In this document: positions 1 through 57,610 of the stretch, piece by piece
Layout of the letters: every line of letters starts with the position of its first letter
How positions within the stretch are numbered: position 1 is the first letter of the stretch
Virus record (IMG/VR): IMGVR_UViG_3300034103_001617
Coordinates: 1-57,610 of that record
DNA from: a virus
Strand: one strand, 5' to 3'
DNA length: 57,610 nucleotides
Notes under the pieces: model-generated
What the model saw: only the letters and a program-made list of their open reading frames with translations
The model's database searches: none
What the model was told of the DNA's origin: nothing
Made by a program: the position numbers and the translations under genes

Positions 1-2
1 AT

Positions 3-773
3 CAAATGTTACGTGAAGGACGTTGGCCCAGAGAAAGTACGCAGTTTTGGCAAGAGTTAGATCTCATAGCTGATCAAATACGTTATCTTGAGTTCACCGG
101 TGGCGAACCTTTTATGATTGCAGAACACTTTGATTTTTTGCAAACTCTTGTGGATAGAGGGTTAGCTGCAAATATTGAAATACACTACAATACCAATGGT
201 ACACATTATCCTGAACGTGGTATTGAACTTTGGCCACATTTCAAATTAGTTGAAATAGCATTTAGTATTGATGATCTTGGCAAACGATTTGAATATCAGC
301 GCACAGGGGCAAAATGGTTAGAAGTGCATGATAACCTATATAAGTTTAGACATCTACGCCAGCAAAGTAAAAATATTCAAATACAGTTGTGCTGTACAAT
401 CAGTGTTTGGAATGTGATTTACTTTCCTGAGATAGCTGCATGGGCAACATTGTTTCCATGGGATTTTGTTTACTGGAACTACTTACATGACAGTCCGGTA
501 TGGTGCATTGCCAATATCGCTAAATCCACCAAAGAAAACATTGCAAACTATTTGCGTGGTAAAATGATAGTGGATCAACACGCCGAAGATTTAGAAAAAA
601 TTATAGCATTTATGTTTAGTAAACAGGGTTGGATTGGCACAGGCGGTGGCGGCACACTGACTTATGAAATCAGCAAATTAGATAAACTTAGGCAACAGAG
701 ATTACAGGACGTTGCCCCAGAGCTGGCTGAAATAATAGGTTACCAAGGTCCTTATGAATATGCAGAAACCTGA
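3..773 (+). CDS. Radical SAM family protein, 5' end outside window
   Basis: The frame is open to the left edge, so the gene begins upstream; the visible part is about 256 residues. The radical SAM GGEP motif is visible (FTGGEPF, near residue 35) within a TIM-barrel-like pattern (NTNGT strand, SIDD strand). The cluster-binding CX3CX2C motif would lie before the window edge and is not seen. The C-terminus has no obvious SPASM cysteines. It overlaps the next radical SAM gene by 20 bases, so the two are probably co-translated. Substrate unknown. Confidence 0.8.
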   Translation, partial: QMLREGRWPRESTQFWQELDLIADQIRYLEFTGGEPFMIAEHFDFLQTLVDRGLAANIEIHYNTNGTHYPERGIELWPHFKLVEIAFSIDDLGKRFEYQRTGAKWLEVHDNLYKFRHLRQQSKNIQIQLCCTISVWNVIYFPEIAAWATLFPWDFVYWNYLHDSPVWCIANIAKSTKENIANYLRGKMIVDQHAEDLEKIIAFMFSKQGWIGTGGGGTLTYEISKLDKLRQQRLQDVAPELAEIIGYQGPYEYAET

Positions 774-2052
774 TACACTGTGTCTTGCTCCTTGGGTACA
801 CACGTACCTGAGTCCTCAGACTGAGCGCAGAATGTGCTGTGCCAGTCGCGAACCAGCACAAAACTTCAAACAATACATAGACACAGATTCAGGCACAGGA
901 AAGTATATTCCAATCACACTTGAACAACATTGGAACAGCGATCATATGCGAGGTGTAAGGCGTCGTATGTTGGCCGGGGAAACCTTACCAGAGTGCGAAG
1001 TATGTAATGATAAACTGCTGAATACCAGTGTGTATAGAGATTATTTTACACATTTGTTTGGACATAAAATCAATGAAATTTATGCTACCACTGACCACAG
1101 TGGTAGAACTACCATGGTTCCTGTGTCGTGGGACTATCGTTTCTCCAACCTGTGCAACTTTAAATGCAGAACTTGTGGGGATATGCTGAGTTCGTCATGG
1201 GAAGCTGAACAAAAAGCACAGGGGATGATTGACTGGACAAATCCAAAAAATAATTGGATGCGGAAGGACATACGTGAACACATCACTCAGTTTCAAGATA
1301 CACAAATTGAAGCTGAGTTTGCTGCCGCTGTTGAGCAACATCGTGTTGAAGAGGTTTATTGGGTAGGCGGTGAGCCATTGATGTACGAACAACACTGGCA
1401 CTACATGCCGCGTATTATTGAATTAGGTGATGGAGACAAAATTTATGTCAGGTATAATACTAATCTTAGTAGGGTTGATCATCGTGGAATCAATCTTTTC
1501 CGCGATATACTTGCGAAATGCCGTGATTGGCAAATCTGTGCCAGTCTCGATGGAGTTGGTGAAATCGGTGAATACATCCGTACAGGTCTTGATTACTCAA
1601 GATGGTTACAAAATTTTAGGCAAGGAATAGAGCACAGGACTCATGCAAGACAAATGCGTATTGATTTTACCTTGACGCTACCGGGCATGGATCAAATATT
1701 GCTGGTGGAAAATCTTGCAGAAGAACTAGGGGTAGAAATTTTAACCAAAGTGGTGTTTAGTTTTAGCCCCGAAATAGTCATGAGCCCGCTGTGTTTACCA
1801 AGAAAAATTTTAACCAATTGGGTGCAAGACATTTTATCCAAAGCCAAAACTCGCACAGTCAAAGACATGTTGACGCAGTTGTTGACTAGACCCACATTTG
1901 AAGAACAATGGCCAGAATCTTACCAACAAGGTCTACAGCAAGGTAAACAACGAATTCTTAAACTGGAACAAATTAGATCGCATTCAACGTCAATGGATAG
2001 TATACTGTCAACAAGAAGTGATGTTTACCAATGGTGGAATCAAATTGCTTGA
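754..2052 (+). CDS. Radical SAM protein with N-terminal twitch/SPASM-like cysteines
   Basis: 432 residues. An N-terminal segment has the pattern CLAPW...MCCASRE...CEVC, the layout of a twitch-type auxiliary Fe-S region, followed by the radical SAM core with CNFKCRTC (around residue 135) and the SAM-binding WVGGEPLM (around residue 205). Proteins of this layout carry out radical chemistry on peptides or small molecules; the substrate here is unknown. It overlaps the preceding radical SAM gene (20 bases) and the following gene, and belongs to a plus-strand set ending at the FkbM methyltransferase. Confidence 0.85.
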   Translation: MNMQKPDTLCLAPWVHTYLSPQTERRMCCASREPAQNFKQYIDTDSGTGKYIPITLEQHWNSDHMRGVRRRMLAGETLPECEVCNDKLLNTSVYRDYFTHLFGHKINEIYATTDHSGRTTMVPVSWDYRFSNLCNFKCRTCGDMLSSSWEAEQKAQGMIDWTNPKNNWMRKDIREHITQFQDTQIEAEFAAAVEQHRVEEVYWVGGEPLMYEQHWHYMPRIIELGDGDKIYVRYNTNLSRVDHRGINLFRDILAKCRDWQICASLDGVGEIGEYIRTGLDYSRWLQNFRQGIEHRTHARQMRIDFTLTLPGMDQILLVENLAEELGVEILTKVVFSFSPEIVMSPLCLPRKILTNWVQDILSKAKTRTVKDMLTQLLTRPTFEEQWPESYQQGLQQGKQRILKLEQIRSHSTSMDSILSTRSDVYQWWNQIA

Positions 2053-3082
2053 TAGAATTGAAATCTCGTTACGCAGCAAAGATCGCAATGTTCATCAAAT
2101 CTATGTTGATGTGCATGATAATTCTTTGAGCAAAAAATGGTTGCAGGCACTCAACAGTGCGCTGAATTCAAACTGTCATTTAGAAAAAAATTATTGTTGG
2201 CTTGGTTTTGTAGAAGGAGAGAGAAATCTAGAGTTCTTATGCAAACAAGTCAATGCTAGTATAGATGCTATCAACGCAGGATCTATTGGTTACAAAATCA
2301 ACGATGAGTTCAATGTTGGCAACGTTTTACATACTAACTTAGAATTAAATCATAATCACTTAAATCACTTACATAGATATTTTGAAGATTTGCAAGGGTC
2401 AAGTCATAACTTGAGCATTTATTACAAAAACGCAGATCCAACTACACGTTGGCATATTAGACAGTTGAATCTCTTGTGCCATGAAATTGAAAGCATGGCT
2501 TTGAGTGTAAAACAGTCTGTGAATGCGCCAGAATGGCGTAGACCAAGTCAACTCATGTGCTGGTTAAAGTCACAAAGATTTACGTTAGATGAAAGCGATT
2601 ACGAATTTTTTGGAATAGAAACCATAGCACGTGATCTTGGCGGTGTTTATCTTGGGGTAAACAAAGCAGTGGGCAAACATCATTGGGAGGTATTTTTGGA
2701 TGAAGGCCGTGACAGCAGAGTTGAGGAATTGGTCACGCAGGCTCTTAGTTCGCAGACTGAAGCAGCTGGCGATTTTGACATTGAATGGGCAAACAATCCT
2801 GGTGCCTACAGTTTTATGCAGAAACGACTTGCAGAATTCCGGCAATGGTTACAACAAAACAATTTTGACCCGGAAGATAAAAGTCTTACTATTGGGCATC
2901 CAAAAGTGGCACAGGTTGATCTACATGCTAGTTTTGGAACAACGGATTATCTTAAGATATGGCAAACTCTCGCAAGGCACATGGATGTATATTGTATAAA
3001 AACCAGTGAAGCCAAAGCCATATACGAATATCGCTGGGATGACCCAGATTACATAGATTTACAGATCAAGGAACTGATATGA
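2021..3082 (+). CDS. Protein of unknown function in the modification island
   Basis: 353 residues from the ATG at 2021, preceded by an AAGAAG ribosome-binding-like sequence. A longer frame starts at 1898 but would overlap the radical SAM gene by 155 bases. No family recognised. The protein is soluble, rich in His, Asn and Trp, and has no signal peptide or membrane segment. The position between a radical SAM gene and a carbamoyltransferase suggests a role in the same modification, but this is only inferred from context. Confidence 0.7.
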   Translation: MFTNGGIKLLDRIEISLRSKDRNVHQIYVDVHDNSLSKKWLQALNSALNSNCHLEKNYCWLGFVEGERNLEFLCKQVNASIDAINAGSIGYKINDEFNVGNVLHTNLELNHNHLNHLHRYFEDLQGSSHNLSIYYKNADPTTRWHIRQLNLLCHEIESMALSVKQSVNAPEWRRPSQLMCWLKSQRFTLDESDYEFFGIETIARDLGGVYLGVNKAVGKHHWEVFLDEGRDSRVEELVTQALSSQTEAAGDFDIEWANNPGAYSFMQKRLAEFRQWLQQNNFDPEDKSLTIGHPKVAQVDLHASFGTTDYLKIWQTLARHMDVYCIKTSEAKAIYEYRWDDPDYIDLQIKELI

Positions 3083-3180
3083 AATGGATAAAAAATATTT
3101 GGTCAAGAATACGTTTAGAAATTCGGTATAGAAAAAAGCTTAGAGAACTTCGTAAACGAGATCCCTTTATTTACAAATGA
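3079..3180 (+). CDS. 33-residue basic small protein
   Basis: ATG at 3079 overlaps the stop of the previous gene (ATGA), and its own TGA overlaps the ATG of the carbamoyltransferase. The product is strongly basic, with a Trp-containing amphipathic start and a Lys/Arg-rich middle (RKKLRELRKRDP) ending FIYK. The perfect coupling on both sides supports translation. Small proteins sit next to NodU-type carbamoyltransferases in many polysaccharide and phage clusters, but I cannot assign this one to a family. Confidence 0.6.
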   Translation: MKWIKNIWSRIRLEIRYRKKLRELRKRDPFIYK

Positions 3181-4658
3181 ACATACTAGGTATCAGTGCT
3201 GGATTTCACGATGCCGCTGCCGCGGTAATTGATCCTCATGGTGAAATTTTATTTGCAGCTCACAGCGAAAGATACAGCAAGATCAAAAATGATCAAACAT
3301 TGCACACAGAGCTATTGAATGCTGTAAATGAGTTTGCACCTATATCACATGTTGCTTACTATGAAAAACCCTGGAAGAAGCAGCTACGCAGATGGTTCAG
3401 CGGCGAAGGCTTTGATTGGAACCAAACTTTAACAGCAAAAGTCGTAACGCAACATCTCGGAAACTTGCCGCTTTTCACGGATGTCAGCAGTTATGATCAT
3501 CATCTAAGTCATGCCGCAGCAGGTTTTCAAACCAGTCCTTTCACAGACGCCACAGTGGTAGTTATAGATGCAATAGGCGAACTTGAAACTATTTCAATTT
3601 ATTCTGCAGAGTATGATAAGCAAGGCAATGCCAAGTATCGCAAACTATGGCAACAACAGTACCCACACAGCATTGGTCTTTTTTATTCCGCAATGACTCA
3701 ACGTGTGGGTTTGAAACCCATGGATGAAGAATACATTCTAATGGGCATGAGTGCCTACGGCAAGAAAAATCATTCAGAGTTTTTAAAAAGTTTGTTAATA
3801 CAAGATCTAAATGCTTGTACGTTCAAGCAAAATTTACACACAGGTGTTGATGAAGATTTGTTGCAGGGTGTAAACAAAAATGACATTGCACTGTCGTCGC
3901 AAAAGCTGTGTGAAGAACTAGTTTATAGCGTAATGCATCGTGCAAGAAAATTCCGTTGGAGTAATAATCTAGTGTACATGGGCGGAGTTGCCTTGAACTG
4001 TCTTGCAAATAGAAATCTTGGAAAAATCTTTGATAATATCTGGATCATGCCTAATCCAGGCGACGCAGGCAGCAGCCTAGGTGCTGCGGCACTGGCTTAT
4101 GGTAAACGTCTTAATTGGCAGCATCCATTTCTTGGGCATAACATAGAAGGCAGTTATCCTATTGGTGCAATTGTCAACGGTTTGTTGCGGGATCGCATAG
4201 TGGGAGTTGCAAGTGGCCGTGCAGAGTTTGGACCTAGGGCACTGGGCAATCGAAGTTTACTGGCAGATCCGCGAGGAGCAGATATCAAAGACAAAGTCAA
4301 CGTAATTAAAAAACGACAAAAGTTTAGACCTTTTGCACCAGTAATTCTAGAAGAAGTCGCCAATCAGTATTTTGACTTTCCAGTGGGATGGACTCAAAGT
4401 CCGTATATGCAAACTGTGGCAAGATGTAAACGCCCTGACTTGTTTCCTGCTATTTGTCACGTTGATGGTACCAGTAGAGTACAAACTGTGCCCGCTGATA
4501 GATCAGGGATTAGAAAACTGCTTGAAACTTGGTATCAAATCACAGAATGTCCAATGTTGTTAAACACCAGTTTAAACATCAGAGGTGAACCAATGGTCAA
4601 TGATAGACAAGATGCAAATAGATTTGAAAAATTGTACAAGGTAAAAGTATATTCATGA
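3177..4658 (+). CDS. NodU/CmcH-type carbamoyltransferase
   Basis: 493 residues, typical family length. The N-terminus NILGISAGFHDAAAAV is the family start; the metal/ATP-binding histidines appear in YDHHLSHAA (around residue 107) and the C-terminal domain shows GRAEFGPRALGNRS (around residue 345) and LLNTSLN. Such enzymes transfer a carbamoyl group from carbamoyl phosphate via carbamoyl-adenylate to hydroxyls of sugars, antibiotics or nodulation factors. The substrate here may be a glycan or modified nucleotide made by the neighbouring genes. Start overlaps the small protein by ATGA; the end overlaps the next gene by ATGA. Confidence 0.92.
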   Translation: MNILGISAGFHDAAAAVIDPHGEILFAAHSERYSKIKNDQTLHTELLNAVNEFAPISHVAYYEKPWKKQLRRWFSGEGFDWNQTLTAKVVTQHLGNLPLFTDVSSYDHHLSHAAAGFQTSPFTDATVVVIDAIGELETISIYSAEYDKQGNAKYRKLWQQQYPHSIGLFYSAMTQRVGLKPMDEEYILMGMSAYGKKNHSEFLKSLLIQDLNACTFKQNLHTGVDEDLLQGVNKNDIALSSQKLCEELVYSVMHRARKFRWSNNLVYMGGVALNCLANRNLGKIFDNIWIMPNPGDAGSSLGAAALAYGKRLNWQHPFLGHNIEGSYPIGAIVNGLLRDRIVGVASGRAEFGPRALGNRSLLADPRGADIKDKVNVIKKRQKFRPFAPVILEEVANQYFDFPVGWTQSPYMQTVARCKRPDLFPAICHVDGTSRVQTVPADRSGIRKLLETWYQITECPMLLNTSLNIRGEPMVNDRQDANRFEKLYKVKVYS

Positions 4659-5038
4659 AATCCAAAAAGAATCCTTGGAAAAAAATCTTGGCAAACGCAC
4701 AGGGTGCTCAAAACGGGTGGAACAAAAAACATCAACGGTTAGGAGTCAATCGTCCTGTTAAAACGTTTTCTTGTACTCCAGAAGACATTGAACGTATATA
4801 TAATGAGCAGGGCGGAGTCAGCCGCTGGTTAAAAATTCCTATTGACCCAATGGATGTTTTTAGAAAACATTATCCGTTGGCACCAAGCCTGGATAGACTA
4901 GATAACAACAAAGATTATACGCCAGATAATATCTGTGTCAGTACAAGATTTGAAAACTATGGATTTAACAAAGCCACAGATGAAATCAAAACAGAATGTA
5001 TTACAAAGCTAGTAGGATATATGTCTAATGGAAATTAA
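4655..5038 (+). CDS. HNH-like nuclease-fold protein
   Basis: 127 residues. The block SLDRLDNNKDYTPDNI followed by VSTRFENYGFN (residues 78-110) matches the core of small phage HNH proteins (SLDRID-N-x-GY-x-x-N), although the usual zinc cysteines are absent. An N-terminal basic segment resembles homing-endonuclease DNA-binding regions. Inside this cluster it could be a free-standing homing endonuclease or a DNA-binding protein. Activity is uncertain because the catalytic His is not clearly seen. Confidence 0.6.
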   Translation: MKSKKNPWKKILANAQGAQNGWNKKHQRLGVNRPVKTFSCTPEDIERIYNEQGGVSRWLKIPIDPMDVFRKHYPLAPSLDRLDNNKDYTPDNICVSTRFENYGFNKATDEIKTECITKLVGYMSNGN

Positions 5039-5594
5039 AGCAATTGATGACACCAACACACTGTTTTCATTACATAATCTAGTAGATCAAGATTTAGTTG
5101 ACCAACTGCAAGACATAGATTGGGCCAGTGTGCCTACGTTGCCTTTTATGTCAGCTCAGCATAGAAAAGTTGTTGTACTTGAAGCTGTGCCCTTGTTGCA
5201 AAAAGTTGATACTCAAATGAGGCAAAAAAGCAAGGTAATTGCACACAAGCTAGGTTTGGAATTTGATTTTTATTACAACGATTTTTGGATTGACTTTCCT
5301 GGATGGTCAGTGCCCTTGCATGTTGACAGTCAAGTTTTTTGTTCATGGCAATCATACTGGTTTGGCCCTGAAAACACAGGCACCACATTTTATACTGATC
5401 GTCTTGGTACTGAAGTCAAGTACCAAGCAAGTTTTTCTCCAAACACCGGATACTTTATGTTAAACATGCCAGTTGACGGTGCACAACCGTTGAATTGGCA
5501 TGATATGAAACATACCATCCCAGAAGGACAACTAAGATTAACAAGTTACACTCGACTAGGCCCTTATCATGCAAGAACATATAACCACCACTGA
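5028..5594 (+). CDS. 2-oxoglutarate/Fe(II) oxygenase-like protein
   Basis: 188 residues. The double-stranded beta-helix metal triad can be proposed: LHVDS (His and Asp, around residue 98) and the distal KHTIPEGQLRLTSYTR, with His and the 2OG-binding Arg (around residue 168). Related small oxygenases are common in phages with unknown substrates. It overlaps the HNH-like gene by 11 bases and the methyltransferase by 26, so it belongs to the same transcript. Confidence 0.65.
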   Translation: MEIKAIDDTNTLFSLHNLVDQDLVDQLQDIDWASVPTLPFMSAQHRKVVVLEAVPLLQKVDTQMRQKSKVIAHKLGLEFDFYYNDFWIDFPGWSVPLHVDSQVFCSWQSYWFGPENTGTTFYTDRLGTEVKYQASFSPNTGYFMLNMPVDGAQPLNWHDMKHTIPEGQLRLTSYTRLGPYHARTYNHH

Positions 5595-6372
5595 AACTAG
5601 ATATCATAAAGATTTTGCGTATTACGTAAACGACAGTATAATAGGACGTAGTCTAGAACTGTATGGCGAGTACGGCCAAAGCGAACTAGACTTTTTTCTA
5701 TGGCTTGCCAATCCTGAACATGTCATTTATGATATTGGAGCAAACATAGGCACATACACTGTGGCTTTTGCCAGCAGTGGCGCACAGGTGTTTGCATTTG
5801 AACCAAATCCTAAAAACTATGCACTGCTTGATACAAACACCAAAGATTTAAACAACGTAAAAGTCTATCATGTTGCTGTGGGTAGCAAAACACAAAAAGT
5901 TTTTTGCAATGATTTTGATTTAGATGTTCGCAGTAATTACGGAGCTATGAATATCAATGAATCAAGCGGCACAGCAGTTGATATGATAAGTTTAGATAAT
6001 CTAGCCATTCCTGCTCCTACAATGATAAAAATTGATGTAGAAGGCAGCGAACTTGATGTTTTGTTAGGTATGCAAAACAAGATAAAAGAAAACATGCCAG
6101 TGATTGTATATGAAGCACATGAAACCAAACAATTTGCAGAAATATTTAATCTTTTAAAAAGTCTAGACTATAGATTGGTTTGGCTTCAGTGTATGAATTA
6201 CAATCAAAAAAATTTCAAACAAAACACCAACAATGTCTTTGAAAACACAGCTTTGTTTAGCGTAGTGGCATGGCCTCCGCAAGCACCACAGGACATACTA
6301 ACTGGTCATGAAGTTACAGGACCAGATGATACTTGGCAAAAGTTTTGCAAACCAGTTGATAATCACAAGTAA
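5569..6372 (+). CDS. FkbM-family SAM-dependent methyltransferase
   Basis: 267 residues. SAM-binding motif I is YDIGANIGTYTVAFA, then FAFEPNP, and the FkbM hallmark IKIDVEGSELDVL (around residue 155). FkbM enzymes O-methylate sugars or small molecules. The ATG at 5569 lies within the end of the oxygenase gene. It meets the amidinotransferase gene tail to tail with a 10-base overlap. Confidence 0.9.
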   Translation: MQEHITTTETRYHKDFAYYVNDSIIGRSLELYGEYGQSELDFFLWLANPEHVIYDIGANIGTYTVAFASSGAQVFAFEPNPKNYALLDTNTKDLNNVKVYHVAVGSKTQKVFCNDFDLDVRSNYGAMNINESSGTAVDMISLDNLAIPAPTMIKIDVEGSELDVLLGMQNKIKENMPVIVYEAHETKQFAEIFNLLKSLDYRLVWLQCMNYNQKNFKQNTNNVFENTALFSVVAWPPQAPQDILTGHEVTGPDDTWQKFCKPVDNHK

Positions 6373-7400
6373 GTTTCTAATCCGCCACGCCGTCTGATAT
6401 CCTGGGTGCAGCAGCTGATGCCACCATCCCAGAAGTAGCTGTGTCTAAGTTCACACACTATAGGATTAATCTTATGTTGTTCACAAAAATCAAACACAGT
6501 CTTGTTGTATGCTGAAAAAATCACATTCTGTTCATCCAGCACAAGGCAATTCACATCAAACACAGTTTCTGCAACATATCCTGTCCAGTGATTTAGATAA
6601 GTGTTGACGTATTCTGTGAATTCAGGTGTGGGTGTTTGTCCCTGTACATACCACGCTCCAGGCGATTCTTCGTATCTAAACTTGCCGACTTCCATTGCTG
6701 CCCAGATACTGCTATCCCAAATTTTGCAAACTTCCCATCCAGGAAAATCTTGATCAAAGTTTAAATTTACATCGTGTTTTGAGCTTAGAATCACTCCAGG
6801 TTTTAGTATAGCAAACACAGCATCACCGTGACCATCTGTCACAGCTTCGTGTATTCTATAATTGCTGTCAAGAAGATTATCAACAATCCAAGCCGTTTGT
6901 TCTGGTTTTAAAAAATCACTGTTGTCAAAAAATATATCTCTACCAACACGTACGATGCAACTAGCACTGGCTCCGTTTAGAACGCAGTTAGGGTCAAAGA
7001 ATTTTCCATGCGGATTTACCACCGCGCCTGGTTGTTGCTTTTCATAGTTATTGGATATATCGTCTAGTTCTTGCATAGGCAATATTCTCAATAGCTTGTT
7101 GCCTAAAGTTATTTGCCAATCTCGTGGTGTTAACGGAGGTAACGGTACACCTTGATTAGACAACTGCATGTTCTCAAAAGATTTTTTATCTATTAGATTT
7201 GGTCTAACCACTGTGGCGCCATAGTCTTTGATTGTATTGGTAAGATTTTGTAAATCTTCTTCAGTTTCATGTAGTATTTGAGAAAGTTGATTGCGTACCT
7301 GTGCGTTGTCAATAAAATCAAAATAATCTGGTGGATAGGCTCTACCCACAATCACTTCTTCTAATGGTTGCCAACTGGTAAAACTGTTTATAACATTCAT
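6363..7400 (-). CDS. Amidinotransferase (glycine/inosamine amidinotransferase family)
   Basis: 345 residues. The pentein-fold enzyme carries the C-terminal active-site pattern HSYFWDGGISCCTQDIRRRG; one of the two cysteines is the expected nucleophile. The acidic and histidine partners are plausible in EAVTDGHGDAVF. The family moves an amidino group from arginine to an amine, as in guanidino sugars of aminoglycosides or creatine precursors. Start overlaps the upstream gene's stop (ATGA). With the carbamoyltransferase and epimerase it suggests decoration of a sugar. Confidence 0.88.
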   Translation of the reverse strand: MNVINSFTSWQPLEEVIVGRAYPPDYFDFIDNAQVRNQLSQILHETEEDLQNLTNTIKDYGATVVRPNLIDKKSFENMQLSNQGVPLPPLTPRDWQITLGNKLLRILPMQELDDISNNYEKQQPGAVVNPHGKFFDPNCVLNGASASCIVRVGRDIFFDNSDFLKPEQTAWIVDNLLDSNYRIHEAVTDGHGDAVFAILKPGVILSSKHDVNLNFDQDFPGWEVCKIWDSSIWAAMEVGKFRYEESPGAWYVQGQTPTPEFTEYVNTYLNHWTGYVAETVFDVNCLVLDEQNVIFSAYNKTVFDFCEQHKINPIVCELRHSYFWDGGISCCTQDIRRRGGLETYL

Positions 7401-8566
7401 GACTGTAAACTCTTATAAAGTGCTTTTAATCTTTGAGTACCGCAGCTTGAAAAAACTTTTTGATTATGCTCAATATCTGATCTACACTGATCAAATATTT
7501 TTTGTAAGTTTTGGTTTTTAAGTTGTTTAATCAAGTCGTAAACTGCTGCCCATCTCAATGTGTTATTAGTTATACTATCATAACTTGAGTCTATGACATT
7601 TTCAAACGTGCGATATCCCATGTCACGTAACAGTTTTAAACTACCGGCGGGTGCAACAAGCACAAAAGGCTGTCCGTGTTTAATTGGTTTAAATGTTTTC
7701 TCAGTTAAAAATGTTCCTCCACTTTGATCTGCATCAAAGAAAGTTTCAAAAACCAAGTGGACGTAGCTTTGCTCAACATGTTCTCTTACCATAATGCTAT
7801 GATTGTTATGTTGATTTGATGTAAGATTATCGCAAGTGTATGGTGCATGGTTGACAAAGTCAATTGTTTGCTGTCTAAGATTCAACAAATCAATTTCAAT
7901 TGGATTGTCTTCAAATTTGTCATCACTATCAACATTGCCATAACTCCAAAATGAATTTGATAACAAGTTTGAACTTTGAAGATGAGTCATGGCTGTGGCT
8001 CTCCACCACTTGTGAATTCTATTGAGTGCAGTAAAGTCTTTGTTTCTAGTGCTGTTTAGAGGTTGTGCTGGTTGGTGTCTAAAATTAGCTTTATAATAAA
8101 ACAACTCATGATCAACAAAATGCACAAAGTTGGGTAAATCTTTTATAGCACTGTTTCCTGTTACAAATTTATAATTTTTGGGTATTTGATGAACATGGCA
8201 TTGGCTGTTTAAAGCTTGACATTGTAGATTTGGATTGTCTCCTTCGTGATAGTAAAAAAGTAGTTTTAATTTGTTTTCTCGCACCGCTTGTTTTACGCTG
8301 TCTGGAATCAACGAAATATAGTCAATTGAAAAATCAAACCATGCGAACGCGATAGGATAAAAGCTATCAGCAGGATAGTCATCATTGATATGATAGTCTG
8401 TGTAGGGAAATTTAAAAATACTAAAATAATAGTACAAACGCATAGGCACTGTTCTTGGATAAGAATTCCATAAAGATTCGTAGCCTTTGCTGATGTCTGT
8501 TGCCTGTGCTAGATTTGGGTAAGGCTTTCCATTGATATATTTGTCGTAAACAAAGTTGAATTTCAT
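7397..8566 (-). CDS. Glycosyltransferase-like protein (exostosin/GT10-like C-terminus)
   Basis: 389 residues. The C-terminal block TEKTFKPIKHGQPFVLVAPAGSLKLLRDMGYRTF resembles the nucleotide-sugar-binding half of exostosin or fucosyltransferase-like enzymes. The same block occurs in the neighbouring gene, so the two are paralogues. The N-terminal half is divergent and rich in Asn and Tyr. ATGA overlaps link it to both neighbours. Acceptor and donor are unknown. Confidence 0.65.
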   Translation of the reverse strand: MKFNFVYDKYINGKPYPNLAQATDISKGYESLWNSYPRTVPMRLYYYFSIFKFPYTDYHINDDYPADSFYPIAFAWFDFSIDYISLIPDSVKQAVRENKLKLLFYYHEGDNPNLQCQALNSQCHVHQIPKNYKFVTGNSAIKDLPNFVHFVDHELFYYKANFRHQPAQPLNSTRNKDFTALNRIHKWWRATAMTHLQSSNLLSNSFWSYGNVDSDDKFEDNPIEIDLLNLRQQTIDFVNHAPYTCDNLTSNQHNNHSIMVREHVEQSYVHLVFETFFDADQSGGTFLTEKTFKPIKHGQPFVLVAPAGSLKLLRDMGYRTFENVIDSSYDSITNNTLRWAAVYDLIKQLKNQNLQKIFDQCRSDIEHNQKVFSSCGTQRLKALYKSLQS

Positions 8567-9666
8567 ATACTTTCTAACATATTGTACAACTCTTGTTTGA
8601 GTACTTTTTCAAATCCACCGTTGTAAAAATGATCACGATTATGTTCTATAACTGGAATCATAGATTCAAACAATGCCTGTTTTTTGCTAGGACTTAACAT
8701 TTCAATGCGCTTTAGTTCTTTGGCAATCATTTCAGTTCTCAAAAACAAATCTGTTTCAAGATCGTAACTTTCGTCTATAAATTTGTCAAAGGTTTGAAAG
8801 CCATAGCTACGGAGATATTTTAGACTGCCAGGTGGAGCTTGCAAAATAAAAGGTAGTCCTAGTGCAATTGGCTTAAAAGTTTTTTCAGTTAGATGTTGAC
8901 GATCATCGAACACCACAGTCTCAGTAACTACATAGATTAAACTTTGATTACATTCTTTAAACAAGTCTAGCTTGTAACTGGTCATAGGGTGTCCGCTTTC
9001 TTGATCAAACTCAAACGGCAATGTTGTTCCAAAAGCCATTACATCAGATATATCAGAATATCTATTCCTGTAGAAATCTGCTAGTTCTTCTGCTGGTTCG
9101 TTATGAAACGGACATCGCGCAGGAAAGCTGATATGATTATGTTGCAATCCTTTTTTTACCAATAGATACATTAATAGTATTCTGTGGCGACGGTCACCAC
9201 CTATTATTCTATTTGGGCAAACAAAAGTTTTAGTTATTTGTCGAAGATGTGTAGGAACTATCAATTGGCTATAATTATAGCCCCGGTACCAATCTAGTGC
9301 AGCCCATCCATGGAAAAAATAGTATCTAGATTCAAAGTTGAATTTTTTACAAACTTCTTCAACTGCTGCGCTTTGATATTCACTTGTGACCAGTATAGGC
9401 AATTTATCATCAGTGGTGTGGCCGCGCTTTTGTAGATCTTGTCTTACGAATTCATTGAAAGTTTGACTTTGTCTTTCCAAATTAATTGGCTCTTGGTCAA
9501 GAAAAAATATATAATTATGTTCACGAGCATATGACAAATCAAAATTTTGCAAACTCTCTAGATCAGTTCTACCAAACGGATAACAATAAAACATTCGTAC
9601 GCCTGGACGGTGATTTTGCAGCCAAGGCCAAAACACGCCTTCGTATATTTCGTCAATTCTAATCAT
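8563..9666 (-). CDS. Glycosyltransferase-like protein, paralogue of the next gene
   Basis: 367 residues with the block TEKTFKPIALGLPFILQAPPGSLKYLRSYGFQTF near residue 270, matching its paralogue at 7397-8566. Its start codon shares a CATG with the start of the divergent gene at 9665, leaving no intergenic space. It probably heads the minus-strand set of two glycosyltransferase-like genes and the amidinotransferase. The promoter must lie within the divergent gene, or the genes are read from longer transcripts. Confidence 0.65.
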   Translation of the reverse strand: MIRIDEIYEGVFWPWLQNHRPGVRMFYCYPFGRTDLESLQNFDLSYAREHNYIFFLDQEPINLERQSQTFNEFVRQDLQKRGHTTDDKLPILVTSEYQSAAVEEVCKKFNFESRYYFFHGWAALDWYRGYNYSQLIVPTHLRQITKTFVCPNRIIGGDRRHRILLMYLLVKKGLQHNHISFPARCPFHNEPAEELADFYRNRYSDISDVMAFGTTLPFEFDQESGHPMTSYKLDLFKECNQSLIYVVTETVVFDDRQHLTEKTFKPIALGLPFILQAPPGSLKYLRSYGFQTFDKFIDESYDLETDLFLRTEMIAKELKRIEMLSPSKKQALFESMIPVIEHNRDHFYNGGFEKVLKQELYNMLESI

Positions 9667-11281
9667 GTTTGATGTTTTTTATTTTACTCAGAAACCAAAT
9701 TTGTTCCCGCACGAACAAAAAGTAGAAAGCATTGAGCAAGCAAAAAAAATTGCCAAGACTCGCTTCTTTTGGATTGTAAATTACTTATCGGACTATGATG
9801 ACTTTGATTTTCTTTGGGAACCAGTGCCATGGGAAAGCAAGTTTAGACATGTATGGCCAAGCCAATGGCAAGAACACGGAGGCACAGAACTCATCCCTAA
9901 AGATTGGGACGGAGTTGATACCAAATACCATACTGAGCCAAAGATATCAAGACAAGGTTCGGTGCCAGCTTACATCATAGACTATGGTAACGGACAAGAA
10001 GTTAGGACACCAAACAACGTGTCTGTGATACGCACAGTAAGGTACGTGAACAGTTACCTAGACACTATTCGACGTATTGTTTTCAGTGCCAAAGAGGAAC
10101 ATATCTGGATTTTGTCTAGTTTGTGTAACTACGACATCTTTACATTTACATGGCATCCAAGCGAATGGCAGCAAGATCTTATTCACGTATTCGCTAGCAA
10201 TGATCAAAAATTTGGAGATACTTTTTATTTGCATGTTCCAACCGCAAGAAAAGTTTTAGACGAAGTAACATTACTTGACTATGCAAATTTAAATTTTGTT
10301 GAAGGTATGCTGGTATTAAGGCACAGAATGCCAACCATAGAACACAATGCAGACACTCATGTACAAGTCTTAAAGTTACTTGATCCTCAACAGCCTTTTA
10401 CACTGTTGCACACAGTTGATGATCCGCGGCAAGATGATTTTGCGGACTTGCCAACCATCAGTGTTTGGGACAAAACAAAAAAAACAGTGATGAGTTTGAA
10501 TCAAGGTTCATCAGCTGTGATAGTTCCAAGAGAGATACAGTCATATGTTAAAAATGAAATCTATGAATATCCATACATTTCAAAAATAAATTTGTATAAA
10601 CAAAAACCATTACCAATAATTTTTCTAAGCAACAATGAACAATGTGCTGATGAAAACTGGCAAGATTTGTGTGATAAGTTCTCAGCACACTACAAGTTGA
10701 TTAGAGTACACGGAATCAAAGGCAGAGTACAAAGCCAACTGGCCGCAGCAAAAGCAGCAGACTCGCCTTGGTACTTTGTAGTACCTGCAAAAATCAAGAT
10801 ACACGATACTTTTAACTTTAAATGGCAACCTGATCGTTTACAGCAACCAAAGCACTATATTTTTGACACCTATAACCCAGTAACTGAACTAAGCTACGGT
10901 CATATGGGCATGGTATGTTACTGTCGAAGTCTTGTTGAGCAAACCAAAGGTGATGGATTGGATTTTACATTGGAAAGTGCTCATGAAGTAACAGGAATAG
11001 AAGCAGGCGTGGCCACACTAGATCATGATAGCACAGTGGCGTGGCGCACTGCGTTTAGAGAAGTTACCAAACTACAGCACTATTATAGTGTTACAAAAGA
11101 CATAGACACAGAGTATCGTCTATCGCAATGGACCACAGTTGGAAATGCCGCAACCTTGTCTGGAGCCAAACATGCTCAAGAATTTTATCATAAAGTCAAC
11201 GGCAATATAAAAGAACTTTTAAAAACCTATGAATGGTCCTGGATTGATGACCAATACTCTGATGTGCTGAGCCAATTATAA
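9665..11281 (+). CDS. Protein with three internal aromatic repeats, unknown function
   Basis: 538 residues. Three related segments can be seen: FFWIVNYLSDYDDFDFLWEP (about residues 37-56), HIWILSSLCNYDIFTFTWHP (about 145-164) and PWYFVVPAKIKIHDTFNFKW (about 373-392). Each is followed by a Trp/His-rich stretch ending in a phrase such as HVWPSQW or HVFASN. A glycosyltransferase-related or sugar-binding role is suggested only by its glycosyltransferase-like neighbours. The ATG overlaps the start of the divergent gene in a CATG; the 3' end overlaps the epimerase tail to tail by 55 bases. Confidence 0.7.
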   Translation: MFDVFYFTQKPNLFPHEQKVESIEQAKKIAKTRFFWIVNYLSDYDDFDFLWEPVPWESKFRHVWPSQWQEHGGTELIPKDWDGVDTKYHTEPKISRQGSVPAYIIDYGNGQEVRTPNNVSVIRTVRYVNSYLDTIRRIVFSAKEEHIWILSSLCNYDIFTFTWHPSEWQQDLIHVFASNDQKFGDTFYLHVPTARKVLDEVTLLDYANLNFVEGMLVLRHRMPTIEHNADTHVQVLKLLDPQQPFTLLHTVDDPRQDDFADLPTISVWDKTKKTVMSLNQGSSAVIVPREIQSYVKNEIYEYPYISKINLYKQKPLPIIFLSNNEQCADENWQDLCDKFSAHYKLIRVHGIKGRVQSQLAAAKAADSPWYFVVPAKIKIHDTFNFKWQPDRLQQPKHYIFDTYNPVTELSYGHMGMVCYCRSLVEQTKGDGLDFTLESAHEVTGIEAGVATLDHDSTVAWRTAFREVTKLQHYYSVTKDIDTEYRLSQWTTVGNAATLSGAKHAQEFYHKVNGNIKELLKTYEWSWIDDQYSDVLSQL

Positions 11282-12204
11282 TACGATTCAAACCCTTGTG
11301 CTACATCTACTTTAGGATCGTATCCTAGTTTTTTCCTTGCTTTGCTAATATCCAAGGCTCCTCTACTAGGGAAGTCAGCATCTTTGCCTCTTATTTCAAC
11401 ACTGCCTTTGCCAACTAAATCAATTATCATTTCAGCCGCTGTGAGCAAAGTCACTGAATGTGATTTTGTTATGTTGTAAGTATCGTTGGCTGCATGTTCA
11501 ACCAAAGCCGCTGCCAGAATACCATCGGCTGCATCGTCAACATAGGTAAAGTCAAGAGTTTCTTGAGCGCCATTTACTTTGAGAGTTTGCCCACGCATGG
11601 CTGTGAGCATAAACTTGGCAATAACTCTATCTTCTACATCCAATGGTCCATACACAGCAGAGGGACGAATGATTACATACTCCATGCCAGTTTTTCTAGC
11701 ATAGTCTTTTACAAGCCATTCGCCTGCTAATTTCAAGATACCATATTGTCCTTGAGGACAACAAGGCGAGTCCTCTGTAACTTGATCTTTGAAGTCTCCG
11801 TATACCATGCTTGAACTTATGTACACAAACTTATTAACTGCGTGACGTTTAGAACTTTCCAGCAAGTTTAACAGCCCTTCACTCATCACACGACTGCCAG
11901 CAGTTGGATTTATATTAACCACTTTTTGTCGTGGAAAACTGGCAAGATGAATCACAATGTCTGGTTTGTGTACTTGAAAGGTTTGTTCAATTAAAGCAGC
12001 GTTTGAAATATCATAATCGTACAACCAATCTAAACTAGGAATTTTTTTTGTACGCTCGGATATTAGGTAATTTATTTCACTTTGTGGAATGAGACCATAA
12101 GTGGTTCTATTATCAACAATTACAACACTATGTCCTTGTTGTTGAAGTTTGCTTACCACATTGTGACCAATAAGTCCTAGGCCACCAGTCACTAAAATTT
12201 TCAT
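11227..12204 (-). CDS. NAD-dependent nucleotide-sugar epimerase/dehydratase
   Basis: 325 residues from the ATG at 12204, which overlaps the upstream stop (ATGA); a longer frame starting at 12234 is unlikely. Extended SDR features: GGLGLIG (NAD binding), ISSSMVYGDF, and the catalytic YGILK pair (YxxxK) near residue 150. It would supply an epimerised or dehydrated sugar nucleotide, such as a UDP- or GDP-sugar, to the glycosyltransferase-like genes next door. Substrate specificity cannot be read from sequence. Confidence 0.9.
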   Translation of the reverse strand: MKILVTGGLGLIGHNVVSKLQQQGHSVVIVDNRTTYGLIPQSEINYLISERTKKIPSLDWLYDYDISNAALIEQTFQVHKPDIVIHLASFPRQKVVNINPTAGSRVMSEGLLNLLESSKRHAVNKFVYISSSMVYGDFKDQVTEDSPCCPQGQYGILKLAGEWLVKDYARKTGMEYVIIRPSAVYGPLDVEDRVIAKFMLTAMRGQTLKVNGAQETLDFTYVDDAADGILAAALVEHAANDTYNITKSHSVTLLTAAEMIIDLVGKGSVEIRGKDADFPSRGALDISKARKKLGYDPKVDVAQGFESYYNWLSTSEYWSSIQDHS

Positions 12205-12530
12205 TTGTTTTCGTTGCCCCATTTTAGCTTCCAAAATATTTCGTTGTGTTCACTTAGTCTGGCCATGATTTTGTATTCGTATGCACTGTAGAGATGATTT
12301 AAACTACTGGTCCAATAAGGTTTTTCCTCTGCGTGTTCCATTATAAACTTGCCAGAGTCTGTTTGTTGCCATTCCCATAATGGAGTAGCAGCATATAAAA
12401 CTGGATCTTCAACATCGCCTATTCTAAAAGTGTGTACGCATACATCGCGAAAACGCACTGGCCGCCCTTCAATTAGTTTGGTTTGATCAGGTTGCCAGAG
12501 TTCGCAAGGAGAATCGTGTGATTTAGCCAT
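12201..12530 (-). CDS. Small conserved-looking phage-type protein
   Basis: 109 residues; family not recognised. Trp-rich phrases such as TPLWEWQQTDSGKF and ARLSEHNEIFWKLKWG look like a compact globular domain. The ATG at 12530 lies only five bases after a near-perfect -10 element (12536-12541), so the mRNA may be leaderless. It is coupled by ATGA to the epimerase gene. Confidence 0.7.
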   Translation of the reverse strand: MAKSHDSPCELWQPDQTKLIEGRPVRFRDVCVHTFRIGDVEDPVLYAATPLWEWQQTDSGKFIMEHAEEKPYWTSSLNHLYSAYEYKIMARLSEHNEIFWKLKWGNENK

Positions 12531-12535
12531 AACAC

Positions 12536-12564
12536 ATTATAGCATTATGCTGCTACAATGTCAT
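12536..12564 (-). promoter_or_regulatory. Sigma70-like promoter
   Basis: -35 ATGACA, 17-base spacer, -10 TATAAT, located inside the end of thyX. The expected start site coincides with the ATG at 12530. Confidence 0.65.
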
Positions 12565-13213
12565 TGGCCATTGGAAAAATTATAGAGATTACTTCTGCAC
12601 AGGCCCTGGCCACTTCCATGTGTTCTTTTTGCGTTCCGTGGCCCGAGCGCAGTTCAATAAAGTGTATCCAACTACGCAGTGTACCGTTCATGTACATACG
12701 GCTTTCTGTAAGACCTTCTGGAAGCACAGCACGAGCTTGTTCTTTTGCAATACCGTTTTCAATGGCCCAAGTATATGCCTGTTTAGCTGCTTCAATCACA
12801 AAACGCTGCCTTGCCATCCATGTTTCTTGCAAGTCTTGATCATTGGTTTCCACACTGTTTTGTCTGTTTTTGGGATCTTGTAATCTTGCTTCGCGTGTTA
12901 CAAAATTCAAATCTTTTGTAGGGTCAGCATAACGTTGACTAAATTCTTGAAAACTAAAACTGCGATGTCGCAGAATTTGTCTGGCAATATCTCTTGTGGT
13001 AGTTATTTCAAGACACGCGGATACCATTTCCAATGGTGACCAGTGTTTGTGTTGAATAAGATAATTTATTAATTTGGTTGATGTTTCTGTGTTGAATTGA
13101 TTTGATGGATTGGATACTCTTGCACAAAACGCTATTAGGTCTTGTGCATCTCCTATTCCCTGTGACAAAAATTCTTGTGTTGGTTGGGAATAGGAAACAA
13201 GTTTAACATTCAT
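12545..13213 (-). CDS. thyX: Flavin-dependent thymidylate synthase ThyX
   Basis: 222 residues. The ThyX signature RHRSFSFQEFSQRY (RHRX7S, around residue 82) and the substrate-binding region LPEGLTESRMYMNGTLRSWIHFIELR are both present. It makes dTMP from dUMP using methylene-tetrahydrofolate and FADH2, a common phage function for DNA precursor supply. Its start overlaps the stop of the upstream gene by ATGA. Confidence 0.96.
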   Translation of the reverse strand: MNVKLVSYSQPTQEFLSQGIGDAQDLIAFCARVSNPSNQFNTETSTKLINYLIQHKHWSPLEMVSACLEITTTRDIARQILRHRSFSFQEFSQRYADPTKDLNFVTREARLQDPKNRQNSVETNDQDLQETWMARQRFVIEAAKQAYTWAIENGIAKEQARAVLPEGLTESRMYMNGTLRSWIHFIELRSGHGTQKEHMEVARACAEVISIIFPMANDIVAA

Positions 13214-13515
13214 AGATTTCCTAAAATTTTGTTGGTTTCGGGTTGAACAGTTTGTGCCACTGCATGAACATCTACAACAAATTCTAAGTCAGTTAGGCTA
13301 TCGCCCAGCTCTTCAAGATGTCGTTGAATCAGAACTTCTATTTCATTAAGTTCTAATCCCTGTTTACGCAGTGTATGAAAGTTAATAGTTTTTCGACGTC
13401 TTCCGTCGTATCGTATTATTATCTTTTCTATGAATTCAAGAGGAACCTCAGTCTTTTCATCTAGGTTTGAAATTATGTGTTCCCATCGTTGGAAAAAATC
13501 ATCACTGAGTTGCAT
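13210..13515 (-). CDS. Phage-type protein of unknown function
   Basis: 101 residues from the ATG at 13515; the longer frame from 13554 would run further into the upstream gene. The mixed alpha/beta content includes DDFFQRWEHIISNLDEK and an acidic, Leu-rich second half. No family recognised. It overlaps thyX by four bases and the upstream gene by 14, so translation is probably coupled. Confidence 0.65.
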   Translation of the reverse strand: MQLSDDFFQRWEHIISNLDEKTEVPLEFIEKIIIRYDGRRRKTINFHTLRKQGLELNEIEVLIQRHLEELGDSLTDLEFVVDVHAVAQTVQPETNKILGNL

Positions 13516-14218
13516 GAGTAGTTGGAGAAGCTTTGCTTGGCCGACCTCGACCACGTTTAACTGGTTCGGTGCTGGTGGCCAGTGGAGTATGCGTGTTTGC
13601 AGTTACATTAGGATGTAATCGTTCTGCATCTTTTTTCATTCTTGCTGCTTCTGCAACCAGGCCTTGAGCTTCGAGCTCCATGCGTTTTGCTTGTGTAAGC
13701 ATGTTTGCTGCGAGTTGAGCATCGCTAAGAGCGCCATCATTGTTGCCGGCAACAGGAGGAAGGTCACCTAGTTTAAATGCATTTTCAGCTGCACGTTTGG
13801 TTGGTGCATCAACTAACCCGCGATTGGCATCTTCAGCCGCACGTTGTGTTGCCTTGGCTGGGTCTTTCATTTCAGACAGCATTTTGTTTAGCTCATCTAA
13901 ACGCACTTGACTCTGTGGTGTGGGAGTAACTGTGACTGTGTCAGTTCTCACACGTTTGATCATTCTTTCATTGTGCAAGGTTTCTAGAATGTTTCTACCA
14001 TCAGGCAGTAGATTTCTGTGCAGAATGTCCGAAAGTTCGTTACTGGCTTGGCCTTCGGGGCTTTCCAACACACGCATGACAGCATCGTGCCATGCCGCAG
14101 GCAATGTTTCAGGAAAGATCACAAGACACATGTGATCTTCACCTGGAACTGTTCTAAACAAGATCGCAACCTTGCGGTCGCCTTGTTTTCCTATGTGTTT
14201 AAGAAACGGCATTGTCAT
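13502..14218 (-). CDS. AT-hook-tailed protein of unknown function
   Basis: 238 residues with start at MTMPFLKHIG (14218). The N-terminal part is a compact domain (GDRKVAILFRTVPGEDHMCLVIF); the middle is an Ala/Glu/Lys-rich likely coiled coil (residues 130-200); the C-terminus carries KRGRGRPSK, a classic AT-hook that binds the minor groove of AT-rich DNA. A DNA-associated function is inferred. It overlaps both neighbours. Confidence 0.7.
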   Translation of the reverse strand: MTMPFLKHIGKQGDRKVAILFRTVPGEDHMCLVIFPETLPAAWHDAVMRVLESPEGQASNELSDILHRNLLPDGRNILETLHNERMIKRVRTDTVTVTPTPQSQVRLDELNKMLSEMKDPAKATQRAAEDANRGLVDAPTKRAAENAFKLGDLPPVAGNNDGALSDAQLAANMLTQAKRMELEAQGLVAEAARMKKDAERLHPNVTANTHTPLATSTEPVKRGRGRPSKASPTTHATQ

Positions 14219-14468
14219 CTCCGGTTGGTGGTGCTGGGTGCTGTACTGGCGATATTCCTTGTTCATCTGGCGGGATTACTTTTGGAGCAACCGCAGCTAA
14301 GAAAGCATCCAGTTTTTCGTATATTTCTCCCACAGATTTCATTTCATTGCCACGAAACGCTCCGCGTTGACAAGCAGCATCTAAAATGTTTTTAACACTG
14401 GTTAGATCTACCAGTGTAAGACTTGGGAGTTCTTGCTCAGGTGTTTGGGGTGTAGTAGTATTTTCCAT
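14199..14468 (-). CDS. Small phage-type protein of unknown function
   Basis: 89 residues starting MENTTTPQTPEQ (14468). Core phrase LTLVDLTSVKNILDAACQRGAF followed by EMKSVGEIYEKLDAFL suggests a small helical domain. Family not recognised. It follows a rho-independent terminator that separates it from the VWA gene and overlaps the AT-hook gene by 20 bases. Confidence 0.65.
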   Translation of the reverse strand: MENTTTPQTPEQELPSLTLVDLTSVKNILDAACQRGAFRGNEMKSVGEIYEKLDAFLAAVAPKVIPPDEQGISPVQHPAPPTGDDNAVS

Positions 14469-14483
14469 GTAAATATTTAACAA

Positions 14484-14517
14484 ATAAAATACCGCTAAAA
14501 TTCTTTTTAGCGGTATT
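14484..14517 (-). terminator. Rho-independent terminator after the VWA gene
   Basis: Stem ATACCGCTAAAA/TTTTAGCGGTAT (14489-14500 with 14505-14516) with a T-rich tail on the minus strand. The hairpin is symmetrical and could act in both directions. Confidence 0.8.
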
Positions 14518-14539
14518 TTGGTAAAACTGCGGTGTGAAA

Positions 14540-15835
14540 TTAGGAGTGCAACGTGCTTTCTTCGTAGTAAGCGTATTGACCCCAGGGCGGTACAATTGTT
14601 TTTGTACCGTGTAAGATCCAAACTGTGTCTGCGTAATTTTCATCGCCCCACGATCCACATGGATAACCATCTGTGAATACCACCAATCGTTTGGGTTCTA
14701 TGAGTTCTTTTTTAAGATAATCAAAAACACAGTCAAAGTCTGTGCCTCCGCCACCATCTACTTCATAGTCACATATACTATCTAAGTTATCTGAATCATA
14801 TGTAACCGGATGATAAACTTCTGTATCAAACGTAAACACATGAATTTTGTAAGCAGGGAATGATTCCATGATGCCCTGTATTTCACTTAGGAAATCTTTG
14901 AGCATGGTCTCACCAATTGATCCAGATGCGTCAATGGCAACAACGATGTCAATCATTTCGTCATTTTTCATTCCTGGCAAAACAGCATCTACATGCCAGC
15001 CCCTGCGACTACTACGCATCCATGTAAAGTCAGACTTGATAGTTGATTCTAGTTGCATACGCAGCAGCTCGCGCCAGTTCATTTTTGGTTCGGTGAGCTC
15101 TTGTACAATGCGTTTTACGCCGGCTGGCAAGTTTCCTGCGCCGCTGGCTTGAGCTGCACTCAACACCGCTTCTTTGATTTCGTCCCTGAGCTTTTGTCTT
15201 TCTTCTGCTGTCATTGGCTTTGGACGTTTACCTTCACCGGAGCCACCTTCCGCACCGCTGCCGTCACTAGAGTTGCTTTCTGATTCACCATCAATGTGTT
15301 CGTCAATGAGACGATCAATATATTTGTCTAAAGGTATTTTTTCTGCATTTTCATATAAGTCATCGTAGATTTCTTCGGAACTTAGACCGTCATACTTGGA
15401 ATCATATAAACACGGCACAGTGGTTATTTTTTCACCAATGGTGTGTTTTACAAGATCCCCATTCACTGCAAAGTCATTGGCCACATTCCACAACTGCGGA
15501 TCTCTCTCGTTGCGTCTTCCAAAATGATCATAGACCACATGCAACACCTCGTGTCCAAATAAAAATTCTAGTTCTTTTGGACGAAGCATTTTGATAAATC
15601 TACTGTTGTAATAAAAGTTTCTGCCGTCGGTGGCAGCGGTACTGCACCATTCATCTGCGTTAACTAGTTTGAGTCTAGTGGCCAGATTGCCAAAGAAACT
15701 TGCTCTCAACAGCAAACCAATCCTAGCAGTCACCAACAGCTCGCGTACCTCACGATCAAGCTTGGGATCCATTGGGCCAATAAGGTTAGCAAACTTTTTT
15801 GCTAACTCTTTGGTATTTTCAGTTGTGTTTTTCAT
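14540..15835 (-). CDS. VWA-like metallopeptidase-type protein (DUF2201-like)
   Basis: 431 residues; start at the ATG at 15835, with GGAG seven bases upstream. The N-terminal half holds a zinc-peptidase HEVLH motif (GHEVLHVVYDHFG, around residue 110). A Ser/Gly/Glu-rich linker follows, and the C-terminal von Willebrand A-type domain has a MIDAS AIDASGSIG (around residue 300) and TDFD. This is the partner type of MoxR ATPases, whose gene lies at 17130-18215. The pair probably works as a chaperone or remodelling machine for a metal-containing or multi-subunit target; the target is unknown. Confidence 0.88.
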   Translation of the reverse strand: MKNTTENTKELAKKFANLIGPMDPKLDREVRELLVTARIGLLLRASFFGNLATRLKLVNADEWCSTAATDGRNFYYNSRFIKMLRPKELEFLFGHEVLHVVYDHFGRRNERDPQLWNVANDFAVNGDLVKHTIGEKITTVPCLYDSKYDGLSSEEIYDDLYENAEKIPLDKYIDRLIDEHIDGESESNSSDGSGAEGGSGEGKRPKPMTAEERQKLRDEIKEAVLSAAQASGAGNLPAGVKRIVQELTEPKMNWRELLRMQLESTIKSDFTWMRSSRRGWHVDAVLPGMKNDEMIDIVVAIDASGSIGETMLKDFLSEIQGIMESFPAYKIHVFTFDTEVYHPVTYDSDNLDSICDYEVDGGGGTDFDCVFDYLKKELIEPKRLVVFTDGYPCGSWGDENYADTVWILHGTKTIVPPWGQYAYYEESTLHS

Positions 15836-15861
15836 AATCACTCCTATCCACTATTTCAACT

Positions 15862-15890
15862 ATTATAGCATGAAGGTCTTTATTGGTCAA
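15862..15890 (-). promoter_or_regulatory. Sigma70-like promoter for the VWA gene
   Basis: -35 TTGACC, 17-base spacer ending GC, -10 TATAAT. It lies at the end of the SPASM-type gene and drives the VWA gene about 25 bases downstream. Confidence 0.8.
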
Positions 15891-16203
15891 ACCCAGGATG
15901 TTGTTTTTTTGTAAACAAATCTGTTTCACAAGGTGTGCATTCATCACGTTTACAAACACTGAAATCATCAAATAATTTAAAGTCTTGGTCAAAAAGATTA
16001 CCCAAGCAATCGTTACGGCATTGCCCACTGTAAACTGTGAAATCATGATCAACAAAGATCATGTCTTTGCCTGCCGAGCATTGCCAATCTTTCCAACGTG
16101 CAAGTCCAAGATCATACAGTCGACTTGCGTTCACAGCCACCTCTTGACCGTCGGCTGTGGTGACCACAGCGTTACAGTTCTGATCTTTGATCAATGCTAT
16201 CAT
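15880..16203 (-). CDS. Stand-alone SPASM-like cysteine-rich protein
   Basis: 107 residues with eight or so cysteines in the C-terminal two thirds: WQCSAGKDM...GQCRNDC...VCKRDECTPCET, the spacing of an auxiliary Fe-S (SPASM/twitch) domain. It overlaps the radical SAM gene at 16172-16840 by 32 bases in another frame and lies immediately downstream, so it looks like the detached C-terminal half of a radical SAM/SPASM enzyme. It may be a genuine two-subunit enzyme or an old frameshift. Confidence 0.7.
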   Translation of the reverse strand: MIALIKDQNCNAVVTTADGQEVAVNASRLYDLGLARWKDWQCSAGKDMIFVDHDFTVYSGQCRNDCLGNLFDQDFKLFDDFSVCKRDECTPCETDLFTKKQHPGFDQ

Positions 16204-16840
16204 AAAATTTTATTTGTTGAGCCTGCCTCACAGGATAAGGATCTTTAGATTCGTTAAATTCTAAAATTGGATGCAGGTAACTGCGTATGCCATGACGATC
16301 CAAAAACTGTCTATATACCTTGTTTCTTTCTTTGTGCCAGGGCTCATCCATGATATTTACTGTTACCGTACAAGTGGTTTGCGCGGTACGATGCGCCTGT
16401 AACACATTTCTAAAAAACTTCCGTTCACTCATGAATTCGCTGTGGGTGCTAAAGGTTAACCAATCACACACAGATACCAAATTTTTGTACACTGATTCGC
16501 TGGCTGTTCCATTGGTGATAACACCTAGTTCAACAATGTGCGATTCAGACTCATATCGCAGCCATCGGCAAAAAGCTACAAAGTCCGGATTCAAAGTAGG
16601 TTCTCCGCCTAACAATGAAACTGAAAATTTCACTGATTCTTTATGCTTGGTGCTAGCAGCAATTTTATTCCATGCCTGTTTTAATTGATCCAGATTATGA
16701 TCTGCGGCATTACGACTGTGATAGATGTCAGGGCAGTAACTACAGTCAAAGTTACATCGCTTGGTCATCAACCAATGAACCACAAAAGAATCTTTGTAAG
16801 GCCTAACTTGAACTATTGGATTTTGATCAGATACTAACAT
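16172..16840 (-). CDS. Radical SAM core protein
   Basis: 222 residues. CNFDCSYC (around residue 28) binds the catalytic 4Fe-4S cluster and LLGGEPTL (around residue 76) the SAM. ITNGT and FSTHSEF strands follow. There is no C-terminal auxiliary cluster domain, which seems to be supplied by the next gene. The start codon overlaps the upstream stop (TAATG). Substrate unknown; the setting between MoxR and its VWA partner is notable. Confidence 0.88.
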   Translation of the reverse strand: MLVSDQNPIVQVRPYKDSFVVHWLMTKRCNFDCSYCPDIYHSRNAADHNLDQLKQAWNKIAASTKHKESVKFSVSLLGGEPTLNPDFVAFCRWLRYESESHIVELGVITNGTASESVYKNLVSVCDWLTFSTHSEFMSERKFFRNVLQAHRTAQTTCTVTVNIMDEPWHKERNKVYRQFLDRHGIRSYLHPILEFNESKDPYPVRQAQQIKFYDSIDQRSEL

Positions 16841-17088
16841 TATGTGTAAGCGTATTTAAGAGCAAACAATGTAGCATCATGCGGATTTTCAAAATGAAAA
16901 TCTATTGTATACCCATGTTCGATGTAGCTATGATCTGAGCAAGTAAAGAACCATTTGGTTCCTGGATAACCAAACGCCTTGCGTGTTTTGTTTAAAAGGA
17001 TTTGGGTTGCTTGATGCGAGTATTCATCAAACACAACTCTTACTGAGGTTGTACCCTCTGAGGATTTAAGATGGACTCGGCCCAACAT
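16840..17088 (-). CDS. Small protein of unknown function behind a structured start site
   Basis: 82 residues, no recognised family; a mixed beta-rich pattern with SVRVVFDEYSHQ and YTIDFHFENPHDA. Its Shine-Dalgarno (GGAGGA) and ATG are enclosed in a GC-rich three-helix RNA fold (17074-17123), so its translation is probably regulated. Confidence 0.65.
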   Translation of the reverse strand: MLGRVHLKSSEGTTSVRVVFDEYSHQATQILLNKTRKAFGYPGTKWFFTCSDHSYIEHGYTIDFHFENPHDATLFALKYAYT

Positions 17089-17123
17089 AGCCCTATGTCC
17101 TCCTTGCGGAGCCGGGCCGAGTC
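17074..17123 (-). promoter_or_regulatory. Three-way-junction RNA sequestering Shine-Dalgarno and start codon
   Basis: On the minus strand a perfect 10-bp closing stem (GACTCGGCCC with GGGCCGAGTC) encloses two small hairpins. One is CTCC-GCAA-GGAG, a GNRA tetraloop whose 3' arm is the Shine-Dalgarno. The other is ACATA-GGGC-TATGT, whose 3' arm contains the ATG of the gene at 17088. The fold begins seven bases after the moxR stop codon. It does not match any riboswitch that I know. Confidence 0.65.
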
Positions 17124-17129
17124 CTAAAC

Positions 17130-18215
17130 TTAGTTTGTTGCATTAAGAATGTACTTGCCGTACTTCTCATGGAATGAATCAAAGTTTTTAAGCTTGCTAG
17201 GCAGTAATGGCAAGTCATAAGTGGTCAAAGCAATTCGCGCACCCATAACCACAAGCTCGGTTTCAAAGTTCTTCATCATGTAGGCGAAGAAGTGATCTGC
17301 CATGCTGTGGAAAGTGTCGCTATCAACTTTGTTTTCAACCGCTGCTTGAAGCTCGTAGCACATTGATGTCACCAGGCTGTACATAGCACTGACTTCTTTG
17401 ACATTAAGGTCAGTAATCTTGCCGCTAAGAATGTCTTCGGGCTTGGGCATACGAGCACTGATCTTGCGATGCGACGCAAATTTTACTGCAAGGCCTTCAC
17501 CCACAGTGCCAGCAATAAGATTGGTTGCAGTCTCGTCGTCCAGCGTTGGATCGTACAGCAACTCACTAACAAAGGTCCAAGTACGTGGTGTAGCAAAAGC
17601 ACGACTTGAACTTTTAGCATCAAAGTCATACAAGTCTTGTTTTGCAAAACTTAGGTAACCAGTGACGTCTGGATGTATCTTGTTCATAGCAGCCCAATCC
17701 AGCCAGCTCTGAAAGTCAACTTTCATCTCTTGGTGAATAAAGCGATTGCTCAGCGGACTAGGCATACGATATGTTACACCTTTGTCGCTTTCACGATTGC
17801 CTGCTGCTACCATCACAACATTGTCAGGCAAAAAGTATTTGCCAATGCGTCGGTTTAGAATCAGCTGATACGCTGCCGCCTGTACACTGGGCGCAGCTGA
17901 GTTCATCTCGTCCATGAACAAAACCACCAGTGGATACTGTGCAGCAAGTTCTTCGTCTGGCAATTCAACTGGTGGTGCCCAATCCATCTTGCCAATCTCT
18001 TTGTTATAGAATGGAATACCGCGAATGTCTGTGGGTTCCATCTGGCTTAGGCGTAGATCAATCATGTACCCGCCTAGCTCTTGGGTGATACCTTCGACTA
18101 ATTCACTCTTGCCAATGCCTGGAGGCCCCCAAAGAAATAGTGGGCGCTTGGCACGAAAAGCCTGCAAAATACTTTTACGGGCTTGTTTACTAGTAACTGT
18201 ACGAGTTTCTGACAT
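17130..18215 (-). CDS. MoxR-family AAA+ ATPase
   Basis: 361 residues. Walker A GPPGIGKSEL (around residue 31), Walker B VLFMDEMN (around residue 98), sensor AAGNRESD and an arginine-finger region SNRF. AAGGAG precedes the ATG at 18215. MoxR ATPases pair with VWA proteins to assist maturation of metalloenzymes or complexes; the family was named from a methanol dehydrogenase operon, which is suggestive here, but MoxR/VWA pairs are widespread. The partner is at 14540-15835. Confidence 0.92.
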   Translation of the reverse strand: MSETRTVTSKQARKSILQAFRAKRPLFLWGPPGIGKSELVEGITQELGGYMIDLRLSQMEPTDIRGIPFYNKEIGKMDWAPPVELPDEELAAQYPLVVLFMDEMNSAAPSVQAAAYQLILNRRIGKYFLPDNVVMVAAGNRESDKGVTYRMPSPLSNRFIHQEMKVDFQSWLDWAAMNKIHPDVTGYLSFAKQDLYDFDAKSSSRAFATPRTWTFVSELLYDPTLDDETATNLIAGTVGEGLAVKFASHRKISARMPKPEDILSGKITDLNVKEVSAMYSLVTSMCYELQAAVENKVDSDTFHSMADHFFAYMMKNFETELVVMGARIALTTYDLPLLPSKLKNFDSFHEKYGKYILNATN

Positions 18216-18242
18216 AGGGCTCTCCTTTGTTATTAAGCATGT

Positions 18243-18271
18243 AGTATATAATAATGACTATTTGTGGTCAA
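18243..18271 (-). promoter_or_regulatory. Sigma70-like promoter for moxR
   Basis: -35 TTGACC, 17-base spacer, -10 TATACT, within the end of the upstream gene and just ahead of the MoxR gene. Confidence 0.75.
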
Positions 18272-18965
18272 TGATCTTGGCCCTGTTTAACTGTGTGGCA
18301 TCCGGTCTAAATGCTTTGATCGTACCTTTGACATTGATTCGGTCTCCCATTTTGGCCGGAATCCTAAAACTAAAAAACACTCGTTGACCTAGATCTGTGA
18401 TACCTGTGATAAAGTTTACGCCATATTTGATACTGAATATGTTTTTTATAACTTCAATTTCTACTTCAACCTTGTCGCCTATGGCACCAAGATCTGGCGC
18501 GGCACTGTTATACTTTTGATTAACCTCATCTTCGTGTAGGTATCTAAAATAACTTGCTATTGAACTAATCACAACAGCATATTCAAGTTTATTCTTGTGA
18601 GTAAACTTTTCCATGTTGCAGGCATTGTAAACTGTTCGCTCAAAGTCATTGAGTTTACCGCTAAGTGCCGCGAAGCAAAATTTTGCGTTCAAGTAAGTTT
18701 TGGCTTTTTGCCCTTGATCATAATCATCTTGGGTGAGACTTGCTAAGTTTGCAAGTACGTTGTCACTGATTGTTCGGTTTGGTTCTTTGATTTTCACTGA
18801 AACATCGTTGATGTTTTCGTACACTGCCTGCTTGTAATAGCCTTGGTTGATATTGTAGGCATGCACCGCCGCTGCCCATATATCTCGTTGATCAAATTCA
18901 AATTCAACTTTGTTTGCTTGATTTGATTGTGTGGGCATAGGACGATTTCTATAGTAAGTGTACAT
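18258..18965 (-). CDS. Protein with OB-fold-like C-terminus, unknown function
   Basis: 235 residues. ATG at 18965 has AGGA upstream. The N-terminal two thirds are helical. The C-terminal segment (GITDLGQRVFFSFRIPAK...GDRINVKGTIKAFRP...LNRAKII) resembles an OB-fold strand pattern, so single-stranded DNA or RNA binding is possible. Family not recognised. It is transcribed from its own promoter. Confidence 0.65.
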   Translation of the reverse strand: MYTYYRNRPMPTQSNQANKVEFEFDQRDIWAAAVHAYNINQGYYKQAVYENINDVSVKIKEPNRTISDNVLANLASLTQDDYDQGQKAKTYLNAKFCFAALSGKLNDFERTVYNACNMEKFTHKNKLEYAVVISSIASYFRYLHEDEVNQKYNSAAPDLGAIGDKVEVEIEVIKNIFSIKYGVNFITGITDLGQRVFFSFRIPAKMGDRINVKGTIKAFRPDATQLNRAKIIDHK

Positions 18966-18988
18966 AGCCTGCTTCCTGATTTTTCAAT

Positions 18989-19017
18989 ACTATAGCAAAC
19001 TATGAAAAAATGGTCAA
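18989..19017 (-). promoter_or_regulatory. Sigma70-like promoter
   Basis: -35 TTGACC, 17-base spacer ending GC, -10 TATAGT; it directly follows the terminator at 19019-19040 and drives the gene at 18258-18965. Confidence 0.8.
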
Positions 19018-19018
19018 A

Positions 19019-19040
19019 CAAAACCCTGCGCTAGGCAGGG
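19019..19040 (-). terminator. Rho-independent terminator
   Basis: CCCTGC/GCAGGG stem with a TTTTG tail on the minus strand; it ends the SAH hydrolase transcript. Confidence 0.75.
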
Positions 19041-19064
19041 CTTGATGTTGCTAAATCAACAATA

Positions 19065-19295
19065 TTACTTTTTATACAAGTCTCGCATGAATTCTTGTGC
19101 AACATAGTAATCTACTAGTTTTCTTTGAATCATTGTAATGACATCACCAGCATCGTCATCTACAATGAATCTAACAGGACATCGACCCCAGGTGTGATGT
19201 TTTACAAATTCAGAATAGTATCGCCTATGATTCTTGTTTGTAGGATCAAACACTACCCAGGGTCTAGCAGAAAGTTGAAGTTTACTCAAAGTCAA
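19065..19295 (-). CDS. Small phage-type protein co-translated with SAH hydrolase
   Basis: 76 residues with the phrases [20 protein letters not shown] and [13 protein letters not shown] followed by an amphipathic helix. Family of unknown function. The start overlaps the end of ahcY (ATGA), which suggests joint translation rather than a shared function. Confidence 0.7.
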
Positions 19296-20578
19296 TACCT
19301 GTAATGGTTTGGTTTATAAGGTCCGCTTGCATCAACACTGATATAAGCAGCTTGTGCTTGTGTAAGTTGCGTTAGTTTAGCACCAACATGTTCGAGATGC
19401 AACCTTGCTACCTCCTCATCTGCATGTTTTGGCAAAATATAAATTCCAATTTTGGAATAGTCCTGTGGTTTGGTCCATAATTCAATTTGGGCCAGCACTT
19501 GATTGGTAAAACTATTGCTCATTACATAACTAGGATGACCTGTGGCACAACCAAGATTTACCAATCTGCCTTTGGCCAAAACAATGATTCTGCGACCATC
19601 TGGCCAAATCACATGGTCAACCAATGGTTTGATTTCCTCCCATCGCAGATCCTGAAGCCCGGCGATATCAATCTCGCTGTCAAAGTGTCCTATGTTACAA
19701 ACAATGGCATTGTTACGCATTTTATCCATGTGCTGGCGAGTGATCACATCAATGTTGCCAGTGGCTGTAACAAAGATATCTGCCAGAGCACATGCGTCAT
19801 CCATGGTCACTACCTTGTAACCTTCCATAGCTGCCTGCAGAGCACAAATAGGATCAATTTCAGTTACCCAAACAATTGCACCCAATGCACGAAGTGCCTG
19901 TGCTGAACCTTTTCCAACATCACCATAGCCACAAACCACCGCAGTTTTTCCTGCAATCATAACGTCAGTGGCACGTTTTATACTGTCAACTAAACTTTCT
20001 CTACAGCCGTATAAGTTATCAAACTTGGATTTAGTTACACTGTCGTTGACATTGATAGCTGGCATCATCAAGGTTTGTTTTTGCACACGTTCATTCAACT
20101 TATGAATACCGGTTGTGGTTTCTTCGCTAACACCAACAATATCTGCAATCAATTCTGGTTTATGATCGTGAACATAGCCTGTGAGATCATGTCCATCATC
20201 TAACAATAGATTAGGAGTCCAACCATTTGGTCCTTGCAAAGTTTGTTCTATGCACCACCAATATTCTTCCTCGGTTTCACCTTTCCAGGCAAACACTGGA
20301 ATACCACGTGCAGCCAGTGCCGCAGCAGCATGATCTTGCGTACTAAAGATATTGCAACTACTCCAGCGTACTTCTGCTCCTAGATCAACCAAGGTTTCAA
20401 TTAAAACCGCAGTTTGTATTGTCATGTGTAAACTTCCGGTGATACGTGCTCCGGTAAGTGGTTTGCTGTGTTTGTATTTTTCTCTTACTGCCATTAATCC
20501 GGGCATCTCGGTTTCAGCAATGGCTATCTCACGTCGACCCCAATCAGCCAAACTGATGTCTGCTATTTTGTAATCCAT
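19292..20578 (-). CDS. ahcY: S-adenosylhomocysteine hydrolase
   Basis: 428 residues, full length. Substrate region [46 protein letters not shown] and the NAD site [13 protein letters not shown], with the C-terminal [10 protein letters not shown] that donates to the neighbouring subunit's cofactor site. The enzyme hydrolyses SAH, the inhibitory by-product of methyltransferases, to adenosine and homocysteine. Together with MetK (56649-57610) it forms part of a SAM cycle. Confidence 0.97.
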
Positions 20579-20586
20579 AATTTCCT

Positions 20587-20826
20587 TTATTTTCTATATT
20601 CACGTTTTGGATAACGTGGTGGTTCTTTGTAAAGATATGCCTTGCCGACTTTGCCTTGTTCTATTTCGCTGAAAGCTGACGTCAACATGGTTTTGGCTGG
20701 TACTAGTGACGCATGCCCGGCTTTGAGTTCCCGCATGCGTTGACTAAGAATAAGCACTGTTTCAAAAATATTGCCTATTTGTTGTACAGCCGCTGCACTG
20801 CATAATGGTGTGGTATTTTCTGTCAT
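20587..20826 (-). CDS. RNA polymerase omega-subunit-like protein
   Basis: 79 residues from the ATG at 20826; an upstream ATG at 20874 would add a non-coding-looking AT-rich stretch. The sequence [21 protein letters not shown]...[10 protein letters not shown] parallels the RpoZ core (IGNRF...VLIAARRARQ...ALREIEEG). Omega helps assembly and stability of RNA polymerase, so this could be a viral omega mimic. The similarity is short and judged by eye. It lies eight bases upstream of ahcY. Confidence 0.6.
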
Positions 20827-20874
20827 TGCATATTTACGTAAAAAAATATTTAACAGATTCTTTGCCCCTGGCAA

Positions 20875-21270
20875 TTATCGTGTTAATACACCAAGTTGAC
20901 GGTAGCCACGCACAGTGGGATGCACGCCGTCTTTGCTGACTTCGGGTATAGTGACAAACACATCACCAAATTCACGTGCAATTTTTTTCACAATACTTTG
21001 TTTGGCAGGCTTGTTAGCCGGAACGATCCAGTACACTGCACCGCTTTTGACTCTTGTACGCAGTGCCACTAACTCAACTTCGGTATTAAGACGATCATAG
21101 TCGTTGCTACCAAGACTGATGATTGTGGTACCTGCGGGTTTTACCTGCCGGCTGTACGTATCATTCCAGTCACGACTTGTAATACCCGTCTGTGCCAGAG
21201 TCACACATTCTGGCCTGTGCATAGCGATGCCGCGGGCAATGCTGTCGCCCAAGATCAGGCACTCAATCAA
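20875..21270 (-). CDS. SGNH/GDSL-family hydrolase
   Basis: 131 residues, a minimal version of the fold. Block I LILGDSIARG (nucleophile Ser), block III SLGSNDYD and block V KDGVHPTVRGY with Asp and His are all present. Small phage SGNH proteins may remove acyl or acetyl groups from polysaccharides. It overlaps the DUF3501 gene by ATGA. No signal peptide. Confidence 0.82.
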   Translation of the reverse strand: MIECLILGDSIARGIAMHRPECVTLAQTGITSRDWNDTYSRQVKPAGTTIISLGSNDYDRLNTEVELVALRTRVKSGAVYWIVPANKPAKQSIVKKIAREFGDVFVTIPEVSKDGVHPTVRGYRQLGVLTR

Positions 21271-21857
21271 TGTGTCACTCGATCAAAGTCTGCCAACAGG
21301 CTCTGCACAGTGCCGTCAAATACCCGAGCACTGTGAGTGTATTCCACATGGTCCACCCCTAGTGTCAATGCAGCCTGATTTTGTTGCAACGAGCGGATCA
21401 TGTCTGGGGTAAATTCAAAACGCAAGAAATGCACCGCTGAGGTTTTGGTATCTGTGCTGCGATCAAGATCTTCGTCAGCAATGGCATACACAGGGTCATG
21501 GCCTTCCACTCGTGCATACACACGATCTTCCACGCCGTGCAAACGTGTGAGAGCAGCGGCTCGCAGCGCAGGATCACTGTACTCAATGGTCATAGTGGCC
21601 TTGAGATTGGTGCCTGTGGGAATCAGCGGATTGTACGCATCTAACTCGTCTTGAATTCCCTGTTGATTGAATGTGCGTTCAATCAACAACATTTCTTGAA
21701 TCTGATACTGCACAGTGTTGCGATCTTCAAAATGCATGGTCATGTTTTGCCCCAGTTTGATCTGTCTACGACGACGATGTTCCACTGCTTTGCGTTTGTA
21801 GTCTGAACGCATCACACTGTATGTTTCTAATGAATGTAGGTCTTGAGGTGTTAGCAT
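21267..21857 (-). CDS. DUF3501 family protein
   Basis: 196 residues. The sequence shows the family phrases RNTVQYQIQEMLLIER, DELDAYNPLIPTGTNLKATMTIEY, YAIADEDLDRSTDTKTSAVHFLRFEF and GVDH. In many proteobacteria DUF3501 genes lie with rubrerythrin and an Fe-S oxidoreductase; here rubrerythrin is directly upstream and the oxidoreductase is missing. This argues for a cassette taken from a bacterial host. Function unknown, possibly peroxide defence. Confidence 0.88.
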   Translation of the reverse strand: MLTPQDLHSLETYSVMRSDYKRKAVEHRRRRQIKLGQNMTMHFEDRNTVQYQIQEMLLIERTFNQQGIQDELDAYNPLIPTGTNLKATMTIEYSDPALRAAALTRLHGVEDRVYARVEGHDPVYAIADEDLDRSTDTKTSAVHFLRFEFTPDMIRSLQQNQAALTLGVDHVEYTHSARVFDGTVQSLLADFDRVTH

Positions 21858-21898
21858 TTGTTGTCTCCTTACAGGGGCAATGCCCCCGCACTGTGTTG

Positions 21899-22333
21899 TT
21901 AGGCGCTCTCTGCGCGATATGCATCAAGGGTTTTCTTAAACTTACCTGCATGGCTACGCTCGGCCTTGGCCAAGGTATCAAACCAGTCGGCAATTTCGTC
22001 AAAACCTTCATCACGAGCATCACGTGCCATGCCTGGGTACATGTCTGTGTATTCGTGTGTTTCGCCATGGATAGCACTCTCTAATGCCTGCTCAATGTCA
22101 CCTGCTGGCAGGCCGGTTTCTGGGTCGCCTGAACCACCTGCAATTAGGTATTCCATGTGACCATGTGCATGGCCAGTTTCACCTTCTGCGGTGTGACGGA
22201 AAATACTTGCTACTTCAGGCGCACCAGCAATATCAGCCATGTTCGCGAAATACAAATAACGACGATTGGCTTTTGATTCACCTGCAAATGCATCCTTGAG
22301 ATGCTGTTCTGTTTTGGTTCCTGTTACGTTCAT
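21899..22333 (-). CDS. Rubrerythrin-type di-iron protein
   Basis: 144 residues, a four-helix ferritin-like domain without a rubredoxin tail. The metal ligands lie in [35 protein letters not shown] and AKAERSHAG. Such proteins reduce hydrogen peroxide or handle iron in stressed cells. AAGGAG precedes the start. It is followed by DUF3501 and has its own promoter, so it may protect Fe-S (radical SAM) enzymes during infection. Confidence 0.92.
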
Positions 22334-22368
22334 CTGGGTCTCCTTAAAAAGTTTTGCGATGCAATACT

Positions 22369-22398
22369 ATTATATAGCATCATAGTCGCTATTGTCAA
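22369..22398 (-). promoter_or_regulatory. Sigma70-like promoter for rubrerythrin
   Basis: -35 TTGACA, 18-base spacer, -10 TATAAT, about 36 bases upstream of the start codon. Confidence 0.75.
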
Positions 22399-22456
22399 CA
22401 CAGATTTAGTAGATTTTGCCTAAATATTTTTTTATGAAGTCAATAGGTTTTTCTTA

Positions 22457-22637
22457 TTATTTTTTACGATAACTAGAGCACATCATTTCAAATTCTTGTT
22501 GTTTTGATTGCATCTGCCCGTATGAAGCTTTGGGGTTTCTTTGTCTGTATTCTTCCTTTTGACGCTCTAGGCATAGATCATATTCACTGCTGCATGCCTG
22601 TAACAGTAACATAGATAGAACTACAATGTATCGCATC
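22457..22637 (-). pseudogene. Small lipoprotein gene with an apparent +1 frameshift
   Basis: The frame ending at 22457 encodes LLLQACSSEYDLC and then a charged, Gln-rich segment of about 45 residues, but its first in-frame ATG is at 22612. AGGAG and an ATG at 22637 begin MRYIVV in another frame. Removing one T from the TTT at 22619-22621 would join them into a standard lipoprotein signal peptide with lipobox LQAC. It is either a recent frameshift, a sequencing error or a truncated gene. Confidence 0.5.
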
Positions 22638-22673
22638 TTTGTCTCCTAAAACTGTATTTACATTATAACCCAA

Positions 22674-22694
22674 TAAAAAAGCCCCGTCAGGGGC
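22674..22694 (-). terminator. Rho-independent terminator after the glycosyltransferase
   Basis: GCCCC-TGAC-GGGGC hairpin followed by six T on the minus strand. A second hairpin, ACCGG/CCGGT, stands just before it. Confidence 0.85.
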
Positions 22695-22737
22695 AACCGG
22701 TTACGAGTTCCGGTGACGCTCTATCATTGCGCCCGTT

Positions 22738-23463
22738 TCAACTCCAATATCGTTGATGACTCATTTGATTCCAGTATGCAGGATTGTTGCGATTCACAAA
22801 GTTTTTTACTAGATATCCAGCCATGCCAAAGTAACCCATTTTTTTAAATCTACGATTGTCTTGACCAAAGTAGTGATTGAGAATCTGAAATTTTTTTGGA
22901 TCATACTGCCTTGATAGGAAAAAATCTTCGCTGGTAATGTAGTGTTCATCAAAGCCGCCCAGATTTTCAAATACAGTTCTGCGAGTCAGCATGAAAGCAC
23001 CCACAGCAAATGGACTAAATCTGCTCAACACTGAGTTCACAGCATTGAACATGCTGAATCCAAGTTCAGCTCGCCAGTCATCAGCATAGCAGTATATCTT
23101 GGCAGTGACTAGATCAAGATCCTGCGTTTCCATGGCCCCCACTGCGTCACGGATCACCCAATTGTCATGGAACAGTACATCGGCATCGAGAAACAAGATA
23201 TAGGGAGTAGTTGCCTTGGCAGCTCCAATGTTTCGTGCTTGCGACACAGTTCCACCATTCACGATTTCAATATTGAGAAATTGACTGTTTGCAGCTATCA
23301 TTGTTCGGGTGTTGTCCGTGGAACTGTCTGCAATTATAATTTTTGTGTCGCTGATCTTTTGTGCTCTTAAGCCTGTGAGCATATGACCAATATAACTTTG
23401 TTCATTTTTACAGGGCACAACTATGGTAAGTTTTTCACTGAGTGGAATCATTTTTGTATGCAT
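22738..23463 (-). CDS. GT2-family glycosyltransferase
   Basis: 241 residues, GT-A fold: TIVVPCKNEQSYIG at the N-terminus, LFLDADV (metal-binding DxD) near residue 95 and TSEDFFLSRQY as the catalytic/acceptor region. No membrane helix. It lies 75 bases downstream of a PlcP/LpxH-like phosphoesterase with a Pho-box-like upstream element. In phosphate-starved marine bacteria PlcP works with a glycosyltransferase (Agt) that builds glycolipids on the released diacylglycerol; the arrangement suggests the same here, but the acceptor is not shown by the sequence. Confidence 0.82.
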   Translation of the reverse strand: MHTKMIPLSEKLTIVVPCKNEQSYIGHMLTGLRAQKISDTKIIIADSSTDNTRTMIAANSQFLNIEIVNGGTVSQARNIGAAKATTPYILFLDADVLFHDNWVIRDAVGAMETQDLDLVTAKIYCYADDWRAELGFSMFNAVNSVLSRFSPFAVGAFMLTRRTVFENLGGFDEHYITSEDFFLSRQYDPKKFQILNHYFGQDNRRFKKMGYFGMAGYLVKNFVNRNNPAYWNQMSHQRYWS

Positions 23464-23538
23464 TTGCCTTCAATTCTAAATGAATCAAACTTTGTCCAGT
23501 ACTGCATGGTCTGTCGGCTTTGCTCGCAAGTGGCTTGG

Positions 23539-24369
23539 TCAGGAAATTGCAGCGTCACTCGAGCTGGCACGTCTCGCGGATCGTTTATGTGAACTGCTAT
23601 CAATATCATCAACCACATCATCCTTCTCCCGGGTCCATGTCACAATATTCCAACTACCGTCGTGATTTTCAACAAGAGCCGTTAAACTTTCTACCCAATC
23701 GCCGTCATTCATGTATACGACACCATTTATTTCTTTTATTTCTGCATGATGTATGTGTCCACAAATTACACCATCAAAGCCACGCTTCTTGCAGTAGCTA
23801 GCTAAATTTTGTTCAAATTGAAAAATAAAATCAACAGCCCGCTTTACCCTGTGCTTAAGGAAACGGCTAAGACTAAAATAACCAATACCAATTCTATGTA
23901 GGAACCAATTAAATCTATTATTAACTGATAAGATGAAATCATATGCTCTATCTCCTAAAAAACTCAACCACGGTGCCAATCTAGTAATACCATCAAACAA
24001 GTCACCGTGTATGACCAAATATCTTTTACCATCGGCACCCACATGCTCGTATTGGTTGTGCATTTCTACCATGCCAAAGTGTAAGTTATATTGTAGGAAT
24101 GGTCTGAAAAATTCATCATGATTACCTAAAACATAAATGACCTTGGTATCTCGTTTGGCATGTCCCAGTATTCTTCTTATCACATTGGTATGACTCTGCT
24201 TCCATCGCCACTTGTTTTGTTTGATTTTCCATCCATCAATTATGTCGCCCACTAGGTAAAGATATTCGCAGGTGTGATGTTTTAAAAAATTATTCAAGGC
24301 GTCGGCCTTGCAGTCTTTGGTTCCAAGATGCACATCACTGATAAAGATACTGCGATAGTCTCTAGGCAT
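23539..24369 (-). CDS. PlcP/LpxH-like metallophosphoesterase
   Basis: 276 residues from the ATG at 24369; the open frame to 24426 runs into the upstream terminator. Metallophosphoesterase ligands: ISDVHLG, VGDIIDGW, GNHDE, VIHGD and GHIHH. The overall pattern (FLGDRAYD, ICGHIHHAEI, NDGDWVESLTALVEN) matches the UDP-diacylglucosamine-hydrolase-like group that includes the phosphate-stress phospholipase PlcP, which cleaves phospholipids so that glycolipids can replace them. A Ser/Arg-rich tail (about 30 residues) is unusual. The upstream Pho-box-like element supports the phosphate role. Confidence 0.85.
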   Translation of the reverse strand: MPRDYRSIFISDVHLGTKDCKADALNNFLKHHTCEYLYLVGDIIDGWKIKQNKWRWKQSHTNVIRRILGHAKRDTKVIYVLGNHDEFFRPFLQYNLHFGMVEMHNQYEHVGADGKRYLVIHGDLFDGITRLAPWLSFLGDRAYDFILSVNNRFNWFLHRIGIGYFSLSRFLKHRVKRAVDFIFQFEQNLASYCKKRGFDGVICGHIHHAEIKEINGVVYMNDGDWVESLTALVENHDGSWNIVTWTREKDDVVDDIDSSSHKRSARRASSSDAAIS

Positions 24370-24390
24370 AACTTTATTTAAGATAATCCA

Positions 24391-24408
24391 TGTTACCGTT
24401 TTGTTACA
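24391..24408 (-). promoter_or_regulatory. Pho-box-like element upstream of the phosphoesterase
   Basis: TGTAACAAAACGGTAACA on the minus strand: two TGTAAC-type half sites spaced 11 bases, as in PhoB sites. It differs from the element before pstS mainly in the spacer. It lies about 20 bases before the start codon, so the core promoter overlaps it. Confidence 0.65.
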
Positions 24409-24413
24409 AGCCA

Positions 24414-24444
24414 TAAAAAAAGGCACCGCAGTGCCTTTTTTTTT
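24414..24444 (-). terminator. Rho-independent terminator after the porin gene
   Basis: GGCAC-TGCG-GTGCC-type hairpin flanked by A-run and T-run, so it may work on both strands. Confidence 0.85.
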
Positions 24445-24456
24445 AGTGAGTGCGAC

Positions 24457-25863
24457 TTAGAAACTCAGCTGACTTCTAAACATCACTGCACGATCACCGT
24501 TCACGCGACTACCTGAACTACCTACTAGAGCATCAAACTTGGTATCAACATAGTTTAGCATGAATCTGAGGTTGTCGTTTACGAACCATGTCAATCCGTA
24601 TGTCATAGCAACCGCACGATTTGTTTTACCTGCTGCGACGGTGATATCGCTTGCGTCAAACTCACTTGCACGAACGCCTACTTGCCATGCACCACTGCCA
24701 CCTTTGCCTACTGGATTGTTTGGTTTGATCCAGTTGAACACACCATCTTTGTAAGCATGATTTTCGCCTGTTAAATTATAAAGTGCTTGTACATAGTAAC
24801 CTCGGATTTTTTGATCATTACCTGTGGTAGGATCATATGTGAAATCAAAATATTCGCCTTGTACTTTTGCACCCTTGAACGCCACGGCTGCTTCAAGACC
24901 TGCACGAGTTCTTTCGGTAGAACCACTCAAAGCAGGACCAACAAACCAACTGCTCTGTGTTCTTGCTTCAGTGCGACCACTTGAAGGAGTTACTCCACCT
25001 TTGATTGTGCCTATGCTGTAAGCTGCACCCAAGTGAGCGATAACATCTTTATTGCCTGCTAGTTCAGCCAAGTTAGTGGTGACACGACCAATGTAATCAA
25101 AGTTATCATTGACTGCATCTTTGTTACCACGACCACGGCTAACTGCTAATTGATAAGTTAGACCTGACACAGGAACACCATGCAACATAAAGCCAGTTTC
25201 TTTTGCAGGAATCAATTCACTATCATTCTGCCCAATCAAACTACGCTCCATGAAATCCAAATTATTAGAGCTAGTCATTTGTTCAAGACTGAATGGCATC
25301 TTAAACAAACCGAACTGAAACTGTGCTTCGGGATTGGCTGCATAGTTTACCCACATCTCGTCCATTGTGCTTGATGTTGATGAAGCACCTACATCGTTAC
25401 CAAAGTTAGCCAGTAACTGATATTTGAAATCTTTGTTGAACTGACCGCGCACACCAAATCTAGCACGACGAACTTCTGCTAGGTTCTGATACGAATCTGT
25501 GGTTTGACCGACACCGTAATCTGGTGTGAAGTGTCGATAGTCCATATGTAATCGACCTGTAAACTGGGCAGTGGTGTTTCCATCTTTGCTTTTGAGTCCG
25601 AGTCCGTTTTCTGTGACTGCACCGTCGTTGGCTCTAGCTTGTCTGTATTTGACTGAATCACTGACATCCTTGTCAATTCTTTGTTCTGCGAACTTTTTGT
25701 TTTCCGCTTTTTCTTCGTAGGCTTTGACTTTGGCATCATATTCTTTTTGTGTCAATACACCTTTATCTCGCAAGATATTTAGGGTATCAACATACTCATC
25801 TGCATAAGCCGATGTTGCAAAAACCAAAGACATGGCCAATGCAATTTTTGTAAATGTTTTCAT
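24457..25863 (-). CDS. Phosphate-selective porin (OprP/OprO-like)
   Basis: 468 residues. The signal peptide ends SAYA before DEYVDTL; a short coiled-coil region follows (residues 25-65), then a 16-strand beta-barrel pattern (TGRLHMDYRHF, EVRRARFGVRGQF, FGLFKMPFSLEQ, RFMLNYVDTKFD), ending in Phe as outer membrane proteins do. OprP-like trimers pass phosphate through the outer membrane and are Pho-regulated in bacteria. A virus-borne outer membrane porin is unusual; it would act with PstS from the upstream gene. Short leader with a GGAC-type ribosome site. Confidence 0.9.
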   Translation of the reverse strand: MKTFTKIALAMSLVFATSAYADEYVDTLNILRDKGVLTQKEYDAKVKAYEEKAENKKFAEQRIDKDVSDSVKYRQARANDGAVTENGLGLKSKDGNTTAQFTGRLHMDYRHFTPDYGVGQTTDSYQNLAEVRRARFGVRGQFNKDFKYQLLANFGNDVGASSTSSTMDEMWVNYAANPEAQFQFGLFKMPFSLEQMTSSNNLDFMERSLIGQNDSELIPAKETGFMLHGVPVSGLTYQLAVSRGRGNKDAVNDNFDYIGRVTTNLAELAGNKDVIAHLGAAYSIGTIKGGVTPSSGRTEARTQSSWFVGPALSGSTERTRAGLEAAVAFKGAKVQGEYFDFTYDPTTGNDQKIRGYYVQALYNLTGENHAYKDGVFNWIKPNNPVGKGGSGAWQVGVRASEFDASDITVAAGKTNRAVAMTYGLTWFVNDNLRFMLNYVDTKFDALVGSSGSRVNGDRAVMFRSQLSF

Positions 25864-25875
25864 TTGTTGTCCTTA

Positions 25876-25914
25876 TAAAAAACCGCTAACACTTTATAAG
25901 AAATGTTAACGGTT
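25876..25914 (-). terminator. Terminator/attenuator between pstS and the porin gene
   Basis: AACCGTTAACA with TGTTAGCGGTT (25881-25891 and 25904-25914), followed by a T run. A TTGACA and a TATAAA-like sequence overlap the hairpin, so it may both end pstS and start the porin transcript. Confidence 0.75.
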
Positions 25915-25924
25915 GTCAAGTTGA

Positions 25925-26947
25925 TTACTTCCAGATTGGGTTGTTGTCTGGACCACGGAAATCCTTCTTCCAGTTTTCCTGCACTAACTTGATTACATCG
26001 GCTGGCATGTGAACATACTCTAGTTCTGTTGACATTTGACCGCCATTCTTGTAACTCCAGTCAAAGAATTTGAGAACCGCACGACCTGTCAATGCGTCTG
26101 CCTGTTGTTTATGCATCAGAATAAAACTTGCACCTGTTGCTGGCCAAGCATCCTTGCCTGTCTGCCATGTGAGTAACAAATACATACCAGGAGCATTTGC
26201 CCAATCTGCATTGGCTGTTGCTGCTTTGAATGTGCTGTCATCAGGTGACACAAAGTTACCATCACGATTTTTTAGTGATGCATAAGGAATCTTGTTTCTT
26301 TTGGCATAGGCATACTCAACATAACCAAAGGCACCTTTGATACGCTGCACTTGAGCTGCAACACCTTCGTTACCTTTACCGCCTACACCGGTTGGCCACT
26401 TCACTGCTGAGCCTTCGCCCACAGTCTTTTGGAAGTCTGCGTTGGCTTTGCTTAGGAAGTTGGTCCAAATAAATGTAGTACCAGAACCATCGGCACGATG
26501 AACAACTGTAATGTTAATGGCAGGAAGAGTAACTCCTGGATTTAGTTCTGCGATTGCCTTGTCATTCCACTTGGTAATCTTGCCTAGATGGATATTAGCA
26601 ATTACATCTGGGGTGAGTCGTAATTGACCTTGTGCTACACCGTCAAGATTGAACACAGGCACAACACCACCAATGATTGCTGGGAATTGAACAAGACCTT
26701 CTTTGTCTAGTTCTTCTTTCTTGAGTGGCATATCACTTGCGCCAAAGTCAACTGTCTTGGCCTTGATTTGACGAATACCGCCGCCCGATCCAATTGATTG
26801 ATAGTTTAGACCAATACCAGTTTGAGCTTTATAGGCTTCGGCCCACTTGGCATAGATTGGAAACGGGAACGTTGCTCCTGCTCCGGTAAATTCTGCTGAC
26901 CAGGCAAAGTTAGATACCAAAGTCAACAATAAAAGTAATTTTTTCAT
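25925..26947 (-). CDS. pstS: Phosphate-binding periplasmic protein PstS
   Basis: 340 residues, family length. Signal peptide MKKLLLLLTLVSNFAWSA, then the PstS features TGAGATFPFPIYAKWAEAY, IGSGGGIRQI, VDFGASDMPL, HRADGSGTTFIWTNFLS and ARGTGG-equivalent GVGGKGNEGVAAQV. It captures phosphate for the host PstCAB transporter. Stand-alone viral pstS genes are known from marine cyanophages. A Pho-box-like element lies upstream and a hairpin terminator follows. Confidence 0.96.
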   Translation of the reverse strand: MKKLLLLLTLVSNFAWSAEFTGAGATFPFPIYAKWAEAYKAQTGIGLNYQSIGSGGGIRQIKAKTVDFGASDMPLKKEELDKEGLVQFPAIIGGVVPVFNLDGVAQGQLRLTPDVIANIHLGKITKWNDKAIAELNPGVTLPAINITVVHRADGSGTTFIWTNFLSKANADFQKTVGEGSAVKWPTGVGGKGNEGVAAQVQRIKGAFGYVEYAYAKRNKIPYASLKNRDGNFVSPDDSTFKAATANADWANAPGMYLLLTWQTGKDAWPATGASFILMHKQQADALTGRAVLKFFDWSYKNGGQMSTELEYVHMPADVIKLVQENWKKDFRGPDNNPIWK

Positions 26948-27002
26948 AATTTGTCCTTAAGGTTAGCAGTATTGCGCTGCAAAAATTATTTAAGTCTGCA
27001 TA

Positions 27003-27020
27003 TGTTACAGTTCAGTTACA
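27003..27020 (-). promoter_or_regulatory. Pho-box-like element upstream of pstS
   Basis: TGTAACTGAACTGTAACA on the minus strand: two TGTAAC half sites 11 bases apart, 56 bases before the start codon. It is nearly the same as the element before the phosphoesterase at 24391-24408, which suggests control by host PhoB. Confidence 0.7.
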
Positions 27021-27048
27021 TTTGCGGTTTAATTGAAACTTTTTTTGC

Positions 27049-27294
27049 CTATTTGTTTTTTGCTGAAATACTGCTGTTGGGTGTGTCTTGTGATTGCTCT
27101 GGAGTGATAAACTTGGGAGTAGTTGAAGCTGTTCCATTGAACAAAGTAAAACTATCAACTGTGAATACTCTTACTGGTTTCCAATATTTGTGAATTAGAT
27201 TATTGATCACACATAGTCCGGCAACAATTATTACAAAACCTAAAATAATCAAAACTGAACCTGCTAAAAACACTGCTGCTTGATCTATGTTCAT
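27049..27294 (-). CDS. Small single-pass membrane protein
   Basis: 81 residues with one long hydrophobic helix (about residues 8-32, VFLAGSVLIILGFVIIVAGL) then NNLIHKYWKPVRVF and a polar tail. Family not recognised. It lies between dnaK and pstS with the same orientation; it might be a phage membrane accessory protein. Confidence 0.65.
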   Translation of the reverse strand: MNIDQAAVFLAGSVLIILGFVIIVAGLCVINNLIHKYWKPVRVFTVDSFTLFNGTASTTPKFITPEQSQDTPNSSISAKNK

Positions 27295-27317
27295 GCTATA
27301 CCTTGAAAGTTGAATGG

Positions 27318-27346
27318 AAAATGTTGGTGGGACTAGCCCACCAACA
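27318..27346 (-). terminator. Terminator after the dnaK gene
   Basis: TGTTGGTGGG/CCCACCAACA stem with a five-base loop and TTTT tail on the minus strand. Confidence 0.8.
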
Positions 27347-27348
27347 CA

Positions 27349-29229
27349 TTATGCTGCCTTTGCTTCTTCTACGTCAATCACTGTGTCATCGTCGACATCT
27401 GATTTTGTTTGTTCTGCTTCGGCTTTTTTGGCAAAAATTGGAGCGAACACCTGATAAAGATCACTTACAGATTTGTTTATTGCCTCAGCATCGTCTTGCT
27501 TGATGACATCCTGTAACGTGGTCATTGCCTGTTCAATTTTTGTTTTTTCCTCGTCGGAGATTTGATCACTGTAAGCATCAAAGTCTTTTTTCACGCTATG
27601 ATACACACCTTCTGCACTGTTTCTAGCTTGAATCAATTCAATGGCTTTTTTGTCAGCCTCGGCATTTTCTTCGGCCTCTTGAACCATGCGTTGAATTTCT
27701 TCTTCCTTTAAGCCACTGTCACTCTTAATGGTAATTTTATTTTCTTTACCTGTGCCTTTGTCCTTGGCAGCAATGTGCATGATACCGTTTGCATCAATAT
27801 CAAAAGTTACTTCAATCTGTGGAACTCCACGTGGTGCAGGAGCGATACCATCTAAATTGAATTCACCCAGTGCCTTGTTGTAGTTAAACAGTTCACGTTC
27901 GCCTTGACCTACTTTGATAGTCACAGCAGGTTGATTGTCTTCGGCTGTGCTGAAGGTCTGACTTGCCTTGGTAGGAATGGTGGTGTTCTTTTGAATTAAC
28001 TTAGTAAACACACCGCCCATGGTTTCAATGCCCAGGCTTAATGGAGTGACGTCTAATAACAAAACATCTTTACGATCACCAACCAACACACTGCCTTGGA
28101 CAGCGGCACCCACTGCCACAGCCTCATCAGGATTTACATCGCGACGTGGAGCTCGACCAAACAGTTTTTCAACTTCTTCTTGTACCTTGGGCATGCGTGT
28201 TTGCCCGCCCACAAGAATAACTTCATCAATGTCCGCAGCAGAGACGCCTGCATCTTTCATTGCTGTTTTACAAGGTGCGATACTGCGTTGAATCAAATCT
28301 TCAACCAGTGTTTCAAGTTTTGCTCTTGACAGTTTGACATTGAGATGTTTTGGACCAGTGGCATCGGCTGTGATGTATGGTAAGTTTACATCAGTTTGTG
28401 TGCTGCTGCTCAACTCAATCTTGGCACGTTCTGCGGCGTCTTTTAATCTCTGCAGAGCCAGCATGTCTTTGGTTAGGTCAACACCGGTGTCTTTCTTGAA
28501 TTCACTTACCAAGTGATCCATGATACGCTGATCAAAGTCTTCACCACCAAGGAATGTGTCACCGTTAGTTGACAGCACTTCAATTTGCTTATCGCCGTCA
28601 ATATGTGCAATCTCAATAATGCTGACGTCGAATGTACCGCCACCTAGGTCGTATACCGCAACCTTGCGATCTCGTTTGTCTGCTTTGTCAACACCATAGG
28701 CCAACGCTGCTGCTGTAGGCTCATTGATAATACGCAACACTTCCAACCCTGCAATACGACCCGCATCTTTAGTAGCCTGACGTTGGCTATCATTGAAGTA
28801 GGCTGGCACTGTGATCACAGCCTGTGTTACTTCATGACCAAGATGATCCTCTGCTGTTTTTTTCATCTTACGTAAAATTTCAGCAGACACCTGCGGTGGC
28901 GCGAGTTTTTTATCGTTGGCCTCTACCCATGCATCGCCATTGGAATTTTCTACGATACTAAAGGGCATCAAGTCAATGTCTTTTTGTACAGCATCTTCTT
29001 TGAACTTACGGCCAATCAAACGCTTTACTGCATACAAAGTATTTTTTGGATTTGTTACTGCTTGGCGTTTTGCAGTTGCTCCTACTAAGATCTCTTCGTT
29101 GGTGTAGGCCACAATACTAGGTGTAGTACGTGCGCCTTCGCTGTTTTCAATTACTCTGGGAGTTCCGTTTTCGACCACTGCTACGCAGCTATTGGTGGTA
29201 CCAAGATCGATACCAATGACTTTACTCAT
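27349..29229 (-). CDS. dnaK: Hsp70 chaperone DnaK
   Basis: 626 residues, essentially full length. ATPase signatures [26 protein letters not shown] and [10 protein letters not shown], then the linker [13 protein letters not shown] and the substrate-binding and lid domains. AAAGGAG precedes the ATG. It folds proteins with DnaJ and GrpE, for which no genes are in this window, so it must use host co-chaperones or ones encoded elsewhere. The C-terminal tail is DVEEAKAA rather than the usual EEVKxx. It may help virion or porin folding. Confidence 0.98.
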
Positions 29230-29304
29230 GCTGTTTCTCCTTTATTAAGCAAGATAAAAATGTGTTACCCACGATGTGGCATAGCACAAAAATTATTTAT
29301 TTAG

Positions 29305-29333
29305 ATTTTACGCTGGTTTTCAACAATTTGCAA
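29305..29333 (-). promoter_or_regulatory. Sigma70-like promoter for dnaK
   Basis: -35 TTGCAA, 17-base spacer, -10 TAAAAT; there is no convincing heat-shock (sigma32) sequence. The leader is about 70 bases. Confidence 0.6.
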
Positions 29334-29350
29334 CTTTTTTGAGCCTGCTG

Positions 29351-29938
29351 TTACATAGCTCGTTTGATTTTTTCCAATATTATTTCAACAACTTTGCTAG
29401 AAAGCACAACTTCATAGTGATTTAGATCAACTTCAATGAGCTCAAAATCTTTTCTGTAGGTCATGCTGTCCAAAGTGACCACACCGTCATTTTTTTCTCT
29501 GATCCAAGGACTGTCACCTTTCATGGTTACAATATTGGTCCAATTTGGTGGAGCAGCAAGGCGTCTGGCTTCGGTCATGGGCTCAGACATTGTGCCGATG
29601 TCTTTCATAAGCCTACTAAAGGGCAAAAAGTAACGTGCAAAGTCTGCTTGGAAACAGCCTCCAAAAGGAGTACTCAATGAAATTCCGCCTTTGGTTCTGT
29701 CATTGTAATGATTGGCCAGATGCAGTGCATAGATACCGCCTAAACTATGAGATATGAAAAATAACTTTTCAGCGTCATCTAGCTTGCCATACATTTGATC
29801 AATGTTATGATCAAACCCATTTGCACTATCATATTCAAGTGCAACATCGGGTAGTTCTGTGTAATCTCTTACATATTGCCTAATGTACGAAAAACTTTCA
29901 GCAGTGGCACTGGCACCGTGTATGTAAACGATCACCAT
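29351..29938 (-). CDS. Alpha/beta-hydrolase (lipase-like)
   Basis: 195 residues. VIVYIHGASAT (oxyanion region), the nucleophile elbow SHSLGG (around residue 85), an acid candidate in EKNDGVVTLDS and the catalytic His in DLNHYEV (around residue 174). The substrate may be a lipid or ester; no signal peptide, so cytoplasmic. It follows the tmRNA terminator. Confidence 0.85.
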   Translation of the reverse strand: MVIVYIHGASATAESFSYIRQYVRDYTELPDVALEYDSANGFDHNIDQMYGKLDDAEKLFFISHSLGGIYALHLANHYNDRTKGGISLSTPFGGCFQADFARYFLPFSRLMKDIGTMSEPMTEARRLAAPPNWTNIVTMKGDSPWIREKNDGVVTLDSMTYRKDFELIEVDLNHYEVVLSSKVVEIILEKIKRAM

Positions 29939-29952
29939 ATGATATTTATCAT

Positions 29953-29975
29953 GAAAAAGCCCGCCGAAGCGGGCT
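29953..29975 (-). terminator. Rho-independent terminator of the tmRNA gene
   Basis: AGCCCGC-TTCG-GCGGGCT hairpin with a UUCG-type loop followed by five T on the minus strand. Confidence 0.92.
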
Positions 29976-30281
29976 TTACTATTTTTGGTGACAAGGCATA
30001 GTTGCCTCGGAGATTATGCTGCTAGAGCAAAAACCTCATCATTAGCTGCGTTTGCAGTTATAGTTTTGCTTGATTTACGGTCATCGCCTACCGTGTTGTC
30101 CGTATCCTTACTCATTGCCCTGTCGAAACCATGTCTAGCCCATCAAAAGCACACTTGGAAGATTTATTTACCGCTGACTATTACTCTTCCCCAGCGTCAC
30201 TATAGTATGCTTATGGTGGACCAGGCGGGAGTCGAACCCGCGTCCAGAACACCTTTCATTCAACTTCATACAACAATAAAA
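29976..30281 (-). ncRNA. ssrA: Circularly permuted (two-piece) tmRNA
   Basis: On the minus strand the acceptor piece comes first: GGACGCGGGTTCGACTCCCGCC, then CCA, ending at 30214. A 72-base intervening segment follows. The coding piece starts at 30141 with GGGCTAG, which pairs fully with CTGGTCC of the acceptor piece, then the conserved ATGGTTTCGAC. The tag frame (30017-30055) reads ANAANDEVFALAA and stops with TAA; if the second Ala codon is the resume codon the tag is AANDEVFALAA. A helix and a terminator follow. It rescues stalled ribosomes and tags their products for proteolysis. The permuted gene order is known in alphaproteobacteria, cyanobacteria and some betaproteobacteria. Confidence 0.93.
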
Positions 30282-31481
30282 TTATTTACTAAACTTTACT
30301 GCTTCCTCACTACCACTGGTTGTATTGCCTTTGCTGTAACTATGAGCACCAACGCCCGCTAGTTGTCCACCTTGAACCACTAGATATTCGTTACGCAGAG
30401 GACGACCTTCAAACCAGCACTCTAACACTTCGCGTACACCTGCTGCATATCTAGTTTGAGCACTGAGGCTGGTGCCAGATATGTGTGGAGTCATGCCATG
30501 CCAGGGCATGCTGCGCCAAGGATGATCTTGTGGGGCTGGCTGTGGGAACCATACATCACCTGCATATCCGGCCAGTTGACCCGATTCAAGTGCTCGGGCA
30601 ATTGCATCGCGATCACAGATCTTGCCACGAGCAGTGTTTACAATATAGCTGCCTCGTTTCATTCTGGCAATCATTGCATCGTCGAACAAGTGTTCGGTTT
30701 CAGGATGCAATGGACAGTTGATGGTCACAATGTCTAAGTGTGGCAACATACTTGCTACAGTATCGTGCCAAGTAAGATTAAGTTCTTTTTCTATGTGCTC
30801 TGGTAAACGATGGCGATCGTAATAATGCAAATGAACGTCAAACGGTTTTAACAGTCTCAAGGCTCGCAAGCCAATGCGTCCTGCTGCCACAGTGCCCACA
30901 TGCATTCCTTCAATGTCATAGCTGCGACTCACACAGTCAGCAATGTTCCAGCCGCCTTCCACAACCTGTTTGTAACTGGGAATATAGTTTCTTACAAGGC
31001 TCAACATCTGCATCACAATGTGTTCTGCCACACTGTTGCTGTTGCAGTAGGTAATTTCTGCCACTGTAATACCACGTTCCATAGCAGCCTGCAGGTCAAC
31101 ATGGTCCGAACCAATTCCGGCAGTTAGTGCCAGTTTAAGTTTTGGTGCCTTGGCAATGCGTTCTGCTGTGAGATAAGCAGGCCAAAACGGCTGACTGATC
31201 ACAACTTCAGCATCATGCAGGTGTCGTTCAAATTCACTGTCAGGGCCATCCTTGTCGCTGGTGACCACCAGTTCATGCCCTTCGCGAGCCAACCAATCAC
31301 GCAGGCCCAAAGCCCCAGTTACACTGCCCAATAACTCACCGGGAGTGAAATCAATTGCATGCGGGGTTGGTGCAGTCTGACCATCAGGGTAACCATCAAT
31401 TTTAGGAATGCTATCTCTAGCATAACTTGTTGGGTAACCATCAACGGGGTCATCATAAAGTACACATAAAATTTTTGCCAT
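30282..31481 (-). CDS. fdh: NAD-dependent formate dehydrogenase
   Basis: 399 residues, the full length of the bacterial/plant-type enzyme of the D-2-hydroxyacid dehydrogenase superfamily. FDH-specific stretches run throughout: KILCVLYDDPVDGYP at the start, SQPFWPAYLT, TYCNSNSVAEH, the NAD loop AAGRIG, GGWNIADCVSR, NTARGK (catalytic Arg), WFPQPAPQDHPWR (Gln) and MTPHISGT (catalytic His), and the C-terminal GGQLAGVGAHSYSKGN. It oxidises formate to CO2 and makes NADH, the last step of methylotrophic C1 oxidation. TCTCCT before the ATG (minus AGGAGAAA) is a good ribosome site. Confidence 0.96.
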   Translation of the reverse strand: MAKILCVLYDDPVDGYPTSYARDSIPKIDGYPDGQTAPTPHAIDFTPGELLGSVTGALGLRDWLAREGHELVVTSDKDGPDSEFERHLHDAEVVISQPFWPAYLTAERIAKAPKLKLALTAGIGSDHVDLQAAMERGITVAEITYCNSNSVAEHIVMQMLSLVRNYIPSYKQVVEGGWNIADCVSRSYDIEGMHVGTVAAGRIGLRALRLLKPFDVHLHYYDRHRLPEHIEKELNLTWHDTVASMLPHLDIVTINCPLHPETEHLFDDAMIARMKRGSYIVNTARGKICDRDAIARALESGQLAGYAGDVWFPQPAPQDHPWRSMPWHGMTPHISGTSLSAQTRYAAGVREVLECWFEGRPLRNEYLVVQGGQLAGVGAHSYSKGNTTSGSEEAVKFSK

Positions 31482-31489
31482 ATTTTCTC

Positions 31490-31633
31490 CTAAGATTCAT
31501 CCTCTATTTCTTCAATAAAACACATCATGATTAAAAAACCACCACAACAAAGCAGCATACCAAATAAACTACCAAGATTCATTGAATATACCATTAGTAG
31601 CATAAATGCCACAATGTTCACAAACATTTTCAT
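31490..31633 (-). CDS. 47-residue membrane peptide
   Basis: Met-rich hydrophobic product with two short membrane segments (IVAFMLLMVY and LFGMLLCCGGFLIMMCF) and an acidic tail EEIEDES. It lies directly upstream of fdh in the same orientation. Function unknown. Confidence 0.5.
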   Translation of the reverse strand: MKMFVNIVAFMLLMVYSMNLGSLFGMLLCCGGFLIMMCFIEEIEDES

Positions 31634-31678
31634 GTTTGATTATCCTACATGTTGCCACCTTTGAACTGATTAATAAAG

Positions 31679-31963
31679 TTAAACATATCTATCAGTAAAT
31701 ATTCCACGAACCGTGCTTCTAGCCAACAATCTTTGCTCTTTGATTGATTCGTAAAATTCGTAATTCCTAATCCATTCTGTGTCTTTTTGATAATTGTAAT
31801 TTCTAAGTAATCTGTGTGATTCTTGCATGGCCAGGAGCTTGCTTTGTTCTTCCCAATTCACTTCTCTGTTTTTTTCAGCATGCCATCTTCTCACTTGGTC
31901 ATTTCTCAAGGACCATTGAGATACTTCGTGTAACAAAGCAGAAGACACTCTAGGAATGTTCAT
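31679..31963 (-). CDS. Protein of unknown function
   Basis: 94 residues, highly charged and helical, with WSLRNDQVRRWHAEKN and Arg/Tyr-rich stretches; no recognised family, signal or membrane segment. Confidence 0.6.
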   Translation of the reverse strand: MNIPRVSSALLHEVSQWSLRNDQVRRWHAEKNREVNWEEQSKLLAMQESHRLLRNYNYQKDTEWIRNYEFYESIKEQRLLARSTVRGIFTDRYV

Positions 31964-31969
31964 AACTGA

Positions 31970-32113
31970 TTATTTATTGTCAACTTTTTTGCTATTTGTT
32001 TGGGCGGTTTCCGCTTGAGGGGGATTAGGTGGAAACCACTGATCCTTTAAATAGTTTGCGCCAAACCAGCCCCAGGCGCTGAAAAATCCCCACGTTACGA
32101 TTTCTAGTATCAT
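31970..32113 (-). CDS. 47-residue Trp-rich small protein
   Basis: Starts MILEIVTWGFFSAWGWFGANY, a possible membrane-anchoring segment, then a Pro/Gln-rich polar tail ending KKVDNK. The ATG at 32113 overlaps the stop of the amidotransferase-like gene (ATGA), supporting translation. Confidence 0.55.
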   Translation of the reverse strand: MILEIVTWGFFSAWGWFGANYLKDQWFPPNPPQAETAQTNSKKVDNK

Positions 32114-32754
32114 AGTCTCATTATACGATCTACAAATGATTTAAGCAAGGGTTTGTTGTTACGCCCGCTTAGATGTTTTGCCAGATAGGGTTTTGAATAC
32201 CAAAAGTCTTCGCTTTCCGGATGACACCCTATCAAGCCAATTCTATTTTGAATAATTGCCATTGGATCACCATTGCGATATCTTGCCACTACTTCAAAAT
32301 CTGCCGGATTGCCTATCATAGCGCATCCATCATAAAAATACATCTTGGTTGGTATGTTCTGCCACGTAACATCAATTGCCTTGGCATGCGGTCTGCGTGT
32401 ATCAGTTTTTGGTCTTTTGATGTACTGCTGTACTCTTACGTTTTTCAGTATATCAAAATAGTCTGCATCTGCCCAATATGCTCCCATGCATATACCAATA
32501 TATCTTCCACCCCAATGTATGTAGTCTTGTACCAATCTAACTTTGCTACGGTCTCTAAAAAAACGATCAAACTTGTCACTGTCACCTATGCCGCCAGGAA
32601 TTATAACACAGTCAAATCTGTCTAGAAAACCCGGCTCAATTTGTCCCTCGTTAAACAAGGTAACATAGTACTCAGGAAACAAGCTGGACATAACACCATT
32701 ACAACATTGCAGTGAACAATGCGGGTGCCTTGTGAATAAGGCAATAGTTTTCAT
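32110..32754 (-). CDS. Glutamine-amidotransferase-like protein (BPL_N-like)
   Basis: 214 residues of a class I amidotransferase/DJ-1-type fold: VIIPGGIGDSD, the nucleophile elbow GICMGAYWA (Cys, around residue 89) and LIGCHPESED (His/Glu). It lacks the length of a full synthetase, so it may be a stand-alone amidase or peptidase-like enzyme like the N-terminal domain of some biotin-ligase-type proteins. Substrate unknown. Confidence 0.75.
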   Translation of the reverse strand: MKTIALFTRHPHCSLQCCNGVMSSLFPEYYVTLFNEGQIEPGFLDRFDCVIIPGGIGDSDKFDRFFRDRSKVRLVQDYIHWGGRYIGICMGAYWADADYFDILKNVRVQQYIKRPKTDTRRPHAKAIDVTWQNIPTKMYFYDGCAMIGNPADFEVVARYRNGDPMAIIQNRIGLIGCHPESEDFWYSKPYLAKHLSGRNNKPLLKSFVDRIMRL

Positions 32755-32779
32755 CTAAGTAGAGAATATTATTCAATAC

Positions 32780-33148
32780 TTAGCTCTGCTCAGCGGGTAC
32801 CCATCCCAACAGCGCAAAATCTTCCCTGATTTCCTCGGTAATTGTGCCTTCTGGTACGTACAGCCCAGGGCCAAAGTTTGGGTCAGCTTCGTCTCTGCTA
32901 AAGTCTTGAATACCTGAGCAATAAAAATCAAGGTAATCACCGCTGTTGATCATTTTTGCAACAATACTGCCAGCATATCGCCAACTGCATCCCCAGGTCT
33001 GGTCTTTGAGAATCGCCCACACCTGTTTTGGTTGCCATTCATTGCACAATGCTGCGTAAACGTTTTGAGCATAGTATTTTGAATTTTTGGCTTTGTCGCA
33101 GATCCAGGTGGATCGGTACAGATCTAAATCAAGGGCTTGTTTTTCCAT
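32780..33148 (-). CDS. Protein of unknown function
   Basis: 122 residues; the ATG at 33148 overlaps the stop of the upstream gene (TAATG). Phrases such as WGCSWRYAGSIVAKM and GDYLDFYCSGI suggest a compact phage-type domain. Family not recognised. Confidence 0.65.
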   Translation of the reverse strand: MEKQALDLDLYRSTWICDKAKNSKYYAQNVYAALCNEWQPKQVWAILKDQTWGCSWRYAGSIVAKMINSGDYLDFYCSGIQDFSRDEADPNFGPGLYVPEGTITEEIREDFALLGWVPAEQS

Positions 33149-33468
33149 TAGTGCCAGTTTCCTTGTAGGCAATGCAAAAATTCATGTCCTAAAGAATGCA
33201 TGGACACTGTTTGATTTACAATCACGGTGCATCGCTTTTCAGTAAAGTCAAAAAAACTACAGGCCTTGACGTTGTATCCAAACCCATTGTAGCCTCGACG
33301 TCTGCTTTCCTTTTCACACGTGGCCTGTACATTCGAAGTAGGCACTATGGTAATTGTAACAGTGTTGGAAAGATTCTTATCCATATCAAACACTCTTTGT
33401 GCGTCGTCCCAATCTGCGTTGGCGTCAACGCACACAAAACACAAGAGCAAAGTTAAAAAGCGAATCAT
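33148..33468 (-). CDS. Secreted small HExxH metallopeptidase-like protein
   Basis: 106 residues. Signal peptide MIRFLTLLLCFVCVDANA; four cysteines in the mature part; the C-terminus ends with GHEFLHCLQGNWH, a zinc-binding HExxH with a third His as possible ligand. GGAG precedes the ATG at 33468. A periplasmic or envelope role is inferred. Confidence 0.72.
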   Translation of the reverse strand: MIRFLTLLLCFVCVDANADWDDAQRVFDMDKNLSNTVTITIVPTSNVQATCEKESRRRGYNGFGYNVKACSFFDFTEKRCTVIVNQTVSMHSLGHEFLHCLQGNWH

Positions 33469-33486
33469 ATGCACTCCTAACTAGAA

Positions 33487-34050
33487 TTAATCTGCGTTGT
33501 TAAAATTGCCATTCTTAAAACCCACTGTGCCACCTTCTTGTACAATACGTTTGATAACATCTTCAAACAGTATTGGACGGTAATCTGTTTGTTCTACACA
33601 AACGCAATGATATCTAACATCGATGACACCATCTTTCTTTACACGGTGATAATGTAAATGCCCATGAATGTTTGTACCAAATCGTGCTAAACTTTCTTCA
33701 TGCACAGGAATATGACTCAGTATCATACCGTTCATCACATGATAACCACGCACGTCACGAAAGTATTCAGTGTATTCATCTAATTTAAAGATATCGTGAT
33801 TACCTTTAATCAGCACTTTATCCCCGTTTAATCTACTCAGAGTTTTCAGTGCTTTGCGATTAATCACAACATCACCTAGGTGATAAACTTTATCATTAGG
33901 GCGAACTGTTTCGTTCCACCGACGGACCATTTCTTCATCCATTTCATCTGGATCGTCCCATGGACGCAGTTTTGTACCGTCATCACGTAGGAAGCGGCAT
34001 ACGCCAGCATGACCGAAATGTGTATCACTAACTAAAAAATTTGCTGGCAT
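33487..34050 (-). CDS. Calcineurin-like metallophosphoesterase
   Basis: 187 residues. Ligand motifs LVSDTHFGH, HLGDVV, KGNHD, SHIPVHEE and NIHGHLHYH follow the usual order. Small phage enzymes of this type act on nucleotides or phosphoproteins; substrate unknown. No signal peptide. Confidence 0.88.
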   Translation of the reverse strand: MPANFLVSDTHFGHAGVCRFLRDDGTKLRPWDDPDEMDEEMVRRWNETVRPNDKVYHLGDVVINRKALKTLSRLNGDKVLIKGNHDIFKLDEYTEYFRDVRGYHVMNGMILSHIPVHEESLARFGTNIHGHLHYHRVKKDGVIDVRYHCVCVEQTDYRPILFEDVIKRIVQEGGTVGFKNGNFNNAD

Positions 34051-34053
34051 CAC

Positions 34054-34302
34054 TTATTCCTCAATAGGTATTTCCCTGGTGGGTGCAGCAAGCTTGCTTT
34101 CTGCTACAAACACGTCAAACAGTGTTTCATCCTCAGGGCATTTTATTTCTTCTAAATATTCACTACCAAACTTGTTGCGGTAATAAACAAACACCTGTTT
34201 GTTGGCATTCCAACGTGCCAAACTAGAGTTACGACATCTGCCTTGATAGTAGGCTCCATGCTCTAGATCTTTTTTTGTAATCACCGGCGTATAATCTTTC
34301 AT
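34054..34302 (-). CDS. Small protein of unknown function
   Basis: 82 residues. LEHGAYYQGRCRNSSLARWNANKQVFVYYRNKFG is a compact aromatic core, followed by an acidic tail ending PIEE. The ATG overlaps the stop of the phosphatase gene (ATGA). Confidence 0.65.
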   Translation of the reverse strand: MKDYTPVITKKDLEHGAYYQGRCRNSSLARWNANKQVFVYYRNKFGSEYLEEIKCPEDETLFDVFVAESKLAAPTREIPIEE

Positions 34303-34769
34303 CGTGAATCTCCTAATAAGTTTATTTGTTCTTGTATTGTGTAAGGTCTTTCACTCACATCATAAGCCAAGTTCAATGCCTGCATGAGTTTGTGCTTCAC
34401 TCTTAGATTTGGAATACGAGTACGTCCTGTGTCCTGGAATCCAAGTGTAACACCTACTTCTGCCACCGCTCCGCTACGGCACAATCCTGCATAACAATGC
34501 ACAATCACGTTCATGCGATTGACCAATGCATGTTGTAAAAGTTGAGCTATCTCCTGTGCCTGACTATCTGAAATTTTGGCTTCTTCTGGAAAACCATCAT
34601 CATCGTCGGCATCTAAAAATTCAAACCTATGCACTTCTTTGAAGTCATGCGCTGGTGTAGGAAACCATCCAGCTGGATCCATGATCTGAATCAACATGCT
34701 GTTGGGACCGGGCTCATAATGATATCGCAAAGGCACGTCAGCTGCTGCAATGTTTTCAATCCAAGGCAT
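34299..34769 (-). CDS. Dual-specificity/tyrosine phosphatase-like protein
   Basis: 156 residues from the ATG at 34769 with GGAG upstream. The phosphatase loop VHCYAGLCRSG (HCX5R, around residue 95) is intact, and an acidic loop EFLDADDDDG precedes it. It may dephosphorylate host protein, RNA or nucleotide substrates; there is no way to tell which from sequence. Confidence 0.85.
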   Translation of the reverse strand: MPWIENIAAADVPLRYHYEPGPNSMLIQIMDPAGWFPTPAHDFKEVHRFEFLDADDDDGFPEEAKISDSQAQEIAQLLQHALVNRMNVIVHCYAGLCRSGAVAEVGVTLGFQDTGRTRIPNLRVKHKLMQALNLAYDVSERPYTIQEQINLLGDSR

Positions 34770-34790
34770 GGTTATCTCCAAACTAGTCTT

Positions 34791-34819
34791 ATTATAGCAT
34801 TTGGGAAATTAAAGGTCAA
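34791..34819 (-). promoter_or_regulatory. Sigma70-like promoter
   Basis: -35 TTGACC, 17-base spacer ending GC, -10 TATAAT; it drives the phosphatase gene and those after it. Confidence 0.82.
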
Positions 34820-34838
34820 TCGTGTCTGTGTGCCAGAT

Positions 34839-35441
34839 TTACTGGTTAGATTTGGGTGTTGGTATTCGATAGCTTGATTGTCTAATCCAAATTTGAGCTA
34901 TTGCCTTTTCGCCATATACTACTTCACACCCTTCGTGTTTGTAAAAAGCTAACTCATATTCTGGCGGATATTTGAAGTAACAAATTCTGCCTTTGTGCGG
35001 ATTTATCATCAATGGTATGTCTGTGAACAACGTACCACCACCTTGAAAATCATCATTGAGATATAATATAATTGTAGCTATTCTATCATTTGGTATTTGC
35101 GGCACATCGGGCAAATTAAAATGATCGTAATGAGAAGTGTAAAATTGTCCAGGTTTGTATCTTGTGAGTTGTAATATTTCGGTCTGCTCCAAGGTAAATT
35201 TATCGCCCGTGTTTTTGTAAACAACGTCTAGGCAGTGACCTATAATGTGATCAAACTTAGCGCCGCGATCAAAAAAGGTCAAACTGGTACGTTCTGATAC
35301 TTTTTCAGATGTCTGTGTTAAAGAATTGTAGCCCTCACTGTTTTGAAAATTTTTAACTTGCAACATGCTTTGAATCAAATCTTCTGACAGTTCGCTGTCC
35401 ATTGTTGTTATGTAAGGGTGCAGTGATAATAGTTCAAACAT
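34839..35441 (-). CDS. Prolyl-4-hydroxylase-like 2OG/Fe(II) oxygenase
   Basis: 200 residues. YKPGQFYTSHYDHF gives the HxD pair (around residue 102), LYLNDDFQGGGTLF is the family core, and HEGCEVVYGEKAIAQIWIR holds the distal His and the 2OG-binding Lys. P4H-like proteins in phages may hydroxylate proteins; target unknown. Confidence 0.86.
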   Translation of the reverse strand: MFELLSLHPYITTMDSELSEDLIQSMLQVKNFQNSEGYNSLTQTSEKVSERTSLTFFDRGAKFDHIIGHCLDVVYKNTGDKFTLEQTEILQLTRYKPGQFYTSHYDHFNLPDVPQIPNDRIATIILYLNDDFQGGGTLFTDIPLMINPHKGRICYFKYPPEYELAFYKHEGCEVVYGEKAIAQIWIRQSSYRIPTPKSNQ

Positions 35442-35457
35442 TTACATACTTATAAAT

Positions 35458-35547
35458 TGGCGGAAGCGGTGAGATTCGAACTCACGGACAATTTCTCGTC
35501 GTCTGTTTTCAAGACAGGTGCAATAAACCGGGCTCTGCCACACTTCC
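35458..35547 (-). tRNA. tRNA-Ser(UGA)
   Basis: 90 bases, class II with long variable arm; anticodon loop CTTGAAA; CCA encoded. First gene of the tRNA region. Confidence 0.95.
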
Positions 35548-35559
35548 ATAAATATTTTT

Positions 35560-36393
35560 GTGAGTAAGTTACATTTAGATCATATCGAGTTCTATATTAC
35601 AAATGTTTGTAATCTTTCATGCGATAACTGTCGCAGTTTTAACAACTATAAATTTTCCGGCCATTACAAATTTGACGCAGAAGCCACACAGGCCTGGGCC
35701 GATAAGTTAGACATTGCGGACATAGCTATCATCGGCGGTGAACCAGCTTACCATCCTGATTTGGCAAGTTGGATTGTGGGACTGCGTAAATGTTGGCCAA
35801 ATGCTACTCTAAAGTTGATTTCAAATGGAACCAAACTTAGTCTAGTAAAAAATTTACACAAACTTCTTGCAGACAACAATTGTAAACTCAACATTTCAAC
35901 TCATGGTTATCATCTTAGACCGCAAATAGCTGAAGAAATCTTTTCAGCGTTCGGTGCATGCGAAGTATTACCTATAGAATCTTCAAAACTTTTTGGAGTT
36001 GTTAACAGTGTGTATTTTAGAACCAAGCTAGGTGTTATCATTGATTTGCAAAATGGCAACAGTTTACAAGAAATTTGTTTTGTAGACAACCAGTTTAATC
36101 TACACAATAGCGACGCTGAAAAAGCGCATTCCACCTGTGCCATACGCGAATGCCATCACATGATTGATTACAAGATATACAAATGTTCTATAGTGGGTCT
36201 GTTGCCTAGTTTTCTAAAACAGCAAAAACAAACCACGGATCATTTGCTGCCCTATCATGGCATTGACGTTGAGTCAGTTACACAAGACGTTCTTGATCAA
36301 CTTGCATTATCAATACCTCATTGCAAAATATGTCCTGAGGCCAATAGTTACAAACCCATAACCAGTGTGCTAAAGAAAATGCACAGAGTTTAG
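35560..36393 (+). CDS. Radical SAM protein, paralogue 1 of 3
   Basis: 277 residues from a GTG at 35560, on the plus strand against the surrounding minus-strand tRNAs. FYITNVCNLSCDNC holds the cluster cysteines, IIGGEPAYHPD the SAM site, LISNGT the next strand. The C-terminal CAIREC-HHM...YKCS...CKICPE cysteines form a likely auxiliary cluster region. Two relatives are at 41238 and 43480. Substrate unknown; peptide or RNA modification is possible. Confidence 0.85.
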   Translation: MSKLHLDHIEFYITNVCNLSCDNCRSFNNYKFSGHYKFDAEATQAWADKLDIADIAIIGGEPAYHPDLASWIVGLRKCWPNATLKLISNGTKLSLVKNLHKLLADNNCKLNISTHGYHLRPQIAEEIFSAFGACEVLPIESSKLFGVVNSVYFRTKLGVIIDLQNGNSLQEICFVDNQFNLHNSDAEKAHSTCAIRECHHMIDYKIYKCSIVGLLPSFLKQQKQTTDHLLPYHGIDVESVTQDVLDQLALSIPHCKICPEANSYKPITSVLKKMHRV

Positions 36394-36800
36394 TAAGGAT
36401 AGTCTTTGCTTATCCAATAGGACAAGGGAGTTTCAAAGTCAAATGCCAATGTTCCATCACAACCAACCACTGTGCCAAATTCTTCTATGGTGTGATCCCC
36501 GTATCCGTTGAAATTGTGAGTAAATGTGCCTTTGATCACAGGCATGACATCAATACCATCAAATGTTAGAGATTTCAATTCAACTGCTGCATCAACATTG
36601 TCAGTGGTTTCAATAAGTGCTCGTTTACCAGTAATTTCAATTTCAAACAAGTGTTTGATAATTTGTGTGTCATCTGCTTCAAACTCAAAGGTACATGCCT
36701 CATGATTTGCGAGCTGTTTGCCGTATGATATCTTGTCAACAAAGATTTCATAACTCAATGCGTCTTTGGTTAATGAAACAATTTGTAAGCCTATGTTCAT
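36390..36800 (-). CDS. Protein of unknown function, beta-rich
   Basis: 136 residues, mostly beta-strand patterns with many acidic and aromatic residues, ending SYWISKDYPY. It overlaps the radical SAM gene tail to tail by four bases and could be its partner or target, but that is only positional. Confidence 0.6.
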   Translation of the reverse strand: MNIGLQIVSLTKDALSYEIFVDKISYGKQLANHEACTFEFEADDTQIIKHLFEIEITGKRALIETTDNVDAAVELKSLTFDGIDVMPVIKGTFTHNFNGYGDHTIEEFGTVVGCDGTLAFDFETPLSYWISKDYPY

Positions 36801-36808
36801 TGGTTAAT

Positions 36809-36892
36809 TGGTGCGGATAGAGGGACTTGAACCCCCACGCCTTTCGGCAACAGCTTCTAAGACTGCCATGGCTACCATTACATCATATCCGC
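36809..36892 (-). tRNA. tRNA-Leu(UAG)
   Basis: Class II with long variable arm (TTGCCGAAAGGC); anticodon loop CTTAGAA; CCA encoded. Confidence 0.93.
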
Positions 36893-36898
36893 AAAACT

Positions 36899-37468
36899 TC
36901 ATACAAAATGTGCTTTGAGAATTTCAGCTAGTTTGAAATAAGAAATTTCTTTATCACCATCTAAAAATGATACCTGACACAAATATCTATCTTTGCCAGA
37001 GTAATTGATTGCCGTATGCAGAATACCAGTGTTAACAAGCGTGGGGTTGGTGTGTATCTTGCTTCTATAGATTTCAGTTACGGAATCGTCTTCAACAGAA
37101 TAATTTTCTTTGTTTTCCCAATCACGTATCACTGTCATTGAATGTCCTGCCTTGAGTTCAAACCAAATTTGATCAGCATCATTGTGACCATATATCCAGT
37201 TTAATCGACCCCAGTCAGTGACACTAGGTCCGTCGATGTGTACTCTATGCGAAGGTGATTGTGCATTTGTTAGTCTAAAAAATGTTCTAAACAATACAAG
37301 TTCATGTGCTTCACAAAATTCAGTAAACTTTGGATTTATAAATTGTTTTGGCACAATTGGTGGAATACCTAGTTTTGGGTTCCAGGTGTTGTACCATTCA
37401 CATACATTTTCGAAACTAGTAAGTACGTCTGGTATACAAATATCTAAACTTTGACAAAATTTATTCAT
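36899..37468 (-). CDS. Aspartyl-hydroxylase-like 2OG/Fe(II) oxygenase
   Basis: 189 residues. RVHIDGPSVTDWGRLNW has the HxD pair (around residue 75); LVNTGILHTAINYSGKDRYLCQVSF has the distal His and the Arg for 2OG (around residues 150-165). It overlaps the methyltransferase gene by eight bases. Target unknown. Confidence 0.72.
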   Translation of the reverse strand: MNKFCQSLDICIPDVLTSFENVCEWYNTWNPKLGIPPIVPKQFINPKFTEFCEAHELVLFRTFFRLTNAQSPSHRVHIDGPSVTDWGRLNWIYGHNDADQIWFELKAGHSMTVIRDWENKENYSVEDDSVTEIYRSKIHTNPTLVNTGILHTAINYSGKDRYLCQVSFLDGDKEISYFKLAEILKAHFV

Positions 37469-38132
37469 TGCTTATCAGTGCTTGCTGCATCCAGTCAGTG
37501 CTTTGTGCTGATTCAATTTCGTGAACATAGTATAGATCAGGACCTGTCCAATATTTACTTAAGATTTTCCTATAAAAATCTTCGGTTCTTTGACTGCTGA
37601 TACTGTGTATGATTTTATGATAATCTAGAATTTGTGCGTCGTTGACTGCTATATTTGCAGGGGCAATATTAGACTGTGCCGGTTGGCCGCAAATGAAACA
37701 AAACTTGGTTGTGCGCTTGGCGATTTGGCCTAACCACCATTCAAAATCTTGATCCAATATTGAGCCTACTACCCAAATACACACTGTGCAATCGTATTGT
37801 TGATCCGGCCAGTGATCAATGCCAGGCACAGCAGGATCAAATTGATCGTATACATCCAGCCCAAAACGTTCAACTATGGTCATTGGCGCAGTAAGCGTAT
37901 TTGACACATGATCAATCCAACGTTGAGGTTCAAGTTGTAAACCTCGACCTGCACCTACTTCCAACATTGAGTGTGTATTGTACTTTTCTAGAAGATTGCA
38001 AATCAACGGCTCTGCTTTGAGTAGGCCTTGCCCATCTCCCCAGTGTCTACCATCAGATGATGCAAATGTCATAGGCCTTTGATGCATTAGCCTAGACATT
38101 CTAATTATTTCACTGTAACCATCACTGACCAT
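37461..38132 (-). CDS. SAM-dependent methyltransferase-like protein
   Basis: 223 residues. The motif SMLEVGAGRGLQ (around residue 56) matches class I SAM-binding motif I, and TIVERFGLDVYD could be motif II with an acidic residue. The C-terminal half is divergent. Probably acts with the oxygenase gene that overlaps it. Confidence 0.7.
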   Translation of the reverse strand: MVSDGYSEIIRMSRLMHQRPMTFASSDGRHWGDGQGLLKAEPLICNLLEKYNTHSMLEVGAGRGLQLEPQRWIDHVSNTLTAPMTIVERFGLDVYDQFDPAVPGIDHWPDQQYDCTVCIWVVGSILDQDFEWWLGQIAKRTTKFCFICGQPAQSNIAPANIAVNDAQILDYHKIIHSISSQRTEDFYRKILSKYWTGPDLYYVHEIESAQSTDWMQQALISNE

Positions 38133-38159
38133 GTTATATTTCTAATCTGTGTAAGCAAT

Positions 38160-38250
38160 TGGTGCTCCCGCCCGGAGTCGAACCAGGATTGGCCGTTTAT
38201 CTGACGCTACGGGATATAAGTCCGCTGTTTTACCATTAAACTACAGGAGC
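38160..38250 (-). tRNA. tRNA-Ile(UAU), atypical
   Basis: Anticodon loop CTTATAT (UAU). Acceptor GCTCCTG/CGGGAGC with A73 and encoded CCA pairs well, and the D and T arms are normal. The variable region is about 20 bases, long for an Ile tRNA, and the closing anticodon-stem pair is an A-C mismatch. It would read AUA without lysidine. Confidence 0.75.
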
Positions 38251-38254
38251 ACGG

Positions 38255-38554
38255 TTACTCATCATCTGGCATCAAACCATTGTGTTTTTTGTCTCTGACA
38301 TTGTCCAGATCTTGTTCAAGTTTGAGTTCTTGCGGTGTTTTCATTCCATGCACCTTTCGCGGATTACCACATAAAGCACATTCTGGACGACCACAATCCA
38401 TGGCATGATGTTTTACAAGCCTGTGTGGTTCTTTAAGCATAGCGTTTTTGTCAGAAATTCCACGTTGCTTGGCGATCTTGACTTGTCTCGCCACCGCGCT
38501 TTCATCTTTGTGTCTGCGCCGCGAGTTTGAAAATTTGTTTTGTTCGTTACTCAC
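38255..38554 (-). CDS. Small zinc-knuckle-like basic protein
   Basis: 99 residues, very basic N-terminal half (SNSRRRHKDE...KIAKQRG), then HHAMDCGRPECALCGNPRK with a CX4CX2C metal-binding pattern. A nucleic-acid-binding role is inferred. Confidence 0.68.
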   Translation of the reverse strand: MSNEQNKFSNSRRRHKDESAVARQVKIAKQRGISDKNAMLKEPHRLVKHHAMDCGRPECALCGNPRKVHGMKTPQELKLEQDLDNVRDKKHNGLMPDDE

Positions 38555-38564
38555 AGTGGTTCCT

Positions 38565-38639
38565 TGGTTGCAGGGGGCGGATTCGAACCGCCGATCCCCA
38601 GGTTATGAGCCTGGTGAGATGCCTCTTCTCCACCCTGCG
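38565..38639 (-). tRNA. Initiator tRNA-fMet(CAU)
   Basis: CGCAGGG at the 5' end leaves C1 unpaired against A72, the bacterial initiator hallmark. Anticodon loop CTCATAA; the anticodon stem has two of the three G-C pairs typical of initiators; CCA encoded. Confidence 0.9.
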
Positions 38640-38650
38640 TCTAAATTTAT

Positions 38651-38818
38651 TTAAGAATTCTTTTCACTCTTACGCGGAGCACGTGATTGATTTTTTACCA
38701 CTTCAACAAAGTCTCTTAAAAAATTATCGCGTTTTTGTTTATCAAAAATTCCAGCTGCCATGGCCTTGACTGGTTTGGTTAACTTAACTGCTTTTGGGTC
38801 ATATCCTCTACAGGTCAT
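38651..38818 (-). CDS. 55-residue basic protein
   Basis: Lys/Arg-rich, starting MTCRGYDPKAVKLTKPVKAM and containing FDKQKRDNFLRDFVEVVKN. Hypothetical, between tRNA genes. Confidence 0.55.
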   Translation of the reverse strand: MTCRGYDPKAVKLTKPVKAMAAGIFDKQKRDNFLRDFVEVVKNQSRAPRKSEKNS

Positions 38819-38828
38819 AAAATTCCTT

Positions 38829-38981
38829 TTAGCTAGGTATTACGTGGGGAATATATGGTACGTTTCTTGGACCACCATATAGTTGTTCAAAAAGTTTTTT
38901 TGCTTCTTGTGGAGTGTCTGCATACACACGTTTTTTTTCATCACCATTTGGTGTACGCACTGTGGTTTCATATAAAGGCAT
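38829..38981 (-). CDS. 50-residue protein
   Basis: Starts MPLYETTVRTPNGDEKKRVY, then PQEAKKLFEQLYGG; looks like a small strand-helix domain. GGAA lies upstream of the ATG. Family unknown. Confidence 0.55.
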   Translation of the reverse strand: MPLYETTVRTPNGDEKKRVYADTPQEAKKLFEQLYGGPRNVPYIPHVIPS

Positions 38982-38996
38982 TTAATTTCCTTGCAA

Positions 38997-39074
38997 TGGT
39001 CGGGGAAGAGGGATTCAAACTCTCGATCTCCTGCTCCCAAAGCAGGCGCTTTAATCAGACTAAGCTACTCCCCG
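38997..39074 (-). tRNA. tRNA-Pro(UGG)
   Basis: Anticodon loop TTTGGGA; acceptor CGGGGAG pairs with CTTCCCC region; CCA encoded. Confidence 0.93.
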
Positions 39075-39210
39075 CTGTTTTTAGTTATACCGCACAGTAA
39101 CTAAAATTTTTTTCTAACATATAGAAACACTCTTGATCTCCAGTCCATCATGGTGATCAATCCACTTTTGACCTTCAATGATCCTGCGTCCAGTTTAGAG
39201 TGTTTTTATA

Positions 39211-39287
39211 TGGTAGGTGCGGTGAGACTCGAACTCACAACTTATCGGTTAAAAGCCGATTACTCTAACCAGTTGAGTTACGCACCC
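39211..39287 (-). tRNA. tRNA-Lys(UUU)
   Basis: Anticodon loop CTTTTAA; G1-U72 wobble; CCA encoded. A 15-codon upstream frame ends inside its 5' arm. Confidence 0.94.
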
Positions 39288-39325
39288 ATACGTTTGGGAC
39301 CGTCGTCCGTTTTGTCACTGTCCAT
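39278..39325 (-). CDS. 15-residue leader-peptide-like frame upstream of tRNA-Lys
   Basis: AAGGAG nine bases before ATG at 39325; product MDSDKTDDGPKRMGA, with its TAA inside the tRNA-Lys acceptor/D region. It lies just after the promoter at 39356-39384. Could be a chance frame. Confidence 0.3.
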   Translation of the reverse strand: MDSDKTDDGPKRMGA

Positions 39326-39355
39326 GTGTGGACTCTCCTTTGTTAACTTACACAC

Positions 39356-39384
39356 ATTGTACTATCGTTTCATATTATGGTCAA
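39356..39384 (-). promoter_or_regulatory. Sigma70-like promoter for tRNA-Lys and following genes
   Basis: -35 TTGACC, 17-base spacer, -10 TACAAT. Confidence 0.8.
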
Positions 39385-39454
39385 GCCATAAAAGTAAGAC
39401 TACCGTCAAAAACACAACACTCAAAGCCCCATGATTGTTTCTCCTTTGTAGTAC

Positions 39455-39634
39455 CTATTTTGCTATGTAAACACAGCCTGCATTGACTCTGTAACCGTCA
39501 ATCTTTACTGTGGCCAAGATTTGTTCTTTGGCCTTGATGCATTCGGCATGTCCGGCATATTTTAAATTTAAACTGCCATTGCTGGTCGAACTACCGGGCA
39601 TGATGCTAAACAACGTTATTACAAGTATCCACAT
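39455..39634 (-). CDS. 59-residue secreted two-cysteine protein
   Basis: Start at 39634 with AAAGGAG upstream. Short hydrophobic N-terminus (MWILVITLFSIMPGS), mid-chain HAECIKAKEQI and C-terminal NAGCVYIAK. Two similar small proteins follow upstream (39651 and 39937); likely periplasmic with one disulphide. Confidence 0.62.
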   Translation of the reverse strand: MWILVITLFSIMPGSSTSNGSLNLKYAGHAECIKAKEQILATVKIDGYRVNAGCVYIAK

Positions 39635-39650
39635 CTTATTGCTCCTTTGA

Positions 39651-39830
39651 TTATTTTTTAGTTGTTTTTGGACTGCACAACGCAACATGTTCAGGATGCT
39701 TGTCACTCCACTGCTTGTGAGCAATCATGCATTCTTGATAGTTTGGATATTCTTTTTTATACACAAACTTCATTGTTGGTGGTGGGTCGGTCCACAGTTG
39801 TATGATTAAAATCCAAGGCATTAAATCCAT
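39651..39830 (-). CDS. 59-residue secreted two-cysteine protein
   Basis: Start at 39830 with AGGAG upstream. MDLMPWILIIQLW hydrophobic start, NYQECMIAHKQW in the middle and HVALCSPKTTKK at the end; same plan as its neighbours. The open frame further upstream is a tRNA. Confidence 0.62.
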   Translation of the reverse strand: MDLMPWILIIQLWTDPPPTMKFVYKKEYPNYQECMIAHKQWSDKHPEHVALCSPKTTKK

Positions 39831-39861
39831 ACAAGTCTCCTCTTTAGTAAAATGCCAAACT

Positions 39862-39935
39862 TGGTACCCCCGGATGGTAACGATCCAACGTCTATCGATT
39901 ATCAATCGATTGCTCTGCCTTTGAGCTACAGGGGC
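39862..39935 (-). tRNA. tRNA-Ile(GAU) with unusual T loop
   Basis: Anticodon loop TTGATAA with a perfect stem; acceptor GCCCCTG pairs with CGGGGGT (G1-U72); CCA encoded. The T loop is CGTTACC rather than TTCRANY, although the T stem is intact, so tertiary D/T contacts may be impaired. Confidence 0.8.
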
Positions 39936-39936
39936 A

Positions 39937-40095
39937 TTATTTTTGTACACAGTCAACTTTGAGTTTAGACTGTACTTTGTTGAGGTAGTATTCAAGTCTT
40001 GACTTTCGTTCAAGACAGGTGGGCAAATCATTTAACACTTCATGTTCTACATAATTGCTGGTTACGCCAAACCATATTATCAGTGCAAATTTCAT
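39937..40095 (-). CDS. 52-residue secreted two-cysteine protein
   Basis: Start at 40095 with AAGGAGG upstream. MKFALIIWFGVTS start, DLPTCLERKSRLEYYL and KVDCVQK at the end; third member of the small two-cysteine set. It lies between tRNA-Ile and tRNA-Phe. Confidence 0.62.
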   Translation of the reverse strand: MKFALIIWFGVTSNYVEHEVLNDLPTCLERKSRLEYYLNKVQSKLKVDCVQK

Positions 40096-40116
40096 TGTTT
40101 TGCCTCCTTGGCTGTT

Positions 40117-40192
40117 TGGTGCCGACTCTTGGTTTCGAACCAAGCCCTTGTGCTCTTCAGGCACACGCTTCCACCAGGTTAGCTTAGTCGGC
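40117..40192 (-). tRNA. tRNA-Phe(GAA)
   Basis: Anticodon loop CTGAAGA; acceptor GCCGACT/AGTCGGC; CCA encoded. Confidence 0.95.
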
Positions 40193-40194
40193 AA

Positions 40195-40270
40195 TGGGGT
40201 ATCTGACCGGTATTGATCCGGTACTACCGCTTTCACAGAGCAGGGTGCAGGCCACTACACTACAGACACC
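40195..40270 (-). tRNA. tRNA-His(GUG)
   Basis: Anticodon loop CTGTGAA; extra 5' G opposite C73, the His identity feature; T loop ATCAATA deviates slightly; CCA encoded. Confidence 0.92.
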
Positions 40271-40272
40271 AT

Positions 40273-40348
40273 TGGTAGGGGATGAGGGACTCGAACCCCC
40301 GAATGTCGGAATCAAAATCCGATGCCTTGCCAGCTTGGCGAATCCCCA
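40273..40348 (-). tRNA. tRNA-Gln(UUG)
   Basis: Anticodon loop TTTTGAT; acceptor TGGGGAT; CCA encoded. Confidence 0.93.
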
Positions 40349-40351
40349 GTT

Positions 40352-40381
40352 GAAAAAGAAAAGAGGTAGCAAGCTACCTCT
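40352..40381 (-). terminator. Rho-independent terminator after pqqA
   Basis: AGAGGTAGC-TT-GCTACCTCT hairpin followed by TTTCTTTTT on the minus strand. Confidence 0.88.
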
Positions 40382-40405
40382 CAATGTATTACCTAAATTG
40401 ATGAA

Positions 40406-40477
40406 TCAACGATTTGCGATATACATTGTGATCTCGAAGCCGAAGCGTAGATCAGTTGCTGTTGGTTTGGTCCACAT
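40406..40477 (-). CDS. pqqA: PqqA, pyrroloquinoline quinone precursor peptide
   Basis: 23 residues with AAAGGAG seven bases before the ATG at 40477. The peptide begins MWTKP, continues [12 protein letters not shown] and ends IANR; Glu15 and Tyr19, the two residues that become PQQ, have the exact E-x3-Y spacing and flanking DLR-x-GFE-x-T context of bacterial PqqA. PqqD presents this peptide to the radical SAM enzyme PqqE, which links Glu and Tyr. No pqqBCDE lies in the window, so the host must finish the cofactor. It has its own promoter, a palindromic leader and a strong terminator, as a highly expressed single gene would. Confidence 0.93.
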
Positions 40478-40495
40478 GTTTTTCTCCTTTGAAAT

Positions 40496-40516
40496 ATACA
40501 TGTACTGCACATGTAT
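40496..40516 (-). promoter_or_regulatory. Palindromic leader/operator upstream of pqqA
   Basis: ATACATGT-N5-ACATGTAT inverted repeat between the promoter and the ribosome-binding site; it could be an operator or a 5' hairpin that stabilises the short mRNA. Confidence 0.5.
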
Positions 40517-40544
40517 TTAAAGCATGATAACACAGTCTAGCCAA
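40516..40544 (-). promoter_or_regulatory. Sigma70-like promoter for pqqA
   Basis: -35 TTGGCT, 17-base spacer ending GC, -10 TTTAAA, weaker than the others but with the same spacing. Confidence 0.5.
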
Positions 40545-40597
40545 TATATCTATACATAATAAACTTAATGTACCGTAATGATTTTCATGAAACTTAT

Positions 40598-40672
40598 TGG
40601 CCCGGCGTGAGGGAATCGAACCCCCATTAAGAGTTTAGAAGACTCCTGTCCTATCCATTGAACGAACGCCAG
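40598..40672 (-). tRNA. tRNA-Arg(UCU)
   Basis: Anticodon loop CTTCTAA; acceptor CTGGCGT/ACGCCGG with G73; CCA encoded. Confidence 0.94.
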
Positions 40673-40673
40673 G

Positions 40674-40749
40674 TGGAGCGGGTAATCGGGTTCGAACCGA
40701 TGACATCTACCTTGGCAAGGTAGTGCTCTGCCAACTGAGCTACACCCGC
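40674..40749 (-). tRNA. tRNA-Gly(GCC)
   Basis: Anticodon loop TTGCCAA; acceptor GCGGGTG; CCA encoded; one base from tRNA-Arg. Confidence 0.95.
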
Positions 40750-40753
40750 ATGT

Positions 40754-41224
40754 TTATGCCGCAAGTTTTTTTAACCTGTCAGCGGCATAACTAGCCGCAA
40801 AAGCATTTGGCTTCACTAGAGGAATCACATTGCATGTACCACGAATGTAACCAATTGCCTGTGTTATAACACAACTTGATCCTGCATGTTCATCAGGATT
40901 GATATCAAGGTGAACTTCTACATGATAGTCTTCAAGCTCTGGCGCAAGACGTTGAAACACTTCACTGACTTTGTAGACTTCATTCATAAGTCGCATGCTT
41001 GGCTTTGATAGCTTGTGATCATAATCGCGTTCTCTACTGACTTCACCAAATATCTTACAACCATTGTTACCGTTGACATGGATGACCAATGCAACAGTGT
41101 ACTCTGCCCACCATTGTTTGCCTTCGCGATATCTAAAACTGTCTGCACCCAAATAAATTTTGGTATTTGGCCCGCAGGTGGCAAGATATTGTTGTACTGT
41201 TTCTAATTTGATTGTTCTTGCCAT
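40754..41224 (-). CDS. RNase H-like protein (DUF458/YkuK type)
   Basis: 156 residues with GGAGG upstream of the ATG at 41224. IYLGADSFRYREGKQWWAEYTVALV, KLSKPSMRLMNEV and VHLDINPDEHAGSSCVITQAIGYIRG resemble the YkuK ribonuclease-H-like fold, with acidic residues in the expected strands. It may act on RNA, possibly tRNA or tRNA precursors given its position, but this is inference. Confidence 0.72.
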   Translation of the reverse strand: MARTIKLETVQQYLATCGPNTKIYLGADSFRYREGKQWWAEYTVALVIHVNGNNGCKIFGEVSRERDYDHKLSKPSMRLMNEVYKVSEVFQRLAPELEDYHVEVHLDINPDEHAGSSCVITQAIGYIRGTCNVIPLVKPNAFAASYAADRLKKLAA

Positions 41225-41237
41225 CAAGGCCTCCATT

Positions 41238-42368
41238 TTAGTTTATGGCCGGTCCGGAGAGATTCGAACTCCCGACAGCTGGTTTCGAAGACCAGAACTC
41301 TTCCGCTGAGCTACGGACCGTGTTGTAAAATTTTATTTTCTTAGTACCGGCTTCAAATTTTGAGTTATAATCTCCAGTGGACTGACAAAATTTACATTGT
41401 GCTATGGGTTTGTCTTTTTTCAATTCTAGCACAAAGTTTTCGAGTTCTCCATCAGTGGCTGTGACCTTGCAGTGTTTGTACTTGTTTAATAACTCAAAAT
41501 CTTCTGCACTGATATCAAATTGAAACTGGTTTAACATTTCTGGCAGTAGTGCCACTGTGCTGCATTTGTACAAGTTACCACGATTTAGATGATGAACCAT
41601 GATTTCAAGTTCACGATCACGACCGCAACACACAGCATAGGCAGCTTTGATGTTGCTGTTGTGCAATGACATGTTGCCAGTGGTGTTGTCATATATCACT
41701 GCACTGGTCCAAAATTGATTTTTTAACGAAACCGGAACAACTATGCCTAGATCATTTCTAACTTCGCTTACATATAAATTATTGATCCAATTGTTGTAAC
41801 TCAGTCCAAAGATCTCACTGCATTCATCTTGTATTTGAGACGGCAATTCTAGAAAGTCTTCGGGTGTCTTGCATTCTGGCCACAATGGATCTTTAATCTG
41901 CTGATAACTGTTTAGCCAAGTGGTTATTTCACTGTGATTGGGTTTGTGAGTCACAGTGGCATTGTTGCCCAACCAAGACATCAAGTCATTGCATATTTTT
42001 TGTTTCTGTTTGACACCATGAGCACTTATTGTTAACAGTAATCTACTTTTATATTTTTCCAAAAGTGATCTAACTTCTGGGTATCTATGCAGTTCAGTTC
42101 CATTGCTCAACAACTCAATGTTGCTGTTGGGCCACAGCTCCAGGACATTTTCAAGCCAAGGCATCAAATCTGGATGTACAAATGGTTCTCCGCCTAGTAT
42201 ACCTATGGTCTTGATATGAAGACGCTGACTCCAAGTTTTGTAAATTTGCTTGTAGTCGTTCCAACGTTGGTGACCTCGAAATGCAAAATTGTTGAATGTA
42301 ACACAATTAGGACAATTTAGATTACAAACATTTGTAATGTAGATCTCGCAACGTTCTATGCTAACCAT
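41238..42368 (-). CDS. Radical SAM protein, paralogue 2 of 3, reading into tRNA-Arg
   Basis: 376 residues from MVSIERCEIYITNVC. CNLNCPNC and ILGGEPFVHPD are the radical SAM motifs; C-terminal cysteines CCGRDRE...YKCS...CKFCQ resemble those of its paralogues. No stop occurs at the expected end of the domain and the frame runs through tRNA-Arg(UCG) on the same strand, adding about 25 residues that are translated tRNA. Either the natural stop was lost or the tRNA moved in. Confidence 0.82.
   Translation of the reverse strand: MVSIERCEIYITNVCNLNCPNCVTFNNFAFRGHQRWNDYKQIYKTWSQRLHIKTIGILGGEPFVHPDLMPWLENVLELWPNSNIELLSNGTELHRYPEVRSLLEKYKSRLLLTISAHGVKQKQKICNDLMSWLGNNATVTHKPNHSEITTWLNSYQQIKDPLWPECKTPEDFLELPSQIQDECSEIFGLSYNNWINNLYVSEVRNDLGIVVPVSLKNQFWTSAVIYDNTTGNMSLHNSNIKAAYAVCCGRDRELEIMVHHLNRGNLYKCSTVALLPEMLNQFQFDISAEDFELLNKYKHCKVTATDGELENFVLELKKDKPIAQCKFCQSTGDYNSKFEAGTKKIKFYNTVRSSAEEFWSSKPAVGSSNLSGPAIN
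41246..41320 (-). tRNA. tRNA-Arg(UCG)
   Basis: Anticodon loop CTTCGAA; U34 instead of the usual A34 (inosine), so it could read all CGN; acceptor CGGTCCG/CGGACCG, G73; CCA encoded. Confidence 0.94.
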
Positions 42369-42555
42369 TACGTCTATTCGCTGATTTTGCTGCACGATAT
42401 TGTAGCACACCTTCGTAAGCCAAAACAAGCCAACCACACAGTGCCATGATGTAGGCGTTAACTGCGGCCCAGTTATTTGCCATGAAACTCAACACTAGAT
42501 TAACCAAAATGGCAACAACTGCAACTACTGGAAATAAATTTATAAAATGTAACAT
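42361..42555 (-). CDS. 64-residue membrane protein
   Basis: GGAGG before ATG at 42555. Two hydrophobic segments (LFPVVAVVAILVNLVLSFM and YIMALCGWLVLAYEGV) and a basic tail RAAKSANRRNG. Function unknown. Confidence 0.6.
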   Translation of the reverse strand: MLHFINLFPVVAVVAILVNLVLSFMANNWAAVNAYIMALCGWLVLAYEGVLQYRAAKSANRRNG

Positions 42556-42575
42556 GACTACCTCCAAAAAAAATT

Positions 42576-42668
42576 TGGCGGAAACGGTGGGATTCGAACC
42601 CACGGACCATTGTTAAGATGATCGACGGTTTAGCAAACCGCTGCCTTCGGCCACTCAGCCACGTTTCC
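42576..42668 (-). tRNA. tRNA-Ser(GCU)
   Basis: Class II; anticodon loop TTGCTAA; acceptor GGAAACG/CGTTTCC; CCA encoded. Confidence 0.95.
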
Positions 42669-42677
42669 AGATGTTGA

Positions 42678-42881
42678 TCACTTGTAACGATCTTTCATTT
42701 CATTAACTGTGGAATCAAATTCCAAGCGAGTTAAAATCAACGAATACATTACCACAACACAAACCATGATTCCAAACACAGGCAAAGCCCACCAACTCAG
42801 TTGACTCAGTACATACCCAATACCAAACGGTATTGCTAAACTTAAAAAAGTGTACAACGCTGCTTTGATTTTCAATGACAT
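42678..42881 (-). CDS. 67-residue membrane protein
   Basis: AAGGAGA before the ATG. Two membrane helices (LYTFLSLAIPFGIGYVL and ALPVFGIMVCVVVMYSLIL), then a charged tail. Function unknown. Confidence 0.6.
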   Translation of the reverse strand: MSLKIKAALYTFLSLAIPFGIGYVLSQLSWWALPVFGIMVCVVVMYSLILTRLEFDSTVNEMKDRYK

Positions 42882-42912
42882 AGCTGTCTCCTTAACAAAC
42901 TGTATAACCTAG

Positions 42913-42941
42913 ATTTTACTTTAAGTTAGATATTTTGTCAA
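42913..42941 (-). promoter_or_regulatory. Sigma70-like promoter
   Basis: -35 TTGACA, 17-base spacer, -10 TAAAAT, between tRNA-Met and the small membrane gene it drives. Confidence 0.6.
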
Positions 42942-42949
42942 GTGAAATT

Positions 42950-43025
42950 TGGTGGTGAAGGAGGGATTTGAACCCCCGACACTCTCCGTATGAAGGAGGT
43001 ACTCTACCATCTGAGCTACATCACC
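42950..43025 (-). tRNA. Elongator-type tRNA-Met(CAU)
   Basis: Anticodon loop TTCATAC; G1-C72 pair intact, so not an initiator. A tRNA-Ile2(CAU, lysidine) identity is possible but less likely because an Ile(UAU) is also encoded. CCA encoded. Confidence 0.85.
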
Positions 43026-43027
43026 TT

Positions 43028-43264
43028 TTAGTTGCCCCAAGCAAGAACGAACAATGTTCTATCTTGATCCCATTTAAAGGCTATACCAATGTTGTTGAGT
43101 ATATTACAATCATCATAAGCCCACACAGCATATCTTGGACCCACGCGATCTTTGAGCCAACTTTCAACAACAGTAATACCTTGTATCCAATCTACTTGGC
43201 AGTGATCAAACACAGGCCAAGGCACTGTAGCATGGTATTGAAAGCGGTGCCAGTCCACTAACAT
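43028..43264 (-). CDS. Small phage-type protein
   Basis: 78 residues from MLVDWHRFQYH (43264); the open frame further upstream is tRNA sequence. Trp-rich: VDWIQGITVVESWLKDRVG and FKWDQDRTLFVLAWGN. Family of unknown function. Confidence 0.65.
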   Translation of the reverse strand: MLVDWHRFQYHATVPWPVFDHCQVDWIQGITVVESWLKDRVGPRYAVWAYDDCNILNNIGIAFKWDQDRTLFVLAWGN

Positions 43265-43275
43265 GCCGATATTTA

Positions 43276-43353
43276 TGGAGCAACGGGCGTGATTCGAACA
43301 CGCGGTTTTCAGGATTTGCAGTCCCGTGCATTGGGCCTCTCTGCCACCGTTGC
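43276..43353 (-). tRNA. tRNA-Cys(GCA)
   Basis: Anticodon loop CTGCAAA; acceptor GCAACGG/CCGTTGC; CCA encoded. Confidence 0.95.
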
Positions 43354-43360
43354 ATAAAAT

Positions 43361-43434
43361 TGGTGCCCCTTGACAGAATCGAACTGCCAATCCATGATTA
43401 CAAGTCAAGTGTTATGCCATTTAACTAAAGGGGC
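43361..43434 (-). tRNA. tRNA-Thr(UGU)
   Basis: Anticodon loop CTTGTAA; acceptor GCCCCTT/AAGGGGC; CCA encoded. Confidence 0.95.
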
Positions 43435-43479
43435 AATCAATCATTACGATCTATAAAAATAAAGTTAATAAATATTTCA

Positions 43480-44355
43480 ATGCTGAAAATATTCACTGCT
43501 GAGTTCTACCTCACACACCATTGCAATCTTGACTGCGAGCATTGTAATCGATTTTCTAATTATAAAGCATTACGCGGTCATCGCAGTTGGCAAAATTATG
43601 CAGCAGAGTACCAAAGTTGGGCAAACAACCTTGATATAGATATCATAAGCATTCTTGGCGGAGAGCCATTGATGCATCCGGATATCTTAGAATGGATGCA
43701 ACAAATAAGAAGTTGGTGGCCAAAATCATCTTTGTACTTAATGACCAACGGCACACTGTTGAATCGTGTATCTGGTTTGTACGATGCGGCAAAAGATTAT
43801 CAATATGTAATTGACATCAATGTGCATAATCCAAGTTGGTACAACCAAACCGTTCAAAGTCTTGACAATTTTTTCCCCGGCCAATATACAATAGAACAGG
43901 CCAAAGATGATCCTATTTTTTCTAGACAAGTTGCAAAAGATCACAATGGGGTAGAAGTTCACATCAAACACAGCTCACGCATGCACCAAAGCACGGTGCT
44001 ACTCAATCAAGACAAGTTTCATTTACACCAAAGCGATCCAGTAAAAGCTCACAGTGTTTGCTGGAACGCAACATGCCATCACTTTTTCAATGGCAAACTT
44101 TTTAAATGTGCAATGCCACCATTGCTGAAAGAATTTTCCAATGTGTGCTATCTAGATCTATCCGAGGAAGACCGAGCACTTATTGATGGTCCCAGCGGGA
44201 TAACAGTGGATGACGCTGTGGCTGATCCTGATAAGTTTTATCAATATCTAAAAGGACCAATTGAGCATTGCCGCTTGTGTCCAGAAGAACTTGAATTTAA
44301 AAATATAGCAGCAAAGGTTGCCAAAACTGTTATACCAATTCAGCTGTATCGCTGA
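43480..44355 (+). CDS. Radical SAM protein, paralogue 3 of 3
   Basis: 291 residues on the plus strand inside the tRNA region. FYLTHHCNLDCEHC and SILGGEPLMHPD carry the core motifs; CWNATCHHF...FKCAMPP...CRLCPEE form the likely auxiliary cluster region shared with paralogues at 35560 and 41238. Like paralogue 1 it is read against the tRNAs, so it is separately transcribed. Confidence 0.85.
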   Translation: MLKIFTAEFYLTHHCNLDCEHCNRFSNYKALRGHRSWQNYAAEYQSWANNLDIDIISILGGEPLMHPDILEWMQQIRSWWPKSSLYLMTNGTLLNRVSGLYDAAKDYQYVIDINVHNPSWYNQTVQSLDNFFPGQYTIEQAKDDPIFSRQVAKDHNGVEVHIKHSSRMHQSTVLLNQDKFHLHQSDPVKAHSVCWNATCHHFFNGKLFKCAMPPLLKEFSNVCYLDLSEEDRALIDGPSGITVDDAVADPDKFYQYLKGPIEHCRLCPEELEFKNIAAKVAKTVIPIQLYR

Positions 44356-44369
44356 TCACTGCATTGTAC

Positions 44370-44445
44370 TGGTGGGCGGTGACAGGTTCGAACTGCCGAC
44401 ATTCGCGGTGTAAGCACGACGCTCTACCAACTGAGCTAACCGCCC
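44370..44445 (-). tRNA. tRNA-Val(UAC)
   Basis: Anticodon loop CTTACAC; acceptor GGGCGGT/ACCGCCC; CCA encoded. Confidence 0.95.
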
Positions 44446-44452
44446 AAGAAAT

Positions 44453-44704
44453 TTAGTTGTCCTTGACGTCTTTGGCATCAACGCAGGTTTCACCTCTAAA
44501 CACATAGACGTCACTGTCTAATCTTAGCTGTTCAAACACTTGATTGTTTACGCAGATATAAGGATCTTTGTGATTTTCCATGTAAAAGAATATGCCGTAG
44601 CCTATGCCTGCCAACACCATTAGTATGGGTGTGTACTTTAGATACTTTACAATCTCAGGCATTGCACCCAAAATTTGCGGCAAATTTTTAAGCAGTTCTT
44701 TCAC
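44453..44704 (-). CDS. Membrane-anchored small protein
   Basis: 83 residues from a GTG at 44704; an ATG at 44728 would lie inside tRNA-Glu. One membrane helix (YTPILMVLAGIGYGIFFYM) and a polar tail with two cysteines (PYICVNNQ, GETCVDAK), probably facing the periplasm. Confidence 0.55.
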   Translation of the reverse strand: MKELLKNLPQILGAMPEIVKYLKYTPILMVLAGIGYGIFFYMENHKDPYICVNNQVFEQLRLDSDVYVFRGETCVDAKDVKDN

Positions 44705-44717
44705 GCTGATATTTATG

Positions 44718-44792
44718 TGGTACACCATAGCGGAGTCGAACCGCTCTTGCTGGAATGAAAATCCAGAGTCCTAACCGATAGACGAATGGTGC
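44718..44792 (-). tRNA. tRNA-Glu(UUC)
   Basis: Anticodon loop TTTTCAT; acceptor GCACCAT with G1-U72; CCA encoded. Confidence 0.94.
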
Positions 44793-44799
44793 ATAAAAT

Positions 44800-45246
44800 T
44801 TAATGCTAACAAGGAACTGACTGTTACATGATGCCGAAGTCATTACCGCATCAAACCCTTGCTAAACCCGCATTGCGGGACGATTCGCACTCAATCGTTT
44901 TGATCTAAATCTTGCTTAATGAAGCCAATATTAGTTTTGCAGTTTATACTATATGCCTCGCTCAACAGCTTTACACGTGATTACTGTTTATTGCTTCGGT
45001 TACATAATGCCTCGCGCCGGCTTCTGTGCTTACAAACTGCAAAATTAATATTGCTTAGGCTACTTGTTTTCCAGGCAAGCCCCTATGCTGAGTTGTTACC
45101 CTGTCCACATTTGTTTCAGCGTATCGTGCTACCGGTTGTGTCCGGATATCTAGGTGCTGTGCTCTGCATTGCGCTAACGGTAGCCTAGCCAACCGGTCTA
45201 ACTAACGTGTGACACCCGGCACTTTCAGGAAAGTGCTAACCGGAAC
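44800..45246 (-). ncRNA. Large structured RNA candidate within the tRNA array
   Basis: About 440 bases without a credible protein frame between tRNA-Asn and tRNA-Glu. A 22-base stem joins 44926-44947 and 45032-45053 with one mismatch and one wobble, enclosing about 85 bases that include a repeated GCGAGGCAT. Other hairpins: CACTTT-CCTG-AAAGTG, CCCGC-AAT-GCGGG, GATGC/GCATC, GGCTTG/CAAG-AGCC. Large ornate RNAs (GOLLD, ROOL) are known beside tRNAs in phage genomes; this one is shorter and I cannot assign it. Strand is assumed from the tRNAs. Confidence 0.72.
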
Positions 45247-45322
45247 TGGCTGCTCAGGTTGGGCTCGAACCAACGACACACGGATTAACAGTCCGCTGAT
45301 CTACCGACTGATCTACTGAGCA
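45247..45322 (-). tRNA. tRNA-Asn(GUU)
   Basis: Anticodon loop CTGTTAA; acceptor TGCTCAG/CTGAGCA, G73; CCA encoded. Confidence 0.94.
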
Positions 45323-45330
45323 ATAAACTT

Positions 45331-45408
45331 TGGCGACACTTACGGGATTCGAACCCGTGATCTCTGGCGTGACAGGCCAGCGCATTGGGCCAGCTATGCT
45401 AAAGTGCC
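45331..45408 (-). tRNA. tRNA-Asp(GUC)
   Basis: Anticodon loop CTGTCAC; stem CTGGC/GCCAG; CCA encoded. Confidence 0.95.
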
Positions 45409-45417
45409 TTTTGCTAT

Positions 45418-45503
45418 TGGTACCCGGAGCCGGACTCGAACCGGCACGCCCTATCGAGCATTGGATTTTAAGTCCAAGGTGTCTACCATTCCACCACCCG
45501 GGC
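45418..45503 (-). tRNA. tRNA-Leu(UAA)
   Basis: Class II; anticodon loop CTTAAAA; acceptor GCCCGGG; CCA encoded. Confidence 0.95.
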
Positions 45504-45545
45504 ATATTTTTTAAATTGTAAAAGATCAAGCACAACCAAGTTCGC

Positions 45546-45574
45546 ATTGTACTAGATTACAATTTTGGAGTCAA
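45546..45574 (-). promoter_or_regulatory. Sigma70-like promoter for tRNA-Leu, Asp and Asn
   Basis: -35 TTGACT, 17-base spacer, -10 TACAAT. Confidence 0.78.
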
Positions 45575-45616
45575 TAAAATTGTGTTGTATTTTTACAACA
45601 AACAATTGATGTAAGT

Positions 45617-45691
45617 TGGTGGAGGTACCCGGATTCGAACCGAGGACTCCGCGGTGCAAACGCAGTGTTTTCCCAATTATACTATACCCCC
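45617..45691 (-). tRNA. tRNA-Ala(UGC)
   Basis: Anticodon loop TTTGCAC; acceptor GGGGGTA; CCA encoded. Confidence 0.92.
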
Positions 45692-45699
45692 ACAGGTTA

Positions 45700-45773
45700 T
45701 GGAGCGGCGTGCGAGAATCGAACTCGCGACTTTAGCTTGGAAGGCTAAGGTAATACCATTTTACGAACGCCGC
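45700..45773 (-). tRNA. tRNA-Gly(UCC)
   Basis: Anticodon loop CTTCCAA; acceptor GCGGCGT/ACGCCGC; CCA encoded. Confidence 0.95.
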
Positions 45774-45778
45774 ATAGA

Positions 45779-45852
45779 TGGCGACCCTTGAGAGATTTGA
45801 ACTCCCACCGACGGTTTTGGAGACCGGTATGCTGCCGTTACACTAAAGGGCC
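45779..45852 (-). tRNA. tRNA-Trp(CCA)
   Basis: Anticodon loop CTCCAAA; acceptor GGCCCTT; 3' CCA encoded. Confidence 0.94.
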
Positions 45853-45855
45853 GTG

Positions 45856-46089
45856 TCAAACTGAAACTATTTCAACTGATACTGGATTAAAGCCTTGCAC
45901 GTAGTTCAACAATATTTGAGCATCTGTTTCATTCATAAATGACCATTCCACAGTGGCATGCCCACTTGGTACGTCATCTTTTAACTCCCAGGCTAAAGCC
46001 TTGCCGGGGTAGTTTTCAAGGAAGGCTAGTGCTTCCTCTGGGTTTGGTGAACTCTCAGCGAACACAGCGCGAACAAGTTTAATTGTCAT
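45856..46089 (-). CDS. Small protein of unknown function
   Basis: 77 residues, beta-alpha pattern: TIKLVRAVF, PNPEEALAFLENYPGKALAWEL, ATVEWSFMNETDAQILLNYVQ. GGAGACC lies before the ATG. It sits between tRNA-Tyr and tRNA-Trp. Confidence 0.62.
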   Translation of the reverse strand: MTIKLVRAVFAESSPNPEEALAFLENYPGKALAWELKDDVPSGHATVEWSFMNETDAQILLNYVQGFNPVSVEIVSV

Positions 46090-46115
46090 AATGGTCTCCT
46101 AATACAATATTTATT

Positions 46116-46200
46116 TGGTGGGGATCCAGGGACTCGAACCCCGTATGTCAGAGACGTCGGATTTACAGTCCGATGCAGTAGCCAGTTCTGCTCGATCCCC
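46116..46200 (-). tRNA. tRNA-Tyr(GUA)
   Basis: Class II; anticodon loop CTGTAAA; acceptor GGGGATC/GATCCCC; CCA encoded. First tRNA downstream of the hairpin leader. Confidence 0.94.
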
Positions 46201-46204
46201 CGGC

Positions 46205-46375
46205 ATTCTAAAACACACTATCAGTGCGTTTTAGAATACCCTGTGCTGTAGCACAGGATATGTTAGGGTCGACGCCCTAACCAGTAGTCTTACTAATACG
46301 TTACCGCCGTATTTTCATGTATACTGTCCGCCCATTCGCTGTTTTTAAGTGAACAGCAGGCTCTCGTTGCCTGTA
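46205..46375 (-). ncRNA. Six-hairpin leader RNA ahead of tRNA-Tyr
   Basis: From the promoter to tRNA-Tyr there are six successive stem-loops: CAGGC/GCCTG (46357-46373), GCTGTT/AACAGC (46338-46357), AATACG/CGTATT (46295-46313), GTTAGGG/CCCTAAC (46262-46281), CCTGTGCT/AGCACAGG (46240-46257) and a 15-bp stem with one G-U (46205-46237). No reading frame uses the region. It could be a stable small RNA or a processing leader. Confidence 0.68.
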
Positions 46376-46381
46376 AAACAC

Positions 46382-46410
46382 ATTATACGCTGTTTTGCTT
46401 TGTTTCGTAA
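46382..46410 (-). promoter_or_regulatory. Sigma70-like promoter for the hairpin RNA and tRNA-Tyr
   Basis: -35 TTACGA, 17-base spacer, -10 TATAAT. The -10 overlaps the stop codon of the upstream 53-residue gene. Confidence 0.65.
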
Positions 46411-46544
46411 CGCTGTTTGGACAAAGCACGTTTGGCTCGTTCAATCTTGGCTTGTATCAGTTCTTGAAACTGAGTTGAACTAAGAGTGTGGTCTCGAAAC
46501 CATTTTTGCTCGCGTAGTTTATTTTTAAGTTTATCTTCTTCCAT
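46383..46544 (-). CDS. 53-residue basic protein
   Basis: MEEDKLKNKLREQKWFRDH start, then a Lys/Arg/Gln-rich helix (IQAKIERAKRALSKQRYETKQ). Probably nucleic-acid or protein binding; family unknown. It follows the terminator at 46553-46583. Confidence 0.55.
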   Translation of the reverse strand: MEEDKLKNKLREQKWFRDHTLSSTQFQELIQAKIERAKRALSKQRYETKQNSV

Positions 46545-46552
46545 ATTGCAAA

Positions 46553-46583
46553 TAAAAAACCCTGGAGTTTTTAATTCCAGGGT
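46553..46583 (-). terminator. Rho-independent terminator
   Basis: CCCTGGA/TCCAGGG hairpin with a nine-base loop, followed by six T on the minus strand. Confidence 0.85.
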
Positions 46584-46607
46584 CCGATAAAATCTTGTGA
46601 TACCTAA

Positions 46608-46733
46608 TTAAGATTTAAGAACCCTGAGTTTGGAATCCCCATTAATACGTGTGCGTGAATTAAACCAAACCAATGATTGACATTCACTGGTCATCTTGGG
46701 ATACGCCGACGAATAATGTAGTTCTAGTTTCAT
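46608..46733 (-). CDS. 41-residue protein, probably leaderless
   Basis: Starts MKLELHYSSAYPKMTSECQS and ends LRVLKS. The ATG stands six bases after a near-consensus -10 element, so the transcript may begin at the start codon. Terminator 25 bases after the stop. Confidence 0.5.
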   Translation of the reverse strand: MKLELHYSSAYPKMTSECQSLVWFNSRTRINGDSKLRVLKS

Positions 46734-46739
46734 AGTTCT

Positions 46740-46768
46740 ATAATAATGCAAAGTTGTTTTATTGTCAA
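46740..46768 (-). promoter_or_regulatory. Strong sigma70-like promoter
   Basis: -35 TTGACA (perfect), 17-base spacer, -10 TATTAT. Confidence 0.8.
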
Positions 46769-46784
46769 CTTCAACTTGTTCTAT

Positions 46785-46937
46785 TTATACCTCTAACGAC
46801 TTTGTATGATATTTATGTTTTTGGTTACGCTGATATTTAGTGCGAATACGCATGCGTTGGCAACGATTGTGGTTATTTTTTGCCACAAAATTTCTAGGCT
46901 TGAAATCTATCAACAATTGTTGAACCACGTCGTTCAT
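46785..46937 (-). CDS. 50-residue very basic protein
   Basis: MNDVVQQLLIDFKPRNF then a His/Lys/Arg/Asn-rich segment (NNHNRCQRMRIRTKYQRNQK). The ATG overlaps the stop of the membrane gene upstream (ATGA). Possible nucleic-acid-binding peptide. Confidence 0.58.
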   Translation of the reverse strand: MNDVVQQLLIDFKPRNFVAKNNHNRCQRMRIRTKYQRNQKHKYHTKSLEV

Positions 46938-47203
46938 TCTAAATCACCTTTAAGTGAGTGCCAAATTTTAGGATCACAGCCCAAATATATATGATACTTT
47001 TTGTAATTTAACCAATTTGTAATTCGTTGCACAATACGTTCAATATAATTAAAAAACCAATCTCTAAACCAAAATGGATTGCAAACTGCTACCAACAAAA
47101 CCAACAAAATGGGAACAATCAACACCGCAACACAGGTCCAATGAAACGCCATGGCATGATAAAAGTTCCCACCGTTTGGTTCAAGATTGATTTCTTTTTG
47201 CAT
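46934..47203 (-). CDS. Small membrane protein, probably leaderless
   Basis: 89 residues with a strong central helix (CVAVLIVPILLVLLVAVC) and aromatic WFRDWFFNYIERIV afterwards. The ATG lies seven bases after a -10 element. Function unknown. Confidence 0.6.
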   Translation of the reverse strand: MQKEINLEPNGGNFYHAMAFHWTCVAVLIVPILLVLLVAVCNPFWFRDWFFNYIERIVQRITNWLNYKKYHIYLGCDPKIWHSLKGDLE

Positions 47204-47210
47204 AATACCA

Positions 47211-47239
47211 ATAGTACAATATCTTTGAATTTATGTCAA
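47211..47239 (-). promoter_or_regulatory. Sigma70-like promoter
   Basis: -35 TTGACA, 17-base spacer, -10 TACTAT; the -35 overlaps the stop codon of the tiny YRRGE frame at 47236. Confidence 0.75.
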
Positions 47240-47280
47240 CTGACTTGATGCTTCTCTCCGCGGCGGTAATCATAACCCAT
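47236..47280 (-). CDS. 14-residue YRRGE peptide, copy 1
   Basis: AAGGAG six bases before the ATG; product MGYDYRRGEKHQVS. A related frame occurs at 47627-47671, and both stop codons overlap a promoter -35. Confidence 0.4.
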   Translation of the reverse strand: MGYDYRRGEKHQVS

Positions 47281-47294
47281 AGCATTCTCCTTGT

Positions 47295-47576
47295 TTATTT
47301 CGCCCACACTAGAGCAAAGGCTGTGGCTAGACTATTGTTTGCAAATCTGTAACTGTCTCTGTACTCAAAATAATCATCGCCACAGCGGTAACCGTGTTTA
47401 GTGAACCATTGGGTAATATTTTCAAAACGCTGGTTGATTTCGTTTCTGATGCGGCTTCTTTCGCGCATGGATTCGTTGTGTTCTGCTTGATACCAAAGAT
47501 CCTCAAAGAAAGGGTCTTTGTCAAGAGCAACACAAAGATGCGGATAAGGATCTTTTTGTATTGTATCTGACCACAT
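47295..47576 (-). CDS. Small protein of unknown function
   Basis: 93 residues, helical, with many aromatic and charged residues (FFEDLWYQAEHNESMRERSR, YFEYRDSYRFANNSLATAF). GGAG precedes the ATG. Its promoter is at 47602-47630. Confidence 0.62.
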   Translation of the reverse strand: MWSDTIQKDPYPHLCVALDKDPFFEDLWYQAEHNESMRERSRIRNEINQRFENITQWFTKHGYRCGDDYFEYRDSYRFANNSLATAFALVWAK

Positions 47577-47601
47577 ACATGACTCCTATAACGAAAGTGT
47601 C

Positions 47602-47630
47602 ATTATAACAAAATGAGTAATTAGAGTCAA
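47602..47630 (-). promoter_or_regulatory. Sigma70-like promoter
   Basis: -35 TTGACT, 17-base spacer, -10 TATAAT. Confidence 0.82.
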
Positions 47631-47671
47631 TCTAAAGATGCTTCCTCTCCGCGGCGGTAATTATACTGCAT
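47627..47671 (-). CDS. 14-residue YRRGE peptide, copy 2
   Basis: Product MQYNYRRGEEASLD; the same core and length as the frame at 47236-47280, with TGA inside the following promoter -35. No clear ribosome-binding site. Confidence 0.3.
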   Translation of the reverse strand: MQYNYRRGEEASLD

Positions 47672-47674
47672 CAA

Positions 47675-47826
47675 GCATTGCTGCTATCACACACAGCCTC
47701 CACCCGCTCCCCGACCGGAGAGAATTCTCGCATTGCCAGCGCCGTTTGCACCAAACGGTAAGGTCCTGACCTACCACGGCCTTCTCATCCTCCGGACCAG
47801 AGTAGGGGGTGGCGCCCCCACGTCCT
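47675..47826 (-). ncRNA. GC-rich hairpin-array RNA candidate
   Basis: About 60% GC in an AT-rich setting. Minus-strand hairpins: GGGGG-CGCCA-CCCCC, AGGT-CAGG-ACCT extended by GGT/ACC, CCGTTTG-GTG-CAAACGG, GAGAATTCTC and CTCC/GGAG. A frame crossing it (47661-47900) has unlikely composition. It follows a 52-residue gene closely and precedes a YRRGE frame. Confidence 0.5.
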
Positions 47827-47985
47827 TTAATCTGCGGGATTGAGCAGATCTTCAAAAACCTTAAACACTTCATGTACAGAAATTTGTAGTTCTGAAGCAA
47901 TCCATTCTACTGTTTCCACTTCTTGACCGTAGCGGTCTCCTAGGTTTTGTGCTAGTTCCAAAATTTGTTTATCGATATTTTTCAT
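47827..47985 (-). CDS. 52-residue helical protein
   Basis: AAAGGAG before the ATG at 47985; MKNIDKQILELAQNLGDRYG then VEWIASELQISVHEVFKVFEDLL, the pattern of a small helix-turn-helix. Possible DNA-binding protein; family not recognised. Confidence 0.6.
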   Translation of the reverse strand: MKNIDKQILELAQNLGDRYGQEVETVEWIASELQISVHEVFKVFEDLLNPAD

Positions 47986-48001
47986 TACTTTCTCCTTTAA
48001 A

Positions 48002-48343
48002 TTAATCTAAACGACTACCTGCGTAAGCATCAAAACCGTACTTGCGGAACACAAGAGCCGCTGCCCTAGCACCTTCTTCCAGCGTATCAATGTTCTGCGC
48101 CGGATAGCCTGCAGGATTCCATAGTTGGAAAGTCTTGGTGTAGTCTTGGCGCACACCTGCGGCCTTGAGCATACGGCCTAGTTTGGTATTGCCTTTGACC
48201 TTGAAAATGCTGGTCCATGCAAAGCCACAGGCATATTGGTCTACACCGCCCAGCCGCTCACGGAAGAACTTGTCCGATGCCTCATAGGCAGCATCTCGGG
48301 CTTCACGCACAATGGCGTTGACTTGATCTTGTGTAAAGTCCAT
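48002..48343 (-). CDS. Phage-type protein of unknown function
   Basis: 113 residues, with phrases GGVDQYACGFAWTSIFKVKGNTKLG and AARAALVF-like helix ending FDAYAGSRLD. Compact globular domain of unknown role. Confidence 0.7.
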   Translation of the reverse strand: MDFTQDQVNAIVREARDAAYEASDKFFRERLGGVDQYACGFAWTSIFKVKGNTKLGRMLKAAGVRQDYTKTFQLWNPAGYPAQNIDTLEEGARAAALVFRKYGFDAYAGSRLD

Positions 48344-48349
48344 TTTAAA

Positions 48350-48559
48350 TTACTCCTCCCAATTATAATCACTAAGGTCAGAATCATAGGAAACGTCCAC
48401 CAATTTACCTTGTTCGCCCAAACGAACAAAAAGAGCTACAAGGATGTCCATAAGGGCATCATTGGTAAGGTGATACTTCACAGCCACTTCCTCGAAGGAA
48501 AGTGGGCCCATCAAGTCTTTTTGGATTCGGTGTGTTGTGATGCAGGCAACGTTTGCCAT
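48350..48559 (-). CDS. 69-residue protein, possible winged-helix-like
   Basis: Start MANVACITTHRIQ at 48559 with AAGGA upstream. LSFEEVAVKYHLTNDALMDILVALFVRLGEQGKLVDV looks like a small helix-turn-helix domain, ending in an acidic tail. Confidence 0.6.
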   Translation of the reverse strand: MANVACITTHRIQKDLMGPLSFEEVAVKYHLTNDALMDILVALFVRLGEQGKLVDVSYDSDLSDYNWEE

Positions 48560-48591
48560 GTTTTTTCCTTTTGGTTGTTTGTCTATAATAA

Positions 48592-48891
48592 TCAAGCACT
48601 CCAAAAAGTTTCGCTGGATGGGCTGCAATAGTACGGAGTATCATAACGCTCCAGATACTCTTTACCTGACATCATGTTCTTGCGAGAGACAAAAGTCTCA
48701 TACACATACACAACCAAGCCTTCCTTGCGGAAGTCATCGGCCAGTGTTTCGATGTAGTCACGGGTCACTGGTGCAAAGTCCTTGACTTCTACAAAACGCA
48801 GACCCTTTTTGTTACGACCGTAACGCTCGTCGCGCTTGATACGATTGTCTTTTTTGTAGATCTCGAACGTGTATTCAGTAAGTTTGCCCAT
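48592..48891 (-). CDS. Protein of unknown function
   Basis: 99 residues; charged N-terminal half (YKKDNRIKRDERYGRNKKG) and aromatic C-terminal half. Transcribed from the promoter at 48924-48952. Confidence 0.62.
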   Translation of the reverse strand: MGKLTEYTFEIYKKDNRIKRDERYGRNKKGLRFVEVKDFAPVTRDYIETLADDFRKEGLVVYVYETFVSRKNMMSGKEYLERYDTPYYCSPSSETFWSA

Positions 48892-48923
48892 TTCGTATGC
48901 TCCTTGTTATTCACTATACACAT

Positions 48924-48952
48924 ATTATAGCAAATCAGGATTTATTGGCCAA
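48924..48952 (-). promoter_or_regulatory. Sigma70-like promoter
   Basis: -35 TTGGCC, 17-base spacer ending GC, -10 TATAAT. Confidence 0.8.
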
Positions 48953-48986
48953 CCAATTTAAGTGTTACTGAAATTGCAACTGTTGC

Positions 48987-49271
48987 TTATTCAGCAACAG
49001 TTAGCATATTTGCAGGCACTGTCCAAGTGGTGTAGCCCTCGCGCACCTTGACATTTTTTATGTTGATTTTAACAACATTTCCTTGATGTGTACGCCCGCT
49101 GCGGGGATTTACAAATCTAACAACATCTCCCATGATGATAGACCGTTTGTTTTCTTTTACAATCTGACCACGACGGTATTTGATGGCGCTGACAATGCTA
49201 TTGAGTTGTTCATTGGTAAACGATCCAAACATGATTTGGCTATTGATTTGTTGAATGGACAAGTCAGACAT
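48987..49271 (-). CDS. KOW-like small protein
   Basis: 94 residues with AAAGGAG before the ATG. The C-terminal part MGDVVRFVNPRSGRTHQGNVVKINIKNVKVREG resembles an SH3/KOW-type beta barrel; nucleic-acid or ribosome contact is possible. Confidence 0.62.
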   Translation of the reverse strand: MSDLSIQQINSQIMFGSFTNEQLNSIVSAIKYRRGQIVKENKRSIIMGDVVRFVNPRSGRTHQGNVVKINIKNVKVREGYTTWTVPANMLTVAE

Positions 49272-49294
49272 GTATCGCTCCTTTATCAGCAAAA

Positions 49295-49459
49295 TTAATT
49301 TTGAGAGTCCGCCGGCGGTATTGTTAATAAATTTTGCAATCTATCCGCAGCGGAACGAATATCTTCGCTCAACAGCCCAGGGCCAATCTGATCTTCAATC
49401 AGTCTGGCTACATCGTGCAATTGTATCACAGCATCATGCAACAGTGGTTTTTGGCGCAT
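49295..49459 (-). CDS. 54-residue helical protein
   Basis: Start MRQKPLLHDAVIQLHDVARLIED at 49459 with AAAGG upstream; longer starts would overlap the zinc-ribbon gene more. Two helices and a Pro-rich tail. Family unknown. Confidence 0.5.
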   Translation of the reverse strand: MRQKPLLHDAVIQLHDVARLIEDQIGPGLLSEDIRSAADRLQNLLTIPPADSQN

Positions 49460-49652
49460 CTTTTTTAGCCTTTGGAAATTTACTACACCATATACATTTC
49501 GTGGAACTTGTTCCATAAAAGTAAAGTCCGAGGTCAACAAACTTGCCACCGCATGCTTGACACTGATAGGTACTGATTTCTGCTTCTTCTGGACCGTTCA
49601 CGGCTTCTAGTTGCTTGGGTCCAAGCTCGTGACTCACAGCATGTGGCGTCAT
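49434..49652 (-). CDS. Zinc-ribbon small protein
   Basis: 72 residues. YQCQACGGKFVDLG and TKCIWCSKF give two CX2C pairs about 23 residues apart, a typical zinc ribbon. It overlaps the next gene by 26 bases. Confidence 0.65.
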   Translation of the reverse strand: MTPHAVSHELGPKQLEAVNGPEEAEISTYQCQACGGKFVDLGLYFYGTSSTKCIWCSKFPKAKKDAPKTTVA

Positions 49653-49655
49653 TGT

Positions 49656-49817
49656 TTATACTCCAAATTCATAGTCAGCAGGCACCAACATGTCAGCTTC
49701 TAGCACTGCATCGTGATAGGTTGCTGCATTCAATACCACGTTGGCACCATTGCTGAAACATGCTGTATAGGCACCGTTCACGGTGTCGTGCTGTATATCA
49801 ATAAGAAACGTATCCAT
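49656..49817 (-). CDS. 53-residue protein
   Basis: MDTFLIDIQHDTVNGAYTACFSNG start and an acidic C-terminus ADYEFGV. It precedes the zinc-ribbon gene by three bases. Family unknown. Confidence 0.55.
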   Translation of the reverse strand: MDTFLIDIQHDTVNGAYTACFSNGANVVLNAATYHDAVLEADMLVPADYEFGV

Positions 49818-49828
49818 TTCTGTGCCTT

Positions 49829-50056
49829 TCAGTTGTTGACAACATCAGCGGCTGCTTCTGCCGCCAATCGTTTAACGGCACGGCCTGCTGCCTCACGGCT
49901 ATTAGTAAAAGCATAATCGTCGCTGAGACTGTTAAAGCCGTGATACAGTGTCCACTCACCATCTTTGAGCCATTCTACCCTAACGTCGTAGGCTCGTTCA
50001 AACGGTGAACCATCGTGTACAATTCGTACGTTACCAAAATCTTGTGCAATATACAT
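49829..50056 (-). CDS. 75-residue protein
   Basis: Start MYIAQDFGNVRIVHDGSPF at 50056 overlaps the upstream stop (TAATG). Beta-rich with ERAYDVRVEWLKDGEWTLYHGF and an Ala-rich helix at the end. Confidence 0.6.
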   Translation of the reverse strand: MYIAQDFGNVRIVHDGSPFERAYDVRVEWLKDGEWTLYHGFNSLSDDYAFTNSREAAGRAVKRLAAEAAADVVNN

Positions 50057-50214
50057 TATACCACCCCGCAAGCTTCATAAAATTTAGACATATTGAATCT
50101 AGGATTTGCTTGAGCACAGGTCCGTGCCATGGCCTCGGCTATGATAACCCTGGTCTCAAGATCCTCAATCTTTGCGATTGCTTCAGCAATCGCTCGAAAA
50201 TCTTTTCTAGTCAT
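50056..50214 (-). CDS. 52-residue helical phage-type protein
   Basis: MTRKDFRAIAEAIAKIEDLETR, then ARTCAQANPRFNMSKFYEACGV. This layout (MTRKDF...NPRFN...F-x-ACG) is common among short phage genes of unknown function. Confidence 0.68.
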   Translation of the reverse strand: MTRKDFRAIAEAIAKIEDLETRVIIAEAMARTCAQANPRFNMSKFYEACGVV

Positions 50215-50223
50215 AATGCCTCC

Positions 50224-50538
50224 TTATGCCCACTCTAGTTCTTTTGCTGGATAAACGATCCGACCTTCATATTCCAATTGGTCACGCTCGTATTGGGTAA
50301 GGTAGTCGTCGTCAACGAGCTCCCAGTCTGCGATTGTTTCTGTGATGTAGTCGCTGGCTTTTTCAATCTGCTCGCGCACTGCCATCACCGTTGCAATTGC
50401 GGCGCTTGGGAGAACATCTCGCACAACGTATTCGTCACCGCCTTTGGCCTTCCAGTAAGCATCGTCGCCCTTGCCAATGGAACCATCTTCGTTCCATGCA
50501 TAGTTTTCGTAAACCTGGGTATAGATTACTAGTTTCAT
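50224..50538 (-). CDS. Phage-type protein of unknown function
   Basis: 104 residues, acidic: VIYTQVYENYAWNEDGSIGKGDDAYWKAKGG and a helical second half. Promoter at 50568-50596. Confidence 0.65.
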   Translation of the reverse strand: MKLVIYTQVYENYAWNEDGSIGKGDDAYWKAKGGDEYVVRDVLPSAAIATVMAVREQIEKASDYITETIADWELVDDDYLTQYERDQLEYEGRIVYPAKELEWA

Positions 50539-50567
50539 GTTTGCTCCTTGTTATTCACTATACCGCT

Positions 50568-50596
50568 ATTGTACAGAAATTGGCTTTTTTGGTCAA
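50568..50596 (-). promoter_or_regulatory. Sigma70-like promoter
   Basis: -35 TTGACC, 17-base spacer, -10 TACAAT; directly after the terminator at 50597-50626. Confidence 0.8.
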
Positions 50597-50626
50597 CAAA
50601 AAAAGGGTTGCAATTTATGCAACCCT
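50597..50626 (-). terminator. Rho-independent terminator
   Basis: AGGGTTGCA-TAAAT-TGCAACCCT with a run of seven T on the minus strand. Confidence 0.9.
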
Positions 50627-50634
50627 TGGCAGAT

Positions 50635-51024
50635 TTATGCTGCTGTTTTAGCATTGAATCTGTTGCCTACCAAGGCTTCTTGCTTGGCGAACCACTGCTT
50701 GGTGAACTGATCTGGGTCTTGACCCTTGCGCGGCGCATCGCCCACCCGTTTGACTTTTACTGTTACTGTTGCATTTTTTGCAATCTTTGGTGCTTTTACT
50801 TTTGCTACTTTAGCAACACGAGGCGCTTTTGTAGCAGTGATGCCTTGTGCATTGAGATAATCAATTGCAGCTTCTTTACCCATTGCAAACGGTAGCTCAA
50901 TCATGCGAACATCTGTTGCACCCAACTTGGTTAACACTGCCGCACGATTTGCATCGTTAGCAAATTTGTAAACAGTTGCACCTTCAACAACACAAGTACC
51001 CGCAAAAGAAAAAAGTTTAGACAT
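50635..51024 (-). CDS. Basic Lys/Ala-rich protein of unknown function
   Basis: 129 residues; a folded N-terminal domain (MSKLFSFAGTCVVEGATVYKFANDANRAAV) then a Lys-Val-Ala-rich flexible stretch (residues 65-95) and a C-terminal segment. May bind nucleic acid. Confidence 0.62.
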   Translation of the reverse strand: MSKLFSFAGTCVVEGATVYKFANDANRAAVLTKLGATDVRMIELPFAMGKEAAIDYLNAQGITATKAPRVAKVAKVKAPKIAKNATVTVKVKRVGDAPRKGQDPDQFTKQWFAKQEALVGNRFNAKTAA

Positions 51025-51056
51025 TTGTACGGCTCCTAATCAGTTACAATACATCT

Positions 51057-51085
51057 ATTATACAAAAATGGGATTTTTTGGTCTA
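51057..51085 (-). promoter_or_regulatory. Sigma70-like promoter
   Basis: -35 TAGACC, 17-base spacer, -10 TATAAT; it overlaps the stop codon of the upstream gene. Confidence 0.75.
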
Positions 51086-51418
51086 TCTTTTTTTTGGTTG
51101 CTTTTTTGCAACGGATTTGGATGTTGCTAAATCTGCAATTTTTGTTGCATTTTTGAGCCGGTGAAACAAATCTGTTGCACGTTTAAACTCAAAATTTGGA
51201 TGCTTATACATATAGTCAATTTTGCGCTCTAAAACTTGCAAAACTTCTAACAAGTCCATTTTTGTTGCAAAATCGCTATCCATTAGTATTTTGTTAATAT
51301 CATGCTTGTCCAACATGTACTCTACCCATTTTGTTGTAGCAGGTATTTTGTAATATTGAACTATTGCTTTTTTGTTATTGCCGGTTGCATATTTTGTAAC
51401 ATATGTACGAGCTTGCAT
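51083..51418 (-). CDS. Lys-rich helical protein of unknown function
   Basis: 111 residues, helical (LLEVLQVLERKIDYMYKH) with a basic tail SVAKKQPKKR. GGAGGAT precedes the ATG. Promoter at 51445-51473. Confidence 0.62.
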   Translation of the reverse strand: MQARTYVTKYATGNNKKAIVQYYKIPATTKWVEYMLDKHDINKILMDSDFATKMDLLEVLQVLERKIDYMYKHPNFEFKRATDLFHRLKNATKIADLATSKSVAKKQPKKR

Positions 51419-51444
51419 ATATCCTCCTTTTACGAAGACTATGC

Positions 51445-51473
51445 ATTGTATGCTAGAATGATTTGTTGGCCAA
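51445..51473 (-). promoter_or_regulatory. Sigma70-like promoter with palindromic -35
   Basis: -35 TTGGCC within the palindrome GTTGGCCAAC, 17-base spacer, -10 TACAAT. The palindrome could also serve the plus-strand gene at 51513. Confidence 0.75.
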
Positions 51474-51512
51474 CCAACTCTGGTTTTGAGATCCTGGTTG
51501 ATAAGTATTTTT

Positions 51513-51716
51513 ATGGGATACTACTACAGATATTGGGCTTGGGTGGCTGACATTGGATGCGACCCAGTGGATCTCATGCAAGATCTTGCTAGTTGGGGTT
51601 GTACAGTTGAATATGGGTCAGACAGCATAAACATCTGGATTCCAGAAAAAGAAAATATCCTACTGGTTCTAAAATATCCGGAGTTCAAACGCTATCCTAT
51701 CTTTGATAGGTATTAG
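51513..51716 (+). CDS. 67-residue acidic aromatic protein
   Basis: MGYYYRYWAWVADIGCDPVD start, SWGCTVEYGSDSINIWIPE and a hydrophobic end; plus-strand exception in a minus-strand region. It converges with the gene at 51718. Function unknown. Confidence 0.55.
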   Translation: MGYYYRYWAWVADIGCDPVDLMQDLASWGCTVEYGSDSINIWIPEKENILLVLKYPEFKRYPIFDRY

Positions 51717-51717
51717 T

Positions 51718-51924
51718 TTACTTTCGATCTCGAGCTTTGACAGCATCTTTGAGCATGCCCTTGATCATCAGCAGCACTCTGTTTTTTTCTTTTTCGGTTA
51801 GATACTTAACCAGCACCAGCTTATCGTCATAACTTTTGGCGCCGTCTAAAAATTCAGCAGGAACAGTTAATTTTGATTTTGGCTTATTCTTTTTTAATTG
51901 TTTTTTTAAATCATCCTGATCCAT
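51718..51924 (-). CDS. 68-residue charged protein
   Basis: Start MDQDDLKKQLKKNKPKSK at 51924; Lys-rich helices, KAREDRK-like tail. It lies eight bases after the upstream gene's stop. Confidence 0.55.
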   Translation of the reverse strand: MDQDDLKKQLKKNKPKSKLTVPAEFLDGAKSYDDKLVLVKYLTEKEKNRVLLMIKGMLKDAVKARDRK

Positions 51925-51932
51925 GATTTTTC

Positions 51933-52301
51933 CTAGATATCCGATCTTACTTGTAACAATGCCAGCCAACGTTCTACATCTCCATGTAGGCTAGCCATCA
52001 TTGCTTCTTTGCTGCCGAACATTTTTACTTCTTTCTTTTTTACATCAATATAATACGGGCTTGGAACTTTTTTGTCTAAAGTTTGCAGCAACTTTATATT
52101 TACATTAGGAAGGCGAATAGTCCAGTGCTGTATATCTAGGATTTTAGCAAACACCTGGAACCCTTGACTGCTCAAACGGTAGCCGCCATGCTTGGTTGGA
52201 TTTTGCCACCATGTTAATTTTGCTGTTTTTAGGTCTACTTTGTGATCCGGGGGCAGTGCGTTTAAAACATTTTCAGTGAGTGTGTCACGCGGTGGTTTCA
52301 T
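51933..52301 (-). CDS. Protein of unknown function
   Basis: 122 residues from MKPPRDTLTENV. Contains KLTWWQNPTKHGGYRLSSQGFQVFAKIL, a phrase typical of a small phage DNA-associated domain, and a beta-rich middle PSPYYIDVKKKEVKMFG. Overlaps the upstream gene by 17 bases. Confidence 0.65.
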   Translation of the reverse strand: MKPPRDTLTENVLNALPPDHKVDLKTAKLTWWQNPTKHGGYRLSSQGFQVFAKILDIQHWTIRLPNVNIKLLQTLDKKVPSPYYIDVKKKEVKMFGSKEAMMASLHGDVERWLALLQVRSDI

Positions 52302-52599
52302 CGGGGTAGATTTTTTCACCCTGCGTGAGCAGCACAACACTGAATTTGTTGGTCTTGAACTGCTGGTTAAGTTTTTTGGCTAGATTTTTGGCATGCCCAG
52401 GATTGCTGAAACTACATTTTTTGTATTTTGGCCCAGGGAACTGCATCAACAGGTTGGTGGTTTTTAGATTGATTGGTTTGTTGTCGAAGAAAACCGCCCA
52501 GATCCCTTCGCTTGCTAATACCTGTTCTGATTTGTAAGTGGTTTTGTCTGTGAGTTCTAACAAAACTTCGGGTTTAGGTCTAGACAACTTCTTCTCCAA
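52285..52599 (-). CDS. Protein of unknown function
   Basis: 104 residues; GIWAVFFDNKPINLKTTNLL and FPGPKYKKCSFSNPGHAKNLAKKLN suggest a small alpha/beta domain, basic overall. No family recognised. Confidence 0.65.
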   Translation of the reverse strand: MEKKLSRPKPEVLLELTDKTTYKSEQVLASEGIWAVFFDNKPINLKTTNLLMQFPGPKYKKCSFSNPGHAKNLAKKLNQQFKTNKFSVVLLTQGEKIYPDETTA

Positions 52600-52618
52600 A
52601 ATAGTTGTCTATATTTAT

Positions 52619-52825
52619 CTACTTAAAACTGCCTCCGCCCAGCTCAACGGTTATAGTTGGTTCTTTGGCGTCTAGGATCTGTTGTTGTAGATCATCTAAA
52701 CGCATCAGCAGTTTGGTAAGGTCCGAATGTATGTCTTTGGCTTCTTGTATTGACAGCACAAAGTCCCTAGAGCCTCTAGATTCTGCTGCTTTTATTCTAT
52801 CAATTAGTTTGGTGATATGAATCAT
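52619..52825 (-). CDS. 68-residue coiled-coil protein
   Basis: Helical (HSDLTKLLMRLDDLQQQILD) with a short beta end TITVELGGGSFK. The ATG overlaps the upstream stop (ATGA). Confidence 0.6.
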   Translation of the reverse strand: MIHITKLIDRIKAAESRGSRDFVLSIQEAKDIHSDLTKLLMRLDDLQQQILDAKEPTITVELGGGSFK

Positions 52826-53265
52826 TGGGCTTCATCCTTGGTTTTAAAAGGTCCTCGATATTTGTATCTTTGTAGTGTGATCAGTTTTGGACTTTGTACT
52901 GCTTGCCATTTTTTGTTTTGGCAAACGTTATACCAACCAGCTGCAAACCAAGATTTGGATTTTTTGGTTTTTGTGAACAACGGTAAATGATGTTTTACTT
53001 CATAGATTGGATTGTATATTCTACAACCAGCAGGATAACCATACACATTGGTTTCTTTGGTATTGCCAGTGGTTACTTTAGCTGGGGATACAAAATCAAT
53101 GCCCACACGCTGTTTGACCATGTTAATGGTTTTGTAGATCTGCACATCACTGTTGATCTTTACAGAAAATCCATTATTGGTTGCTTCTATATTTCCTACT
53201 TTTTGGTCACCTTGTCTAAGTATCCAATACTGGTTCTTTCTCACTGGCTTTGCTACTATTGTCAT
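52822..53265 (-). CDS. Protein of unknown function
   Basis: 147 residues; beta-rich N-terminus (YWILRQGDQKVGNIEATNNGFSV) and a basic aromatic C-terminus (KSWFAAGWYNVCQNKKWQAV, RYKYRGPFKTKDEAQ). It overlaps the exonuclease gene by 50 bases. Confidence 0.62.
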   Translation of the reverse strand: MTIVAKPVRKNQYWILRQGDQKVGNIEATNNGFSVKINSDVQIYKTINMVKQRVGIDFVSPAKVTTGNTKETNVYGYPAGCRIYNPIYEVKHHLPLFTKTKKSKSWFAAGWYNVCQNKKWQAVQSPKLITLQRYKYRGPFKTKDEAQ

Positions 53266-54259
53266 TTAGAACTCCTTTGTAAGTTTCATTGAGCCAGCGT
53301 CCGTATTGTTCTGCTGACTCTGAAATTTTTACCAAATCAAATTTACCACAAAATCTTATAAACCTTATGCCAACTTGACCAACGTCTTTGTGACTGATTT
53401 GTTCAACAATGGCTTGATCAACTTTGTTTTTTATTTCTTGCGGTTGTGCTTTAAGATCTATCAATGCTACGTTGCGATTATAATCATCCAACACTTTGTG
53501 TTCTTGACCTTCATGATCAGTCCAACGCTGTAGCATGAGATTGTTCCATGCATAACCTTTGCTTTTTCTATCTTCAAAAGCTTCAGTAAGACCAATTTTG
53601 TTTTTTGTGCCTTTGGTACGAACGCCTGGATAAGCAGAAAACACATTGTCACTGCTGTCGCCGCGCATGCATTTTTCAAACAACAACCATTCTGGATCTG
53701 GGATCACTTTTGGTTGCTTGGTTTTTTTATCAATCACCAAATTGTTCTTGCTGTCAAAGATACCTTCTAGGGTGATAAGTTCATCTGTGATACCATTGAA
53801 TTGGTCTACGTTTTTGGCCAGCAATTGTACAAAGTCAGTGTCACTGCTCACAATGGTATGATGATCATTTGGATGCAACGCAATGAACCTAGCAATGATA
53901 TCGTCAGCTTCTGCTTCGGGATGACGAATCACACTGCAATTTGTGTTGGTATTTAGAAACTTTGTGAAGTCATCGTAGGTCTGCCAAAACAGTCGATCTT
54001 CTTCTGCTTCAGACTCAGTGAGTGCGGCACGAGCCACTGCACGATTGGCCTTGTAAGGTTTGTAAAAGTCCTTGCGCCAACTGCGACCTTCCAACGCGAA
54101 TACCACATGATCCGCTTCAAACTTCTTTGCAACTTTGTTAATTGCAGCCAAGGTTATATGCAGTGCGTATCCCACTTTTTCTTCTGGTGAGCTTGCACGA
54201 AATGCAACGTGTCTTGCACGGAAAAACATATTTGCCGTGTCAATCAAAACGTAGTTCAT
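53216..54259 (-). CDS. FEN-type 5'-3' exonuclease / phage RNase H
   Basis: 347 residues from MNYVLIDTANMFFRARHVAF (54259). Acidic metal sites: IDTAN, VFALEGRSWRKDFYKPYKANR, EAEADDIIA (around residue 138), SSDTDFVQLL (around 160) and RGDSSDNVF (around 235), matching T4 RNase H and other flap nucleases. It removes RNA primers and flaps in replication. It lies eight bases downstream of an SGNH-like gene. Confidence 0.92.
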   Translation of the reverse strand: MNYVLIDTANMFFRARHVAFRASSPEEKVGYALHITLAAINKVAKKFEADHVVFALEGRSWRKDFYKPYKANRAVARAALTESEAEEDRLFWQTYDDFTKFLNTNTNCSVIRHPEAEADDIIARFIALHPNDHHTIVSSDTDFVQLLAKNVDQFNGITDELITLEGIFDSKNNLVIDKKTKQPKVIPDPEWLLFEKCMRGDSSDNVFSAYPGVRTKGTKNKIGLTEAFEDRKSKGYAWNNLMLQRWTDHEGQEHKVLDDYNRNVALIDLKAQPQEIKNKVDQAIVEQISHKDVGQVGIRFIRFCGKFDLVKISESAEQYGRWLNETYKGVLNDNSSKASEKEPVLDT

Positions 54260-54266
54260 GTCAATC

Positions 54267-54971
54267 CTAGATGTTGTACTGATTGATGTATTGTAACACA
54301 AAATTGGCCCAAAAGCAATGGGCTTCGGCACCAAAATGATATGATTCGGGATTTACCGTTTCAAATCCATTTTGACGCAGAACCGAATCATAGGTTTGAT
54401 CTTCTTCATACGGACCAATAAAACAGTTGCTCCAGTCGTACTTTAAATTAACATTGTTAAAGCATGAGTTACCGTTGAACATTAGATGTCGGATTTTTCT
54501 TTGTTTGAGATAGTTATGAAAATCCCAGATTTTTTCGTGCCATTGAGCAATGCATTGGTTCCAATCAATGTTTGCTATGAATTCTTTGTAGCGTTGTTGC
54601 AAGTGATCTGGCACATGATCAATGCCACTGGCGTTGACTTGATAGTAGGTTCCGTCATCTAACCATTCTTCACGTTCCCAGGTGCTCCACTGTAGTACCA
54701 ACAAACTGTCTTTCAGTGTGCCCTCGTCTTGTTGATCAATCCAGTGCTGCGTGGTTCTAAGTATTCTTGAGTTAGAACTTGCGCTTTCTGCATCACACCA
54801 AAGCACAGCAAACCATGCATTGGCAATCTCACACCCATAACTTACACGTTCATTATACGGATGTGGCTTGCGTCCTAGACCCCAAAAGAATGGATCATCT
54901 TCAGCAAATGCGTATGGCACTGCTGCTTCTGCGGCGGCACTGTGACTATCACCGTTGACGTAAACTATCAT
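54267..54971 (-). CDS. SGNH-hydrolase-like protein
   Basis: 234 residues. YVNGDSHSAAA has the block I Ser; ESYHFGAEAHCFWANFVLQYI carries the C-terminal His. A catalytic Asn block is unclear, so activity is uncertain. The ATG overlaps the cytidylyltransferase stop (ATGA). Confidence 0.72.
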   Translation of the reverse strand: MIVYVNGDSHSAAAEAAVPYAFAEDDPFFWGLGRKPHPYNERVSYGCEIANAWFAVLWCDAESASSNSRILRTTQHWIDQQDEGTLKDSLLVLQWSTWEREEWLDDGTYYQVNASGIDHVPDHLQQRYKEFIANIDWNQCIAQWHEKIWDFHNYLKQRKIRHLMFNGNSCFNNVNLKYDWSNCFIGPYEEDQTYDSVLRQNGFETVNPESYHFGAEAHCFWANFVLQYINQYNI

Positions 54972-55519
54972 TTAATACGGAATTCTGCAAAATTATCAAT
55001 TACTGGTAGTTGTCTTACCAGAACTGGATCCTGTTCTTTATCAGGTTCGTCGCGTAACACTCTTTCTGTTTCAGCCATAGCCACTCTTCTCCTTAGGCTT
55101 GAACTTGAAAAACTATGGTCTCGCTTGTTGAAAATGATGTCAATACCACGAGCTTCGCACTCCCACTTGCCAGAAAACTCTCGACCATGATATTCGACGC
55201 CAAGTATTCTTACATCAATGGGCAGTATCAACAATAGATCAACTAGATCTTGTTCGGTGCTGTAGGTCACAACTTCATCTACATACCGACATGCAGCCAA
55301 TTGAATCTGTCGTTCAACTATGCTTTGCACTGGTTTGTTTTTGGTATCAGGTCTATCAATTGTGGGATCAGTTTGTAACCCACAAATAAGATAATCACAG
55401 TGATTTTTAGCTTCACTAAGCATGGCAACATGTCCAGCATGCAGCATGTCAAAGGTAGAAAAAGTTATACCAATTTTTTTACCATCTGCTTTGAGTTTTT
55501 TAATGTGATTGAATATCAT
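54968..55519 (-). CDS. Cytidylyltransferase-like nucleotidyltransferase
   Basis: 183 residues. FSTFDMLHAGHVAML contains the HxGH motif and SSSSLRRRV the C-terminal nucleotide-binding signature. It resembles glycerol-3-phosphate or ADP-heptose-type cytidylyl/adenylyltransferases that activate a polar head group or sugar. It overlaps SGNH-like genes on both sides, suggesting a common pathway for a surface lipid or glycan. Confidence 0.82.
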   Translation of the reverse strand: MIFNHIKKLKADGKKIGITFSTFDMLHAGHVAMLSEAKNHCDYLICGLQTDPTIDRPDTKNKPVQSIVERQIQLAACRYVDEVVTYSTEQDLVDLLLILPIDVRILGVEYHGREFSGKWECEARGIDIIFNKRDHSFSSSSLRRRVAMAETERVLRDEPDKEQDPVLVRQLPVIDNFAEFRIK

Positions 55520-56228
55520 ACCATTTATCTAAAAGAAAATTTGCAAATTTACGATGACCATTGACTGACAAATGTCCGGTGATTGGATTGGCATCCGGAT
55601 CGTGTTCTTTTGCCCATCCTTGAATATAAACTTCATGTAAATCTAAAATGCGACGATCTAAACAAACTGCTTGTGCTTGATATAAACTTTCTATGTAAGG
55701 AAACGAATTTAATGGTACCGATGAATTATCGGCTGCAGAAAAAAACAGATAATCAACATTTTGATTCTGTAAAAATTGCGACAACAGATACACATTGGTA
55801 TAGAAGTCAGTTATTTGTTTATGTACAAATAAATCGTCGTTTATTAGACACTTTTGTTCTAGGCTGCATTCGTTGAGTTGAGCCAACATGTCTAATGTTA
55901 TAAATTTTGGATTAAGATGAATTTCTTTGGTTTGATCCGGGATTTGGTTCAAAACTGTTGATTTATTACCATAGTACCATACTTCAAGCCTGCGTACAAA
56001 AGACCACCCTACTATAACAATAAGCCTGTTGGTATTGTTTTTTTCTTGTAAAACTTGTTCAATTGTAGTTCTTGTAATTCTATCGTTACTTGAACCTGCA
56101 CTAGCAATGTTAACAAGAGGCAAGTTTAGTTGTTCAGCAAGTGTTGTAGCCCAGGGTATAGATATACCAGCCGCAGAATAACTATCACCATTGACAATAA
56201 TTTTGTCGTAGTCAATTCCAGAAGTCAT
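55500..56228 (-). CDS. SGNH-hydrolase-like protein
   Basis: 242 residues. IIVNGDSYSAAG (block I), NIASAGSSNDRI (block II/III, Gly and Asn) and GHLSVNGHRKFANFLL (His block V). More complete than the one at 54267. It overlaps the cytidylyltransferase by 20 bases. Confidence 0.78.
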   Translation of the reverse strand: MTSGIDYDKIIVNGDSYSAAGISIPWATTLAEQLNLPLVNIASAGSSNDRITRTTIEQVLQEKNNTNRLIVIVGWSFVRRLEVWYYGNKSTVLNQIPDQTKEIHLNPKFITLDMLAQLNECSLEQKCLINDDLFVHKQITDFYTNVYLLSQFLQNQNVDYLFFSAADNSSVPLNSFPYIESLYQAQAVCLDRRILDLHEVYIQGWAKEHDPDANPITGHLSVNGHRKFANFLLDKWYDIQSH

Positions 56229-56639
56229 CTAAGATATCTCTCTTCGGCCTCCGCCGAGGTCCTTATCTTGAATGTATCGTGAAGGGTTCATGGCTTGTTC
56301 CTGTTCCCAAGTTTCTAAAACCACATGTCTGCATACATTTTGAAACCATCTATCCACAATCACATTTTCTGGCTCGTTGGGTTTCATTTGATAACCAGCA
56401 CGTACTAAATTTGAAATAAACTTATCATTCCAATCTAGCTCAAATGCCCCTTGATGCAAGTTGTCTGGATCCAAATCAAAAGTGGTTATGGCCACATAGG
56501 GCTCGCCTTTTTCTGTTGCGATTTCTTTGTCAGATTTGATCACAGGAGGTGGAGCAGGTGGTGCTGCTGCTGGGGGTACAGCAGTTTGCGGTTTAGCTGT
56601 CTTTTTCTTCTTGGGCTTTAAAAAATTTAACCAACTCAT
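56229..56639 (-). CDS. Protein with Pro/Ala linker, unknown function
   Basis: 136 residues: a basic start SWLNFLKPKKKK, a Pro/Ala-rich linker (residues 18-33), then a folded acidic domain (ITTFDLDPDNLHQGAFELDWNDKF and VDRWFQNVCRHVVLETW). It lies between MetK and the SGNH-like gene. Confidence 0.65.
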   Translation of the reverse strand: MSWLNFLKPKKKKTAKPQTAVPPAAAPPAPPPVIKSDKEIATEKGEPYVAITTFDLDPDNLHQGAFELDWNDKFISNLVRAGYQMKPNEPENVIVDRWFQNVCRHVVLETWEQEQAMNPSRYIQDKDLGGGRREIS

Positions 56640-56648
56640 AAAAGGTCC

Positions 56649-57610
56649 TTAAAATAAATCTATGTTTTCCCAAGGCAAATAATGTTTACCAAAATGTCCG
56701 TAGTTTGTGGTTTCACCATAGATTGGTCTAAACAAATCAAACCTATCAATGATGCCCTTGGGTGTAAGATCAACATTTTTAGTTATGTAGTCATACAACT
56801 CTTGATCGTTGCCATCGGGTGTGCGAATAGTAAAACTGGTTGGATCTGCTCTACCAATAGCATAGGAAATTTGAATCACTGCTTGAGTAGCACGACCACT
56901 GGCCACTATGTTTTTGGCTAGATAACGGGCCATGTACGCTGCACTTCTATCTATTTTAGTAGGATCTTTGCCACTAAATGCTCCGCCACCATGGGGCGCA
57001 TATCCACCATAGGTATCAACAATGATTTTTCTGCCTGTGAGTCCTGTGTCACCATCTGGCCCACCTATTACAAATCTACCAGTGGGATTGATCAACAATT
57101 CAGTATCATCATCTACTAGATCTCCTAGTGCAGAAAAAATAACATTGCTTACAATATTTTTGACTACTTCAGGATCAACATCTTCTACATGCTGTGTACT
57201 ACAAACCACTTTGGTGGCTCTTACTGGCACACCGTTGGAATATTCCAATGTTACTTGACTTTTGGCATCTGGGCCTAGTACAGACACAACTCCTTCTTTT
57301 CTCATCTGTGCTAATTGTTCAACAATTCTGTGACTATAATAAATTGCACTGGGCATCAATGAAGGAGTTTCTACTGTGGCATAACCAAACATCAAACCTT
57401 GATCACCTGCACCAAAGTTATCAGTGCCCAGAGCTATGTCAGCACTTTGTTCATGCATTAGATTAGTGATTTTTACAGTACGATAATCAAATCCTGGCTG
57501 CTCATAACCAATCCTACGAATAGTTGACCTAACAGTGTTCTCTACTTCATACGGATCCAACACACCTTTGTACTCGCCTGCTACAATCACCGTGTCTGTG
57601 GTAACAAGTG
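56649..57610 (-). CDS. metK: S-adenosylmethionine synthetase MetK, 5' end outside window
   Basis: About 320 residues are visible; the frame is open at the window edge, where LVTTDTVIVAGEY matches MetK near residue 50, so the true start lies beyond. Features: GAGDQGLMFGYA (ATP site), GRFVIGGPDGDTGLTGRKIIVDTYGG and GGGAFSGKDPTKIDRSAAYMARY. It makes SAM from methionine and ATP for the radical SAM enzymes and methyltransferases of the element. Confidence 0.95.
   Translation of the reverse strand, partial: LVTTDTVIVAGEYKGVLDPYEVENTVRSTIRRIGYEQPGFDYRTVKITNLMHEQSADIALGTDNFGAGDQGLMFGYATVETPSLMPSAIYYSHRIVEQLAQMRKEGVVSVLGPDAKSQVTLEYSNGVPVRATKVVCSTQHVEDVDPEVVKNIVSNVIFSALGDLVDDDTELLINPTGRFVIGGPDGDTGLTGRKIIVDTYGGYAPHGGGAFSGKDPTKIDRSAAYMARYLAKNIVASGRATQAVIQISYAIGRADPTSFTIRTPDGNDQELYDYITKNVDLTPKGIIDRFDLFRPIYGETTNYGHFGKHYLPWENIDLF

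Follow-up and report, generated by a model that had tools for sequence, protein, structure and literature searches.

The pqqA gene and its signals

The stretch of DNA analysed here, which we call the window, is a linear 57.6-kb virus record from IMG/VR with 41% G+C. Its minus strand, read from 40477 to 40406, carries a 72-bp gene that encodes a 23-residue PqqA peptide, the precursor of PQQ. The gene and the features around it are as follows.

40406–40477, minus strand: pqqA coding sequence with stop codon (PF08042, TIGR02107, translation)
40484–40490, minus strand: Shine–Dalgarno sequence AAAGGAG, 6 nt 5′ of the ATG
40496–40516, minus strand: perfect 8-bp inverted repeat ATACATGT-GCAGT-ACATGTAT, directly 5′ of the ribosome site
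40524–40552, minus strand: weak sigma-70-like promoter candidate TAGATA-17-TATCAT, with TG before the second hexamer
40361–40382, minus strand: intrinsic terminator, a 9-bp stem followed by a T run, directly 3′ of pqqA
40194–40520, plus strand: overlapping open reading frame, antisense across two tRNA genes

The peptide matched the Pfam profile PF08042 with 39.1 bits (cut-off 21.1, E = 8.3e-11) and the NCBIfam equivalog TIGR02107 with 40.1 bits (cut-off 20), and PF08042 had no match in any of 14 control genomes. Glu15 and Tyr19, the residues that become PQQ, stand in E-x3-Y spacing, and the length falls inside the reported PqqA range of about 23–39 residues (PMC2294125). Related viral sequences carry the gene too, with changes that are mostly synonymous, which puts it beyond chance. 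Read on the plus strand, the same interval holds an internal stop and was ruled out, and the longer plus-strand frame is not a credible gene because it runs antisense through two tRNA genes. Judged from its sequence, the interval encodes a true PqqA. The first-pass annotation had placed pqqA at exactly these coordinates, leaving the minus strand unstated, and had described a PqqA layout that two curated models and the E15/Y19 spacing now bear out. Two checks that it had proposed, a search against PqqA profiles and one of related phage contigs, gave matches over the cut-off in both Pfam and NCBIfam and pqqA in relatives.

The strong ribosome site and strong terminator that had been claimed for this gene are both present, as AAAGGAG 6 nt before the ATG and as a 9-bp stem with a T run after the stop codon. 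A Shine–Dalgarno-like site lies 5′ of 138 of the 139 viral pqqA copies, and a terminator-like structure follows 43% of distinct viral copies as against 4.8% in shuffles. The gene had also been credited with its own promoter. A candidate exists, with a 9/12 match to the consensus, but it is a weak one, as the region has seven promoter-like sites where shuffled sequence predicts 3.8 ± 2.3. The inverted repeat is a candidate hairpin or operator. Two relatives (L274 and L275) have 9- and 7-bp inverted repeats of other sequences in the equivalent position before the pqqA ribosome site, and upstream repeats of at least 7 bp occur at 20% of viral pqqA copies (3.5% in shuffles).

Genome setting and probable host

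That pqqA lies in a viral genome is indicated by the IMG/VR record itself, by PHROG matches that include exonuclease, ThyX, ATPase and a virion structural protein (head and packaging class), and by gene sharing with viral contigs. Many window genes are common to viral contigs of 100–236 kb, so we read the window as a fragment of a large phage. No close DNA match to window positions 1–25000 was found among known phages. The main context features are listed here.

35458–46200, minus strand: cluster of 26 tRNA genes enclosing pqqA (ARAGORN, Rfam)
30282–31481, minus strand: full-length NAD-dependent formate dehydrogenase (NF005750, 701.9 bits, cut-off 329)
29923–30306, minus strand: permuted tmRNA of betaproteobacterial type with tag ANAANDEVFALAA (ARAGORN; RF01850, 136.8 bits, gathering 84; RF04321, 138.8 bits)
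27349–29229, minus strand: complete DnaK of 626 aa, 71–76% identical to Burkholderiales DnaK
24457–25863 and 25925–26947, minus strand: adjoining phosphate-selective porin (OprP-like) and PstS
19292–20578, minus strand: S-adenosylhomocysteine (AdoHcy) hydrolase (TIGR00936, 619.6 bits, cut-off 497.6)
56649–57608, minus strand: methionine adenosyltransferase MetK, truncated by the window end (TIGR01034, 381.4 bits, cut-off 309.4)
6–773, 754–2052, 16172–16840, 35560–36393, 41238–42395 and 43480–44355: six radical SAM-like proteins

Within the tRNA cluster, pqqA is flanked by tRNA-Arg (tct) on one side and tRNA-Gln (ttg) on the other. This setting, outside any pqqBCDE operon, distinguishes it from cellular PqqA (PF08042, TIGR02107); the two agree in length, the W-T-x-P start, the E-x3-Y core, the ribosome site and, often, a terminator downstream. 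The formate dehydrogenase aligned to PDB entry 2gsd over residues 1–399 (753 bits), and its reaction is the last step of methanol oxidation. Together with AdoHcy hydrolase and MetK, it fits methanol and one-carbon metabolism. Seven viral relatives of the enzyme (L186–L192) are 84–100% identical to it. The tmRNA adjoins the formate dehydrogenase gene, and a similar pair is found in L190, where the tag is ANDEKFALAA. The porin and PstS pair suggests phosphate-starvation genes.

PqqE and methanol dehydrogenase were searched for as well. The window has no PqqE (best score 17 bits against a cut-off of 381), nor do 12 other viral pqqA records, and on this search we rejected a complete PQQ pathway in the phage. 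The window gave no methanol dehydrogenase, and among 51 viral records searched 50 had none. The sole match, in the IMG/VR contig G464, has curli-like, outer-membrane and molybdenum-type formate dehydrogenase genes as its neighbours. We left it out as evidence because the contig may be bacterial DNA, at least in part. One stretch of this contig (L319, 28000–42000) carries both pqqA and the methanol dehydrogenase gene.

We then compared the window peptide with bacterial PqqA. All 13 betaproteobacterial genomes with a window-like PqqA have pqqA in one to three copies; PqqE passed the cut-off in nine of them, and a PQQ alcohol dehydrogenase did so in ten. The closest bacterial PqqA found (genome G358, also betaproteobacterial) agrees at 19 of 22 residues, the last 15 being identical to those of the window, and its gene is followed by pqqB, pqqC and pqqE, as named from their translations. 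DnaK does not resolve the host, since it is similarly close to many Burkholderiales. No close relative of the formate dehydrogenase was present in the PqqA-bearing bacteria sampled (best 33%; 23 betaproteobacterial genomes). From the G358-type operon, the PqqE and PQQ alcohol dehydrogenase of bacteria with similar PqqA, and the betaproteobacterial tmRNA, the host of this phage is probably a PQQ-making betaproteobacterium; it was probably also a methylotroph.

Viral copies of pqqA and selection

To survey phage records we ran tblastn against 50,697 of them with two separate queries, the window peptide and an OM43-phage-type peptide. Both returned the same 12 records. Two of these are Acinetobacter contigs and were excluded; the one that was opened (L047, CAKLQF020000010.1), titled 'Acinetobacter phage MD-2021a', encodes polyphosphate kinase along with pqqABCDE and appears to be bacterial chromosome. 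The remaining ten are nine cultured Methylophilales phages (Venkman, P19250A, MEP301, MEP401, MEP402 and four Melnitz strains) and one environmental podovirus. Their lengths lie between 34.8 and 141.6 kb, some are classed as Zobellviridae or Kyanoviridae, and the cultured carriers fall into several unrelated groups. The peptide of P19250A is identical to the PqqA (EMRFGFEVTMYVMNK type) of several streamlined 1.3-Mb betaproteobacterial genomes, which have two or three pqqA copies each.

None of the ten carrier records annotates PqqA. The site mostly has no feature and is otherwise called a hypothetical protein, with an antisense open reading frame in both records that were opened; PHROGs matched neither of two phage PqqA peptides. 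The first-pass annotation had expected so short a gene to escape gene calling, and most cultured methylophage records do indeed lack a feature there. Two pattern scans of viral contigs, with 19 and at least 120 carriers, raised the count to at least 139 contigs matching PqqA patterns, although viral status was checked for part of these and the short ones may include bacterial DNA. One 94.5-kb viral contig (G012, the L013 record) has two copies, at 4117–4173 and 74312–74368.

Among 128 distinct viral copies, Glu15 and Tyr19 are both invariant. The search patterns required Glu15, but neither required Tyr19. Over codons 18–23, which both patterns left free, pN/pS was 0.16 across the same copies. 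Pairwise comparison of the window gene gave eight synonymous codons to one nonsynonymous against L012 and 11 to one against L018. These codon comparisons show viral pqqA to be under purifying selection.

Among viruses related to the window, 4 of the 33 genomes or fragments searched carry pqqA. Two of the carriers (G426 and G431) are relatives of the window virus genome-wide. In G426, whose formate dehydrogenase and AdoHcy hydrolase are 96% and 87% identical to those of the window, pqqA also adjoins the tRNA cluster.

Proposed role and alternative explanations

We consider it likely that this is a free-standing auxiliary pqqA of a large tailed phage, supplying precursor so that host PqqD and PqqE keep making PQQ. 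Precursor supply to a host with pqqBCDE was also the role suggested in the first-pass annotation, and on present sequence evidence it is still the best reading; we infer expression during infection, processing by host PqqD and PqqE, and a benefit to the phage. Upon infection, pqqA would be transcribed into a short mRNA with a terminator of its own and translated into the 23-residue peptide. This would be bound by host PqqD and PqqE, which would cross-link Glu15 with Tyr19; PqqB, PqqC and a peptidase, likewise from the host, would complete PQQ, which XoxF/MxaF methanol dehydrogenase uses as its cofactor. Each PQQ would use up one PqqA while the catalytic Pqq enzymes are reused, so the phage would need only the 72-bp pqqA, and cofactor supply could be maintained as host transcription falls. 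Phages carry other auxiliary genes that top up consumed or short-lived host factors, such as cyanophage psbA. The window gene resembles these as a lone host-like gene that would sustain energy metabolism in infection, but its product is a cofactor's peptide precursor, not an enzyme or a subunit of a photosystem.

Published work bears on this demand for precursor. All carbons and nitrogens of PQQ come from the Glu and Tyr of PqqA, which is made in roughly 20-fold excess over PqqC or PqqE (PMC2294125), and one methylotroph that produces PQQ carries pqqA five times, with three of the copies lying outside operons (PMC9851590). In Acetobacter, extra pqqAB raised PQQ by 29% and the full cluster eightfold (PMC7936290); given the modest gain from pqqAB in this one test, PQQ synthesis in healthy cells may not be limited by PqqA alone. 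We also count against precursor supply that pqqA occurs in just 4 of the 33 related viral genomes or fragments, that the PqqA-bearing bacteria sampled have no close relative of the phage formate dehydrogenase, and that no methanol dehydrogenase was found in the window.

The main rival is that pqqA is a passenger, a small cassette acquired from hosts that retain orphan, separately terminated copies, and of no benefit to the phage. Hosts often have one to three pqqA copies, and some of these lie apart from the operon. So small a gene costs little to carry, and its presence in only 4 of 33 relatives or fragments would suit a passenger too. What speaks against this is conservation: the pN/pS of 0.16 at unconstrained C-terminal codons, the invariant Tyr19, the 8:1 and 11:1 ratios against related viral copies, and the ribosome sites that have been kept. 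The gene is also found in several unrelated methylophage groups. On this selection evidence the passenger explanation is disfavoured, and we regard it as unlikely.

Phages often inhibit functions of their host, and phage PqqA, which by homology should bind the same machinery, might instead act as a decoy that competes for host PqqD and PqqE or stalls, slowing or redirecting PQQ synthesis and methanol oxidation. A decoy would have no need of the Tyr and Glu that react, but neither varies among the viral copies (Tyr19 without being required by the search), and some phage peptides, P19250A's for example, match bacterial PqqA at every residue. The formate dehydrogenase carried alongside also suggests support of methanol oxidation, and we think a decoy very improbable. 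Least probable of all, by a little, is that one of the radical SAM-like proteins of the window, some of which are encoded a few kilobases from pqqA, converts PqqA into a different product, as none is PqqE-like, they resemble radical SAM proteins of other phages, and the 12 other viral pqqA records tested lack PqqE too.

Returning to precursor supply, a broader proposition is that a lone pqqA, acquired repeatedly, is a near-universal hallmark of methylophages, present in most lineages from 35-kb to jumbo phages though missed by gene callers, because methylotroph metabolism during infection is limited at PqqA supply. We hold this to be evenly balanced. Methanol dehydrogenase needs PQQ, and in a cultured OM43 methylotroph no transcript is more abundant than that of its gene xoxF (PMC5120137). 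If methylophages routinely carry the precursor, they would have a direct effect on methanol oxidation in the sea and in fresh water, and pqqA could serve for host assignment, as a simple marker tying uncultured viruses to methylotroph hosts. The gene also exposes an annotation blind spot, as PHROGs gives no match to either of two phage PqqA peptides and published genomes of cultured methylophages omit it. Because cultured methylophage–host pairs exist, the role can be tested directly by experiment now.

Viral pqqA itself has been reported before. The first-pass annotation knew of no phage pqqA, and two papers contradict it: Coutinho et al. 2020, who reported that viruses of methylotrophs in Lake Baikal encode PqqA and methanol dehydrogenase (PMC7678222), and a 2026 paper on reservoir sediments that lists viral pqqA, pqqD and pqqE (PMC13188868). 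Papers on cultured methylophages (PMC9004378, PMC10580990, PMC8163748, PMC8024684) do not describe pqqA, and what appears to be new, as undescribed in the literature searched, is the breadth of the unannotated gene across cultured methylophage lineages. The reservoir-sediment viruses are like the window in that pqqA is listed as a viral auxiliary gene; there the genes were read as serving phosphate solubilisation, and pqqD and pqqE are included (PMC13188868), whereas the window has no PqqE. The Baikal viruses carry methanol dehydrogenase, which the window lacks, having NAD-dependent formate dehydrogenase and tmRNA instead. The window resembles Lake Baikal VP_266, which was assigned to methylotrophs, in having a PqqA precursor gene, and the sister population VP_139 in having radical SAM proteins, MetK and an AdoHcy-cycle enzyme.
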